From Methanobacteriota archaeon (GTDB taxonomy: Archaea; Thermoplasmatota; Poseidoniia; Poseidoniales; Poseidoniaceae): DNA of 44,664 nt. How positions within the stretch are numbered: the first letter of the stretch is position 1; every line of letters begins with the position of its first letter. Position numbers and translations under genes: made by a program. Positions 1 through 44,664 of this stretch are shown piece after piece. Under the pieces are notes generated by a model that was given only the letters and a program-made list of their open reading frames with translations, made no database searches and was not told the origin of the DNA. The DNA lies in contig JABJFI010000013.1 in assembly GCA_018662825.1 (NCBI GenBank), forward strand, positions 1 through 44,664, written 5' to 3'.

Positions 1-1296
1 AGTGTTGCACTTCGGGATGCGAAGCTTGAACGAGCAATTCCTGGCCAAGAAGTCGGAGTTACCTTGAGAATTTTAGCAGACGGTGCTTGGGGCGTTCATT
101 CGACCACCGATCTAATCTCTTTACCATCTCAAATTGAATCGACAGTTAGGTTGGCTAAAGCTGTAGCAGCACGCCGTTCTTCCAAAGACAAACCCGTACA
201 GTTAGCAGAAGTACCAATCCTTGAAGACGAAATACATTGGAAACCAAAGAAAGATGTTCGGAACACGGATTTACAAACGAAAATTGACCATTTGAAAACG
301 CTTCATGACAGTGCAGCAGACGATGATAGCATAATCTCAGTTACTTGTGGTTGGAGTGATGAACACCTCCATACTGAACTGATGAGCAGTGAAGGAATGA
401 ATCGAGTTTGGTCTTTTCAACGTTCACTCATCAATGCAAGCGTGACTGGCCGGGATGGCGATGAAGTAGTTTCCTATAGAACGAGGCATGGCGGCGAAGG
501 TGGTCTTGAAGTCATCGAGCAATGCGATCTAGGACAACTTGGCGAATCTGCACGTATAGCAACGCTACGCTTGCTTAAAGCGGAACGAGCACCTTCAGGT
601 AAATTACCACTCATAGCAGACCGTGACCTAACTGGGGTTTACATTCACGAAGCACTAGGTCATCCGTGTGAAGCAGACCTTGTTGCTGCTGGTGATTCAT
701 GTCTTGATGGGAAACTCGGACAGAGTATTGGAAATGATATCGTTACGGTCGTTGATGACCCAACAATACGTGGAGGATATGGCGCTCACCCAATAGATGA
801 TGAAGGACTTGACACCCGTGAAAAGAAACTCATTCAGAATGGTGTGCTCACAGAATACCTCAATCATCGAGAAACAGCACACCACTTTGGTTTGGAACCA
901 AATGCAGGTGCAAGGGCCCAAGATGGCTTGCACCACCCACTTGTTCGCATGTCCAATACACTTATTCAAGGCGGTACTCACAACGATATCGATGAACTGA
1001 TGGAAGATATTCAGTATGGTGTTTATGCTTGTGGCTCTCGAGGCGGTCAAGTCGATACCGGCCGAGGCTCGTTCCAATTTGCCGCCCAAGAAGCATGGTT
1101 AATTGAGAACGGAGAACTCACACGTCCATTGAAAGATGTGAGTGTCAGTGGATTAACGCTTCAAATCCTCAAAGATGTCGATGGCCTAACTAGAGATGCT
1201 CGTCTTGCAGCCCCTGGTTTCTGTGGTAAAGGTCAAACGGTACCTGTTGGCGACGGTGGCCCGACGATGCGAATTTCTCAAGCGCTGGTGGGATGA
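1..1296 (+). CDS. tldD: TldD-family metalloprotease, 5' end outside the window
   Basis: Metallopeptidase subunit of the TldD/TldE pair, which in characterised systems degrades or processes unfolded peptides and modified peptide precursors in the cytoplasm. The zinc-protease motif HEALGH sits in the middle (YIHEALGHPCEAD), and the downstream CGSRGGQVDTGRG block is typical of the family. The ORF track starts at a TTG at 64, but the same frame is open to base 1 and encodes family-like sequence (EVGVTLRILADGAWG), so the gene is truncated by the window edge and 64 is not its start. The stop overlaps the tldE start in an ATGA junction, so the two are co-translated. Identification is firm; the physiological substrate in this organism is unknown. 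Confidence 0.93.
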   Translation, partial: SVALRDAKLERAIPGQEVGVTLRILADGAWGVHSTTDLISLPSQIESTVRLAKAVAARRSSKDKPVQLAEVPILEDEIHWKPKKDVRNTDLQTKIDHLKTLHDSAADDDSIISVTCGWSDEHLHTELMSSEGMNRVWSFQRSLINASVTGRDGDEVVSYRTRHGGEGGLEVIEQCDLGQLGESARIATLRLLKAERAPSGKLPLIADRDLTGVYIHEALGHPCEADLVAAGDSCLDGKLGQSIGNDIVTVVDDPTIRGGYGAHPIDDEGLDTREKKLIQNGVLTEYLNHRETAHHFGLEPNAGARAQDGLHHPLVRMSNTLIQGGTHNDIDELMEDIQYGVYACGSRGGQVDTGRGSFQFAAQEAWLIENGELTRPLKDVSVSGLTLQILKDVDGLTRDARLAAPGFCGKGQTVPVGDGGPTMRISQALVG

Positions 1297-2702
1297 AGAT
1301 GTTACCAGATGATGCAGTAGACCGAATCGCTGAGGGTTGCCGGCAAATCGGTAAACTCTGCCAAAATAACGAGATTCAGCAGTGGGAAATTGTTGCAACT
1401 CAATCTTATGGCCACAGTATCGATATTGAAGCAGGAAAAATTTCTCTTGCTGCTGGTGGCGGCGAAGGTGGTTATGGAATTAGGGTGGTCGAAGATGGAC
1501 GTTTCGGTTATGCATATCTTGTCGATATCGGCTCTGCGGATAATGCCATCCAACAAGCACGCGATATTGCCAAAGTATCTCCGTCAGTGGCCGGTTTCCT
1601 CCTGCCAAGTGAGCAAAAAGCCGACAAAGTTGCAGGATTATTGGATAAGAATATCCTGAGTATTAGTCCCGAAGATCTCTTGGAACAAGCAGATGCGATA
1701 TTGAGTGAAGTTTCTTCTCTCGATGAAAGAGCAGTTGTCACTGGAGGCGGATTGGGCGTTGGAGCGAGCGCTGGTGCGATTTATTCAAGCGAAGGAATCG
1801 AGTCGAGTGGTGTTACAACTTCTCATGGAATTGGGGTTCAAGTTTCTATTGATGCCGATGATGAATTAACCAGTTCATTCGAAGGTGACTCGAGTCGTCA
1901 ACGTCTGACAAATGTCCCTGATTGCGTTGCAGTTGCCGTAGATTGGGCACAGAAGACTCGAGGGCCTATCGAAGTAAATACCGATGCTCACGATACTCCT
2001 GTTTTGATGACCAGTGAAGGATTCTCTCCATTGTTTTCGATGGTTGTTCCTTCCGCAATTCGTGGAGACCGATTGGTTCGCAATGAATCCTTCTGGTCCG
2101 GTAAACAAGGTGAATTGGTACTGGCCAATGACCTTTCACTAATCGATGATGGAAGATTAGAGGGAGGCAAATCAGCCTCTTCTCGCGATGGTGAAGGTGT
2201 TCCAACTCGTTGTCAAACATTGGTCGAAAATGGGCGTCTAATAGGGTCGCTCTGGTCGACAAGAGATGCTGCACAACAAGTAGCTGAAGGCCGTATTGAG
2301 CAGGCTGAATCCAACGGTTGTGCGGTTCGAGGAGGACATCAAAGTCCACCAAGCACCGGATGTGCGGATTTGCAAATGGTATCTTCTCAGAAAAGTTCCT
2401 CCCAAGATGCTCTTCTTGAGCGCATGCAAGACGGTTATATCGTTCACAGCGTCATGGGTGCCCACACAGCGAATCCAACCAGTGGTGATTTTTCGGTTAC
2501 TTCTAGCACATTGCTGCGAGTAGAAGGCGGCGAAATTCTTGGCCCAGTTAAGCAGGCAGGTTTGTCGGGTAATTTGGCAAAAGCACTTTCTCAAGAGGTC
2601 TATCTTGGAAATGATGTTAGAGTACAAGGCTCTTACTCATCCGGCAACATGCATCTCCCGGATGTGTTATTGATGCAAGGGCTCCGAATCAACCCTGTCT
2701 AA
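1293..2702 (+). CDS. tldE: TldE/PmbA-family protein, TldD partner
   Basis: 469-residue PmbA/TldE family protein, the non-metal-binding partner of TldD in a heterodimeric protease. It lacks the HExxxH motif, as TldE proteins do, and keeps the paralogous fold (GGGEGGYGIRVVEDGRFGYAY near residue 55, SGDFSVTSS near the C-terminus). The start is an ATG inside the ATGA overlap with tldD, preceded by a GGTGG ribosome-binding site. The operon order tldD-tldE is common in archaea and bacteria. A 10-bp hairpin follows the stop codon after 13 bases. I see no frameshift or missing block. Confidence 0.92.
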   Translation: MKMLPDDAVDRIAEGCRQIGKLCQNNEIQQWEIVATQSYGHSIDIEAGKISLAAGGGEGGYGIRVVEDGRFGYAYLVDIGSADNAIQQARDIAKVSPSVAGFLLPSEQKADKVAGLLDKNILSISPEDLLEQADAILSEVSSLDERAVVTGGGLGVGASAGAIYSSEGIESSGVTTSHGIGVQVSIDADDELTSSFEGDSSRQRLTNVPDCVAVAVDWAQKTRGPIEVNTDAHDTPVLMTSEGFSPLFSMVVPSAIRGDRLVRNESFWSGKQGELVLANDLSLIDDGRLEGGKSASSRDGEGVPTRCQTLVENGRLIGSLWSTRDAAQQVAEGRIEQAESNGCAVRGGHQSPPSTGCADLQMVSSQKSSSQDALLERMQDGYIVHSVMGAHTANPTSGDFSVTSSTLLRVEGGEILGPVKQAGLSGNLAKALSQEVYLGNDVRVQGSYSSGNMHLPDVLLMQGLRINPV

Positions 2703-2715
2703 GTCTCTCAGTCAC

Positions 2716-2741
2716 TTGTTTTGACAATCCAGTCAAAGCAA
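2716..2741 (+). terminator. 10-bp hairpin after tldE
   Basis: TTGTTTTGAC and GTCAAAGCAA form a 10-bp stem (one G-T pair) around the 6-base loop AATCCA, 13 bases after the tldE stop. It could protect or end the tldDE transcript. The run that follows on the + strand is A-rich, not T-rich, so a classical intrinsic terminator is not shown. The remaining 190-base gap to rpa also holds a smaller hairpin (GCCTGT / ACAGGC, 2842-2860); I see no gene there. Confidence 0.4.
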
Positions 2742-2880
2742 AAAACATCACGGCATTCTTTATGGCCTGTCGTCTCTCCTATACTCATCCATGGAGGTCA
2801 AGGGAGTGTACAGTCTCAACCAAAACGCACGAAAGCCCGCAGCCTGTTCTCCGTACAGGCCCCGAACGAATACGCCTGGC

Positions 2881-2886
2881 GGAGGT
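2881..2886 (+). promoter_or_regulatory. Ribosome-binding site that fixes the rpa start
   Basis: GGAGGT lies 7 bases before the ATG at 2894. It makes that ATG the likely start of the RPA gene, rather than the ORF-track start at 2762. The intervening 44 residues (rich in R, T and P) do not look like RPA sequence. Confidence 0.7.
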
Positions 2887-2893
2887 CTTTGCG

Positions 2894-4585
2894 ATGTCTG
2901 AAAAATACGAAACGCATGTAAAATCAATACTTGCAGAATGCCCGGATGCAGATTCTGAAGAAATATCCGCAGCCTTTGCAAAATACGAGAAAGAATTCTT
3001 TATTCCTCCTCAAGACGCTATGCGCTCAATACTTCGTCGTTTCAAGGGTGATATAGCACCGACTCCATCTTCCGGTTCCTCGTCGTCTTCCTCCACCACC
3101 AAACCGACACGCAAGGTAAGTCGCCTCAGTGAACTGAAAGGTGATGATCGTGACATCGAAATAGAAGTTGAAATCATTTCGCACAATATACGTGACCAAA
3201 TGATTCGTGGTGAACAAAAGCAAATCGCCTTTGGCCTTCTTGAAGATAATCCTTGGGAAGAAAATGGTGAAAAGAACCGTTGGGAATACAAGGACTGGGG
3301 CCCAAATACAAACATCACCCCAGGTTCGGTCGTTCGAATCGAAGGTGCTTCAGTTAACGAATACCAAGGAAAGATGTCCTTAAACATCAACCAATCAACC
3401 CGTATTGCTGTGGTCCGAGAAGGAACTCGACCAGTGGTTGCACCAGGAGAGCCACAGGACATCTCAACTTTACCTGCAGAGGGGTATGTTTGCATTGTTG
3501 GAAGAATTCTTGCTGCACGTCCAGACCAGATTCACCGTAAAGACGGTTCAGGCTCCATAGACATCGTTCGAGGTCGGTTGGCAGATGAATCTGGAACCAT
3601 TGGTTTCCTCTCTTGGGAGCCATTTGACCATGAAGTTGGAACGCTTCTCAAGATTGAAGGCGCACAAGTGAGAACATTCCGTGATACACCCGAACTCAAT
3701 TTCGGTCGAACTTCGAAAATCGAAATTTACCATGACAAGAACTTCGCAGATACTGAAGAACTTTCCGAAAAGACAGTCCTTACGGTCTCCGAATTACGAG
3801 ACGGTGCACGAGATGTTGATGCTGTCGTTCAAATCACCGAGTGGGCAAAACGTTCGTTTACTCGAGATGGGGAAGAACGCTTCCTATGGTCGGGTCAAAT
3901 CGCAGACCCAACTGGTCGTTGTCGTATGAGTGCATGGAATGAATTACCTATCTCTGAAGATAAATTGCCAATCACCGTTCGCCTCAAAGGAGTACGTGTA
4001 AGGGCTTGGCAAGGGGTCCCAGATATCACTGTTGATACGACAGACCAAGTTGAGATTCTCGATGCTCCACCCTGGGATAATGACCTGGATTTGAAAAATC
4101 ATACCGTTGAGGTTGCTTTACATGACCTTTCAGCCGGCCCAAGTCGTGTTGGAATTTCTACCAGTGCAATTGTGGTCAGTGTCCGTGAAGATTCTGGCTT
4201 TATACAAAGGTGCACAGAATGCCGGCGCGTTCTCCGTGAAGGGGCTTGTGCCGAGCATGGTTCAAATGACGGCAACACCGATGTTCGTCTCCGTTTGGCC
4301 ATTGACGATGGCCGCTCTAGTGTCTCACTTTTGACTAATAAAGAAGCTACACTGGGCCTTCTTGGGATGGATGAATCACAACTTCAAGATGCGGTTAATG
4401 ATGCAGGACAAGTTGCTTTTGTCCAATCTTTGCGTGGAAAAATGCTTGGACGCAAGATATCAGCATCAGGGCGAACCATAGTTGATGAGCAAGGTGCTAT
4501 GCTGCTTGCAGATGGTGCATCTCTCGTTGAAGAAGACGCAGGACTACGGGCGACTGAAATTCGTGCTCAATGGAGGGTTGCTTGA
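2894..4585 (+). CDS. rpa: Replication protein A (ssDNA-binding protein), multi-OB with zinc finger
   Basis: 563-residue archaeal RPA that binds single-stranded DNA in replication, repair and recombination. After a short N-terminal helical segment and a Ser/Thr linker (SSGSSSSSSTTK) there are about four OB-like units: roughly residues 75-175, 185-290, 300-395 and 410-540. The last carries a zinc-finger insertion, CTECRRVLREGACAEHG (C-x2-C-x8-C-x2-H). The start at 2894 is chosen because it has a GGAGGT site at the right distance and the sequence becomes family-like there; the track start at 2762 adds 44 unlikely residues. The stop overlaps the ATG of the next gene (TGATG), which indicates translational coupling. 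The pairing with an RPA-associated protein gene is typical of euryarchaea. Confidence 0.88.
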   Translation: MSEKYETHVKSILAECPDADSEEISAAFAKYEKEFFIPPQDAMRSILRRFKGDIAPTPSSGSSSSSSTTKPTRKVSRLSELKGDDRDIEIEVEIISHNIRDQMIRGEQKQIAFGLLEDNPWEENGEKNRWEYKDWGPNTNITPGSVVRIEGASVNEYQGKMSLNINQSTRIAVVREGTRPVVAPGEPQDISTLPAEGYVCIVGRILAARPDQIHRKDGSGSIDIVRGRLADESGTIGFLSWEPFDHEVGTLLKIEGAQVRTFRDTPELNFGRTSKIEIYHDKNFADTEELSEKTVLTVSELRDGARDVDAVVQITEWAKRSFTRDGEERFLWSGQIADPTGRCRMSAWNELPISEDKLPITVRLKGVRVRAWQGVPDITVDTTDQVEILDAPPWDNDLDLKNHTVEVALHDLSAGPSRVGISTSAIVVSVREDSGFIQRCTECRRVLREGACAEHGSNDGNTDVRLRLAIDDGRSSVSLLTNKEATLGLLGMDESQLQDAVNDAGQVAFVQSLRGKMLGRKISASGRTIVDEQGAMLLADGASLVEEDAGLRATEIRAQWRVA

Positions 4586-5514
4586 TGCAATCTAGCGGTC
4601 GTGCAAAACGACAACCTGCGTGGCATATGCTTGCCTCGGAATTCAGTGAAGCATCTCTCAACGAGAAAGGCTCAGGTGAATACGACCCCTCGTTCGTTAT
4701 TACCAAACTCGGTGCAAAAGTCAACAGAGTGGTTGTAGCAGGGCTCTTAGAACGCCTTGAAGTTCGAGAAACATCCAATGGTTCAACACTCTACCAAGGT
4801 CAAATGCGTGACCCTTCTGGTCTGCATTACTTTTCAGTCGGAGATTATGCAAGTGAATCTATGCGCGAACTAACCCTTAGTTTAGTAGAGAAAACGGAAG
4901 TTGGTGAACCAGTACTTCTTCTTATGGTTGCCAAATCTCGATGGTACCAAACCGATGAGGGTGCAATATACACATCACTTCGCCCAGAAGAGGCTTGTGA
5001 GATTGATGCTCAGCAATACGCCCTTTGGCTGACTAGAACATGCGAAGACACACTCCAAAGAATGAAGCACTTTACCGATTCCTTGGCTGCTGAACCAACA
5101 CGAGAAGGTTTGGTAAATGCTGGAGTCCCTGAACACATGATAGATGGACTACTCGTCTCTCGTAATCATTACGGTGAAATTGATATTGAAAATTATACCC
5201 TCAATATCATGCAGGCATTGGACATCGCGGAAGGACGTATGGAGGCAGCTAGCCAACCGGTTGCTGCACCAACCCCTCGAACCGATGACGATACAGATGA
5301 ATCGTCTCCAAGCGGAGAATCAGAAGTTAAGGATTCAATCATTTCAATAATCGAGCAACTCGACCAAGGTGACGGTGTTGATTTTGAAACTGTATTGACC
5401 AATGCAGTTGCACGAGGATTCGACCGCAGTCTAGCGGAAGAAAAGCTCGATGAACTTTCAAACGAAGGAACACTTCATGAACCAAGATTTGGTTGGTTTA
5501 GAATAGTGGCTTGA
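4585..5514 (+). CDS. RPA-associated protein (COG3390-like) with a C-terminal MCM-like winged helix
   Basis: 309-residue partner of RPA. Euryarchaeal rpa genes are commonly followed by such an RPA-associated protein, which co-purifies with RPA in haloarchaea. The N-terminal half is OB-like (LGAKVNRVVVAGLLERLEV, then a beta-rich stretch). A Ser/Asp/Glu-rich linker (residues about 225-245) leads to a C-terminal segment ending EGTLHEPRFGWFRIVA, which closely resembles the winged helix at the end of archaeal MCM helicases (consensus E-G-x-I-Y-E-P-x-P-G-Y-x-R). I use the ATG at 4585, in the TGATG overlap and 8 bases after GGAGGG, rather than the upstream 4570 codon. The family call is fairly sure; the wing comparison is by eye. 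Confidence 0.75.
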   Translation: MQSSGRAKRQPAWHMLASEFSEASLNEKGSGEYDPSFVITKLGAKVNRVVVAGLLERLEVRETSNGSTLYQGQMRDPSGLHYFSVGDYASESMRELTLSLVEKTEVGEPVLLLMVAKSRWYQTDEGAIYTSLRPEEACEIDAQQYALWLTRTCEDTLQRMKHFTDSLAAEPTREGLVNAGVPEHMIDGLLVSRNHYGEIDIENYTLNIMQALDIAEGRMEAASQPVAAPTPRTDDDTDESSPSGESEVKDSIISIIEQLDQGDGVDFETVLTNAVARGFDRSLAEEKLDELSNEGTLHEPRFGWFRIVA

Positions 5515-5574
5515 TGATTTCCGCCCCCAACATTGAAGTCCTTGCCACTGCGTGGCTAAATTAGAGGTAAAGAA

Positions 5575-5928
5575 ATGGCTGGCATGGATTTTTTTATTCG
5601 CCCCGCATCTGGAACGACAAGTGCAGATTGGGTTCGTATTCCCAATTGTGACATGAAAGTGCGTTTGACACGCCGTCTAACCCGCACTATTATTCGTGGT
5701 GAAGAGGGTGATGATTTGCACGACGAAGGTTCAGAATCGGCAGCATACAGCGTTACAGGCGAAATCACGCTCGATGATTACAAGCGTGTTTTGTCTATGT
5801 TCCGTTCCGGCCAACCATACATCCATGACCCATTCGAAGAACGTGATGTGAAAGTGATTTTCGCCTCAATGGAATACGATGGTTCAAATGAAATGTTTAC
5901 ATTCGAATTACTCGAAGATATTGTGTGA
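5575..5928 (+). CDS. Small beta-rich protein resembling phage tail/baseplate proteins
   Basis: 117 residues, no signal peptide or membrane segment. The pattern 'W-x-x-IPN ... TRTIIRGEEGDDLHDEGSES ... Y-x-V-x-G ... FRSGQPYIHDPF ... ME' recalls the N-terminal domain of phage tail/baseplate and contractile-injection proteins, in which a basic R-T stretch precedes a G-x-x-x-x-D-x-G turn and an 'x-x-I-S-G' strand. This is pattern similarity only. It is the first gene of a set with two TadC-like membrane proteins and a secretion ATPase; the next gene starts 9 bases after its stop, so co-expression is likely. A GAGGTAA site precedes the ATG. It may be a cargo, scaffold or adaptor of that machine; the function is not known. 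Confidence 0.6.
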   Translation: MAGMDFFIRPASGTTSADWVRIPNCDMKVRLTRRLTRTIIRGEEGDDLHDEGSESAAYSVTGEITLDDYKRVLSMFRSGQPYIHDPFEERDVKVIFASMEYDGSNEMFTFELLEDIV

Positions 5929-5937
5929 GGTGATTCT

Positions 5938-6519
5938 ATGCGGAAATTGGATGAACAGAGAGAAATTCTCTATGTCATCCGAACAATGGATGTCTTGATG
6001 TCTTCCGGCGTCGGTCTAGAAGCAGCGATTCACACAATCGGCAGTGGTGGATATGGAATTATTTCTGAAGACTTCTCTGACATGATGGGGCGTTTGCGTA
6101 AAGGAAGCAGTCGCGGACTAGGGCCTGAATTGAAATCGCTCATGAATAAAGCAGATTCTGAGGGATATCGCCGCCTTATCAACACAATGTACACGAATGT
6201 CACACAGAATACTGACATTATTGAAACAATAAGAAAACAAGGTTCACGTATGGAAAATGAGCGAACTGAGTCGGTGAAGAAGTACATCGAAGAACTCGGT
6301 GCAGTCCCGGAAACGCTTCTTTCTATCGGCATGATAGGACCTATTATTCTCGCTATTGCTGGACTTGTTCCACAGATTATGGGTGGCGATTTAGGAACAT
6401 TCATGCAATTACCTCCAACCTCAACCATTAATTCCGTCGTGAATGGTGGGCTGATTGTGACCTTGTTTGGAATGTTCATGATTGGTTTGAAAGCACACAC
6501 AAAGGACCCGGGGTTGTGA
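5938..6519 (+). CDS. TadB/TadC-like (type II secretion F domain) membrane protein
   Basis: 193 residues of the T2SSF/GspF-FlaJ superfamily, inner-membrane platform proteins for type IV pili, archaella and Tad pili. The cytoplasmic helical part (residues 1-125: MDVLMSSGVGLEAAIHTI, ENERTESVKKYIEELGAV) is followed by two hydrophobic helices near residues 126-148 and 165-185. It is shorter than FlaJ (about 550), as expected for a split TadB/TadC arrangement. A GAGGTGAT ribosome-binding site lies just before the ATG. It is followed by a second F-domain protein and by the ATPase. Which of the pair is TadB and which TadC cannot be decided by eye. Confidence 0.8.
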   Translation: MRKLDEQREILYVIRTMDVLMSSGVGLEAAIHTIGSGGYGIISEDFSDMMGRLRKGSSRGLGPELKSLMNKADSEGYRRLINTMYTNVTQNTDIIETIRKQGSRMENERTESVKKYIEELGAVPETLLSIGMIGPIILAIAGLVPQIMGGDLGTFMQLPPTSTINSVVNGGLIVTLFGMFMIGLKAHTKDPGL

Positions 6520-6523
6520 TTTG

Positions 6524-7255
6524 ATGTTGTTCGGACTCATTGAAACATTCAACGAAAATCTCTTGTTATTGGTACTTGTTGTCTTTGGAGTTGCAAGCGC
6601 TGCAGGAGGAATCCCTCCTATGCTTGAGCGTACAAGGCGCCGTACTATAGAGAACGCACTTCCATCCTTGCTCGAATCACTTTCCGATTCTGTGGGGGCT
6701 GGAAGAGGCATTCAAGAATCAATGATGGAGCAATCAAGAACTCTCCCCGGAGTTCTTGGAAAATTACTCAAAGAAACACTAGAAGAAAGCCATTCTTCAT
6801 CTTTTGATGCTGCTCTTGCTGCTTTTTCTGCAAAAACACGTTCTTCACAAGTTCAACGTGTGATGGTTCTGATTCAGACTGCCATCGATCAAGATGCACC
6901 ACTTCAGGGCATTCTTTCTGATTTAGCAATGGATTACGAGCGTCTTAATGACCTCATGAACAAGCGCGAAGAGGAATTATTGGGCAGAGGGATATTGATT
7001 GTTCTTTTCATCTGCATCGGCTTACCAGTTCTCATCGCCTTTATCGTTGGCTTATTTGCTCCTGCTAGCAGAGGCTTTCAAATCGATTCTTTCAATGTCA
7101 CATTTTCATTATTCTTTGGAGCAGCATCTGCAATTGCAATTGGTGTTTCAGGACGAATGCTCGGTCGATTCAAAGATGCACTTTGGTGGATGCCAGGTTG
7201 GATTGCTTTTTCTATGAGTCTCTATCTAGGGGCAGTCATAATGATTGGAGGATGA
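6524..7255 (+). CDS. TadC/TadB-like (type II secretion F domain) membrane protein
   Basis: 243 residues, second T2SSF-type platform protein of the operon. It has an N-terminal membrane helix (LLLVLVVFGVASAAGG), a cytoplasmic F-domain with the characteristic LPSLLESLSDSVGAGRGIQE and DLAMDYERLNDLMNKREEE segments, and about three C-terminal membrane helices. The track begins at a TTG (6521); the adjacent ATG at 6524 is the more natural start. It begins four bases after the preceding stop. With its neighbour it probably forms a heteromeric membrane platform driven by the ATPase encoded next. No peptidase, secretin or pilin lies directly beside it; a pilin gene occurs 7 kb downstream. Confidence 0.82.
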   Translation: MLFGLIETFNENLLLLVLVVFGVASAAGGIPPMLERTRRRTIENALPSLLESLSDSVGAGRGIQESMMEQSRTLPGVLGKLLKETLEESHSSSFDAALAAFSAKTRSSQVQRVMVLIQTAIDQDAPLQGILSDLAMDYERLNDLMNKREEELLGRGILIVLFICIGLPVLIAFIVGLFAPASRGFQIDSFNVTFSLFFGAASAIAIGVSGRMLGRFKDALWWMPGWIAFSMSLYLGAVIMIGG

Positions 7256-7259
7256 AAAA

Positions 7260-8498
7260 ATGAGCGAACAAGTCTTAGCACAATACGGCCGAGTGACAAT
7301 TTATACTGAAGAAAACCACCCTTCACCGATTTACCATGTAGATGGTGCAGTTGAGCCGAACCCATATGGCGATATTGCCGTTCTTTTGGAAGATGATGCA
7401 CTTGAAGAAGTGATGTACAATGGTGGGACTCAGTGTGTGAAAATCGCTCACCGAGACCACGGTATGTGCCGTACAAACATTTGGATTGATGATGATTCTG
7501 GAATTCAAATTGCCAAAAACATCGCTGCTTTTACCAATGTTCCGCTTGGAGATGGCCCAGGACTTGTGCCAATTTTTGATGGAAGACTCCCAGATGGTTC
7601 ACGTGTAAACGGAACTATCCCGCCCGTCACTCCAGATGGCCCTACTCTCACCATTCGTAAATTCCGTGAAGACCCCTTGACAATGATTGACCTAGTCAAA
7701 TTCGGTACTGTTAATGCCCGCCTTGCGGCAATGATGTGGGTTTGGATCGAAGGACTTGATAGTCGTCCTGCTAACTTTGTTATTGCAGGAGGAACCGGTT
7801 CTGGTAAAACAACCACCCTAAATTGCCTCGGGATGTTTATTCCTTGGCATCGTCGTTTGCTCACTGTAGAAGATACCGCTGAATTGCAAGTCTACCACGA
7901 CCACTGGCTTCGTATGGAAACTCGACGAGAACGCCCAGATGGGACAGCTGAAATCGACATGAATGATTGCTTGAAGTCAAGTCTCCGTATGCGACCTGAC
8001 CGAATCATTGTTGGAGAAGTTCGTGGGCCTGAGGCAGCAACTTTGCTTACCGCCATGAACACAGGCCACGATGGCTCATTCGGTTCACTGCACGCAAACA
8101 CAGCTCAAGAAACAGTAACTAGAATGATCAACCCACCGATGAATGTTCCACCGATTATGCTCAGCGGTCTTGATCTAATAATCATCCAAGCACGACTTCA
8201 CGTTAATGGGAAAACCGCTCGTAAGATTACTGAAGTTGCGGAGATTGCTGGAATGGAAGGTGACAAACCTCGATTAAACATTATCTGGAAATATAATGCT
8301 GCTACCGACCAAATTGAAGAAACCGGAATCCCTTCGAAACTCCGTGAAATTATTTGTAAAGCAGCTGGTGTTTCACCGGATATCTTCGAAAAACACGTTT
8401 CACAACGACAAGCAATTCTCAAAGATTTGGTACAACGTGACATCCACGACATTCAAACAGTAACACAAGTTATCCAAAACTTCTACGCATCTCGTTGA
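7260..8498 (+). CDS. TadA/CpaF-like secretion and pilus-assembly ATPase
   Basis: 412-residue hexameric ATPase of the VirB11/GspE/FlaI superfamily that powers pilus or archaellum assembly. An N-terminal domain (1-165) is followed by Walker A GGTGSGKTTT near residue 175, the Asp box VEDTAEL, Walker B RIIVGEVRGPEA and the His box FGSLHANT. The ATG at 7260 is preferred over the track's TTG at 7245 because GGAGG stands 8 bases upstream of it. The region before Walker A (GDGPGLVPIFDGRLPDGSRV) is typical of the CpaF/TadA branch. It starts 4 bases after the upstream stop. The gene set is the motor and platform of a Tad-like pilus or secretion machine; whether it secretes pilins or something else is open. 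Confidence 0.9.
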   Translation: MSEQVLAQYGRVTIYTEENHPSPIYHVDGAVEPNPYGDIAVLLEDDALEEVMYNGGTQCVKIAHRDHGMCRTNIWIDDDSGIQIAKNIAAFTNVPLGDGPGLVPIFDGRLPDGSRVNGTIPPVTPDGPTLTIRKFREDPLTMIDLVKFGTVNARLAAMMWVWIEGLDSRPANFVIAGGTGSGKTTTLNCLGMFIPWHRRLLTVEDTAELQVYHDHWLRMETRRERPDGTAEIDMNDCLKSSLRMRPDRIIVGEVRGPEAATLLTAMNTGHDGSFGSLHANTAQETVTRMINPPMNVPPIMLSGLDLIIIQARLHVNGKTARKITEVAEIAGMEGDKPRLNIIWKYNAATDQIEETGIPSKLREIICKAAGVSPDIFEKHVSQRQAILKDLVQRDIHDIQTVTQVIQNFYASR

Positions 8499-8503
8499 AG
8501 AGT

Positions 8504-10321
8504 TTATCCTCGAAGACGTGCAAGCAATTCGTCGATTGCATCTATTTTCCCACGGACTGAATTGAGACGGTCAGAAGCATCACTGACTGATTCAGCAATG
8601 ACTAATTCTTCATCAGTTTCTACTTCTTCTTCTCCCTGTGGTTTGAATGCTTGAGCAAGAGCCTTGAGTTCTGTGACAATTGCATCGACTTGGGTGTCAG
8701 AAATCATTATTCCTGGTGCAATGCGAGGGATTTCTGAGGGCGAAATAAATCCTAATTCAGCTCCAATTATTCCTGCGCAAGCAAGAACACGTGGCCGTAA
8801 ATCAACCGTATTCACTTCGTAACCTCTCGATTCAAGGAATCGAATGACTAAGGCTTGTTGTGAGTCGGAGAAACTCCCCTCACTTGATTCGAGAACTGTT
8901 TCAACGAGTTCTTCAAATCCGGCAATATTTCTCTCAAGTCGATCAACAGTCATACGCTCGATGTCAGTTAGATGAACAGCACCATGTTGCAATACTCGAA
9001 GAATACGGTTACGTCGAGCGATTGAAGGGTCTTGAAGTGCTTCAGCCTGGTGGATTTCCACATGGAGGTCGAATAGTGCATGAAGCCTACCAGATACACT
9101 AGGAATTCTCAAATCGAGACCCATTCCATGTCCAATTTCTTCGAATGACATTCTGGCCTTGACCAAATCGCCTTCTGATGATGCAAGTGTATTGTTCAAT
9201 TGATCACGGAGCATATCGCGGGCATTTTCGAAATTTCGTAATGCTTCACGTTCTCGCCAAGAATTTGGCATTGCGACCACAGCATCCTTTTCAGTTTGAG
9301 AACGGAATTCTAATTCCATCATTGTATTGCGAATTCCATCACTAACTGCTGGGATTTCTACAGCAAATCCATGGCTTGAAAGACTTTGGATAAATGCTTC
9401 CAAATCATCAGTGTCACTGGTACTGCTCACCGCTAAGTAATCTCTTCCAGCCGCCTCAATTTCTGCGGCACGAGCAGTTAATTCAAGCAGCACTGCTTCG
9501 ACTTCTAGGCTGTGTTCAACTACTTCTGCCACATGGGCACTTTGGACCATTGCTGGAGCATCAACCACATCAAGAGAACCCTGCCCTGCACGTAGTGCAT
9601 CATCAATTGATGCAGCAATAGGTGCCCGAGAGATTGGAATCCCTTCTTGAGCTAATTCAGTTCGCATTTCAGTCTCTTGCTCAAAAGTCCATCCTTCCGG
9701 ATGTTGTGAAACAAAGTTTTCTACTGTTTCAATAACAACATCTTGCTCGGTAACACTTTTTGTTTCAGGAGATTCATTCTTTGAATCTTCACTTGGAATT
9801 GGAATTGCGACAACAGAATCGCCACTGCGTGGGCGGCGCAGGCTTTTCTTGACTTTACCCCAGCCACCTTGCTGATAGGCTAATACGCCTGCGACACGAA
9901 CGAGTAGTGCTTGTTTATTGCCAGAAAGAGGTAGTTCCAAAATTTTGCACATTTCATGCAATTGGTCACGAGTCATTGAATCAAGTGATTCAGGTACGAA
10001 TTGTTTTGGGTCTTGATTGAGGTGAAGATACAGGCGTTGGCGACGAGCCCGAACTGAGCCTGATTTTTTGATTCCAAAAATCCCTAGGATTTCTCCAATC
10101 TCTGCATTCATGAGATTCTTTATTCCCTCTGGAGAAAGGTCCCATTCATCCAATATAAGATGCTGAATCAATCGAGCCCGAACAACTTCGACTGAGCCTT
10201 TTTTGGGCAAATTATAGGTGGCAGCCAACTCCTTGAGCCCATCAAATCGTGCTTGATAGAGTTCGTTCAAGAGTTCGCCTTTTGCAGTCACTGCCTCACC
10301 TACCGTTGACTTTCGGTTCAA
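8504..10321 (-). CDS. Large helical protein with three N-terminal SAP-like motifs
   Basis: 605 residues, not assigned to a known family. The N-terminal 150 residues hold three SAP-like helix-turn-helix units (LKELAATYNLPKKGSVEVVRA; ILGIFGIKKSGSVRARRQRL; LHEMCKILELPLSGNKQALL). SAP motifs usually bind DNA or RNA. A basic patch follows (KKSLRRPRSG), then a long acidic, mostly helical region up to the C-terminus. No enzyme motif or membrane segment is visible. The track start is a TTG without a clear ribosome-binding site; a slightly later start is possible. It converges with the ATPase gene (5-base gap) and diverges from the next gene. A chromatin or nucleic-acid tethering role is a guess from the SAP motifs. 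Confidence 0.6.
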   Translation of the reverse strand: MNRKSTVGEAVTAKGELLNELYQARFDGLKELAATYNLPKKGSVEVVRARLIQHLILDEWDLSPEGIKNLMNAEIGEILGIFGIKKSGSVRARRQRLYLHLNQDPKQFVPESLDSMTRDQLHEMCKILELPLSGNKQALLVRVAGVLAYQQGGWGKVKKSLRRPRSGDSVVAIPIPSEDSKNESPETKSVTEQDVVIETVENFVSQHPEGWTFEQETEMRTELAQEGIPISRAPIAASIDDALRAGQGSLDVVDAPAMVQSAHVAEVVEHSLEVEAVLLELTARAAEIEAAGRDYLAVSSTSDTDDLEAFIQSLSSHGFAVEIPAVSDGIRNTMMELEFRSQTEKDAVVAMPNSWREREALRNFENARDMLRDQLNNTLASSEGDLVKARMSFEEIGHGMGLDLRIPSVSGRLHALFDLHVEIHQAEALQDPSIARRNRILRVLQHGAVHLTDIERMTVDRLERNIAGFEELVETVLESSEGSFSDSQQALVIRFLESRGYEVNTVDLRPRVLACAGIIGAELGFISPSEIPRIAPGIMISDTQVDAIVTELKALAQAFKPQGEEEVETDEELVIAESVSDASDRLNSVRGKIDAIDELLARLRG

Positions 10322-10455
10322 AGGGGTATATGTGTCTTCGCAGTGTTGAGGTAAAAAAAAGGGCAGTTCTTCGACTGTTTACTCCTTTCCATATGCCTGT
10401 ATCATTTTCGATTTTATCCAATGCTTTGAAGAGTATGAGTAACAGGATAGTTGCC
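10322..10455. promoter_or_regulatory. Divergent promoter region
   Basis: 134 bases between two divergently read genes. An AT-rich segment CATATACC lies close to the minus-strand start, and TTTTCGATTTTATCC lies about 40 bases before the plus-strand ATG; both are possible TATA elements. A run of eight A follows GAGGT at about 10350. No mapped start sites, so low confidence. Confidence 0.35.
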
Positions 10456-11037
10456 ATGGCGAGAACCGTTAAGGCTACCAAGGCCGGACTCAAGGAGGCA
10501 AATTCACTTTCAGAATCCTTGCGGGAACTTGTCTGGACTGATTTGAAAAATCAGTATGGTGGTTTTGAGGAAATGCTTTCTTCACGAATTCAGGGCGCTG
10601 AAGAAGCAATTCTCGATGGAACAAAAGGAAAGTTAGCCATAATTGCTGGAATCGGTGTTATGCGAAAGAATCTGGAACAAGCCCAACGTCGATTTTCTCG
10701 TTCAAATGATATTGAAGAATTACGTGCTTTTTTAGTAGATCTTGGGGAACGTATTTTTCGCCTAAGAGTGGCCAATGATAAAATCGTCGAATCACTAAAA
10801 GCGGTTTTGAATCCATCTCTCAGTGCTATTGAAATTGTTGAAAAGTTTGCTTCTGATATACAGCGTTCAGCTGGAACCTGGGAACGAAATGGTCGTGAAA
10901 TAGATGAAGCCATTCTAGAATTGTGTGATGAACACGAACCCGCTGAAATTGGTGACCTTGAACATTACATTACAAAACAGGGATACGGTTCACTGCTCGA
11001 AAGACCAGTTCATTCTTCTTCTGAAGAAGATGCTTGA
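10456..11037 (+). CDS. Small helical protein of unknown function
   Basis: 193 residues, almost entirely predicted alpha-helix, soluble, with a Ser-Glu tail (HSSSEEDA). I do not recognise the family. The track start at 10249 would overlap the divergent gene, so a later start is needed: ATG 10456 (MARTVKATKAG) or ATG 10435 (MSNRIVAMARTVK); neither has a strong ribosome-binding site. Heptad-like helices suggest an oligomer (LEQAQRRFSRSNDIEELRAF; ANDKIVESLKAVLNPSL). Its last 28 bases overlap the end of the convergent HemC-like gene, and a perfect inverted repeat encodes the acidic tails of both proteins. Confidence 0.6.
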   Translation: MARTVKATKAGLKEANSLSESLRELVWTDLKNQYGGFEEMLSSRIQGAEEAILDGTKGKLAIIAGIGVMRKNLEQAQRRFSRSNDIEELRAFLVDLGERIFRLRVANDKIVESLKAVLNPSLSAIEIVEKFASDIQRSAGTWERNGREIDEAILELCDEHEPAEIGDLEHYITKQGYGSLLERPVHSSSEEDA

Positions 11038-12179
11038 ACCGCGTCAAGATTCAGTAAGGCTGGCTTAGCAAGATTAAATTCATCAGGTAATCCTGGCAAC
11101 TTACGAATCATTTCTTCATGTTCCGATTGCATTGTTTCGAGCAGGATTTCAAATTCCTTGAGAACATGAATCATACCCATGTGACTATCTTCAACGGTAC
11201 AAATACGTTCTGCGCTTGCCGAAACGGTTCCATGGAAATTCAAAGTTTCCATCTTCATTTGGATCCTTCGTTCCTTGGAATCAACATCATTTCTAGGCAC
11301 TGAATGAGCCCATTTTGATGTTCCAGTTTTGTTTTTAGTATCTGATGAATCTAAATAGACTTCACTTGTGAACTCGTCTTCGGAACGTTGTGCTTCTTTG
11401 AGAATGGTCTTGAACTTTCGTTGTTCCACAAATATCCCAATAATCGGGTGTAAATTATTTGGCAGTGAATCAAGTAATGCAGATTCAATACGATGCGCAA
11501 TATATGCTCCGGAGTCGCCCATTTGTTGAACAGTATCTGATGGGAAGCGAGAGCGCGAGACTAGCAAGGTGAACCCATACAAAGGTGGTGGAATGAAATG
11601 AGTTCGCTCAGGATTCTCTCTTTGAAGTCCGAGTGTATGGCGGCGTGCTTTGTATTTGAGTGCAGAATGTTCAGCACGTGAAACCACGAAACCCTCCAAC
11701 AACTCATCCTGGCGACATTCTTCTATCCAATGAATTCTGTCGAGGTCATCTAGATTGAGGTAGTCATCGAGTTTGCCAATTCGGTCAGCAAATTGTTCAC
11801 CAGTTAACAACACAAGGTCACTACGTAGACGGCGCATTTGTCTTCGTAAAAGTTCATTATCACAAACGATGAGTGCTTCTGGGTACAGGTATTCCGGCTT
11901 ATCATCAGATACGAGAACCCATGTTGGTTCTCGGCGAGGTAAAATTGTCGCTATGGACAAACCTTCAACATTGTGATTTCTCCAATCTAGTGCACTCATT
12001 GCAACAAGGTCACCAGTACCATTCTTGAGTGCCTCTATTGCTGACTCAATATGGGGCAGTTGGCTTAATTTAAAATCGAAATCCTTACGATTTTGTTCAA
12101 TGCTACGCTCGATTTGTAGGCGAACACCATCATGGCGTGATGCAGTGGTTAAGACTTCAAGTCGAACCCTTTCTGACAA
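11010..12179 (-). CDS. Porphobilinogen-deaminase-like (HemC fold) protein lacking the cofactor cysteine
   Basis: 389 residues. Residues 1-200 match the HemC domain pattern: VRLEVLTTASRHDGVRLQIE (HemC: RIxTRxSxLALWQ), then DLVAMSALDW aligned to DIAVHSMKDVP, GLSIATILPRREPTWVLVS aligned to GLxLxxIxxREDPRDAxVS, and ELLRRQMRRLRSDLVLL aligned to SLRRQxQLxxxRPDL. The catalytic Asp and the RRQ pair are kept. The segment that should carry the dipyrromethane-cofactor Cys (LEGGCQVPIG) reads LPNNLHPIIG, so the Cys is Leu. A C-terminal extension of about 110 residues ends in SSSEEE. I start at TTG 12179 because GAGGTGAT ends just before it at a good distance; the track start at 12371 overlaps the GGPP synthase gene. 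Probably not a classical hydroxymethylbilane synthase. Homology is judged by eye. Confidence 0.6.
   Translation of the reverse strand: MSERVRLEVLTTASRHDGVRLQIERSIEQNRKDFDFKLSQLPHIESAIEALKNGTGDLVAMSALDWRNHNVEGLSIATILPRREPTWVLVSDDKPEYLYPEALIVCDNELLRRQMRRLRSDLVLLTGEQFADRIGKLDDYLNLDDLDRIHWIEECRQDELLEGFVVSRAEHSALKYKARRHTLGLQRENPERTHFIPPPLYGFTLLVSRSRFPSDTVQQMGDSGAYIAHRIESALLDSLPNNLHPIIGIFVEQRKFKTILKEAQRSEDEFTSEVYLDSSDTKNKTGTSKWAHSVPRNDVDSKERRIQMKMETLNFHGTVSASAERICTVEDSHMGMIHVLKEFEILLETMQSEHEEMIRKLPGLPDEFNLAKPALLNLDAVQASSSEEE
11014..11030. repeat. Perfect inverted repeat in the overlap of two convergent genes
   Basis: TCTTCTTC-T-GAAGAAGA, 8-base arms with a one-base centre. It lies in the 28-base overlap of the two convergent genes and encodes SSSEED on the + strand and SSSEEE on the - strand. 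Confidence 0.8.
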
Positions 12180-12260
12180 CACATCACCTCGGCGAGGATG
12201 ACTCCTCACATTACAAGGCCGGAGACTACGGGTTAAGAAGGGCACCCTTGTAGGATAGTC

Positions 12261-13244
12261 GTGGCGAGTATTGAATTGGATGTCAGCGACCGCCTCGAAT
12301 CGATGCGCAATTTGGTTAATAGTGAGCTTGAAGCATTGATTGAAAAAGAAAAAAAGAATGGTTCTGGGCAAGTTGCTGAACTTTGTTCTTCTGTCATTTT
12401 TGCAGGAGGAAAACGTCTTCGTCCGCTTTTATTACTCATTGCTTACGAGGTTGCAGGAGGTAAAGTAATCGAAGATGTAATGCCGCTTGCTTTGGCTTTA
12501 GAAATGATTCATACGGCTACTCTTGTGCATGATGACATCAACGATCAAGCATCACATCGTAGAGGTGTAGAAACAATTCATTCACGGGTAGGGCTCCCCA
12601 AAGCGGTCATCGCAGGTGATTGGTTATTTTCACTCGGTTTTTCGCTCGCAGGTCGATATGATGAGAACATTGTTCGCAATGTGGCTAAATATTGCGCGGA
12701 CATAGCTGTTTCTGAATTCGATCAACTTGACCATGTTCTTGACCTTACCACTTCACCAGAGGATTATCTGGGCATTGTTCGCGGTAAAACAGCAGGGCCT
12801 TTTGCTGTAGGGTGCTATGCTGCAGGAATTATTGCAGGTCTTTCTAACGAGGATGCATCCCTACTTCGAAGTTTTGGCATGGATTTTGGAATCGCCTTCC
12901 AATTGGTTGATGATTTACTGGACTTACGCGGTGATGAACGGATGGGCAAACCAAGAGGTGCTGACGTCCTTGAAGGTAAAATGACTCTTCCATTAATTCA
13001 TGCATTAACGCTTTCCCACGGTGAAAGAAGGCAACGTCTTGCTCAAATTATTGAAAACTTCACCGATGATAACTTTGATGAATTGATGACTTTACTCAAC
13101 CATTCAGATAGTTTACATTATGCCGAAATATTGGTAAAAACTCATCTTGAGAGAGCTATTTCTAACCTCGAGCATTTCCCTGAAAGTGATTCAAAGACCA
13201 TGCTGCTTGCTGTTACAGACTATGTCAAGCGACGAAATATGTGA
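12261..13244 (+). CDS. idsA: Geranylgeranyl diphosphate synthase (short-chain polyprenyl synthase)
   Basis: 327-residue trans-isoprenyl diphosphate synthase that condenses IPP with allylic diphosphates to build the C20 chains of archaeal lipids. It has FAGGKRLRPLLLL, the first Asp-rich motif HDDINDQASHRRG and the second motif QLVDDLLDLRGDE, plus GKTAGPFAVG. The start is the GTG at 12261, after AGGATAG; the divergent HemC-like gene begins about 80 bases away, so the gap must contain both promoters. The geranylgeranyl reductase gene follows with its ATG 8 bases after the stop, consistent with a lipid operon. Product chain length (C15, C20 or longer) is inferred from the context. Confidence 0.9.
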   Translation: MASIELDVSDRLESMRNLVNSELEALIEKEKKNGSGQVAELCSSVIFAGGKRLRPLLLLIAYEVAGGKVIEDVMPLALALEMIHTATLVHDDINDQASHRRGVETIHSRVGLPKAVIAGDWLFSLGFSLAGRYDENIVRNVAKYCADIAVSEFDQLDHVLDLTTSPEDYLGIVRGKTAGPFAVGCYAAGIIAGLSNEDASLLRSFGMDFGIAFQLVDDLLDLRGDERMGKPRGADVLEGKMTLPLIHALTLSHGERRQRLAQIIENFTDDNFDELMTLLNHSDSLHYAEILVKTHLERAISNLEHFPESDSKTMLLAVTDYVKRRNM

Positions 13245-13252
13245 GGGATTCA

Positions 13253-14398
13253 ATGACCCGTAAAGAGGTTGAACACCGTCAAGTAATCATTGTGGGGGCA
13301 GGTCCTGCGGGTTCAGCATGTGCTCAACGCTTGGCTGAGGACAATATTGATGTCTTGGTCATAGAACGCCGAGAAATTGTAGGGAATCCTGCTCAGTGCG
13401 GTGAATGTATCCCGAATTGGGGGGAGGTAATTGGCACCTTTTCACATCTTGATGACCATAAATGGTTGAAAGATTATTTTGAATTTCCTAAACGCTTACG
13501 CCTTCATGACCTCGACAACATGCGAGTTTTTCTACCATCTGGAAAATCCTTTCATTTTGAGTTAGATGCTTTTGCAGGCCATCGATTACACTTTGATGGA
13601 TTCCTTTGTGACAAAGCGATAAATGCGGGCGCAGAAGTACGTACTGGTGAAGCGATGACTAACATTCAACATCAATCGAAACTCAACCGGGACCTGTTAA
13701 TTACTTCTGATGGGCGTTATTCTTTCGACTTCTTAATTGATGCAAGTGGTTCATTGGCGCACGTGTCGCGCTTGCGCCACGGAGATGATAATCGCTATAG
13801 ACCAAGAGACCAAGTCCCTACAGTTTATGCCCAAGTCCAAGGTAATGTACCGGAAACCTTTGATGTTTTCTTGGGCTCAGTAGCACCTTCAGGTTATGCA
13901 TGGATTATCCCAAAGGGACCAGATACCGCCAATGTTGGCCTCGGTGTACGTGCTGGTTACTTGGAAGGTAATTTGAAAGAACATTTGACAGAATTTTGTG
14001 CTTCTTTGAATTTTGAAATACTCTCCTGGGGTGGAGGTTGGATTCCGATGGGTGGCCCAGTAAAATCCATGGTCGATGGCACGACATTGGCCATTGGAGA
14101 CGCTGCTGGTTTGGTCATGCCAAGTAACGGAGGCGGTATTTCACAAGCGATAATTTCTGGATGTTTTGCAGCTGAAGCGATACTTGACAATCTGGGCGAT
14201 GGGACGCCATTACTAATGTATGAAACCCGAGTGAGGGCATCAATGGGAAGGGCATTGAAGAATTCACTTCGTTCTAAGAAAATGGGGTATGCCTTCTTCA
14301 AAGGTGACTTGGTCACAGAAACATTGTTGAGAATTCTTGGCCCAATTGGCGGAATCAAACGGGCCATGGAGTGCGATAAACCGATGTGGCTTTTCTGA
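13253..14398 (+). CDS. Geranylgeranyl reductase family flavoprotein (archaeal lipid saturation)
   Basis: 381-residue FAD-dependent reductase that hydrogenates the geranylgeranyl chains of archaeal ether lipids. The N-terminal Rossmann motif is VIIVGAGPAGSACAQRL with IERR at the end of beta-2. Next comes a conserved Cys-containing segment (NPAQCGECIP), the family motif SGYAWIIPKGPDTANVGLG, and the second FAD motif GTTLAIGDAAGLVMPSNGGG. The ATG at 13253 follows GAGGG at 5 bases and is preferred over the GTG at 13241, which overlaps the upstream stop. It is paired with GGPP synthase, its substrate supplier. Length and motifs are normal. Confidence 0.9.
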   Translation: MTRKEVEHRQVIIVGAGPAGSACAQRLAEDNIDVLVIERREIVGNPAQCGECIPNWGEVIGTFSHLDDHKWLKDYFEFPKRLRLHDLDNMRVFLPSGKSFHFELDAFAGHRLHFDGFLCDKAINAGAEVRTGEAMTNIQHQSKLNRDLLITSDGRYSFDFLIDASGSLAHVSRLRHGDDNRYRPRDQVPTVYAQVQGNVPETFDVFLGSVAPSGYAWIIPKGPDTANVGLGVRAGYLEGNLKEHLTEFCASLNFEILSWGGGWIPMGGPVKSMVDGTTLAIGDAAGLVMPSNGGGISQAIISGCFAAEAILDNLGDGTPLLMYETRVRASMGRALKNSLRSKKMGYAFFKGDLVTETLLRILGPIGGIKRAMECDKPMWLF

Positions 14399-14472
14399 GT
14401 AGTTGGGAAAGGGGACTTCGAACCTTGTTTTGAAACGGTTGGTTCAAGTCCTATCGGTGCTACAGTGGTTTC

Positions 14473-14970
14473 ATGCGCAACTTGCGGAGGTCGTCAAACA
14501 ACGAGGCTGTTAGCCCCGTTATTGCAACCGTATTGCTGCTTGCAATCACCGTTATGCTTTCCAGTATGGTGTTTGTTTTGATGCAAGGAGCACTGACCAC
14601 TGCGGAGAAACCTCCTGCACAAGCAACAGTTAGCGTTCGTGGATTATCAAACGGGTTCCATGTAATTCGTATGACTTCTCTCGACCAAACGATTGACCCT
14701 GCAAAGATTCAATTTGACCTGTCTCCAGAAAACATGAATGACGGCTCCTCAATAAGTGGCTTAGTCAGTGATCCAGGCGTCTATGGCCTGATAGGAGCGA
14801 ATATATCATTCCATGACCGTGATGCTGGTTATTCAGTAAGTCAGGGTGATTATTTTGTCATCGATTCTACAACCATTGGCTCAAATACGGGGACTTGGAG
14901 GTTCAAACTCGTCGATTTATCCTCAAATTCGTTGATGGTGAATGTTGTATTGCCACCGATCGAATCATAG
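14473..14970 (+). CDS. Archaeal type IV pilin (class III signal peptide)
   Basis: 165-residue pilin-like protein. The N-terminus has a short basic leader (MRNLRRSSNNE) followed by the archaeal pilin signature AVSPVIATVLLLAITVMLSS, which serves as prepilin-peptidase site and assembly helix. The rest is a beta-rich, Ser/Gly/Asp-rich external domain without further membrane helices. It may supply the subunit for the Tad-like ATPase and platform encoded at 5.9-8.5 kb, but that is inference. It converges with moaA: its stop codon is directly followed by the moaA stop on the other strand. The 74-base gap before it holds a tRNA-like T-arm sequence that I could not fold into a tRNA. Confidence 0.88.
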   Translation: MRNLRRSSNNEAVSPVIATVLLLAITVMLSSMVFVLMQGALTTAEKPPAQATVSVRGLSNGFHVIRMTSLDQTIDPAKIQFDLSPENMNDGSSISGLVSDPGVYGLIGANISFHDRDAGYSVSQGDYFVIDSTTIGSNTGTWRFKLVDLSSNSLMVNVVLPPIES

Positions 14971-15975
14971 TTAGCCACCGATGAAAGACATTTCAACCGG
15001 TAGTCTTGAGTCCTTGAGTTGATGACGCAGTTCTGAATAGCGGTCATCTCGGTGTGTCCAAATGTCTTGAATAATTGTTGCAATTTCTTCTTCATTTGCA
15101 CCGAACCGAAGAATCCCTCGAAGGTCATATCCTTGCTCTGAAAACAAGCATGTGTAGATTGAACCGTGTGCTGAAAGCCGGGCACGAGAGCAATTTCCAC
15201 AGAATGGTTTTGTCACAGATTCAATAAAACCAACAGTAGAGCCGTTCACAAGACGCCATAAACGGGCAACATCGGATGGATGTTCAGCAAGTATTGGTTC
15301 CAGTGGGCCGAAATGATTTCTCAATATTTGCCTCATTTCTTTTCCACTGACCACCGAGTCAAGGTCCCAATTATTTGTTGTTCCAACATCCATGAATTCG
15401 ATGAATCTAATAGTAATATTTCGTTTCACACATTCCTTTGTGAGTGGAATAAGTTGAGATTCATTTACATTCTTCTTTATCACGCAATTGACTTTGACCG
15501 GCAAACCAATGCTTTGAGCAAGATCAATACCTCTGAAAACATCTCCTGGATTATTCTTACTGTCGGTGATTGATTGGAATAATTCTGAATCAAGTGCATC
15601 TATACTCACTGTAATTCTATTGAGTCCACTCATGAAAAGCGCCTCTGCATGACGTTCGAGAAGAACCCCATTGGTGGTTAGTGCAATGTCAAGAGTTTCG
15701 TCAAGGCTTCGAAGCAAGCCGATAAAGACGTTAATATCTCTTCGGAGAAGAGGTTCACCGCCGGTGATTCTGACTTTTGAAAGACCCAAGGGTAGCAATG
15801 ATGCAACGACGCTCGCCATTTCTTCGTAACTCAAGATTTCTTCCTTCGCCAAAAAGACATGTTCGGGTCCAAAATTTTCTCTTGGCATGCAATAAGTGCA
15901 TCGAAAATTGCATCGGTCGGTGATAGAGATTCTAAGGTCCCTTAATGGGCGCCCATGCGAATCCTGCAACGACAT
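14971..15975 (-). CDS. moaA: GTP 3',8-cyclase MoaA (molybdenum cofactor biosynthesis)
   Basis: 334-residue radical SAM enzyme that converts GTP to 3',8-cyclo-H2GTP, the first step of molybdopterin synthesis. The radical SAM cluster motif CNFRCTYC is near residue 26, with TGGEPLLRRD following. The second Fe-S cluster is CGNCSRARLSAHGSIYTC near the C-terminus, and the protein ends in GG as MoaA proteins do. The track's start (16176) adds 67 unlikely residues and runs under aroA; the ATG at 15975 (MSLQDSHGRPLRDLRISITD) fits the family. Divergent from aroA. No other moa gene is in the window. Confidence 0.93.
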   Translation of the reverse strand: MSLQDSHGRPLRDLRISITDRCNFRCTYCMPRENFGPEHVFLAKEEILSYEEMASVVASLLPLGLSKVRITGGEPLLRRDINVFIGLLRSLDETLDIALTTNGVLLERHAEALFMSGLNRITVSIDALDSELFQSITDSKNNPGDVFRGIDLAQSIGLPVKVNCVIKKNVNESQLIPLTKECVKRNITIRFIEFMDVGTTNNWDLDSVVSGKEMRQILRNHFGPLEPILAEHPSDVARLWRLVNGSTVGFIESVTKPFCGNCSRARLSAHGSIYTCLFSEQGYDLRGILRFGANEEEIATIIQDIWTHRDDRYSELRHQLKDSRLPVEMSFIGG

Positions 15976-16043
15976 CGTGCAGGCTACGTGGCTTCGGCTT
16001 TTTATTCTGTGTTGCAAGGTTTGATGGGTTCTTGTAGTCTGGA

Positions 16044-17483
16044 ATGGCCATGGCGAAGGGTTGGGTGAAGCGCTGGACTTCATCTGGCAAGGATCATCGA
16101 CGGAATGACCTTCGCATTCTTCGAATAACACCGAGGTCGTCCCGGGGCCCCATCCCATGGCATTTACCGCCCTCAAAAAGCCACCTCATTCGAGCGTTAG
16201 CTTTGTTTTCCCAAACCCAACAACGGGTTACCTTGGAGAATGTATCATCTGCGGGTGATGATGTACGAGCAATGCGTAGAAGCCTAGCGCAATTGGGTGT
16301 TCAATTCGATGATTACGATGATGAGGGCAAGATACTTCATCAAACCAATCCTATGGATTTAGGCCCACACCCCGATTCAGTAAAGTGGGTTCTTACAGGT
16401 GTTGGCCCGCATGGGTTCAAACGTCCAGTAAGTGTTCTTAATGCAGCGAATTCTGGTACTGCACTGCGGTTTTTGGCGGGTATTGTGGCACGAATGGAAG
16501 GTCCAATTATGTTGGATGGCGACAACACATTGAGGCAAAGAGACTCCGATGCCCTATGGGATTCACTCAGGCAGGCTGGAGTAGAAGTCTCGATTGGACA
16601 AGGAAAGGAGCGCTTGCCGGTTATTTTGAGTGGTCCTTGGAAAAAGGAGCAACTCCAACAAGGAATCGAACTGGATATCGGAGTTTCAAGTCAACCACTA
16701 TCATCATGGATGTTAGCATCAGCAGGGCTGCCTGTTGATTTACAACTAAATCTTCACGGAAAGGGCGTATCAAATCGCCATTCTAAATTGACAGCAGAAA
16801 TGATTCAACTTACTGGGGGGACGGTCGAACTCAAGGAGGGTAAGTGCAATCTTTCACCTTGGGTGCCGGCATTCAGTGAATCCTATTTTGTGCCTTGTGA
16901 CGCCTCAATGGCCTCTTTTGCACTTTTGGCAACACATGTTCTTGAATCAGAAGTTCATCTTGATGGCTGGCCTGAATCTGAACAAGCGATAGGTCATGAA
17001 ATTTTACAAAAATCCGCTATAGAATGTGGCATTAAGTGGGATGGAGCAATATTAAATATACATGAGCAAAAGTCTCCAGTAACGCTTGATGTCACAGATT
17101 CAAATGATATTTTACCTCCGATGGCTGCATTGTTATCACTGGGCCCGGGTGGACGCATTATTGGTGCAGCACATGCCGCTCACAAAGAGAGTAATCGCTT
17201 GGCACGAACCGTTGAACTGCTCGGCTTTTTCGGGATAAAGGCCACCCTACTCTCTGATGGAGTTGAAGTTGAAGGGCGTCAAGAACCAAAAAAACCAGAC
17301 CAACCAGTTCCAACCTTTGGCGACCACCGATTATTCATGACCGCAGTTATTCTTGCGGCAAGAACCGGGGGTGAAGTTATTGGACAAACACTTCACCAAG
17401 TGGCAGATGAAGGCTTTTTACAGCGTTTAATTGATGCAGGAATCGGAATTGAAGTGGCAACGACTCCGTCACTTATCGATTAG
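16044..17483 (+). CDS. aroA: 3-phosphoshikimate 1-carboxyvinyltransferase (EPSP synthase)
   Basis: 479-residue sixth enzyme of the shikimate pathway, joining PEP to shikimate-3-phosphate. Motifs: PPSKSHLIRAL near residue 42, NAANSGTALRFLAG, SSQPLSSWMLASAG, DASMASFALLA, the KESNRL loop (usual KESDRL) and FGDHRLFMTA near the C-terminus. Start: ATG at 16044 or 16050; the first ~30 residues are basic and not clearly family-like, so a later start is possible. The divergent moaA start lies 68 bases away. The stop shares bases with the mutL stop on the opposite strand (4-base tail-to-tail overlap). Slightly longer than the bacterial enzyme (about 430). Confidence 0.92.
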   Translation: MAMAKGWVKRWTSSGKDHRRNDLRILRITPRSSRGPIPWHLPPSKSHLIRALALFSQTQQRVTLENVSSAGDDVRAMRRSLAQLGVQFDDYDDEGKILHQTNPMDLGPHPDSVKWVLTGVGPHGFKRPVSVLNAANSGTALRFLAGIVARMEGPIMLDGDNTLRQRDSDALWDSLRQAGVEVSIGQGKERLPVILSGPWKKEQLQQGIELDIGVSSQPLSSWMLASAGLPVDLQLNLHGKGVSNRHSKLTAEMIQLTGGTVELKEGKCNLSPWVPAFSESYFVPCDASMASFALLATHVLESEVHLDGWPESEQAIGHEILQKSAIECGIKWDGAILNIHEQKSPVTLDVTDSNDILPPMAALLSLGPGGRIIGAAHAAHKESNRLARTVELLGFFGIKATLLSDGVEVEGRQEPKKPDQPVPTFGDHRLFMTAVILAARTGGEVIGQTLHQVADEGFLQRLIDAGIGIEVATTPSLID

Positions 17484-19486
17484 CCATGTCGGCCGAAATG
17501 ATGGTCGAGTGAATCCAATGGAAGTCTTAGGGCAGTAGGGCGACCATGGACACAAGCCCATGGGTTGGTGATTCGCCTCATATCCTCGACCAATCTCCGC
17601 ATTTCAGGCAAGGTTAATTTTTCATTTGCTTTTACTGCTCCTCGACAAGCATTGAGGAATGCAAGGTGATCTTTTCGTCGGTCCACAGTTTCTAGAGGCG
17701 CCCCATCTTCGGCAGTATCTTGCAACAAATCAAGGAGGAATGGGACCAATTCTTCGCCTTCAAGGAGGTGTGGTGCTGCCTCTACTACCCATCCCTGCTC
17801 TGTTTCATTAATTGTGAATCCAACTTCACTCAGGGTGTTAATGGCGGCCGACATACGTGCTGATTGGCGAGCATCAAGGTCTAATTTAATTGGTTCAAGT
17901 TTGGTTTGACTTTCCCACAGCGATTCATCGTTGCGCAATCGCTCGTATCGAATGCGCTCATGGAGTGCGTGTTGGTCAATCAGTAACAATTCTCCTTCAG
18001 CCTGCACCAAGATATATGAATCGGCGAATTGTGCTAATGGCTCCATTTCCGGCAATTCATTAACGATGCCTGTAAGAGGTTGCTCTTCGTTCGGTGAATG
18101 ACGATTCCCACAACCCGCATGACGGTGAAGCGTACGTTCGGCAGGTGAGAGTGCTGGAGCAGTCGGTTTCTCATCCATTCCAGGCAACGTTTCTTGGGCC
18201 TCAGGTGCAGTCGATTGGGGACGTTTCTTTTCAACTGATTCGGGTTCAGTGGCTTCTTTGCCGTGAAGATTTAACTGTGCGCCAGCAGCAAGAGCCCAAG
18301 CAGGAGGTACTTCGGATTTGGATTCCTTAGGTAACACCAGTGCCGGGGCACCAGCAGCTGCATCCAGTGGATTAGTAGAAGGAGTTTCAACAGTTAGATG
18401 CTCTTGAATCGAAGTCACTTTCTGAATGCCGAGCCCTTGTAGTCCAGGAATACCGCCTGCAGCATCAGGTTGTGTTGGGACAGATTCAAGTGTATGGGCG
18501 ATAGAACGTTCCAGCCGCTCAAGCACACGCCACGAATGTCTAAGGCGAACTTCACGCTTGGTTGGATGAACGTTAACATCCACTTCTTCTGGTGGCAGAG
18601 TGAGGGAAAGAACGGCAATAGGGTGCCTTCCTTGCATCAAACGGGTGCGATAACCTCTGCGTATGGCTTGTAGAAATGGGCCAGCAGCGACTGGTCTCTC
18701 GTTGATGAGAATATGGATGTCATCACCTTTACCACGAGTAATATCTGGCGTACTTATCCACCCGCTCCATCGTTCTTGACCAGGAGCCTCAGCATCACTT
18801 TGAGGAGATTGAATTTCAAGCATTGATTCAACTTGACCTCCAAGTAAGTCGAACAGTCTGTCCATCATTGATTCAGATGGAGGGATGTCGAGCATCACCC
18901 GTTCATCGATGAGTAAACGAAACCCAGTCAATTGGTGGGCCATTGCATGTGCCACGACAACATCGACAATACGGGCATTTTCAGTTGCTGGACGTCGTTG
19001 AAAAGCCAAACGGGCAGGTGTATTTCGAAACAGATGTTCAACATCGACTCGTGTACCTTTTTGCATGCCAAAAGGCTTTACTACGCCTTTTTCCCCATTT
19101 TTCATGGAAATTGATTTACCTTCTTTTCCTTCGGGTCTACTTGAAATCGAGAGGTGAGATACCATGCCAATACTAGCCAAAGCCTCACCACGAAAACCAA
19201 GTGTATGAATCGAATTCAGGTCTTCTGCTTTTTGCAATTTGGATGTAGCATGTCGGTCCAGTGCTAAGCGCAAATCCTGTTCGTCAATGCCACTGCCATC
19301 ATCCTCTATACGAATGAGGTCAAAACCACCTCGCTCAACTGTGATTACAAGGTGTGTTGCTCCAGCATCAAGGCTGTTTTCCAACAATTCTTTGACTACT
19401 TGTGCGGGTCGCTCAACAACCTCTCCAGCGGCAATATGCCCGATGGTCGTTTCATCCAGTTGCCGAATTCTGTTTGGTTCAGACAT
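17480..19486 (-). CDS. mutL: DNA mismatch repair protein MutL, endonuclease type
   Basis: 668 residues. GHKL ATPase N-terminus: ELLENSLDAGAT, EDDGSGI, ATSKL and GFRGEALASI. A Pro/Glu-rich linker covers about residues 340-480. The C-terminal domain has DQHALHERIRYE, matching the metal-binding endonuclease motif DQHA-x2-E-x4-E, together with ACRGAVKA and CVHGRPTALRL, so it is probably a nicking MutL like those of bacteria without MutH. The ATG at 19486 follows GGAGGGG at a proper distance; the track's 19501 start is a TTG within that site. It overlaps the mutS end by 8 bases. MutL of this type is rare in archaea and is normally explained by transfer from bacteria. Confidence 0.94.
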   Translation of the reverse strand: MSEPNRIRQLDETTIGHIAAGEVVERPAQVVKELLENSLDAGATHLVITVERGGFDLIRIEDDGSGIDEQDLRLALDRHATSKLQKAEDLNSIHTLGFRGEALASIGMVSHLSISSRPEGKEGKSISMKNGEKGVVKPFGMQKGTRVDVEHLFRNTPARLAFQRRPATENARIVDVVVAHAMAHQLTGFRLLIDERVMLDIPPSESMMDRLFDLLGGQVESMLEIQSPQSDAEAPGQERWSGWISTPDITRGKGDDIHILINERPVAAGPFLQAIRRGYRTRLMQGRHPIAVLSLTLPPEEVDVNVHPTKREVRLRHSWRVLERLERSIAHTLESVPTQPDAAGGIPGLQGLGIQKVTSIQEHLTVETPSTNPLDAAAGAPALVLPKESKSEVPPAWALAAGAQLNLHGKEATEPESVEKKRPQSTAPEAQETLPGMDEKPTAPALSPAERTLHRHAGCGNRHSPNEEQPLTGIVNELPEMEPLAQFADSYILVQAEGELLLIDQHALHERIRYERLRNDESLWESQTKLEPIKLDLDARQSARMSAAINTLSEVGFTINETEQGWVVEAAPHLLEGEELVPFLLDLLQDTAEDGAPLETVDRRKDHLAFLNACRGAVKANEKLTLPEMRRLVEDMRRITNPWACVHGRPTALRLPLDSLDHHFGRHG

Positions 19487-22133
19487 CTCGAGCCCCTCCA
19501 AGCAGTTGTTTTAGTCGATAGAGTGCTTCATGTGCTTGACGTGGTGAGAGTTCATCAGCATCGATATTTGAGAGATAATTGAGTGTTTCCTCCTGTTCAG
19601 AACTGAGGATAGGTGTCTGTTGCGAGGTTCCATTTTTCTGAGTAAGTGCAGCAGCAGCAAAATAGCCCATTAAACTCGATTGTCCTTGAGCCCGGGTTGA
19701 AGGTGTTCCTGATTCGCCTGCTTTGGCGCCATGGGCTTGTTGCTCAAGGAAAGCGAGAAGGTCAGTTGCTCTTTCTACTACAGGGCGAGGTAATCCCGCC
19801 AAAGCAGCAACTTGTACACCGTATGAGTCGTCACATGGGCCATCTGCAACAGTATGGAGGAATCGTAATTCCCCATCCGCCTGAGCCACTTGAACATGGA
19901 CATTGACCAATCCGTCGACTTCGCCTTCTAAACCAATCAATTGGTGATAGTGTGTGGCAAATAAGGTTCGAGAACCGATTCTATTACAGATGTCTTCGGT
20001 AACTGACCAAGCGATTGACAGGCCATCAAATGTAGATGTTCCGCGTCCAATTTCATCAAGTAATACCAAGGATTGAGGTGTTGCTCTACGAAGAATATGG
20101 GCGACTTCAATCATTTCCATCATGAAGGTTGAACGCCCACGTCGCAGATCATCACTTGCTCCAACACGAGTAAATATTCGGTCTACTAGTCCTATTCTAG
20201 CCTTCTTTGCAGGAACAAAACTACCGGTTTGTGCAAGAATCGTCAGTAGCGCAGTCGTCCGAAGATAGGTCGATTTACCACCCATGTTGGGCCCAGTAAT
20301 CAACAAGAATTTTCTATTCTTTTTCAGTTGTATGTCATTAGGGACAAAGCCAGATTGCATCTCTAGTGCTGGATGACGAGCCCCATCCGCTTTGAGATGT
20401 TCACCCTCGGTCAACTCAGGGCGAGTCCATGAACGAGAACGTGCGATGGAAGCGAAACATTGTAGGACATCGATAGCCGCCACTCGTCCAGCAATGTTTG
20501 CCAGTGCTTGGGCATGTACTCGGCAACGTTCTCGTAGTGAGGTAAATAATCGATATTCCAATTCTTTGACTTTAGTATCGGCAGTGAGGAGCAAATCATC
20601 TCTTTTGTTTAATTCTTCAGTCACGTATCTCGAGCCATTGGTCATTTGTTGCTTTCTTCGCCATTCTTCAGGAACTTTTGCTTCATTGGATTTTGTCACT
20701 TCGATAAACCATCCAATTTGCCGATTCATGCGAACCTTGAGTGAAGGAATTTCCAATTCAATTCGTAACTGAGATTCCAAATCATTGAACCATGAATGCC
20801 CAGAAGCCGAGGTTTCTCGAAGTTCGTCAATAGTAGAATCAAGTCCGGAGCGGATGAGTTTACCATCTCTAATACTCAAGGGCGGTTCATCAACCAAGGT
20901 TCGACGTATATCCTCTGCAAGGTCACTCAGTGCATCCAATTCGTGTGAAAGATGGCTTAGGAGTGGGTTTTCTGTTTCGTTACAGAGATTGATGATTGCG
21001 GGCATTCGTTCCAATGCATCTGATACAGCCAGTAAGTCGCGACCATTTGAGCGATTGTATGCTAGTTGAGTTGCCAACCTTTCCATATCTCTCAGCCCAC
21101 GAAGTGCTTCCCTCAATCCTTCAAGCCGACGAGCAGAACGAGATAGAGAACCAACCGCTTCATGTCGAGCACTTATTGCTTCAATGTTGCAAAGTGGGCG
21201 AAGAATCCATGTTTTCAACAGCCTTCGCCCCATCGATGTTCTACATGCATTCATTGTTGAAAGCAGACTGCCTTCAAATTCACCTGCAAGAGTTGATGTT
21301 AATTCTAAATTCTTCAAAGTCGTTTGATCCAAAACCAGATGACCAGACTCATCAATGACTTCGATGTCACGTAGAGGGACTTCATCAGCAATGTGCATGG
21401 TCGCTAAATAATCAGCAGCAAGGCCAGCAGCAGCTAAAGCAAGGGGTGCATCATCCAAGTCCAAATGTCCTAAATCGGCGACATTAAGCACTTTTTCCAG
21501 ACGATTACGGCGCTTTTTTTCACTGGCTCTATGCTGACTGATGAGAACACCCTCAAGGTGTGAAAAGAGAGCACATAAGGCGGTATCCTCGGCATCTTGA
21601 GGCGAAACAACAATTTCAGTAGGTCGCCAACGCATGATTTCATCTAATGCCCGAGCAAAACGGTCTTCGCCATTCAAATTTGATGCCCAAGCCTGTCCAG
21701 TAGAAGCATCGATAATTCCCAGCCCAAGTTCCGCCTTTCCAAGGGCGACTGAGACCAAAAGCGAACGTTCATCAGTGCCGAGAAGTGATTCTTCATACAA
21801 ACTTCCAGGTGTGTATACACGTGTGACGACACGTTCCAACAATTTCGCTCCTTCTCTTAGTTCCTGTTCTTGTTCAGCCACAGTGACTTTGTGCCCGGAT
21901 TTGAGCATCACACGAATATTATCCTCAAGAGCATGCCACGGGAATCCAGCCATTTGAATCGGTTTGTCAGCCTTTTTGTCACGAGAAGTCAATGCCAATC
22001 CAAGAACTTCAGAACCAACCGCGGCATCTTCATGAAATAACTCATAGAAGTCGCCCATGCGGAAGAACAGAATGGTGTCTGGGTGTTCTTTTTTGATGTC
22101 CATGAATTGGTCCATCATTCCCCTTTTTGCCAT
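19479..22133 (-). CDS. mutS: DNA mismatch repair protein MutS (MutS1 type)
   Basis: 884-residue mismatch-recognition ATPase. The N-terminal clamp carries the mismatch-probing Phe-x-Glu motif in FFRMGDFYELF near residue 28. The ATPase domain has Walker A GPNMGGKSTYLRT, Walker B LVLLDEIGRGTST and the TLFATHYHQL segment. The ATG at 22133 has GGAGTGA 8 bases upstream; the track's TTG at 22139 is less likely. It is followed by mutL with an 8-base overlap, so the pair is one operon. Domain order and length match bacterial MutS1, not the archaeal MutS2/MutS5 forms. An 8-bp inverted repeat lies in the 108-base leader. Confidence 0.95.
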   Translation of the reverse strand: MAKRGMMDQFMDIKKEHPDTILFFRMGDFYELFHEDAAVGSEVLGLALTSRDKKADKPIQMAGFPWHALEDNIRVMLKSGHKVTVAEQEQELREGAKLLERVVTRVYTPGSLYEESLLGTDERSLLVSVALGKAELGLGIIDASTGQAWASNLNGEDRFARALDEIMRWRPTEIVVSPQDAEDTALCALFSHLEGVLISQHRASEKKRRNRLEKVLNVADLGHLDLDDAPLALAAAGLAADYLATMHIADEVPLRDIEVIDESGHLVLDQTTLKNLELTSTLAGEFEGSLLSTMNACRTSMGRRLLKTWILRPLCNIEAISARHEAVGSLSRSARRLEGLREALRGLRDMERLATQLAYNRSNGRDLLAVSDALERMPAIINLCNETENPLLSHLSHELDALSDLAEDIRRTLVDEPPLSIRDGKLIRSGLDSTIDELRETSASGHSWFNDLESQLRIELEIPSLKVRMNRQIGWFIEVTKSNEAKVPEEWRRKQQMTNGSRYVTEELNKRDDLLLTADTKVKELEYRLFTSLRERCRVHAQALANIAGRVAAIDVLQCFASIARSRSWTRPELTEGEHLKADGARHPALEMQSGFVPNDIQLKKNRKFLLITGPNMGGKSTYLRTTALLTILAQTGSFVPAKKARIGLVDRIFTRVGASDDLRRGRSTFMMEMIEVAHILRRATPQSLVLLDEIGRGTSTFDGLSIAWSVTEDICNRIGSRTLFATHYHQLIGLEGEVDGLVNVHVQVAQADGELRFLHTVADGPCDDSYGVQVAALAGLPRPVVERATDLLAFLEQQAHGAKAGESGTPSTRAQGQSSLMGYFAAAALTQKNGTSQQTPILSSEQEETLNYLSNIDADELSPRQAHEALYRLKQLLGGARDV

Positions 22134-22148
22134 GCACAAATCACTCCT

Positions 22149-22184
22149 TGCTCTCGCTGGAGTTTACTGTCGTTGCCGAGAGCA
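22149..22184. repeat. 8-bp inverted repeat in the mutS leader
   Basis: TGCTCTCG and CGAGAGCA are separated by 20 bases, 16 bases upstream of the mutS ATG. Possible leader structure or operator. It is the only notable element in the 108-base gap between mutS and the next gene. Confidence 0.4.
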
Positions 22185-22241
22185 CATGAAGGTTCTCGCG
22201 CAGGCTTGAAAGAACTGCTGATTTCAATAGTTTTTTGAGAA

Positions 22242-23492
22242 TTATTTATTCTGCCGCATTCTCTTGGTGGCAGTCCACAGCATCACACCCATTACAATAC
22301 TGGATGCTGTGAAAAATACGAAGTTCAAAAAACCTCTTCCACTCTCTATAGAACCAATTGCTAAAGTATCAATTGAGTATGTAGCCGGATCCCCTTGGCT
22401 ATCGATACCATGAGCATAAATGACATCACTTGAGGACCCTGAGGTTTCGATTGTCAAAGGCAAAGGACGTGCTAGAGGCATTTTCTCTGGGACTCCATCA
22501 ATCATACGAATTACAGAAGTACTTCCTTGACTTCCAAACATCCACACAGCGCCATTTCCATCAAGTGTTGCTGAAACACTGGAAACATCCACGGTTGTTG
22601 TCGTTCTATCTTTGGCTATATGGACTGCAGAATCGGAACCTGCGGCGAGTATTGTCCCATTGTCAAGTCGAATCAGTGAGTGAATATCTCCCTTGTCCAA
22701 TTCTTCAATTGATGTGAGCATTGGTGCACTTGGTCCATCAGACCAAGAGATAAAACCGATGACTGGATGTGTTGTTGGTGCAGCAGGACTGCTATCATCG
22801 GTTCCGAAAACGTTGATCATTGACCCGGCAGCAATCCAAGTTCCATCACCCAAATTTTCAACCATGTTCCAAGAAATATCGCTCGCTGAATTGGCCATTG
22901 CTGAGGTTTCAACAGAACTGGCAAAGGCATCTTGAGCTGGCAATAGCGGTGAGCCTATCGGGCCAAAGCCACGAAGACTTGTCGAGTTCGCTTCATCAGT
23001 AACCATCAGCCAGCGATAGGAGTCTTCATTGCGTTGTTCGGCTACATCGAGTATATCAAAAGATAATTGATCGTTGTTAAATGTGATACTGGTACGTTGC
23101 TGTTCGTCATTGACATGGAAAACCTGAAGTGTATTGTTCGATGGAGAAACAACCATACTTCCATCATGTAGTTTGGTCATGAAAGACATTCCTAAGATGT
23201 CATCATAATCGCTTCCAATGTCATTGATTTCACCGGATTCATTGTAGTGAATCATCATTTCACCTTCGTTGCCTAAGACAATAGCGGTATAGGTATCTGA
23301 ATTTCCATAAACAATATCCAAAACACGGCCATCCATAGCTTCGAGTCCGTGGCTTCTGTAATCGACCCCTGGAAGTGAAGAGGTACCTTGTATGGCTAGA
23401 GCACCGAGGATGATAAAAACGAAAAATCCGGCAATAGCAACCCATTGATGTTCCGATTCTTCTTCAAGAAGACTGCGCCAACCCTTCGCCAT
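22242..23492 (-). CDS. Membrane-anchored protein with a large propeller-like external domain
   Basis: 416 residues, no recognised family. A short cytoplasmic N-terminus (MAKGWRSLLEEESEHQ) is followed by a membrane helix (WVAIAGFFVFIILGALAI), about 340 residues of repeated beta-strand units with G-D-G/N-G turns (LHDGSMVVS, LGDGTWIAAG, LDNGTILAAG, LDGNGAVWMFG) typical of beta-propellers, and a second helix (FVFFTASSIVMGVMLWTA) before a basic end. The propeller is probably outside the cell. I use ATG 23492; the track's 23552 adds 20 residues. Divergent from rpl10e. Function unknown; sensing or adhesion are open possibilities. Confidence 0.6.
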   Translation of the reverse strand: MAKGWRSLLEEESEHQWVAIAGFFVFIILGALAIQGTSSLPGVDYRSHGLEAMDGRVLDIVYGNSDTYTAIVLGNEGEMMIHYNESGEINDIGSDYDDILGMSFMTKLHDGSMVVSPSNNTLQVFHVNDEQQRTSITFNNDQLSFDILDVAEQRNEDSYRWLMVTDEANSTSLRGFGPIGSPLLPAQDAFASSVETSAMANSASDISWNMVENLGDGTWIAAGSMINVFGTDDSSPAAPTTHPVIGFISWSDGPSAPMLTSIEELDKGDIHSLIRLDNGTILAAGSDSAVHIAKDRTTTTVDVSSVSATLDGNGAVWMFGSQGSTSVIRMIDGVPEKMPLARPLPLTIETSGSSSDVIYAHGIDSQGDPATYSIDTLAIGSIESGRGFLNFVFFTASSIVMGVMLWTATKRMRQNK

Positions 23493-23641
23493 GGATGCAG
23501 GATGCGAAACGAGCACATGAAACCTTTTATTGTAAGATGGCTGAAGTTTCATTTCATTATTTTTAGAAAAATAGCGGCAAAGGTTGAGGCGGAGGGATGA
23601 TAAAGGGAATATCGGTCGCAGGACTGCTTGGAGAGAGTATC

Positions 23642-24181
23642 ATGGCACGTAAACCAGCATCTATGTATCGCCGCCTTAAGGGTCCTGCCTACACTCGACG
23701 TAAGTACATCGGCGGTGTCCCTAACAACAGAATTATGTCTTTCCACGCCGGAAACCGTGTTGCTGCGGAGACTGGACAATTCAAAGTCATCATGGAACTC
23801 CGTGCTGACAACAGTTGTCAAATCCGCCACACAGCTCTTGAAGCAGCCCGTGTTATTTCAAATTCAACAATTCGTAAAGTAGCAGGAATGCAAGGCTATG
23901 CTCTTCGAGTCCACACCTTCCCGCACCATGTGCTTCGTGAAAACAAGCAAGCAACTGGTGCAGGTGCAGACCGTGTTTCTCAAGGTATGCGCTGTGCTTT
24001 CGGTAAGAACGTCGGAACAGCAGCCCGAGTCAAGCGAGGACAACGAGTCATTTCTTTGCAAGTTGAGCCTGAGCATTACCTAGTTGCCCGTGATGCATTG
24101 CGCAAGGCGAACATGAAGTTCCCAACTCCGTGCACAGTCCGTTTGATTAAAGGACACGAGCACCTAAAGGGTCTCATTTGA
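23642..24181 (+). CDS. rpl10e: Large-subunit ribosomal protein uL16 (archaeal L10e)
   Basis: 179-residue uL16 family protein at the central protuberance near the A-site tRNA elbow. Family blocks: MARKPASMYRRLKGPAYTRRKYIGGVPNNRI, HHVLRENKQATGAGADRVSQGMR and FGKNVGTAARVKRGQRVISL. The ATG at 23642 follows GGAGAG; the track start at 23597 adds 15 residues and has its GGAGGG directly against the ATG, too close to work. The divergent gap contains an AT-rich TATA candidate (ATTATTTTTAGAAAAATAG, about 23555-23573). Two hairpins follow the stop codon. Confidence 0.95.
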   Translation: MARKPASMYRRLKGPAYTRRKYIGGVPNNRIMSFHAGNRVAAETGQFKVIMELRADNSCQIRHTALEAARVISNSTIRKVAGMQGYALRVHTFPHHVLRENKQATGAGADRVSQGMRCAFGKNVGTAARVKRGQRVISLQVEPEHYLVARDALRKANMKFPTPCTVRLIKGHEHLKGLI

Positions 24182-24185
24182 AATT

Positions 24186-24234
24186 CATTGGGTTCAGCCC
24201 AATGTCAGACAAATCCCTGTTTGTCGAGGATTTT
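24186..24234 (+). terminator. Tandem hairpins and T-run after rpl10e
   Basis: CATTGGG-TTCAG-CCCAATG (7 bp, 24186-24204) starts 4 bases after the stop codon. GACAAA-TCCCTG-TTTGTC (6 bp, 24208-24225) comes 3 bases later, then GAGGATTTTT. Fits a transcript end or an mRNA 3'-stabilising element between rpl10e and the ABCE1 gene. The rest of the 116-base gap contains the ABCE1 ribosome-binding site AGGAGGT. Confidence 0.55.
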
Positions 24235-24297
24235 TGGGCGTGAGTTCCTTAAGTCCGAACAAAAGCCAATCGATGAAGCATACTAGGAGGTGGATGA

Positions 24298-26076
24298 ATG
24301 AGAGTCGCAGTTCTGAAAGAAGACCATTGCCAACCAAAGAAGTGTAACGATGAATGTCAAGCCTTTTGCCCACCGGTTCGCAACGGTCAAGAATGCATAA
24401 TTATGGATGAAAAGACCGGCAAGCCACATATTTCTGAAAGCCTGTGTATTGGTTGCGGTATTTGCATTAACAAATGTCCACATGATGCGTTAATCATCGA
24501 ACAATTGCCAAGTGAACTTGAGACAGACATGATCCACAGGTATTCAATGAATGGTTTCCGTTTGTTCCGTCTACCAACGCCATCGAAAGAAAGTGTTGTA
24601 GGAATCCTCGGACCAAATGGAATGGGAAAATCGACAGCCATCAATGCGCTTTCAGGTCGAATGGTTCCGAATCTTGGAGATTGGTTGAACAAAGAGGCAG
24701 ATTGGGACGACGTCATTGAATCTCTTCCACGAGGAGAATTGAGAGACTTTTTCATTTCTGTTGATAAAGGCGACATCAAGGTTGCTTTGAAACCACAAAA
24801 CGTCGACCGTTTGCCCAAGAAAATAAAGGGTACTGTACGCGAATTACTTTCGCGGGTTGACGAGAGAGGTATGTTTGATGAAATGACCAACGAATTGGCA
24901 ATTGACCATTTACTCGAGCGAACAGTTCAACAACTTTCAGGTGGAGAATTGCAACGAATGGCTATTTGTGCCACTCTGTTGCGTGATGTCGATGTGTATT
25001 TCTTCGATGAACCTTCATCTTATCTAGATATTCACGAACGTATGAGGATTGTCAGAATAATCCAAAAATTGGCGGAAACAAAACGAGTCATCGTCATTGA
25101 ACACGACCTTGCAGTTCTTGATGTTCTTGCAGATTTGGTTCATATTGTCTATGGTAAAAAGGGTGCTTTTGGAATATTCACGCCAGCACGAACAACACGC
25201 CAAGCCATCAACACTTATCTCGATGGTTTCCTACCAGAGCAAAATGTTCGTATCCGTGATAAACCAATCAAGTTCCTAAATCACAGTGACCGTATCTCTG
25301 AAATAGGCACAGAGGTAGTTTCTTGGGGCGGTCTTACAAAGAAACTTGGAGAATTCCAACTGACTACTGGAGAGGGTGCAGTGCATCGTTCCGAAGTAGT
25401 CGGAGTCGTTGGCCCGAATGGAACTGGAAAATCCACCATGATCAAAGTCCTTGCCGGAGAACATGGTTACGATGAAGGGTGGGTTACCGAAAACGCCACT
25501 ATTTCATACAAGCCTCAGCACATCGATGTCGATATGGATTGCAGTGTGCAATTATGGCTTGACAGTGAAATTGGACCCAAGTGGCGAGTTGGTGAATACA
25601 ATGTCAATGTCATCCGCGCATTAGGTGTTGACCAATTGCTTCCTAAACGCGTCAAGAAACTCTCTGGTGGTGAACGCCAAGCTGTTGCCATCGCCATCTG
25701 CCTTGGAAGAGAGGCGGACCTCTATCTGTTGGATGAGCCTTCAGCCCATCTGGATGCGAATGCTCGGATGGAGGCTGCAAAGGCGATTCGAAGGACAATG
25801 GAGGCCAATGAAAAATCCGCCTTCGTCATCGACCACGACGTCTATTTCATCGATATCGTAAGTGATTCACTCCTCGTCTTTGAAGGAGAAGGCGGTGTTC
25901 ATGGGAAAGCAGAAGGTCCGTTCAAACTTCGTGAGGGAATGAATCGTTTCCTCGAAGGCGTCAATGTCACATTCAGGCGAGACCATGATTCAAAGCGCCC
26001 AAGAATCAATAAAATGGAAAGTCGAAAAGATAGAGAACAACGAGGAATAGGAGACTACTATTCCTTTGACCATTGA
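24298..26076 (+). CDS. abce1: ABCE1 / RNase L inhibitor, ribosome-recycling ATPase
   Basis: 592-residue Fe-S ABC ATPase that splits post-termination ribosomes into subunits. The N-terminal ferredoxin-like domain has two cysteine clusters (CQPKKCNDECQAFCP and CIGCGICINKCP) for two 4Fe-4S centres. NBD1: GPNGMGKSTA, signature QLSGGELQRMA, FFDEPSSYLD. NBD2: GPNGTGKSTM, KLSGGERQAVA, LLDEPSAHLD. The ATG at 24298 stands 6 bases after AGGAGGT. Length and motif order are normal. The next gene starts 13 bases after its stop, so the tandem nuclease genes may be co-transcribed with this essential translation factor. Confidence 0.97.
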   Translation: MRVAVLKEDHCQPKKCNDECQAFCPPVRNGQECIIMDEKTGKPHISESLCIGCGICINKCPHDALIIEQLPSELETDMIHRYSMNGFRLFRLPTPSKESVVGILGPNGMGKSTAINALSGRMVPNLGDWLNKEADWDDVIESLPRGELRDFFISVDKGDIKVALKPQNVDRLPKKIKGTVRELLSRVDERGMFDEMTNELAIDHLLERTVQQLSGGELQRMAICATLLRDVDVYFFDEPSSYLDIHERMRIVRIIQKLAETKRVIVIEHDLAVLDVLADLVHIVYGKKGAFGIFTPARTTRQAINTYLDGFLPEQNVRIRDKPIKFLNHSDRISEIGTEVVSWGGLTKKLGEFQLTTGEGAVHRSEVVGVVGPNGTGKSTMIKVLAGEHGYDEGWVTENATISYKPQHIDVDMDCSVQLWLDSEIGPKWRVGEYNVNVIRALGVDQLLPKRVKKLSGGERQAVAIAICLGREADLYLLDEPSAHLDANARMEAAKAIRRTMEANEKSAFVIDHDVYFIDIVSDSLLVFEGEGGVHGKAEGPFKLREGMNRFLEGVNVTFRRDHDSKRPRINKMESRKDREQRGIGDYYSFDH

Positions 26077-26089
26077 TGAGGGTGGATGG

Positions 26090-27853
26090 ATGCCAGTAGG
26101 AATACCACCACTTGGCGGCCCATTAGGGCGTTCACGTTCACGAATTTCTGCCAGTGGATTGACGACTTTCCTTCGTTGTAAGCGTCAATGGTTTTTGGGT
26201 TCCAAAGTTGGAATTTCAGGACCCTTGCGGCCATCTCAAGTTATTGGAATTGTCCTTGAAGACGCGTTATGCGGTTTGATGATGCAACGCCCAACTACAC
26301 TAATTGAAACACTTCCAGACTTGAAAAAATGGATGCACAGTCTGATTCCTAAGGCTGCACAAGAAGCACTTGATGCCGGCAAGGAACTCTGGGATGAAGG
26401 AATTTGGTACGAGCCAGGGACCTCTTGGGAGGATGTTGAAATCGAATCCTTCACCGCTCGGCTTGAAAACGGTTTGATGCTACTTTTTGAAGAGGTCGAG
26501 TCATGTTACAAAGAAAACGGTGGCCCTTATTTGGAGTTGATGAGGGCCGGCGAATCACCGTATTCCATCCCCTCGCCGGCTTGGGGCGATGAACCATATT
26601 TCCCTGTACCCGAAAAAGTTCGAAATCATAGTATGCGGTCTTGGGCAATTCCTGAACAAGCCATGCAATGGCAACCAATTGGTACTCCAGTCTCATGGAA
26701 CGAAGCCTTGGAAATTGCGCGACCTTGGACCAAAGACCCTCGTGTTCATCAACCTCAACGATTGTTCCATCCAGAACGTTGGGCTGCAGGTGAACTTGAT
26801 CTCGTACTCCGTTGGGATGGCCAAACTCGTTTAGTCGATATCAAATCCGGCGACCCAAGTTCTAAATTTGCAGAATCCCTTCAACACCAACTGCGCTTCT
26901 ATGCTTGGCTTTGGCATGAAACCCATGATGGAGAATGCATCGATGGATTGGAAGGTTGGTATCTGAACGGACCTCACCGCATCGTCTATGATGCTCCACA
27001 AGCCGAAGAATATGGTATGATGACTTCAGAATTCTTTGCCATCAATTCCGAGATGCAAAAGATGGGCTCCGGCCCTGCTGCCATGCCAGTTCTTCCAATT
27101 GAAGCATGCGATGGAGAGGCCGCAGGTTGCCATTGGTGCAGTCTTGCTCGTGATGAAGAAGGGAATTGGTTTGGAGAAGAACTCCTCTCTGGAATCACTT
27201 CGTTACGAGAAGTACCATTGACTACGCCAAGCGAGCCTTTGTCGAAAATACCTGTTCGTGTCAGTGTTCAAGGAAAATTCACTGGAGCATGGGGGCCATT
27301 GCCGAATCATTTCGGAGAACCGGTTTTAGGGGCAATGCTTGTTGCTGGCGGGGCACAAATTACAGTTGAAGAAAGTGAACCAGGTTGTTATCCACTTCTG
27401 CATGACCAACCAAATGGTGAACTTGTCATCTTAGATGCGTTACCGGGTGTTTGGCGAGGAGCACCTCGATTATATGTTGATTCGAGAACAAGAATTGTCC
27501 CAGTTGCAGATGCTGCAAAAGAATTTGAACAAACTTCAATTCCTCTTTCACAACGAACCACTAGAATTGGTCTACTCCGTACTCGAGCCAATGTTGAGGG
27601 TGTCATTCTCAGTGTTAGGAAGCGTTCAGGAATTCGATTGGATGGAAAACCATGGACCATGCTCAATGTCCATCTTTGGGATGGTGATTCCGTGGTCGAA
27701 GTTGCCTCTTTTGGTTCAAGCATCACCGGACAAATGGAAGCACTAAGGCCTGGACAGACTCTAAAATTACTGGCGGCTGAAATCGGATGGAGGGCTGGAT
27801 TGCCTCAACTCCGAATCGATACAAGAAAAACTCGTCTTCAAGTCAAAGATTGA
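26090..27853 (+). CDS. Fe-S PD-(D/E)XK nuclease (RecB/Cas4-like) with C-terminal OB-like domains, copy 1
   Basis: 587 residues. The N-terminal half is a PDDEXK_1-type nuclease: SASGLTTFLRCKRQWFLG at the start; catalytic GELDLV (Asp237) and VDIKSG (Asp250, Lys252); then QLRFYAWLWHE, the usual QxxxY motif. Cys30, Cys340, Cys347 and Cys350 (one Cys before and three after the nuclease core) match the 4Fe-4S layout of Cas4 and AddB, although C-x6-C-x2-C is spaced differently from the common C-x2-C-x5-C. The C-terminal 200 residues are beta-rich, with an OB/RPA-like look (VEGVILSVRKRSGIRLDG). ATG 26090 after GAGGGTGG is chosen over the TTG at 26066. No helicase part is present. The next gene is a paralog, so duplication is clear. 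Confidence 0.72.
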   Translation: MPVGIPPLGGPLGRSRSRISASGLTTFLRCKRQWFLGSKVGISGPLRPSQVIGIVLEDALCGLMMQRPTTLIETLPDLKKWMHSLIPKAAQEALDAGKELWDEGIWYEPGTSWEDVEIESFTARLENGLMLLFEEVESCYKENGGPYLELMRAGESPYSIPSPAWGDEPYFPVPEKVRNHSMRSWAIPEQAMQWQPIGTPVSWNEALEIARPWTKDPRVHQPQRLFHPERWAAGELDLVLRWDGQTRLVDIKSGDPSSKFAESLQHQLRFYAWLWHETHDGECIDGLEGWYLNGPHRIVYDAPQAEEYGMMTSEFFAINSEMQKMGSGPAAMPVLPIEACDGEAAGCHWCSLARDEEGNWFGEELLSGITSLREVPLTTPSEPLSKIPVRVSVQGKFTGAWGPLPNHFGEPVLGAMLVAGGAQITVEESEPGCYPLLHDQPNGELVILDALPGVWRGAPRLYVDSRTRIVPVADAAKEFEQTSIPLSQRTTRIGLLRTRANVEGVILSVRKRSGIRLDGKPWTMLNVHLWDGDSVVEVASFGSSITGQMEALRPGQTLKLLAAEIGWRAGLPQLRIDTRKTRLQVKD

Positions 27854-27900
27854 ATTTTAGAGAGTAGGGTTCAAGAACATTCGACAAAACACTAGGTGGT

Positions 27901-29742
27901 ATGCCGGTAAGACTTGCTACTCCATCCGAAGATAATGTTGGTCCATTTAATCGACTTTCAGCAAGTCAAGTCAACACTTACAGGTCTTGCCCTCGCCTTT
28001 GGTTTTATGAAAAAGTTCGACGCTTCAAAATGCCACAAATCCCAGTACTCTTTGTCGGGAGAGCGGTTGAAGAGGCCATTTGCCGTATGTTGATGGAATC
28101 ACCAGCACTATTGGTTTCCAAAGCATCTTCAGATACACTTTCGGCAATACCACTTGATGAAAATGGTGTTCCAAGTCGTTCAAGTCTTGATCCTTGGCCA
28201 GCTGAACGTTTGTTGGCTTTACCAGAGAATATGTTGCCAACAGATATGGCAGGTCTAAAAGATTGGGCCATTGGCCGATTGAAGGTTCACCTGCATGAAG
28301 CGTTGAATTCCATGAAACGAGAATGGGAGAAAGATGAACGAAGAGCAGGTGATTGGAATTCGGTTAACCCTGATTACTGCTTACAAATGTGCATCAATGG
28401 CTTACAATTTCATTTGAACGAAGTTCAGCGCTGCCTTGACCAAAACGGTGGACCAGGGCTCAAAGAGTGGCGCAGGGGCGTACGTCCTGAGTGGCCATCA
28501 CCTGATGCCCGGCGCTATACACTTTCCAATAATCATCCACTTTCGAGAAATGGTGAAGTAAGCCTGATAGAGGCATGGGAAATTTCTCGACCTTGGTTTG
28601 TCGACCCAAATGCAGGCAAGTTTGCGATGAACGCCGTACATCCAGAGCATTGGTTCCAGGGCGAATATGATTTGGTATACCGCTGGGATGGTCGAATAAA
28701 TATCGTTGACCTAAAAGCCAGCATTGGACGTGGTGACCGCTCGGGCAATTATGTACAGCAACTCCGGATGTACGCAATGCTGTGGTGGACTACGCATGAA
28801 AAGAAACAACAAGTCGATGCACTCGAAATATGGTACCTTGGGGCAGATTCAATCAAATCAATACCTTGTCCAACAGTTCAAGAAATGACACAGATGGAAG
28901 AAGAACTCGAGTCTATGTGGCATCAACTTCGGGAAGAAACGCCTTCTCTTGCTGAATGCCCACCGGAACCCGCTCCTGTCCGTGGATATAAAGACGGGGG
29001 AATCGCTATAGAAGCGCCCAATGAAGTGCGTTGCTCCCGTTGCGATTGGGAATCGATTTGCCCTGGTGGCCAAGGCAATGATCAACTTCCAGAAGGGGGC
29101 TCAATTCAACTTCCAGGAACTTCTAACGCCTTTGACTTGACACCAATCGGGGAACTAGACCCTCGAATGACTTTCGTTGCAGAAGTGTTCAGCATTATTG
29201 GTGTTCGAAAAGGCAACCGCCCACAAATTACAGTTTCACAAGGCAATACATTTGCTAAAGTCATTCTCTTGGTTGACCAACATCAAGATGGAGAGCCTTC
29301 TTGGCCACAAAACTTGGCAAAAGGCGACCGAATAAAATTGGATAATGTCATTCCAAGTGCTAATTGGAAAGGGGAAATCGAACTCAAAGTTGACCCTCAT
29401 GCCTGTATTGTGCACACGTCAGAGGGGGATGTTGCTTCTGATTTCATGGATTTCCGTGCTCGCTGGAATGTTTCTGGTAGGCTAATTTATCGATTTGAAA
29501 AGCGAGGCGTTGGTAGAAATGGAAAAGAGTGGCACAGAAAGGGTGCTATGATATTGGATGCAACCGGTGCAATGAAAGTTGAAGGATGGGCAAACGATTG
29601 GGGCCCACAATATGATTTAGCAGAAATAGGCGATACTGTCGTTGTTGCCAACATTGGATTGGATGCTTGGGCAGTAGAAATCCGTGGTAATATTTCTCGA
29701 AATACGAAAATACACATTACTGAACGTGTAGAGAGAGATTAA
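27901..29742 (+). CDS. Fe-S PD-(D/E)XK nuclease (RecB/Cas4-like) with C-terminal OB-like domains, copy 2
   Basis: 613-residue paralog of the preceding gene. The nuclease core has RLSASQVNTYRSCPRLWFYEK at the N-terminus, GEYDLV (Asp257), VDLKAS (Asp270, Lys272) and QQLRMYAMLWW. Cys30 with Cys378, Cys381 and Cys387 (RCSRCDWESICPGG) is the canonical Cas4/AddB four-Cys Fe-S signature. The C-terminal ~220 residues hold two OB-like units (LDPRMTFVAEVFSIIGVRKG; WNVSGRLIYRFEKRG). The ATG follows AGGTGG. Known members of this superfamily cut or resect single- or double-stranded DNA ends; the fused OB folds suggest ssDNA binding. The two copies share motif order but have diverged strongly, so they may form a heterodimer. 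The stop shares bases with the convergent ubiquitin-like gene. Confidence 0.75.
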   Translation: MPVRLATPSEDNVGPFNRLSASQVNTYRSCPRLWFYEKVRRFKMPQIPVLFVGRAVEEAICRMLMESPALLVSKASSDTLSAIPLDENGVPSRSSLDPWPAERLLALPENMLPTDMAGLKDWAIGRLKVHLHEALNSMKREWEKDERRAGDWNSVNPDYCLQMCINGLQFHLNEVQRCLDQNGGPGLKEWRRGVRPEWPSPDARRYTLSNNHPLSRNGEVSLIEAWEISRPWFVDPNAGKFAMNAVHPEHWFQGEYDLVYRWDGRINIVDLKASIGRGDRSGNYVQQLRMYAMLWWTTHEKKQQVDALEIWYLGADSIKSIPCPTVQEMTQMEEELESMWHQLREETPSLAECPPEPAPVRGYKDGGIAIEAPNEVRCSRCDWESICPGGQGNDQLPEGGSIQLPGTSNAFDLTPIGELDPRMTFVAEVFSIIGVRKGNRPQITVSQGNTFAKVILLVDQHQDGEPSWPQNLAKGDRIKLDNVIPSANWKGEIELKVDPHACIVHTSEGDVASDFMDFRARWNVSGRLIYRFEKRGVGRNGKEWHRKGAMILDATGAMKVEGWANDWGPQYDLAEIGDTVVVANIGLDAWAVEIRGNISRNTKIHITERVERD

Positions 29743-29939
29743 CCGCCAGAGGAGATGGTGATGACCAAAAACTCCACCGATTGTGATAGAACGGTGGCAT
29801 GTGGCACTATTGTTCCATCATAACTTACGATAACTGTCGAAGGAAGGATATCTGCTTCAGTCAATGCTTGCCGTACAGTTTGACCGACATCGACATTGAC
29901 TTTGACATCGTGGTCACGACCTTTGAAGCGAATCTCCAT
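29739..29939 (-). CDS. Ubiquitin-like small archaeal modifier (SAMP/Urm1/ThiS-MoaD type)
   Basis: 66-residue beta-grasp protein ending in ISSGG. It begins MEIRFKGRDHDVKVNVDVG, continues with QALTEADILPSTVIVSYDG and a late VEFLVITISSGG strand. SAMP2 of Haloferax has the same length and the same layout (TVLVDGRPVPED near the middle, terminal GG). Such proteins are adenylated and thiocarboxylated by an E1-like enzyme for tRNA thiolation or attached to lysines. The track's longer ORF (start 30062) runs under tRNA-Ser, so I take ATG 29939. MoaA also occurs in the window, so a MoaD role is possible; the thio-uridine pathway is the alternative. No E1-like gene is in the window. Confidence 0.75.
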   Translation of the reverse strand: MEIRFKGRDHDVKVNVDVGQTVRQALTEADILPSTVIVSYDGTIVPHATVLSQSVEFLVITISSGG

Positions 29940-29994
29940 GCAACTCGGTGGTAACACCATGCTTATGACGGTGGCGCTAAACCGAACATCTACG

Positions 29995-30077
29995 GCCGAG
30001 ATCGCATAGCCCGGTATTGCGGTGGATTCGAAATCCACTGTCCCTGTGACGCGGGAGTTCAAATCTCTCTCTCGGCG
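29995..30077 (+). tRNA. tRNA-Ser (anticodon CGA)
   Basis: 83-base type II tRNA. Acceptor GCCGAGA pairs with TCTCGGC, discriminator G. D-arm GCA...TGC has a GG-containing loop. Anticodon stem GTGGA/TCCAC closes the loop TTCGAAA, giving anticodon CGA (reads UCG). The long variable arm contains TCCC...GGGA. T-arm GGGAG-TTCAAAT-CTCTC. No intron. CC follows the discriminator but the A of CCA is not encoded. It is transcribed away from the ubiquitin-like gene. Confidence 0.93.
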
Positions 30078-30098
30078 CCTTTCAACAGGTGCAAGGCA

Positions 30099-30103
30099 TT
30101 TTT
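30099..30103 (+). terminator. T-run after tRNA-Ser
   Basis: TTTTT, 22 bases after the tRNA end; archaeal RNA polymerase commonly stops at such runs. Confidence 0.4.
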
Positions 30104-30125
30104 AGGGGTTTGACATGTGCTCCCC

Positions 30126-30554
30126 ATGAGTGAGAGTATGCAGCCACCAGTCGATTCCTCTCCCTCGATGCAAGACAGTGTTGTTGGTGGCAATCTCCAC
30201 ACGGGTCATGTGATTCATAATCACTACCACATGCCTCAACAGCCGCCTCAACAAGCACCTGTGGTGGCTCCCCCTCAATACCAACAACCTCAAATGGCAA
30301 TGCATCAACCTCAATCAAACGTTCGGCATCCATCACATTATGCCGTGCAAGGTGGCTCTAAAGACGCATTAGTCGCTTATTTATTGTAGTTTTTCCTTGG
30401 CTTTTTGGGTGTTCATAGATTTTATTTGAACAATATTGGACTCGGAATCGTTTACCTTTTTACTTTTGGTGGCTGCGGACTTTTTTGGTTGATTGATCTC
30501 TTTTTGATACCTGATTTAGTACGTCGTTCTAACACGATATATGTGAGAAACTGA
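30126..30554 (+). pseudogene. TM2-domain membrane protein interrupted by an in-frame TAG
   Basis: The frame from ATG 30126 encodes a Pro/Gln/His-rich N-terminus, then GSKDALVAYLL, a TAG stop at 30387-30389, and continues in the same frame with FFLGFLGVHRFYL, GLGIVYLFTFGGCGLFWLIDL and a basic end to TGA at 30552. Both sides of the TAG are needed for one TM2 domain (AxLLaxFLGxxGxHRFYLG ... GxxqLlTlGGcGiWwliDl): the stop falls inside the first membrane helix. There is no frameshift. Either the gene was recently killed by one base change, the base is an assembly error, or the codon is read through. The ORF track shows only the first 87 residues. It converges with the PAC2 gene (2-base gap). Confidence 0.8.
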
Positions 30555-30556
30555 GT

Positions 30557-31312
30557 TCACATGTAGAATGCATCAGGTGATTCGGTCAATTCTCCGACAA
30601 GGTTCTCGACCTTCTCCGGCGCTAAGGCCGCTAATTTTTCAGTCAGTTTGGTTTGAATGTCACTTGGCAAAGCGATTCCCAGGTCAAACCATCCATCGAG
30701 TGCCTCAAGAAGCCGCTGTGAAGCAAAGACATCCCCACTTGAGCCAACAGTTGTTGCAATGGCGCATGCGGAATTGATATTGAACAATGGACCAATTGAA
30801 GCTATCAGTGCGGCAAGCCCAATAGCGCCAGATCTGGGCTCATCACGACGAACATCAACACCCGATGATTCCAAGTCTATTCGGTGTGCTGCATTAGATG
30901 CGACAACAAAGACTTCCTTGCGTGTAGGCGCATCCATTAGTCCTGCAAGGACATATAGAGACTTGACGCCTTGTGATTCAAGCCATTGAAGTATTTCTCG
31001 CGCCATCGTACCTTGTTGTTCTGGCTCCAACGGCTGGGATGTTCCAGTGAGAGAAAGAACACGCTTTCCTGTGACTGATTCTATAGAGGAAAGTGTGAGG
31101 TGAGGTGGTGCGAGTAAACCGTCTTCATCAAGGGTGGCCAATGGTGGTAATGCTGTGTGATGAAGCCGAGCGATTTCATGACATATGTGTGAGGTGTTAA
31201 TGCCTTCAATCGCCACTTTACCGACATTTCCTACTCCAGGAAGTGCAAAGAACAGAATGGCATGTTCACCAAGTGTAGTATGTGCTCCTCTCCACTCGAT
31301 ATGTAATCCCAT
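30557..31312 (-). CDS. PAC2-family protein (proteasome-assembly-chaperone-like)
   Basis: 251-residue COG2047-type protein, related to eukaryotic proteasome assembly chaperone 2. Family features: FALPGVGNVGKVAIEGI near the N-terminus, LSLTGTSQPLEPEQQG, LQWLESQGVKSLYVLAG, and a C-terminal helical segment (GNVFASQ-like SGDVFASQRLLEAL). ATG 31312 (MGLHIEWRGAHTTLG) is used because the track start at 31420 extends under the nop10 end. Last gene of the conserved archaeal order L44e, S27e, aIF2-alpha, Nop10, PAC2. Its molecular role in archaea is not settled. Confidence 0.85.
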   Translation of the reverse strand: MGLHIEWRGAHTTLGEHAILFFALPGVGNVGKVAIEGINTSHICHEIARLHHTALPPLATLDEDGLLAPPHLTLSSIESVTGKRVLSLTGTSQPLEPEQQGTMAREILQWLESQGVKSLYVLAGLMDAPTRKEVFVVASNAAHRIDLESSGVDVRRDEPRSGAIGLAALIASIGPLFNINSACAIATTVGSSGDVFASQRLLEALDGWFDLGIALPSDIQTKLTEKLAALAPEKVENLVGELTESPDAFYM

Positions 31313-31397
31313 ATAGGGGATATCGTCTTCCGCCGCGCTATAATGTTTGACATTCAAAACAAACAAAAAAGTTGAATTGAGAAGGTGCAGAGAAAAC

Positions 31398-31643
31398 TCA
31401 TTCCTCTTCTTGCACTGCAAGATTAGTCGCTTTCATTTCTTCAAGAGACGGTAGTGTAGCAAGATCTTTTGCCCATTTAGGGTCTTCGACGTTGTACATT
31501 TTTCTTCGTATTCCGGCTCTGTGATCTTCGGGGGACCATTTGAGAGGAGCAGCAGCTTGTGCTTTTGCTCCACAAGAAGGGCATGTTGTTGCCAAAGTCC
31601 ATGCTTCGCATTCGAGACATTGTTGTAGCAGTTGTCGCGCCAT
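31398..31643 (-). CDS. nop10: Nop10, H/ACA RNP protein, with a C-terminal extension
   Basis: 81 residues. Nop10 binds Cbf5 in the H/ACA pseudouridylation complex. The zinc ribbon C-x2-C ... C-x2-C is complete (QCLECEAWTLATTCPSCG), followed by the family's SPEDHRAGIRRKMY. Typical archaeal Nop10 ends near that point (about 60 residues); here 30 more residues (DPKWAKDLATLPSLEEMK...) end in an acidic tail. ATG 31643 after GGTGG is preferred over the GTG at 31664. It lies 39 bases after the aIF2-alpha stop. Confidence 0.88.
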   Translation of the reverse strand: MARQLLQQCLECEAWTLATTCPSCGAKAQAAAPLKWSPEDHRAGIRRKMYNVEDPKWAKDLATLPSLEEMKATNLAVQEEE

Positions 31644-31682
31644 ATTACCACCGTTGTGATTCACATTTATGAGTCGAGCCCT

Positions 31683-32468
31683 TCATTGACGGTATGAAGT
31701 GGCTTCTCCACCTGCCGAAAGAACATGGTCAAGGGTTGCTTTTGTTGCATTTTCCCAAATCGATTCTGCGGTCTTGAAGTCAGGCGCTCTCAATTCAATA
31801 CGATACTCAGGAGCGCCATTGTAGTGGCAAGTCACTTCAATTTCTTCCTCCGGTGAAGTCAATGCTTCAGCAGCAAGGAGTGCCTTTTGAATAATTTCAA
31901 CACCGTTGACATCGTTGATACTCAATGTCAGGATTCCACGAATTTCGACAAAAGCTGGAATAATGTTTTCAACGGCGATTTCGATGAAATCCTTTAGCCA
32001 TTCGCCTTCAAATCCAGCATCAACGAGAGAGCCTTCATTCATAGCCGCCTCTTCAAATGCAGTGTAAAGGCCGCCATATGCATCGATGAGTTCTTCACCC
32101 GATGTTCGGACATTCTCTTCAGTCCATCCAACCTTATCACCCAATACTTTCAGTAATTGATGAGCACGTTGTTCATTCTTCCATTCTTGTAATCGTTCAC
32201 GACGTCGTTCTTCTGATACAGATTTGAGTGAAAGTTCTAGTGAAGTCCCGTCTTTACGGGTTCGCATGACTTTACAAATCAGGCGTTGCCCTTCACGAAC
32301 ATAGACTCGAATATTCTTGACCCATCCACTGGCAATCTCGCCAATGAAAATGAAACCTTCAACACCTTCAAATTCATCGAGTTTGACATAGCAACCGTTT
32401 TGTTTGACAGTTGTTACAGAAACAACAACAAGTTCGCCTTCATTTGGCGTATTTGTAATTTCAGACAT
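31683..32468 (-). CDS. eif2a: Translation initiation factor aIF2, alpha subunit
   Basis: 261 residues; part of the heterotrimer that delivers initiator Met-tRNA to the small subunit. An N-terminal S1/OB domain (NEGELVVVSVTTVKQNGCYVKL; EGVEGFIFIGEIASGWVKNI) is followed by the helical domain (SVSEERRRERLQEWKNEQRA) and a C-terminal alpha-beta domain (EVTCHYNGAPEYRIELRAPD). The start directly abuts a GGAGGC-AGA-GCCTCC hairpin that fills the gap after rps27e. Operon position after L44e and S27e is typical of euryarchaea. Confidence 0.95.
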   Translation of the reverse strand: MSEITNTPNEGELVVVSVTTVKQNGCYVKLDEFEGVEGFIFIGEIASGWVKNIRVYVREGQRLICKVMRTRKDGTSLELSLKSVSEERRRERLQEWKNEQRAHQLLKVLGDKVGWTEENVRTSGEELIDAYGGLYTAFEEAAMNEGSLVDAGFEGEWLKDFIEIAVENIIPAFVEIRGILTLSINDVNGVEIIQKALLAAEALTSPEEEIEVTCHYNGAPEYRIELRAPDFKTAESIWENATKATLDHVLSAGGEATSYRQ

Positions 32469-32483
32469 GGAGGCTCTGCCTCC
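32469..32483 (-). promoter_or_regulatory. 15-nt hairpin masking the aIF2-alpha ribosome-binding site
   Basis: On the minus strand the whole gap between the rps27e stop (TGA) and the aIF2-alpha ATG is GGAGGC-AGA-GCCTCC: a perfect 6-bp stem with a 3-base loop. The 5' arm (with the preceding GA) is the only good Shine-Dalgarno sequence, so it would be hidden unless ribosomes finishing rps27e open it. Suggests strict translational coupling. Confidence 0.65.
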
Positions 32484-32654
32484 TCATTCAAGTGCTTCAA
32501 CAACAGTGCATCCGATTAAATCTGCTTTACCGCCAGATGGGCTAGTAAGTGTAGCTCCACAGACGCCGCAAGAGATAACAGATGTAGCTCTTGAGTAAAT
32601 TGTAGTTTCATTGCTGCAATCCTTGCAGGATACTTTGAGGAAATTTTTTGCCAT
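32484..32654 (-). CDS. rps27e: Small-subunit ribosomal protein S27e
   Basis: 56-residue zinc-ribbon protein. Four cysteines are intact: VSCKDCSNETTIYSRATSVISCGVCG (C-x2-C ... C-x2-C), followed by GATLTSPSGGKADLIGCTVVEAL, which matches the family consensus (L-x-x-P-T-G-G-K-A ... G). ATG 32654 (MAKNFLKVSC) is chosen; the track's 32705 start adds 17 residues that overlap L44e. It sits 11 bases after the L44e stop. Confidence 0.93.
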   Translation of the reverse strand: MAKNFLKVSCKDCSNETTIYSRATSVISCGVCGATLTSPSGGKADLIGCTVVEALE

Positions 32655-32665
32655 ATGTGTCCAAC

Positions 32666-32950
32666 TCACTTGTCGATTAATTCGAATTTCTTTGCACGTT
32701 GACAAGGTGCGTAATGCGCTTTGCCAGTTTCAGTGCAACGGTAAAGAATGTTGACGCGCTTGGTAGGCTTTTCACGGCCATCAGGCTTTGGACGAGGGAA
32801 ACCACGGTATCCGGCCATAACTCGGCGGAAACGTCGTTGACCCCAGCGAAGTTCAGAAGCGCGCTTCTTCTTAACTCGCTCAATTGTATGCATTGTATGC
32901 TTACCAGCCGTAGGGCTGTATCGCTTGACTTGACGTGGCATTTTCACCAT
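32666..32950 (-). CDS. rpl44e: Large-subunit ribosomal protein L44e (eL42) lacking most zinc ligands
   Basis: 94 residues, located near the ribosomal E site. Recognised by MPRQVKRYSPTAGKHTMHTIERVKKKRASELRWGQRRF, KPTKRVNILYRC and KKFELID. In most archaeal and eukaryotic L44e the zinc ligands are CPxC near residue 11 and CxxC near residue 74. Here the first pair reads SPTA and the second CTET, so three of four Cys are gone; one further Cys (APCQRAKK) is not at a ligand position. The remaining sequence is well conserved, so it is not a decayed gene. The start is ATG 32950 or the in-frame ATG 32941. First gene of the minus-strand operon. Confidence 0.92.
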   Translation of the reverse strand: MVKMPRQVKRYSPTAGKHTMHTIERVKKKRASELRWGQRRFRRVMAGYRGFPRPKPDGREKPTKRVNILYRCTETGKAHYAPCQRAKKFELIDK

Positions 32951-33055
32951 AGTAACACCTTGAGCATTCGGCCCACAAGAGTCGGCTATTTAGGAGTGTC
33001 GCATTCAAACCCCAGCGTAATTCGGGCGACTGCGAGTAAAACAAGCGGAGAGATA

Positions 33056-33877
33056 ATGAACATTCGGGCATGTAGCAAAGGCATGGACGAGATGCTTGTA
33101 GCATTGTTTCTATTTTGGATACCCGTCGCAATGGTGCCTTTGGGTCTTTGGTATTCGATGTCATCTCCACTCAAAAACGCATCTTCGCGAGGACGCCTCT
33201 TTGCTTTTACAGGCGTCGTTTTAATCTGTATCAGTCCTTGGACAGTACCATCATCACCTTCAACCGCCGCCGGACATTTACTTGGAGCAATTATCGGGCC
33301 ATGTATGCTCATTCTTCTTGGCATCTATCTCATTTCTTTCTCAGGTAATGTTCCTGTTGGTAAATTACCTCGTAGCGATCGCAAACTAGGTGTATTGATG
33401 ACGGGATTTGGCTTTATTTGGTTGGCAGGCATGCATTGGTGGATTCTTACCCCCCAATTATCTCCCAATGAAGTCAACCATTATTGGTTTGTTTTCTGGC
33501 CAACATTCATTATTTTGACCTCCTGTTTGGCATCATGTTCTGCAGTCACACTCTTGATGATAGGTGAACAACGTAAGGCAGAATCCAATGCAATGTTCAT
33601 AGTTTCTGGCCTCTCTTTTTCTATTCTAATATTGGGTTTGAATGTCGATGGTCCTTTGATTACGGCAGATGAATTCCGGGAACATCTTTGGTTAGCAGTA
33701 GCAGATTTGGCGGGAATTACTGTTGGGACTTTGCTGTCTATTTTTGTCTTTGCTTTGGTGATTTATTCCTATGAACGCAGTTTACCAGCACCAAAAAGCA
33801 TCTCACCTCCAACTGAATCGGAGTTGAAACAGGTTTCTACACTGATTGCATCACACCTCGGAGGGGAAGACGAATGA
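33056..33877 (+). CDS. Multi-pass membrane protein of unknown function
   Basis: 273 residues with about seven hydrophobic helices (LVALFLFWIPVAMVPLGLWY; LLGAIIGPCMLILLGIYLI; LGVLMTGFGFIWLAGMHWW; FVFWPTFIILTSCLASCSAV; IVSGLSFSILILGLNV; LAGITVGTLLSIFVFALVI) and a charged C-terminus. No motif I recognise. ATG 33056 follows GGAGAG; the track start at 32699 reads through L44e on the other strand and is wrong. It overlaps the next membrane gene by ATGA, so the two are co-translated and may form one complex. Confidence 0.65.
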   Translation: MNIRACSKGMDEMLVALFLFWIPVAMVPLGLWYSMSSPLKNASSRGRLFAFTGVVLICISPWTVPSSPSTAAGHLLGAIIGPCMLILLGIYLISFSGNVPVGKLPRSDRKLGVLMTGFGFIWLAGMHWWILTPQLSPNEVNHYWFVFWPTFIILTSCLASCSAVTLLMIGEQRKAESNAMFIVSGLSFSILILGLNVDGPLITADEFREHLWLAVADLAGITVGTLLSIFVFALVIYSYERSLPAPKSISPPTESELKQVSTLIASHLGGEDE

Positions 33878-34350
33878 AAGAATCGAATCTTACCTTCACC
33901 TGGAGAATGATGCTTCTTGCATTTTTACTTCCACCTTTGCTCATCCTCGCCATCGACATTACATTTTATGGAAGTTTCAAAGGAATCGATTCAAATGTTT
34001 CTTTTACCCGCTTTTCGAATGCAACCCTTACGGCCTACATGCTCTGTTCACTGTTCTTACTCGGCAACTTGTTTTTCTATGGAGAATCACGAAATCGTCC
34101 TTTGGCACCCTTGGTGGGAATGTTTTTTGCAACGGCATTAGGTGTCGTAGCAACTGTTTTCTTTATCGGACAAGGCCCGATGTTGTTGGAAGATAATGGT
34201 TCGGTGCGTGCTCAAGCAATCTACAATGTTGTTCACATGTTTGTGTCTTCAGGAGCCATTCTTGTAGCGATGGGTGTGGCCTTAGGGGTCACATTTTCGG
34301 CCATAACTTCCCAAAAACAACGAAATAATTTCGAATTGGAAGAAGAGTAA
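33874..34350 (+). CDS. Four-helix membrane protein of unknown function
   Basis: 158 residues with four membrane helices: MMLLAFLLPPLLILAIDITF, ATLTAYMLCSLFLLGNLFFY, LVGMFFATALGVVATVFFI and VVHMFVSSGAILVAMGVALG. A hydrophilic acidic end (NNFELEEE) follows. It starts in an ATGA overlap with the preceding membrane gene. I do not recognise a family; the pair may be lineage-specific. Confidence 0.65.
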   Translation: MKESNLTFTWRMMLLAFLLPPLLILAIDITFYGSFKGIDSNVSFTRFSNATLTAYMLCSLFLLGNLFFYGESRNRPLAPLVGMFFATALGVVATVFFIGQGPMLLEDNGSVRAQAIYNVVHMFVSSGAILVAMGVALGVTFSAITSQKQRNNFELEEE

Positions 34351-34374
34351 TCATCTTTCTTTGAGCCAATACCT

Positions 34375-34415
34375 TAGCCGTCGGTTTGATAAGGGGGAGG
34401 TCGGTGGGGCGGCTA
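34375..34415 (+). repeat. Inverted repeat upstream of rpl37e
   Basis: TAGCCG (34375-34380) and CGGCTA (34410-34415) enclose a G-rich 29-base loop. The arms are flanked by CCT and AGG, which could extend the stem across bulges. The downstream arm ends 13 bases before the L37e ATG. It may be a leader structure of this ribosomal gene; not matched to a known element. Confidence 0.35.
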
Positions 34416-34428
34416 TACAGGTGTTTCT

Positions 34429-34608
34429 ATGTCGAAAGGTACGCCATCAATGGGTAAGCGTCAGAAGACCACCCACATTCGTTGCCGCCGCTGTGGTCGT
34501 AACGCATATCACAAGCAAAAGTCGGTTTGTGCATCATGTGGATACGGTGAAACAGCACGCATCCGTAAATTCAACTGGTCAAAGAAGGCCCACCGTCCAA
34601 AAGCTTGA
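34429..34608 (+). CDS. rpl37e: Large-subunit ribosomal protein L37e
   Basis: 59 residues, below the track's length limit and in a different frame from the listed ORF at 34361. The sequence begins [20 protein letters not shown] and continues [20 protein letters not shown] then [17 protein letters not shown]. The four-Cys zinc ribbon (C-x2-C ... C-x2-C) is complete, and the TPSxGK...TH...CRRCG pattern is diagnostic. The ATG at 34429 has no strong Shine-Dalgarno site within 10 bases, so it may depend on the upstream structure or a short leader. PurF follows after 70 bases. Confidence 0.95.
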
Positions 34609-34678
34609 GGCGAAGGATATGGTTCTCAGCCGGAATGGCTACAAAGCGTCAAGCACTCGATGGAGTTGAGGCAAAGCA

Positions 34679-36220
34679 ATGTGTGGCATCATTGGAATCG
34701 TTGGGCGAAATAATGTCCATGTCAATCAATTGATCTACGATGGCCTAACTGTACTTCAGCACCGAGGACAAGATGCCGCTGGTATAATGTCTGATTATAA
34801 TGGCCAATTTCGCCTCAGGAAGTCAAAGGGGCTTGTATCTGATATTTTCTATACTCGGCATATGCGCCGTTTACAAGGCCATATTGGGATTGGCCATGTT
34901 AGATATCCAACGGCAGGTTCTTCTTCTCGTTCTGAGGCTCAACCATTCTATGTAAATTCGCCTTATGGGCTTGGACTTGCTCACAATGGAAATCTTACTA
35001 ATGCTTCAGAACTTCAAGTTCAACTCACCGATAACCACCATCGACACATGAATACATCCAGTGATTCTGAATTATTGCTAAATATGCTTGCAGTTGAACT
35101 TGCAACCAATTCTTCTAATATTTCGATTGAGGGGGCGCCACATCTTGATATTGAGACAGTCTTTGGTGCAGTAAAGAATCTAAACAAGCGTGTCAAAGGA
35201 AGTTATGCTTGTGTATCAATTATTTCCGGCTATGGATTGTTGGCATTCCGTGACCCATACGGTATCCGCCCGTTGATTTTTGGAAAACGAGAGATTGATG
35301 ATGAAACCGAATGGATGGTTGCAAGTGAATCGGTCGCAATAACTGCACTTGGTTTTGAAATCGTCCGAGATGTCCAACCGGGTGAAGCGATTTTCATCTC
35401 GACATCAGGCCATTTATTCCACCGCCAGTGTTCAGAAAAAGTTGAAGCCTCTCCGTGTATCTTTGAGCACGTTTATTTCGCTCGACCAGATTCGGTGATA
35501 GATGGTATTTCAGTCTACCATGCCCGTCTTAATCAAGGCGACATTTTGGCTAAGCGTATTCTTGAGCAATGGCCTGACCATGACATTGATGCAGTCATTC
35601 CTGTGCCTGATTCTGGACGCATTGCTGCTCTTCAAATGGCCGATGCACTGGATGTACCCTACCGTGAAGGTTTTGTCAAGAATCGATACGTGGGTCGAAC
35701 CTTTATCATGCCAGGGCAAGCGTTGAGAGAGAAATCGGTTCGTCGTAAACTCAACGCTATTGAACATGAATTCTCAGGTAAAAATATTCTATTGGTGGAT
35801 GATTCAATCGTTCGTGGAACCACCAGTGCTCAAATAATTGAAATGGCCAGAGATGTCGGTGCCAAGAAAGTCTACTTTGCCTCCGCAGCGCCCCCTGTGC
35901 GCCATCCAAATGTCTACGGTATCGATATGCCAGCCATCACTGAATTCATTGCAAATGGAAAAACAATTGATGAAATCAATTCCATAATTGGAAGTGACCG
36001 CCTCTTTTACCAAACGCTTGAAGACCTCATTGAGGCAACATCGATTGGAGAAAATCCACCTTCACGATTTGATACAAGTTGTTTCAATGGTGAATATATC
36101 ACTGGTGATATTGATGAGGTCTACCTTGAAAGGTTATTCAATGATAGAAATGACATGGCCAAAAAAGAAACAAGTGAAGATGATGAAATTGTGGATATGC
36201 ACAATGATACTGCTGATTGA
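34679..36220 (+). CDS. purF: Amidophosphoribosyltransferase
   Basis: 513 residues; the first step of purine synthesis, PRPP plus glutamine to phosphoribosylamine. The N-terminal nucleophile Cys directly follows Met (MCGIIGIVG), so no propeptide has to be removed. Ntn glutaminase motifs: [32 protein letters not shown] and [10 protein letters not shown]. The PRPP-binding loop is [13 protein letters not shown] near residue 370, with [14 protein letters not shown] following. The ATG comes 7 bases after GAGG. Length is normal. The next gene starts 9 bases after the stop. Confidence 0.95.
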
Positions 36221-36229
36221 GGCATTTCA

Positions 36230-37159
36230 ATGGCACAACAATCTTGGATTCTTCGCTTTGGAGAATTAGGTCTAAAATCCAAAGTTGTTAGACGTGGATT
36301 TCAACGTGCATTACGCAAGAACTTGGTTCAACTTGCTGAAAACTCATCGGTTCCCCTAATTAGAGATCGACTTAGAAACTTCGATGTAATTTATTCAAGT
36401 GCACCGACAGAAACTGTTGAAGATTTGATGTGTCATGGACTAGGGATTGTTGCCATTGACCGCATGGTTGAATTATCGAGCAATCTTGACCCTCAACATA
36501 TTTCTCAACTTTTACTTGAACGGCACAACCGCGTAGGTGAAAAGAGAACTTTTGGTGTGCGAATCAAACGTCTAGGAGAAAAAGGTGAGTGGGATTCACA
36601 ATCCTATGCCCGAGCCCTTGGTTCTGCATTGATTGAACGAGACCCATCTCTTTCAGTTGATTTATCGAATCCCGAATGGTGGGTGAAGATTATTCTAGAA
36701 CCAGCAAGTGTTTCATCGATTGAAAAACGAATACAAGGGCCGGGGGGATTGCCAACAGGTGTACAAGGTGATGTATTAGCTCAATTGAGAACAGAGGATG
36801 ATGTCATGAGTTCATTCCTCATTATGCGCCGAGGTTCACGAATAATACCTATTCTTGAATCGAAATCAGAATTCATCGAACTGCTTTCAAAATGGGACCC
36901 ATTCCTAGGTGTTCGAAGTCGAACAAGGGATGAAAGGGGCGAAATGTTTCAAAGACCCGCCTGGGGAGTTGTAGGGCTTACAATCGAACAAGCAAAACCA
37001 CATATTCAACGTCGAGAAACTGCAATAAAAACGACCCCACTCTCTACTCTTGAGCCCCTTTGTGGATGGACTGAAGATGAAAAACAGGCCTTATGGCGAC
37101 ATGTAAAGGCCCCGAGTCAATATCTCCCACACCCCGATAAGGCATCTTGGATTGAATGA
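36230..37159 (+). CDS. ThiI-like THUMP protein without the PP-loop catalytic motif
   Basis: 309 residues. ThiI makes 4-thiouridine in tRNA. The N-terminal ferredoxin-like region (RFGELGLKSKVVRRGFQRAL) and the THUMP domain (RTFGVRIKRLGEKGEWDSQS; VDLSNPEWWVKIILE) are clearly ThiI-type, as is the linker GPGGLPTGVQGDVLAQL near residue 170. At the place where ThiI has LSGGIDSPVA, this protein has LRTEDDVMSS, so the ATP-pyrophosphatase loop is absent, although the following MRRGSRIIPI still echoes the ThiI fold. No rhodanese domain. The length is shorter than archaeal ThiI (about 380-400). It may be a tRNA-binding remnant or a regulatory paralog. Confidence 0.7.
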   Translation: MAQQSWILRFGELGLKSKVVRRGFQRALRKNLVQLAENSSVPLIRDRLRNFDVIYSSAPTETVEDLMCHGLGIVAIDRMVELSSNLDPQHISQLLLERHNRVGEKRTFGVRIKRLGEKGEWDSQSYARALGSALIERDPSLSVDLSNPEWWVKIILEPASVSSIEKRIQGPGGLPTGVQGDVLAQLRTEDDVMSSFLIMRRGSRIIPILESKSEFIELLSKWDPFLGVRSRTRDERGEMFQRPAWGVVGLTIEQAKPHIQRRETAIKTTPLSTLEPLCGWTEDEKQALWRHVKAPSQYLPHPDKASWIE

Positions 37160-37214
37160 ATAGTTCCACTCAAGGAAGGGATGCAATTAATTGAGATATG
37201 CTCCTCTACGATGC

Positions 37215-38849
37215 ATGCTCAGTACCCATTCGGTGCATATCGCATTCCAACCTGAGGCAAAGGTTAGTGCTTTGGCATTGTCAATGGATGGCGCTATTGC
37301 AGTTTGGGCTGAAGGTGATGGTAACCTCTTCATTGCTCAAGATTCACAAGGCATGCTTACTTCATCATCTTCTTGGAAAGCACCAGCCCTAATACGGAAG
37401 GCAATTCTACGCGGCAATCAGATTTTTGTCTTGGATGATGAACTCGGTCTCACTTGCTTAGACCTTGAAGGAAACGTTCTATGGCAAATTGAAATTGGAG
37501 CCGGCGGATTTGCTTTACAATCTTTACCGTCTCAACTAGCAGTACTTGATGGACTTGGAAGATTACATTTAGTTGGTTATGATGGGAAAACAGTTCAATT
37601 AGATGAAGAATACAATGATATTTTGCGCTGTATATCAGTTGGAGAGTATTTAGTTTTGGCACATGAAAATGGCCTAGTGCAAGCACTTCAAAATGGGAAA
37701 ACGGTATGGTCAAGGCCAATTCGAGGAGATATGGGAGAATCCATCACATGCCTCGGTTTCGATTCGAGCCAGAATCTTGTCATTGGAAGAGAAGGCTATG
37801 CATTGGTCGCTGGCGATGAGGAAGTACTTGAAATTGAAATTTGGGATGTCAAGCAACAGGTTTTGGTCAGGAGAGAGGATTTGAAAAGCCGGTTGCTACA
37901 GGCAATTCCCTCCGAAAAGGGATTGCTATGTGGATTTGATAATGGCGATGTTTCAGAGTATTTGTCCAAGCAATCCACCTATACATTTGAGCCTCTTCTC
38001 TCATGCGGTTATCCGGTTCAAAACCTAATCTTTCGGAATGGATGTATTGCTGCAGCCTCTTGGTTTTACATTTTTGGCAAGGATAGTGATGGGCGGGAAT
38101 GGAAAATCGAACATCAAGGTATGCCTCATTATCTAGAGGCATCCAGAGATGGCTCAGTCTGCCTTTTTGCTGGTGAAGACCAGAACGATTGGACTGAGAT
38201 TGAACCAATCGGTATTTTTTCCTTTAATGAAGAATTGGTTGAAATCGATGCCTCTGAACTCACACTCTGGTTTGAAAAGACCGAAGAAATAGTTGAATTA
38301 TCTGCTGAAGAACTCTATAGAGTAGATGATGAGATGAATTCTTTTTTCTCACAAGAGGAATTGGATTCGATGCAGAATTCACAACCGGCTGATGTTGCCA
38401 TTGATGCTTTACACAGTGCATTAGAAGGGGAACTTGGCGAATCTCAGCAAGCCACAGAAGATGGCACACTGGATATTGATACGGATGAATTGCTTGCTCA
38501 ACTTGATGATGCAATTACCAATATGGCACTGCTTCCTTCTGAAGATTTGATTGAAGAATTGAATACTCAGGTGGGAGAAATCATTGTGCCGCGTGCTATT
38601 TCTGGAGATGACCAGAATTTGAAAGCCGATGCAGATGGTTCGGCGATAGTTACTCTTGACGGTTCCAATTCTTTTGACCCACAAGGGCGCATTCAGACTT
38701 GGTCTTGGATTGAAAGCAGTGGCAAAGAGATTGCGTCATCTGCAAAGGTTCGAGTAAAGGTGCCGCGTGGAAGCCATAGTTTTGAATTACGAATTTGCGA
38801 TAGAGATGGACAATGGTCGAGTGATTCCTTGCATATCTTGGTTGAATGA
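37215..38849 (+). CDS. Propeller-like protein with acidic linker and C-terminal PKD-like domain
   Basis: 544 residues, no signal peptide or membrane helix. Residues 1-340 show repeated beta-units ending in W or D-G turns (ALSMDGAIAVWAEGDGNLF; LDLEGNVLWQIEIGAGG; LDGLGRLHLVGYDG; LCGFDNGDVSEY), as in WD40/PQQ propellers. Residues about 370-460 form a very acidic helical linker rich in D, E, L and Q. The last 80 residues resemble a PKD domain (TLDGSNSFDPQGRIQTWSW; ICDRDGQWSSDS). ATG 37215 is one option; TTG 37191 is another. Intracellular or exported by an unseen route; function unknown. Confidence 0.6.
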   Translation: MLSTHSVHIAFQPEAKVSALALSMDGAIAVWAEGDGNLFIAQDSQGMLTSSSSWKAPALIRKAILRGNQIFVLDDELGLTCLDLEGNVLWQIEIGAGGFALQSLPSQLAVLDGLGRLHLVGYDGKTVQLDEEYNDILRCISVGEYLVLAHENGLVQALQNGKTVWSRPIRGDMGESITCLGFDSSQNLVIGREGYALVAGDEEVLEIEIWDVKQQVLVRREDLKSRLLQAIPSEKGLLCGFDNGDVSEYLSKQSTYTFEPLLSCGYPVQNLIFRNGCIAAASWFYIFGKDSDGREWKIEHQGMPHYLEASRDGSVCLFAGEDQNDWTEIEPIGIFSFNEELVEIDASELTLWFEKTEEIVELSAEELYRVDDEMNSFFSQEELDSMQNSQPADVAIDALHSALEGELGESQQATEDGTLDIDTDELLAQLDDAITNMALLPSEDLIEELNTQVGEIIVPRAISGDDQNLKADADGSAIVTLDGSNSFDPQGRIQTWSWIESSGKEIASSAKVRVKVPRGSHSFELRICDRDGQWSSDSLHILVE

Positions 38850-38886
38850 GGCTTAGTCTCTTGAAGGTGAGTTGCCTGGCAAGACC

Positions 38887-39657
38887 ATGGCCGTAAGTGA
38901 ACCATGGGTTGAATGCTTCTTTGTAGGAGTTTTACAGATGCGTTGTTCGGTCGTAACCGATCGAATGACAGGTGACACCGTGATTATTGATGGTGGAGGA
39001 GAGCCTGAACGCCTTATCGAGTGGGTAGATGGCTTTGCAGGCTCTGGTCCAGATTGGTCGAATGGACCTCAAAGTGCCGAGCAAATGAAGCAACAAAATA
39101 TTCCGAAGAGAAACGTTGTTGCTCTTCTCAATACACACGCTCATTTCGACCACAGCGGACATATTCCGGATTTAATCAATCGCTATGCAGTTGAGTGGCA
39201 TCTTCATCCCGATGATACCTTTTTGCAAACCTTGGCCACTTCTTCAGCCCAACGTTATGGTTTCGAGGTTCCGGAACCTGCAGTTGCGGATGTGGATTTA
39301 GTACCTAATGAAATTCTTGAAGTTGGAGCACTCGGATTCGAAATCCTTCATACCCCTGGTCACACATTGGGAGGTTGTTGTCTTCGACTAATAGTTACGG
39401 ATGGCCCAGACCACTTATTTGTGGGTGACACATTGTTTGCAGGCTCAGTTGGCCGTACTGACCTTCCTAATACAGGGGGAGACTTTACCGTTCTTGCACG
39501 TTCCATACATACACAACTTTGGCCTTTGGCACCAGAAACAATTGTCTATCCTGGACATGGACCTTTGACAACGATTGGTCATGAAAAGAAAACTAATCCA
39601 TTTGTAGGCGACGATTCAGGTTCAGGCGGCGTCTACACCCGGGGCCGGTATGCTTGA
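38887..39657 (+). CDS. Metallo-beta-lactamase-fold hydrolase (glyoxalase II-like)
   Basis: 256 residues. Metal-binding motif THAHFDHSGH (HxHxDH) near residue 88, then HTPGHTLGGCC, FVGDTLFAGSVGRTDLP and YPGHGPLTTIGHEKKTNPF, all typical of the glyoxalase II/persulfide dioxygenase subgroup. An insertion of about 30 residues before the metal motif (GFAGSGPDWSNGPQSAEQ) is unusual. ATG 38887 is chosen over TTG 38872; GAAGGTGA lies upstream of both. Convergent with etfA, the stops being adjacent. Substrate not predictable. Confidence 0.82.
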   Translation: MAVSEPWVECFFVGVLQMRCSVVTDRMTGDTVIIDGGGEPERLIEWVDGFAGSGPDWSNGPQSAEQMKQQNIPKRNVVALLNTHAHFDHSGHIPDLINRYAVEWHLHPDDTFLQTLATSSAQRYGFEVPEPAVADVDLVPNEILEVGALGFEILHTPGHTLGGCCLRLIVTDGPDHLFVGDTLFAGSVGRTDLPNTGGDFTVLARSIHTQLWPLAPETIVYPGHGPLTTIGHEKKTNPFVGDDSGSGGVYTRGRYA

Positions 39658-40590
39658 TTATGCCATCATAGCAGAAAGCGTGGATTGGAGAATAGGCAAT
39701 GCCTCTTCCCATGTAGCTACGATTCCATAATCTGCATGTTGAAAAATCGGAGCGTCAGCATCTTTGTTGATGGCGACAATATATTTCGATGAACGCATTC
39801 CAGCCAAATGTTGAATGGCGCCTGAAATACCAACAGCAATGTAGAGATTCGGGTTGACCGTTTTTCCGGTTTGACCAACTTGCATTGAATGAGGTATTTC
39901 ATCCCAAGTGTCAACTGCAGCACGAGATGCTCCAACTGCAGCACCTAAGGTGTCTGCAATGGCTTCCAAGTGAGAAAAATTTTCAGGATTACCCATGCCT
40001 CTTCCCCCAGAGATGATTATGTTTGCTTCCGCAACATCAAGTCTGTTAGATGCACGCGCCATGAATTCTTGAACAGCTGTTGCGACATCACCTGATGTAT
40101 CGACAACAGATACATTTGCAGAGCCATCGTTACCAGAGGCATCAAAGACATTTGGACGAACAGAGACCACCGCATTTCCGCTTAGTGATACGGTTTGCAT
40201 TGCTTTACCAGAATAAATTGGTGAAGTCAAATTGCCACTTTCAATTTTAACGACATCTTGCACAACTGAAATCCCTCGACGTGCGGCCAATCGTGCAGCA
40301 AGGTCTTTTGATTGTGGCGATGCAGAGGTAATGATAATGCCTGCAGGTGTTACTGCATCCAAAGCAGCAGCCCATCCTGCAGCATCATAGTCTGAAAAAA
40401 CATCAGACTTTGCGGCCAAAATTCCTGCTACACCTGTAAATTTAGCAGCACCATCGGCAAGACTTGCATCAGCACATGGAACGACAACAACAGGTTGGGA
40501 GCCAAGGGCATTAGCAGCGGTGATGAGTTCAGCGGTTGTTGGGTGGACTGCACCCTTTACGATTTCAGCGATTACTACAGTTTCAGTCAT
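39658..40590 (-). CDS. etfA: Electron transfer flavoprotein alpha subunit
   Basis: 310 residues. EtfA binds FAD and carries electrons from acyl-CoA and other dehydrogenases to the membrane. The C-terminal FAD domain has SGGRGMGNPENF, AVGASRAAVDTWDEIPHSMQ, GQTGKTVNPNLYIAVGISGA and the INKDADAPIFQHADYGIV signature. ATG 40590 has GAGGTGG 5 bases upstream; that site overlaps the etfB stop region, so etfB and etfA are tightly coupled. Suggests beta-oxidation or amino-acid catabolism in a heterotroph. Confidence 0.95.
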   Translation of the reverse strand: MTETVVIAEIVKGAVHPTTAELITAANALGSQPVVVVPCADASLADGAAKFTGVAGILAAKSDVFSDYDAAGWAAALDAVTPAGIIITSASPQSKDLAARLAARRGISVVQDVVKIESGNLTSPIYSGKAMQTVSLSGNAVVSVRPNVFDASGNDGSANVSVVDTSGDVATAVQEFMARASNRLDVAEANIIISGGRGMGNPENFSHLEAIADTLGAAVGASRAAVDTWDEIPHSMQVGQTGKTVNPNLYIAVGISGAIQHLAGMRSSKYIVAINKDADAPIFQHADYGIVATWEEALPILQSTLSAMMA

Positions 40591-40600
40591 ATTTACCACC

Positions 40601-41338
40601 TCAAATTACGTTTGCCTCATCTCGTAGAAGTTGTGCAACTTCAGCCGCGGCTGCGCCGCCTTCGTATGATTTTCCTGCTGGTTTAGCAGGTGGCATACTG
40701 TGAGTGACAATAGAAATGGTTGAAGCAGGAACTTCAACACTCTGGACATCAACCTGCGCTCTCTTTGCTTGCATGATGCCTTTGACATTTGGTTTTCGAA
40801 CCTTAATGTCCCCTTTGTCGCAGGAAATAACTGCTGGAAGCGGAACATTGACTCGAGCATTTCCGCCCGATGAGGGAGTGATGACAGAAAGTTGGTCGCC
40901 AAAGGCGACACTAATTGTGTTGGAAACAGATGCCCAGCCAAGACGTTCTGCCAAACCCGGTCCAGTTGAGCCAGCTCCGGTATCAGCAGCGGATTTGCCG
41001 CAATACACTACATCTGCTTCAAGACTTGAGACAACCGATGCAAGCATCGATTGAAGGGCATTTGAATCAAGGTTATCGTCACAATCGATACGAACAATAT
41101 GGTCAACTCCAATGGCTTTTGCATCTTTCAAGACCTTATCTGCACCTGCTGCCCCTACAGTGATTGCCGTTACTTCTCCACCGCTTGCTTCGCGGTGTTG
41201 TAGAGCGGTTTCTACAGCGAACTCATCATAAGGACTCATTACTTTCTTGACTGCGGAGAGGTCTACCCTTTCACCAGAGAGAACGATACGAGCATTGGTG
41301 TCAGGCACTTGTTTTACGAGGACGATAATATTGGCCAT
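40601..41338 (-). CDS. etfB: Electron transfer flavoprotein beta subunit
   Basis: 245 residues, with EtfA forming the ETF heterodimer. Motifs: NIIVLVKQVPDTNARI at the N-terminus, VMSPYDEFAVETALQ, GKSAADTGAGSTGPGLAERLGW and VPLPAVISCDKGDIKVRKPNVKGIM (the EtfB recognition-loop region). ATG 41338 follows GGGAGTG; the track start at 41398 adds 20 residues without family likeness. First gene of the etfBA operon; the AT-rich segment CATATATTATT 90 bases upstream is a likely TATA box. Confidence 0.94.
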   Translation of the reverse strand: MANIIVLVKQVPDTNARIVLSGERVDLSAVKKVMSPYDEFAVETALQHREASGGEVTAITVGAAGADKVLKDAKAIGVDHIVRIDCDDNLDSNALQSMLASVVSSLEADVVYCGKSAADTGAGSTGPGLAERLGWASVSNTISVAFGDQLSVITPSSGGNARVNVPLPAVISCDKGDIKVRKPNVKGIMQAKRAQVDVQSVEVPASTISIVTHSMPPAKPAGKSYEGGAAAAEVAQLLRDEANVI

Positions 41339-41515
41339 AGCAGAGACACTCCCAAGGAATATCTCGACCACCTCAAAGGGATTCTTGAACGTTTGCACGT
41401 CTTTTCGTGGCCACTATCTCACAACCATATATTATTCATTAACTAATTGATGCAAGTAAGTATTTGACAACCTATCAAAACCTTTCTTAACCGTCACGCT
41501 TCGCCGATATAATCC
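41339..41515. promoter_or_regulatory. Divergent promoter region between etfB and the MCM-N gene
   Basis: 177 bases, AT-rich, no gene. On the minus strand AATAATATATG (41426-41436) is a good TATA candidate for etfBA with a leader of about 60 bases. On the plus strand CTTTCTTAAC (41482-41491) lies about 30 bases before the MCM-N ATG, which would give a leaderless or nearly leaderless transcript. Start sites are not mapped. Confidence 0.45.
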
Positions 41516-42400
41516 ATGAAGCGGAAATCTCCTACCGAACCACCTGCTGATTCACAAAAAACCCTCGAATCTTGGAGGCTCTTATTTGAGAGTGAAACCT
41601 ACAAAAATGACCTCGATGCTCTTCCAGGTAATGGAGATCCGGTCTTTGGTTTTGAAGTAGAATGGGATGATTTGACAAAATACGAAGAACTTCATGTCAA
41701 GTTTTCCGAGAATATGACCGAGACACTTCAGTGCGGAAATCAAGTTCTCAAAGAACAATATTCCAATCGTAACATGGCGACACGCCCAGTGATTCGCGTA
41801 GTGAATTTGCCCGATGATAGAGCCTATGAAATGAGCCAACTACGGATGCGAGACCGAACAAGATTACTCTCTTTCGATGGCATTGTCATCTCGACAAGTC
41901 CAATAATCGGATGGCTCAAACTGAGTGTTCACAAATGCAATGATTGTGATTCAAAGTGGACGATAAAAGAACGCTTAGCCCGCCCCCGAGAAAAAATAAA
42001 ATTTTGTCGAACCTGTCTTGATGTCATCATATCAAACATGGAATCAAAGAAGCCCAAGTCTTACCATAAAGACCCAACCGATGTATCAATGGTTGCAGAA
42101 GAAAATTACTATGAAGATGTACAATATCTTGAAATTATTTCTCCAAACATGTTGGAAAATGGAATGGCTGATAACGGTGAAAGTTTCCAAGTCGTCGTGT
42201 TCGATGAATACGTTGGACAATTTTCCAAGGGCGATAACTTGACTATCAATGCAGTTGTAGCTGTTGACCCGTTAATCAACCGTGACTTCATTCGTGATAC
42301 TCGAAGAATGATTTATCTTCAAGCCCATAGCGTCGAAGAAGGATTTTCACACCACAAACCAATACAACTTGATTTGTCGAAGGAATTCTCACTTTCGTAG
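41516..42400 (+). CDS. Stand-alone MCM N-terminal-domain-like protein without AAA+
   Basis: 294 residues. The layout matches the N-terminal half of archaeal MCM: a helical A-domain (WRLLFESETYKNDLDALP; VEWDDLTKYEELHVKF; PVIRVVNLPDD), an OB-fold opening with LRMRDRTRLLSFDGIVISTS (MCM: lR...igklvsvdGiVtrtS), a four-Cys zinc finger (Cys141, Cys144, Cys164, Cys167), YYEDVQYLEII (MCM: DyQ.i.iQE) and VVVFDEYVGQFSKGDNLTINAVV (MCM: ddLvd.v.pGdrv.i.Giv). It ends there: no Walker A, Walker B or arginine finger. The frame is intact and starts with a clean ATG, so it is not a broken MCM. Overlaps the convergent TyrRS end by 12 bases. Confidence 0.7.
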   Translation: MKRKSPTEPPADSQKTLESWRLLFESETYKNDLDALPGNGDPVFGFEVEWDDLTKYEELHVKFSENMTETLQCGNQVLKEQYSNRNMATRPVIRVVNLPDDRAYEMSQLRMRDRTRLLSFDGIVISTSPIIGWLKLSVHKCNDCDSKWTIKERLARPREKIKFCRTCLDVIISNMESKKPKSYHKDPTDVSMVAEENYYEDVQYLEIISPNMLENGMADNGESFQVVVFDEYVGQFSKGDNLTINAVVAVDPLINRDFIRDTRRMIYLQAHSVEEGFSHHKPIQLDLSKEFSLS

Positions 42401-43534
42401 AGCCGTCACTGCATCAAGCGTTTCAGGATGCTTATCGAAATGTTCGGAGACACTTTGTAAGCCTCGGATGATGCCATCAGCAACACCCAATTTAGCATCA
42501 AGAGGGTGAAGTGTTCCATCACTGACTGCGGCTTTGAAAGCATCAAGGTCTTTCCATGTTGAAGGTTCACCAAACTTTGGATTAGGTGTGACGATTATTT
42601 CGCCCCATTCAGGTAGTACGACATGTTCAGCCAATTCATAAACAGGGGAAAGAGGGTCTTCGGGATCCAAGTAGGCGTGTTTTTGCATTTTCTTGCGAAG
42701 TGCTTTGGCTTCATCATGCAGTAAGATAGCACCCGATGGGTCGGATTTACTCATCTTGTGATCAAAACTTTCCATTCGTACTCCTGTTGCTTTGAGTGAA
42801 GAAAGGATTGGTGTATGAAGGCAGGTAGGTTTTTTCCAATTCCAACGGGTTGCAACATCTCGCATGAACATGTGTGCTTTCCGTTGGTCCATGCCTCCAA
42901 GAGCCACATCGATGTTCATTTCAAAGATATCACTTGCTTGCATTGCAGGATAATAAAACTTGGAAAGGTCGTGGTCAGAAGATGCCTCATCTCGGCCCAT
43001 AATAGTGAATGTTTTGCGAACTTTAGCCAATGTTGCGCCCTTGGAGCATCGGAGAACTCGGGCCCAATAGTCTCCAGAGTTCATGATTTCAGAAGCCCAA
43101 ATAAAGCGTAATTGCCCGGGGCCATCACCTTCTTCAGGATGGCCTAAGAGTGCTCGAAAAGTCTCTTCCATGTAGGTTGCAGTCGTTTGAATATCTTCCA
43201 TTACACCGTTAAATTTGTCATTGACCCAAGCGTGCCAATCGGCTAAAAAGATGAGCACATTTGCGTCCGCTTCTAACATTCGTCGCAGTTGTAGAGAGAG
43301 TACTTTCCAGCCAATGTGTGCTTTTCCTGACGGTTCAAATCCAACATAACATCGAATCACGCCATCGCCAGCCATGCTGGTATTTTCTGCTAAGCAGTTG
43401 ACTAAATGGTCGATGCCAACGGTTTCATCAACTTGGCCGACCATGAGTGCAAGACGACGCTGTTGGTGTTCATTTAATTCGATAATGCGTGGATTTTCTT
43501 CGACAAAGGATTCGAGAACTGAATCGATGCCCAT
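42389..43534 (-). CDS. tyrS: Tyrosyl-tRNA synthetase (archaeal/eukaryal type)
   Basis: 381-residue class I synthetase that charges tRNA-Tyr. HIGH-like motif PSGKAHIGW near residue 70, tyrosine-pocket region FYYPAMQASDIF, ALGGMDQRKAHMFMRDVA, and KMSKS motif FDHKMSKSDPSGAI near residue 260. The archaeal form has no C-terminal S4 domain, as here. ATG at 43534 (MGIDSVLESFVEEN). The next upstream gene ends 13 bases away, so they may be one operon. Confidence 0.93.
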   Translation of the reverse strand: MGIDSVLESFVEENPRIIELNEHQQRRLALMVGQVDETVGIDHLVNCLAENTSMAGDGVIRCYVGFEPSGKAHIGWKVLSLQLRRMLEADANVLIFLADWHAWVNDKFNGVMEDIQTTATYMEETFRALLGHPEEGDGPGQLRFIWASEIMNSGDYWARVLRCSKGATLAKVRKTFTIMGRDEASSDHDLSKFYYPAMQASDIFEMNIDVALGGMDQRKAHMFMRDVATRWNWKKPTCLHTPILSSLKATGVRMESFDHKMSKSDPSGAILLHDEAKALRKKMQKHAYLDPEDPLSPVYELAEHVVLPEWGEIIVTPNPKFGEPSTWKDLDAFKAAVSDGTLHPLDAKLGVADGIIRGLQSVSEHFDKHPETLDAVTALRK

Positions 43535-43547
43535 AGTACCACTTTCT

Positions 43548-44072
43548 TCAAATTAAATCGTTGAGTTTCTTTACTTTTCCCTCCGAAGGAGGAGTTCCAG
43601 AATCAATCATTGCTTGTAATTCAGCAATCATCTCATTGGCAGTGTTGATGGTATCTTGGTCGACACTCTTACTCATTTCCATCATTTTGTGCGCCATCTT
43701 GATTGCCGATTTTGCTTTCGAGAATTTCTTTGCGTTTTCTTTTGCCTTATCGCCACGTTGCTTGGGTGAATATCCGGTGACTTCATCGAGGAATGACGAC
43801 CATTTCTTTCGGGAATCCATTGCTTTTTCCCGGCCGCCATCGGAAGATAAGAATTCCTTGAGTACATCGCCTTTCATCTGTTCAACATCGACAACAAGTT
43901 TTCCATCTGAGCCAAATTCGCCGGTGATGCGAGTGAGGATGGCAAATGAACCGGTAAAAACACCTTCTGAATTAACTTGAATATCATCAAAATATGTGGT
44001 TGCAATACGTGCAAGGCCTGCATTTCCACCAATTTTTTTCTCTAAACCGCGCTTGACTGCGAATCGCTCCAT
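43548..44072 (-). CDS. Small conserved archaeal protein (possibly DUF5611-like) with helical C-terminus
   Basis: 174 residues. The N-terminal 75 residues (MERFAVKRGLEKKIGG; VFTGSFAILTRITGEFGSDGKLVVDVEQ) form a small beta-rich domain that recalls DUF5611 archaeal proteins, which begin with a similar Y/F-x-x-KRG. The rest is helical and Lys-rich (KAKENAKKFSKAKSAIKMAH), ending with an MIAELQAMI helix. No catalytic motif seen. The ATG is in-frame with about 35 upstream codons that also read sensibly (FLILLNGEPYGKEALRRC) but lack an ATG, GTG or TTG start, so 44072 is kept. The DUF call is tentative. Confidence 0.55.
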   Translation of the reverse strand: MERFAVKRGLEKKIGGNAGLARIATTYFDDIQVNSEGVFTGSFAILTRITGEFGSDGKLVVDVEQMKGDVLKEFLSSDGGREKAMDSRKKWSSFLDEVTGYSPKQRGDKAKENAKKFSKAKSAIKMAHKMMEMSKSVDQDTINTANEMIAELQAMIDSGTPPSEGKVKKLNDLI

Positions 44073-44179
44073 ACAACGGCGAAGCGCCTCTTTGCCATAA
44101 GGCTCACCGTTGAGGAGAATGAGAAAATCCTCTTCGGTTGTGTAGGAGGGGTTTTTTTGTAGTTGGCGTTGGGCAATTC

Positions 44180-44664
44180 ATGAGAGGACACTTTTTCCTA
44201 GGCATCTGCCTGCTCATTCTACTCTTGCCGGCAGTCCCTGCACAGCCGAAATCAGTCATTCAATTGACTCTAGTTGATACACTGGAAGATTCTGATATCG
44301 GAATTCATGCAGGTAAGTTGTCACCAAATGGTATGTCAGTTCTTATGGTCGGTGAAGATGGCTATGCACACATTGTCTCGGCTTATCACGCCGAGGATCG
44401 CAGCCAAGACATCGAACTGAATACAGCTCGAAGCGCGGCACTTCATGATGTCTCTTGGCACCCCCGAGGTGAAACGGCATTGCTTACTGGCGACATGGGT
44501 GTTGCCCTGCGTTATTCAACCGAAAACCATGCCATCACAACTGTCAACGGTTCTGGCGCCATTATGGGTCTTAACATGACTGCTGTTGAGTGGAGGCCTG
44601 CTGGAGATTATGCCTACTTTGGTGCTTCTGATGGTAGCCTTTGGAAATATTCAGGGGGTTCTGG
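44180..44664 (+). CDS. Secreted or lipid-anchored propeller-like protein, 3' end outside the window
   Basis: The frame from ATG 44180 is open to the window end (161 codons), which is why the track misses it. The N-terminus is a signal peptide (MRGHFFLGICLLILLLPAVPAQP). The mature part has WD40-like repeats: LSPNGMSVLMVGEDGYAHIV, VSWHPRGETALLTGDMGVAL, VEWRPAGDYAYFGASDGSLW. An exported beta-propeller is likely. It diverges from the small conserved gene; the gap of 107 bases contains a run of seven T at 44152-44158 and no strong ribosome-binding site. Function unknown. Confidence 0.75.
   Translation, partial: MRGHFFLGICLLILLLPAVPAQPKSVIQLTLVDTLEDSDIGIHAGKLSPNGMSVLMVGEDGYAHIVSAYHAEDRSQDIELNTARSAALHDVSWHPRGETALLTGDMGVALRYSTENHAITTVNGSGAIMGLNMTAVEWRPAGDYAYFGASDGSLWKYSGGS

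Follow-up and report, generated by a model that had tools for sequence, protein, structure and literature searches.

Computational analysis of a Cys-less HemC-fold protein conserved in Poseidoniales archaea

We have analysed a Cys-less HemC-fold protein of 389 aa, here called HC, which is encoded on the minus strand at 11010 to 12179 (stop codon within, TTG start) of a 44,664-nucleotide stretch of Poseidoniales DNA, the window of this study. Our computational results show that HC descends from porphobilinogen deaminase (HemC) with a predicted HemC fold, and, as read from family alignments, that its catalytic and cofactor apparatus has been lost. HemC is usually seen as inseparable from the dipyrromethane cofactor that it makes itself, and a whole family that keeps the HemC fold while dropping all its chemistry means that HemC can be repurposed. 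As to the present role, we judge the chances to be about even that HC is a HemC-derived pseudoenzyme kept as a ligand-binding or regulatory clamshell, with a SAP-domain protein as candidate partner and the idsA-GGR genes as candidate target. The original prediction, which described this reading frame as a HemC-like protein with replaced motifs, was confirmed as a whole in its reading frame, its motif replacements and, by family profile and AF2 model, its HemC relation.

HemC ancestry and predicted fold

When searched as a single sequence, the window protein matched Pfam PF01379 at E 0.019 and 15 bits, below the curated cut-off of 22.1, and no match was found in PDB or NCBIfam. Because this search was weak, the HemC reading stood at the edge of what one sequence can reveal. 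A match to PF01379 at E < 0.1 was found in 27 of 60 HC orthologues, and a few other orthologues passed the curated cut-off in genome searches. A match to Nup54 was rejected as chance (14.6 bits against a Pfam cut-off of 30.5). The relation became clear at the profile level, where the HC family profile built from 60 divergent orthologues matched a profile of 20 HemC proteins with a probability of 99% and E 7.2e-18, in a colinear alignment from residue 5 to 255 that covers the cofactor-turn region. A comparison by hhalign with six Poseidoniales HemC gave E 0.14, from a shallow profile of the wrong HemC branch.

The AF2 model based on the alignment of 60 sequences reached a pLDDT of 92.3 and a pTM of 0.89, and in a Foldseek search with this model PDB ranks 1 to 32 were all HemC (E 8e-17 to 9e-11, TM-score by target about 0.6 to 0.76), ahead of every fold of the periplasmic-binding type. 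An earlier run on 17 close orthologues reached a pLDDT of 65, and HemC was nonetheless top-ranked. The predicted structure has the three-domain fold of porphobilinogen deaminase, and two of its parts form the alpha/beta lobes of a clamshell, as is also seen in the secondary Foldseek matches. HC shares with HemC the order of secondary structure, the R-x-D-L segment, a PxPxxG-like segment and the beta-beta-alpha segment of domain 3. The alignment had been expected to span the N-terminal two-thirds of the protein; the relation stands, and its extent is larger, since all three HemC domains match. Similarly, the statement that HC is longer than HemC applies to insertions in domains 2 and 3 and an acidic C-terminal tail, while domain 1 is shorter and has lost the active-site loop.

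Considering the clamshell shape, we asked how far the likeness could reflect only a generic type-2 periplasmic-binding fold, as in LysR-type effector domains and solute-binding proteins, which are two-lobed like HC. A sequence-profile search of PDB did place the BvgS VFT domain (E 0.004) above HemC (E 0.015). However, the best non-HemC match of the model reached only E 8.6e-8, the profile alignment with HemC is long and colinear, HC has the third domain of HemC, and the HC profile retrieves HemC from whole genomes. When it was run over 390 genomes of the phylum and 20 matched loci outside the order were read, 19 carried the Cys of genuine HemC at the cofactor site and the remaining one (L222) was Cys-less. 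We therefore consider a purely generic likeness highly improbable.

Active-site losses and newly conserved residues

Residue losses were read from the profile alignment over the 60 orthologues and are given in E. coli HemC numbering. Position 242 is occupied by L, M, I and others in the HC family (L243 in the window protein), and Cys is not among the ten commonest residues of this column. The replacement of LEGGCQVPIG by LPNNLHPIIG was confirmed, as was that of HSMKD by MSALD. Neither of the two outcomes named as contrary to the original prediction, a fold of the periplasmic-binding type in place of HemC or an equivalently placed Cys, was observed. Two details of the original prediction did not hold. 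The Asp of SALD was taken as conserved, and it is present in the window protein but at D84 in only 21 of 60 orthologues, next to a variable K83. Also, the LRRQ of the window lies two residues off the register of HemC SSLRRQ in a gapless profile alignment, so that the residues at the true R131 and R132 positions are L110 and L111.

In the family, R131 is replaced by L, I, V or M, and R132 mostly by L, I or V and also by Q, T or A. R11 has become T and others, R176 has become L, A or I, S128 and S129 are unconserved, Q198 is variable, and the active-site loop 42-60 is deleted. The R149/R155 segment contains an insertion, where the alignment is unsure and shows no such conserved Arg. In HemC, the arginines that HC has lost normally grip the acetate and propionate groups of the substrate. 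The Cys242 residue is the cofactor attachment site of HemC (PMC7242693), the R131L and R132L replacements in the E. coli enzyme abolished cofactor binding, and D84A and D84N were inactive (PMC3945110). Cys242, Asp84, the Arg131/Arg132 pair with the other cleft arginines, and the mobile loop are thus the parts of HemC that the HC family does not keep.

HemC chemistry could in principle persist in a Cys-independent form, considering that the fold is retained overall. Against this, the Cys, the Arg pair, the loop and the Asp are all gone, the genome of the window has neither HemB to supply the substrate nor HemD to use the product, and species with a heme gene cluster possess a separate HemC with intact motifs. 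We hold this persistence to be very unlikely.

On the other side of these losses, a different set of residues is strongly conserved. D57, Q114, R117, R119, R179, R180, L183 and R209 are invariant in 60 of 60 orthologues, and R113, R168, H181, F195, P197, P199, R254 and E311 are nearly so. Of the conserved parts, HemC has counterparts of D57, the R-x-D segment, G163 and PxPxxG, but none of RQxxRxR, RRH or the single Arg residues. The dN/dS values of several pairs were between 0.03 and 0.09, and these computations show HC to be under purifying selection. A decaying pseudogene, for which the loss of known active-site residues might speak, is hardly credible, since beside the low dN/dS the reading frames are intact in nearly all matches and the start signals are conserved. 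The claims of Cys loss, catalysis loss and a new use of the fold were therefore supported family-wide, by the lost site residues, the other invariant set and the low dN/dS.

The newly conserved polar residues, which lie outside the HemC catalytic set, could also form the active site of a different enzyme, with R113, Q114, R117, R119, R168, R179, R180, H181, R209 and R254 acting on a substrate that carries phosphate or carboxyl groups and perhaps belongs to isoprenoid lipid metabolism. We take this possibility seriously, though we find it somewhat unlikely. Besides Arg, His and the structural Asp and Glu, the family has no conserved acid/base or nucleophile.

Distribution, heme genes and phylogeny

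Within the genus, 58 of 63 genomes contain HC, as do 186 of 194 Poseidoniales genomes overall, a set that includes records of Candidatus Poseidoniaceae, Poseidoniales and the MG-II chromosome CM001443; among the high-quality genomes it was present in 34 of 34. In a profile search, it was found in none of the 8 genomes from f3, a sister family within the class. Eleven genomes appeared HC-negative. Ten of them yielded no good idsA match (in one, a fragment lies at the edge of a contig); the 11th carries a divergent HC. Since idsA is likewise missing in 10 of the 11, the absences of HC are most likely assembly gaps, and HC is probably universal in Poseidoniales. In the genus, all 5 genomes that appear HC-negative carry HemB, and a loss of HC where heme genes exist was considered; it was rejected, as the neighbouring idsA was also missing or a divergent HC was found. 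Poseidoniales (Marine Group II) are among the most abundant archaea of the surface ocean. HC is uncharacterised and apparently universal in this abundant group, and its function probably matters to these organisms.

The genome of the window (91.7% complete) gave no match to HemB, HemC or HemD, and neither did the single-contig genome G001; COX1 is present in both. With a heme-copper oxidase subunit I and without detectable HemB, HemC or HemD, both organisms appear to be heme/tetrapyrrole auxotrophs. Of the 63 genomes in the genus, 28 have HemB and 58 have COX1, and the heme gene cluster is patchy. Matches to PF01379 above the cut-off occur in 49 of the 194 Poseidoniales genomes, within frames of about 570-580 aa that are apparently HemC-HemD fusions, the HemD part being our assignment. 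In loci L031-L060, the Poseidoniales HemC is followed by a HemD-like region in one frame, with hemB a few kb off. These fusion proteins (e.g. L031-L036) come from the same organisms as HC and have intact HSxKD, RRQ and GGC motifs, but they are patchy, unlike HC.

HC is found both with and without the heme gene cluster, and its presence is near-universal and independent of heme synthesis. Because HC is kept in genomes without recognisable HemB, HemC and HemD, a new use of the fold is supported. A hemC label on HC genes would falsely give heme-auxotrophic archaea a heme step. Considering that these archaea need heme and often do not make it, HC might be a tetrapyrrole or heme sensor or chaperone. 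Its HemC ancestry would suit such a role, and COX1 in genus genomes that lack HemB implies a heme supply to be managed. However, the arginines for the acetate and propionate groups are gone, and HC is unlinked to heme genes and occurs whether or not a heme cluster is present; we consider a heme-related role improbable.

In the phylogenetic tree, the HC sequences form a single clade (SH-aLRT 99) that branches outside every genuine HemC, and the Poseidoniales HemC falls inside genuine HemC (SH-aLRT 99/100). By sequence, HC is closest to the HemC of other Thermoplasmatota, whose profile scored 28.8 bits with the window protein and 50.7 bits at best, whereas the Poseidoniales HemC profile gave a median of -1.5 bits, i.e., no match. 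That HC arose by duplication of the HemC-HemD fusion found in Poseidoniales is contradicted by these profile scores and by the tree, in which long branches are involved. The simplest reading, with those long branches in mind, is that HC would descend from an old Thermoplasmatota HemC passed on by vertical inheritance, and that the Poseidoniales heme cluster would be a separate set, perhaps acquired later.

A further Cys-less paralogue of HemC was found in another Thermoplasmatota genome (G449; L222, 2829-3683, minus strand). Like HC, it has no cofactor Cys and no HSxKD, and it has a similar LLRxQLxRxRxD helix. This genome also contains a genuine HemC, to which the paralogue is closer, and its neighbours differ; it is probably an independent case. 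Searches of the PMC open subset found no paper on a Cys-less HemC paralogue or on the HC family as HemC-derived, and nothing specific on Poseidoniales heme synthesis. A set of 199 protein families has been associated with Poseidoniales (PMC9258230), and HC may be among them.

Gene neighbourhood, leader hairpin and possible function

As had been predicted, HC adjoins lipid genes and lies outside any heme operon. Divergent from it on the plus strand are an idsA-type polyprenyl diphosphate synthase (12261 to 13244; PF00348, E 1.7e-60) and, next after it, a geranylgeranyl reductase (GGR, 13241 to 14398; GGR_cat, E 1.1e-12). In the same direction as HC lies a SAP-domain protein (8504 to 10321, minus strand; PF02037, E 2.7e-6). 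The order of SAP protein and HC on one strand with idsA divergent was read at about 100 loci of both families, idsA being the divergent neighbour at every locus compared, and GGR stands next to idsA in most, though not all, loci of both families. In many lineages the SAP gene follows about 0-125 nt behind HC without an intervening gene, which is consistent with an operon where the two are directly adjacent. In family f1, a broader conserved block includes tad genes, moaA, aroA and mutL. Gene order is thus kept over more genes than SAP, HC, idsA and GGR, and the adjacency is accordingly weak evidence of function. For the enzyme considered above, the adjoining idsA and GGR genes of both families would be a fitting context, but SAP and HC are on the opposite strand to the lipid genes and hence not in one operon with them.

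Signals for expression were found for both divergent genes in the 81 bp between HC and idsA. On the plus strand, the conserved TATA-like GGTTAAGAAG at 12231 to 12240 lies 21-30 nt ahead of the idsA start and may be the idsA promoter, with a leaderless transcript. On the minus strand, HC has the Shine-Dalgarno sequence GAGGTGA (12184 to 12190), and CCGAGG at this site shows no variation over 27 aligned leaders. Directly upstream of the CGAGG element is a covarying stem-loop of 7 bp, GTGAGGA-GTCA-TCCTCGC (12192 to 12209, minus strand). Together, the hairpin and the Shine-Dalgarno region span 12184-12211. The stem-loop directly upstream of the CGAGGTGA element varies in sequence while its pairing is kept. 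Among 128 leaders with the CGAGG element, 124 have a perfect stem of at least 5 bp, with 21 distinct stems. Across the 27 leaders that were aligned, pairing holds in 98.9% of cells, compared with no more than 51% after sliding, and 24 double-sided changes were counted; as these leaders were picked for a common stem and loop length, the pairing count leans towards structure, while the covariation is independent of the choice. A covariance model gave one strong match in the genome of the window, the HC leader itself (E 4.3e-8, with 150 of 483 first-look candidates scored). By reading, without a count, family f2 leaders have a different hairpin at a similar position.

Returning to the preferred reading, a pseudoenzyme kept as a ligand-binding or regulatory clamshell, we propose the following. 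An ancient, vertically inherited HC would neither build nor hold the dipyrromethane cofactor and would not polymerise porphobilinogen, and it would have been fixed for another job in the ancestor of Poseidoniales. Ligand binding or sensing is a plausible new role, considering the predicted clamshell fold. The lobes of domains 1 and 2, which resemble periplasmic-binding proteins, may still open and close around either a small ligand, probably an anionic one, or a protein partner, which would be held by the new invariant Arg/Gln/His set, putatively placed in the cleft. The bound state would then be relayed to a partner, for which the SAP-domain protein, of a DNA-binding type, is the best candidate, and the divergent idsA-GGR operon would be the best candidate target; it is gene order that suggests both partner and target. 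SAP domains are also structural in some cases. The fullest version, in which HC and the SAP protein form a ligand-responsive regulator of membrane-lipid synthesis through idsA-GGR under control of the leader hairpin, is a tentative proposal that we regard as rather doubtful. If it were true, a heme enzyme would have turned into a regulator at the core of a planktonic archaeal order.

At its 3' end, HC meets a convergent plus-strand gene for a protein of 262 aa without a Pfam match (10249 to 11037), which occurs in many family f1 loci. The overlap of 28 bp (11010-11037) sits on the palindrome CTTCTTCAGAAGAAG, and as a result HC and the 262-aa protein both have acidic Ser/Glu tails.

Follow-up and report, generated by a model that had tools for sequence, protein, structure and literature searches.

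A predicted nuclease pair with attached RPA-type OB folds in the archaeal order Poseidoniales

Results

Two adjacent genes of a Poseidoniales genome, A and B, encode paralogous PD-(D/E)XK proteins of the Cas4/AddB/EXO5/Dna2 type with predicted nuclease activity, and each protein ends in two RPA-type OB folds with a predicted role in ssDNA binding. Both genes lie in a 44,664-nucleotide stretch of DNA (the window), at the coordinates and with the lengths that a first-pass annotation had assigned to them (Table 1). The proposed paralogy also stood, since A and B align over their full length (25% identity, E=9e-37). No description of this nuclease/OB fusion was found in the open-licence literature.

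Table 1. Genes A and B, their sequence features, and neighboring genes in the window
Feature	Position	Strand	Remarks
ABCE1	24298..26076	+	13 bases upstream of A; usual, not invariable, left neighbor
Gene A	26090..27853	+	587 aa, stop codon included; PD-(D/E)XK nuclease + two OB folds; PF12705 6.1e-12; AF2 pLDDT 87.7
A N-terminal nuclease motif, residues 14-66	26129..26287	+	Contains Cys30
A Cys30	26177-26179	+	First metal-site ligand; 38/38 in A-family set; lost in genus g2
A nuclease core, residues 201-325	26690..27064	+	D237, D250-x-K252, Q267-xxx-Y271; invariant in A-family alignment, 38/38
A Cys340, Cys347, Cys350	27107..27139	+	C-terminal metal-site ligands; shifted spacing C-x6-C-x2-C
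A OB fold 1, residues 386-472	27245..27505	+	AF2 strands E391-405, 411-419, 422-428, 443-455, 458-463; RPA70 and HIN-200 fold matches
A OB fold 2, residues 490-587	27557..27850	+	AF2 strands; tandem module vs RPA 92.6% probability
Gene B	27901..29742	+	613 aa, stop codon included; PD-(D/E)XK nuclease + two OB folds; PF12705 5.5e-18; AF2 pLDDT 90.6
B N-terminal nuclease motif, residues 14-66	27940..28098	+	Contains Cys30; 46/46
B Cys30	27988-27990	+	First metal-site ligand; 46/46
B nuclease core, residues 221-345	28561..28935	+	GEYD257, D270-x-K272, Q287-xxx-Y291; invariant in B-family set, 46/46; PDDEXK_1 and weak Cas4 TIGR00372 matches
B Cys378, Cys381, Cys387	29032..29061	+	Canonical C-x2-C-x5-C ligands; 46/46
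B OB fold 1, residues 415-508	29143..29424	+	Profile matches to Sulfolobus-type SSB, residues 417-507; hhalign vs RPA 95.2%
B OB fold 2, residues 515-613	29443..29739	+	Profile matches to archaeal RPA, E=2.3e-5, residues 520-590; hhalign vs RPA 96.8%
ThiS-like, PAC2, Nop10, aIF2-alpha, S27e	29739..32705	-	LSIN-type ribosome cluster; usual right neighbors (Pfam, synteny)
RPA	2762-4585		Free RPA gene
MutS/MutL	17480-22139		

Nuclease cores and the four-cysteine site

Pfam PDDEXK_1 (PF12705) matched A at 46.4 bits and B at 66.2 bits (cut-off 22), as well as 30 of 30 B relatives. Pfam identified the nuclease only, with no helicase or helicase-like domain in either protein, the remainder being OB folds. 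The D...D-x-K and Q-x-x-x-Y motifs pointed out in the first-pass annotation are present and conserved in both families and, together with the PDDEXK_1 scores and the cysteine layout, they uphold its assignment of the cores as Cas4/AddB-like and putatively of the Fe-S type. A fold search of a viral library returned RecB-family nucleases (target TM up to 0.67), and the Foldseek matches cover single halves only, with low global TM values. A single-sequence PDB search gave nothing useful, and alignment-based profiles were needed.

The four-cysteine layout proved real in both proteins. All four ligands are invariant in B, and the arrangement of one N-terminal and three C-terminal Cys recurs in A in 10 of the 11 genera sampled from family f1, as well as in genera of family f2; one A sequence from genus g12, whose chosen start codon is uncertain, lacks any Cys within residues 1-60. 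The ligands of A are spaced canonically (C-x2-C-x5-C) in several lineages, have shifted position in others, and are missing from one genus. Thus, the odd spacing of A is no fixed marker of a separate role, as had been proposed. The loss concerns genus g2, which has no B: its A lacks all four site cysteines and retains the catalytic residues, so that the cluster is dispensable there. The site probably holds an Fe-S cluster rather than Zn; a Zn-bound relative has been noted (PMC3466216).

RPA-type OB folds under unequal constraint

The first-pass annotation had described the last ~200 residues of both proteins as OB-like and had proposed a profile search of the separate halves as a check. Profile search, profile-profile comparison and predicted structure agree that these halves are OB folds, specifically of the RPA type. 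More specifically, hhalign comparison with Thermoplasmatota RPA gave probabilities of 98.8% (B) and 92.6% (A) for the C-terminal halves, against 0.2-0.6% for the nuclease halves used as negative control, and fold matches included RPA70 and the viral SSB LEF-3. Constraint is divided unequally between the two proteins. In A, the OB folds are as conserved as the core (mean pairwise identity 0.44 [OB1] and 0.50 [OB2] versus 0.48), whereas in B the nuclease is conserved and the OB folds drift (0.24 [OB1] and 0.26 [OB2] versus 0.53). The fast-drifting folds of B could serve a structural purpose instead of holding DNA.

Distribution, ancestry and gene neighborhood

At least one of the two genes is present in 35/35 good Poseidoniales genomes and in 22/22 genera. 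A and B form separate clades, each with 100% SH-aLRT support and each spanning both families; therefore, the duplication predates the last common ancestor of the order, and the strong divergence noted in the first-pass annotation is that of an ancient pair. Inheritance is vertical. Neither gene was found in marine group III (6 genomes) or in the other sampled Thermoplasmatota, and no relatives were confirmed in viral contigs. Matches in other Thermoplasmatota were considered as distant relatives; almost all of those that could be resolved proved to be free RPA, picked up by its similarity to the OB half.

Seven related genera (g13, g15-g18, g21 and g22) have B without A, and one (g2) has A without B. 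Two candidate remnants were rejected: the radical-SAM gene beside B in the A-less genera is not a relic of A, and the 279-aa neighbor of A in g2 encodes a DnaQ-type exonuclease (PF00929) instead of a reduced B. The presence of such an exonuclease next to A, where B is absent, agrees with the locus having a nuclease function.

Wherever both genes occur they are adjacent, and their junctions are short or overlapping in every such genus examined, including g10, in which the pair lies away from ABCE1; A and B are probably cotranscribed. Neither g10 nor the A-less genera keep the linkage to ABCE1. The conserved neighbors are mainly ribosome-related and give no pointer to repair. Within family f1 the free RPA gene lies ~25 kb from the pair; this proximity was not seen in an f2 genome that carries both on one contig, and we therefore do not take it as functional.

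Comparison with known systems and other end-processing genes

The first-pass annotation had held that A and B are not ordinary Cas4 or AddB proteins, and our comparisons concur. They share with Cas4 and solo-Cas4 (TIGR00372, PF01930) the RecB-like core, the D...D-x-K and QxxxY motifs and the one-plus-three cysteine arrangement, but they are about three times as long, contain a large helical insert and a tandem OB half, and have no Cas neighbors; their TIGR00372 scores (13.2 and 25.3 bits) miss the equivalog cut-off (65 bits). There is no association with cas1/cas2 or CRISPR, a criterion not required of solo-Cas4: the neighbors are housekeeping genes, a direct-repeat search detected no array in the window, and no helicase or Cas family was found among the genes scanned, a set that covers the small ORFs in part. 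The four-cysteine "staple" around a RecB-type nuclease and the two-gene organization recall AddB/AdnAB, from which A and B differ in having no helicase or helicase-like domain and in coexisting with a separate AddAB-like pair. Likewise, they belong with the Dna2/Bad helicase-nucleases to the Fe-S PD-(D/E)XK nuclease class, but carry two C-terminal RPA-type OB folds instead of an SF1 helicase domain. EXO5 resembles them in nuclease class, in N- plus C-terminal cysteine ligands, in the proposed ssDNA-end substrate and in a functional link to RPA; in contrast, EXO5 has a single nuclease domain and uses RPA in trans, whereas A and B hold RPA-type OB folds in cis and are duplicated. Archaeal RPA (8aaj, Thermoplasmatota RPA) aligns with both of their tandem OB folds, but only two of its OB folds are represented, its zinc-finger region is absent and a nuclease is attached, while RPA itself remains as a free gene in the same window.

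Free RPA was detected in 35/36 Poseidoniales genomes, and the idea that these archaea lack it and use A and B in its place was rejected. The first-pass annotation had overlooked the free RPA gene of the window and mentioned no MutS/MutL. The AddAB-like pair, which lies elsewhere in this genome, comprises proteins of 1253 aa (PDDEXK) and 1651 aa (UvrD plus PDDEXK), and similar large ORFs occur in relatives. Given this helicase-nuclease pair and free RPA, A and B are not the sole end-processing machinery, which weakens the earlier description of them as a "self-contained" nuclease pair. NurA was absent from all 36 Poseidoniales genomes with a completeness of 90% or more, in a search that did match the control genomes; it was found in 43 of 150 genomes of the phylum, including the marine group III genome G167, which has neither A nor B. 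A clear DUF87 (HerA-like) match occurs only in family f1. A Rad50 zinc-hook search matched only 4 of 14 control genomes.

Discussion

We consider it somewhat better than an even chance that A and B are ssDNA exonucleases resembling EXO5/Cas4, each covalently linked to an RPA-type grip. We doubt that the two are obligate partners in a heterodimer, each with its own strand role, like AddA/AddB or AdnA/AdnB. Each protein has an intact active site, the genes keep together even in g10, and in the B-less g2 the A protein has lost its cluster cysteines, as if it depended on B; nevertheless, homodimers or independent monomers fit the data equally well, and B alone in seven genera and A alone in g2 indicate that each of the two can function without its partner in at least one lineage. 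The neighborhood survey proposed in the first-pass annotation thus bore out the adjacency of the pair but not its inseparability. It is rather unlikely that the pair serves as the order's main end-resection nuclease in place of HerA-NurA: the absence of NurA, its presence in A/B-less G167 and the restriction of DUF87 to one family would fit, but the AddAB-like pair is a more obvious substitute, and other sampled Thermoplasmatota without NurA lack A and B as well.

A role on RNA or RNA-DNA hybrids, tied to ribosome or translation functions, is improbable. The position between ABCE1 and the PAC2/Nop10/aIF2-alpha/S27e genes, conserved in most genera, points that way, as does the LSIN cluster (described in PMC2643942), which in archaea is known to adjoin replication genes; but the ABCE1 linkage is not constant, the OB folds match ssDNA-binding RPA/SSB, and the nuclease matches DNA nucleases. 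We give very little credence to a defense module of solo-Cas4 or DruK-like nucleases directed against viruses, since the genes occur throughout the order, are inherited vertically and have fixed housekeeping neighbors; in addition, the window contains no CRISPR array, and no relatives were confirmed in viral contigs. Defense genes are usually patchy in distribution. In favor of such a module are weak PADLOC matches to Cas4 and DruK, and the proposal that solo-Cas4 proteins have uncharacterized defense or repair roles (PMC5704561).

Nucleases of the EXO5/Dna2/AddB class need RPA or a helicase to load them and to set their direction. On the model of exonucleases with an attached RPA-type grip, A and B would slide onto a free ssDNA end and degrade it, most likely 5'-3', while the OB pair would hold the exposed strand and set loading and direction, doing in cis what free RPA does for human EXO5. 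Direction, and DNA rather than RNA as substrate, are here predicted by kinship: starting at an open end, EXO5 resects ssDNA in the 5'-to-3' direction, which RPA enforces (PMC8710748), and the Cas4 protein Sso0001, whose Fe-S site has four Cys, acts as an exonuclease on ssDNA in the 5'-3' direction (PMC3466216). B may act as the principal nuclease that carries the cluster, and A as a partner in which the DNA-binding half matters most; both would work at the ends of ssDNA during the rescue of replication forks or in recombination, along with free RPA and the AddAB-like complex. The fuller scenario, which we put forward only tentatively and consider rather doubtful, is that an EXO5/Cas4-like nuclease and an RPA ssDNA-binding core were fused into a self-loading resection or fork nuclease, duplicated before the radiation of this NurA-less lineage, with cutting (B) and gripping (A) partitioned between the copies.

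Poseidoniales rank among the most abundant archaea of surface oceans, and their DNA-repair machinery has been little studied. Genus g2, whose A persists although the metal-site cysteines are gone, offers a natural experiment on the purpose of the cluster. With part of RPA apparently built into the enzyme, A and B are compact proteins for studying how ssDNA-binding folds set nuclease polarity. As predicted nucleases in the core gene set of this order, they look like a core part of its genome upkeep.

Nuclease and OB halves of A and B

Both of the adjacent paralogous genes beside ABCE1, termed A and B, encode a PD-(D/E)XK nuclease domain scoring above the Pfam cut-off, and the two proteins share 25% identity across their full length. 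Their catalytic residues (D237, D250, K252, Q267, and Y271 in A; D257, D270, K272, Q287, and Y291 in B) were invariant among aligned relatives, as were B cysteines 30, 378, 381, and 387 in all 46 of 46 sequences. A fifth invariant cysteine lies in a helical insert (C139 in A, C178 in B).

Confident AlphaFold models (mean pLDDT, 87.7 for A and 90.6 for B) place two beta-rich domains C-terminal to the nuclease in both proteins. When the B profile was compared with solved structures, archaeal RPA was matched at residues 520-590 (E=2.3e-5) and a Sulfolobus-type SSB at residues 417-507. Profile-profile comparison with other Thermoplasmatota RPA, which was also run with full-length proteins, gave 98.8% for the OB half of B and 92.6% for that of A, versus 0.2-0.6% for the nuclease halves used as a control. 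Fold searches matched the OB half to RPA and other tandem-OB DNA binders, and a search of a viral library matched the first half to RecB-family nucleases and the second to the baculovirus SSB LEF-3. The C-terminal half of each protein is two RPA-type OB folds. The ORF lengths, the Pfam nuclease match, and these OB halves bear out the architecture given in the first-pass annotation, which had described Cas4-like Fe-S nucleases with OB-like halves.

Features and their coordinates
Feature	Location	Strand	Description
Free RPA gene	window 2762-4585	+	607 aa; found by Thermoplasmatota RPA profile
Unassigned gene	window 22242-23552	-	436 aa; no Pfam match
Gene A	window 26090-27853	+	587 residues
C139 codon of A	window 26504-26506		
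Gene B	window 27901-29742	+	613 residues
C178 codon of B	window 28432-28434		
AddAB-like tandem	L236 231-8944 (contig C45, genome of the window)		1253 aa and 1651 aa
g2 gene A	L244 5778-7604; L245 7410-9242		metal-site cysteines lost
PPDK_N protein	L244 999-3956; L250 1301-4228		975-985 aa
DnaQ-type/PDDEXK_1 pair	L261-L266; G016:C1:286859-288839 (a relative's genome)		nuclease ~395 aa

Distribution, neighborhood, and history

Each query was matched in 155 of 165 Poseidoniales genomes at least 80% complete and in 35/35 good genomes; as the A query also picks up B and vice versa, each count stands for genomes with one copy or more, and the genes were told apart by reading match places and gene neighborhoods. 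Both genes are present and adjacent in family f1, except for genus g2, and in genera g12, g14, g19, and g20 of family f2. B occurs alone in f2 genera g13, g15-g18, g21, and g22, with a single place per genome even by family profile, barring genes split over contigs; A occurs alone in g2 (locus in two genomes). Among the best 80 public-record matches, all informative names were Poseidoniales or Poseidoniaceae. No match was found in six genomes of marine group III, of the same class; in other Thermoplasmatota, almost all resolved matches were the OB half of free RPA; and no relatives were confirmed in the viral contigs searched. Within the genomes, public records, and viral contigs searched, A/B is restricted to Poseidoniales. 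It is a real, order-wide domain fusion inside a known nuclease class, and as far as the open-licence literature goes, the nuclease-OB-OB arrangement is apparently undescribed.

The usual gene order is L10e, ABCE1, A, and B, followed on the opposite strand by ThiS-like, PAC2, Nop10, aIF2-alpha, and S27e. In the window, A starts 13 bases past ABCE1, and the junctions between A and B are either short or overlap; this spacing makes co-transcription likely. In g10 the two genes stay together but away from ABCE1, and in A-less genera the right-hand neighbors alone stay beside B; thus, the A-B linkage is tighter than that to ABCE1. In two f1 genera, a protein with PPDK_N and response-regulator-like domains is inserted directly upstream of ABCE1. 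The unassigned minus-strand gene keeps its position across f1 and is poorly conserved (22-73% identity to counterparts).

A maximum-likelihood tree built from 53 sequences gave the A and B clades 100% SH-aLRT each, with both families in each clade, indicating that the duplication is older than the last common ancestor of the order. The OB halves of A and B align collinearly (99.1%, profile-profile), so a nuclease-OB-OB ancestor was probably duplicated as a whole. In the B tree, the seven genera without A group together (SH-aLRT, 98), which fits A having been lost once.

Unequal constraint on A and B

Conservation was measured as mean pairwise identity over 16 loci holding both genes. Within B, conservation is highest in the nuclease core (0.53), and the OB folds drift (0.24 and 0.26); in A, the OB folds (0.44 and 0.50) are conserved as much as the core (0.48), and the metal-site region drifts (0.22). 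The C-x6-C-x2-C spacing first ascribed to A was seen, but alongside other arrangements: C-x2-C-x5-C is retained in several lineages of A, and others have C-x-C-x2-C, C-x4-C-x2-C, or C-x5-C-x2-C. In g2, which is without B, A has lost all four metal-site cysteines (Cys30 and the C-terminal cluster motif), yet retains the catalytic residues and OB half. The A-B heterodimer proposed in the first-pass annotation is unproven, and is weakened by the retention of B alone in seven f2 genera and of A alone in g2.

The gene adjoining A in g2 encodes a DnaQ-type exonuclease (PF00929). In many genomes throughout Poseidoniales, a homolog of this exonuclease adjoins another PDDEXK_1 nuclease, which is encoded on the opposite strand.

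Repair context and proposed mechanism

NurA was absent from 36 of 36 Poseidoniales genomes at least 90% complete; across the phylum, 43 of 150 genomes had it, one of them from marine group III. Replacement of NurA by A/B would fit this absence; however, Poseidoniales also encode an AddAB-like pair and a free RPA, making A/B one component among several, and we regard replacement as possible but not favored. In the AddAB-like tandem, the first protein bears PDDEXK_1 at its C terminus and the second a UvrD helicase plus PDDEXK_1; other Poseidoniales have comparable large ORFs carrying PDDEXK_1. The free RPA gene of the window has no Pfam match by itself and was missing from the first-pass annotation.

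EXO5 resects ssDNA 5' to 3' from an open end, as enforced by RPA (PMC8710748). Cas4 Sso0001, a 5'-3' ssDNA exonuclease, has the same cysteine layout as A/B, and a related structure holds zinc where the cluster would be (PMC3466216). The simplest reading is that the nuclease carries its own RPA-type grip in the same chain. By this analogy, A and B would be EXO5/Cas4-like nucleases bearing an RPA-type grip, with putative polarity, substrate, and metal.
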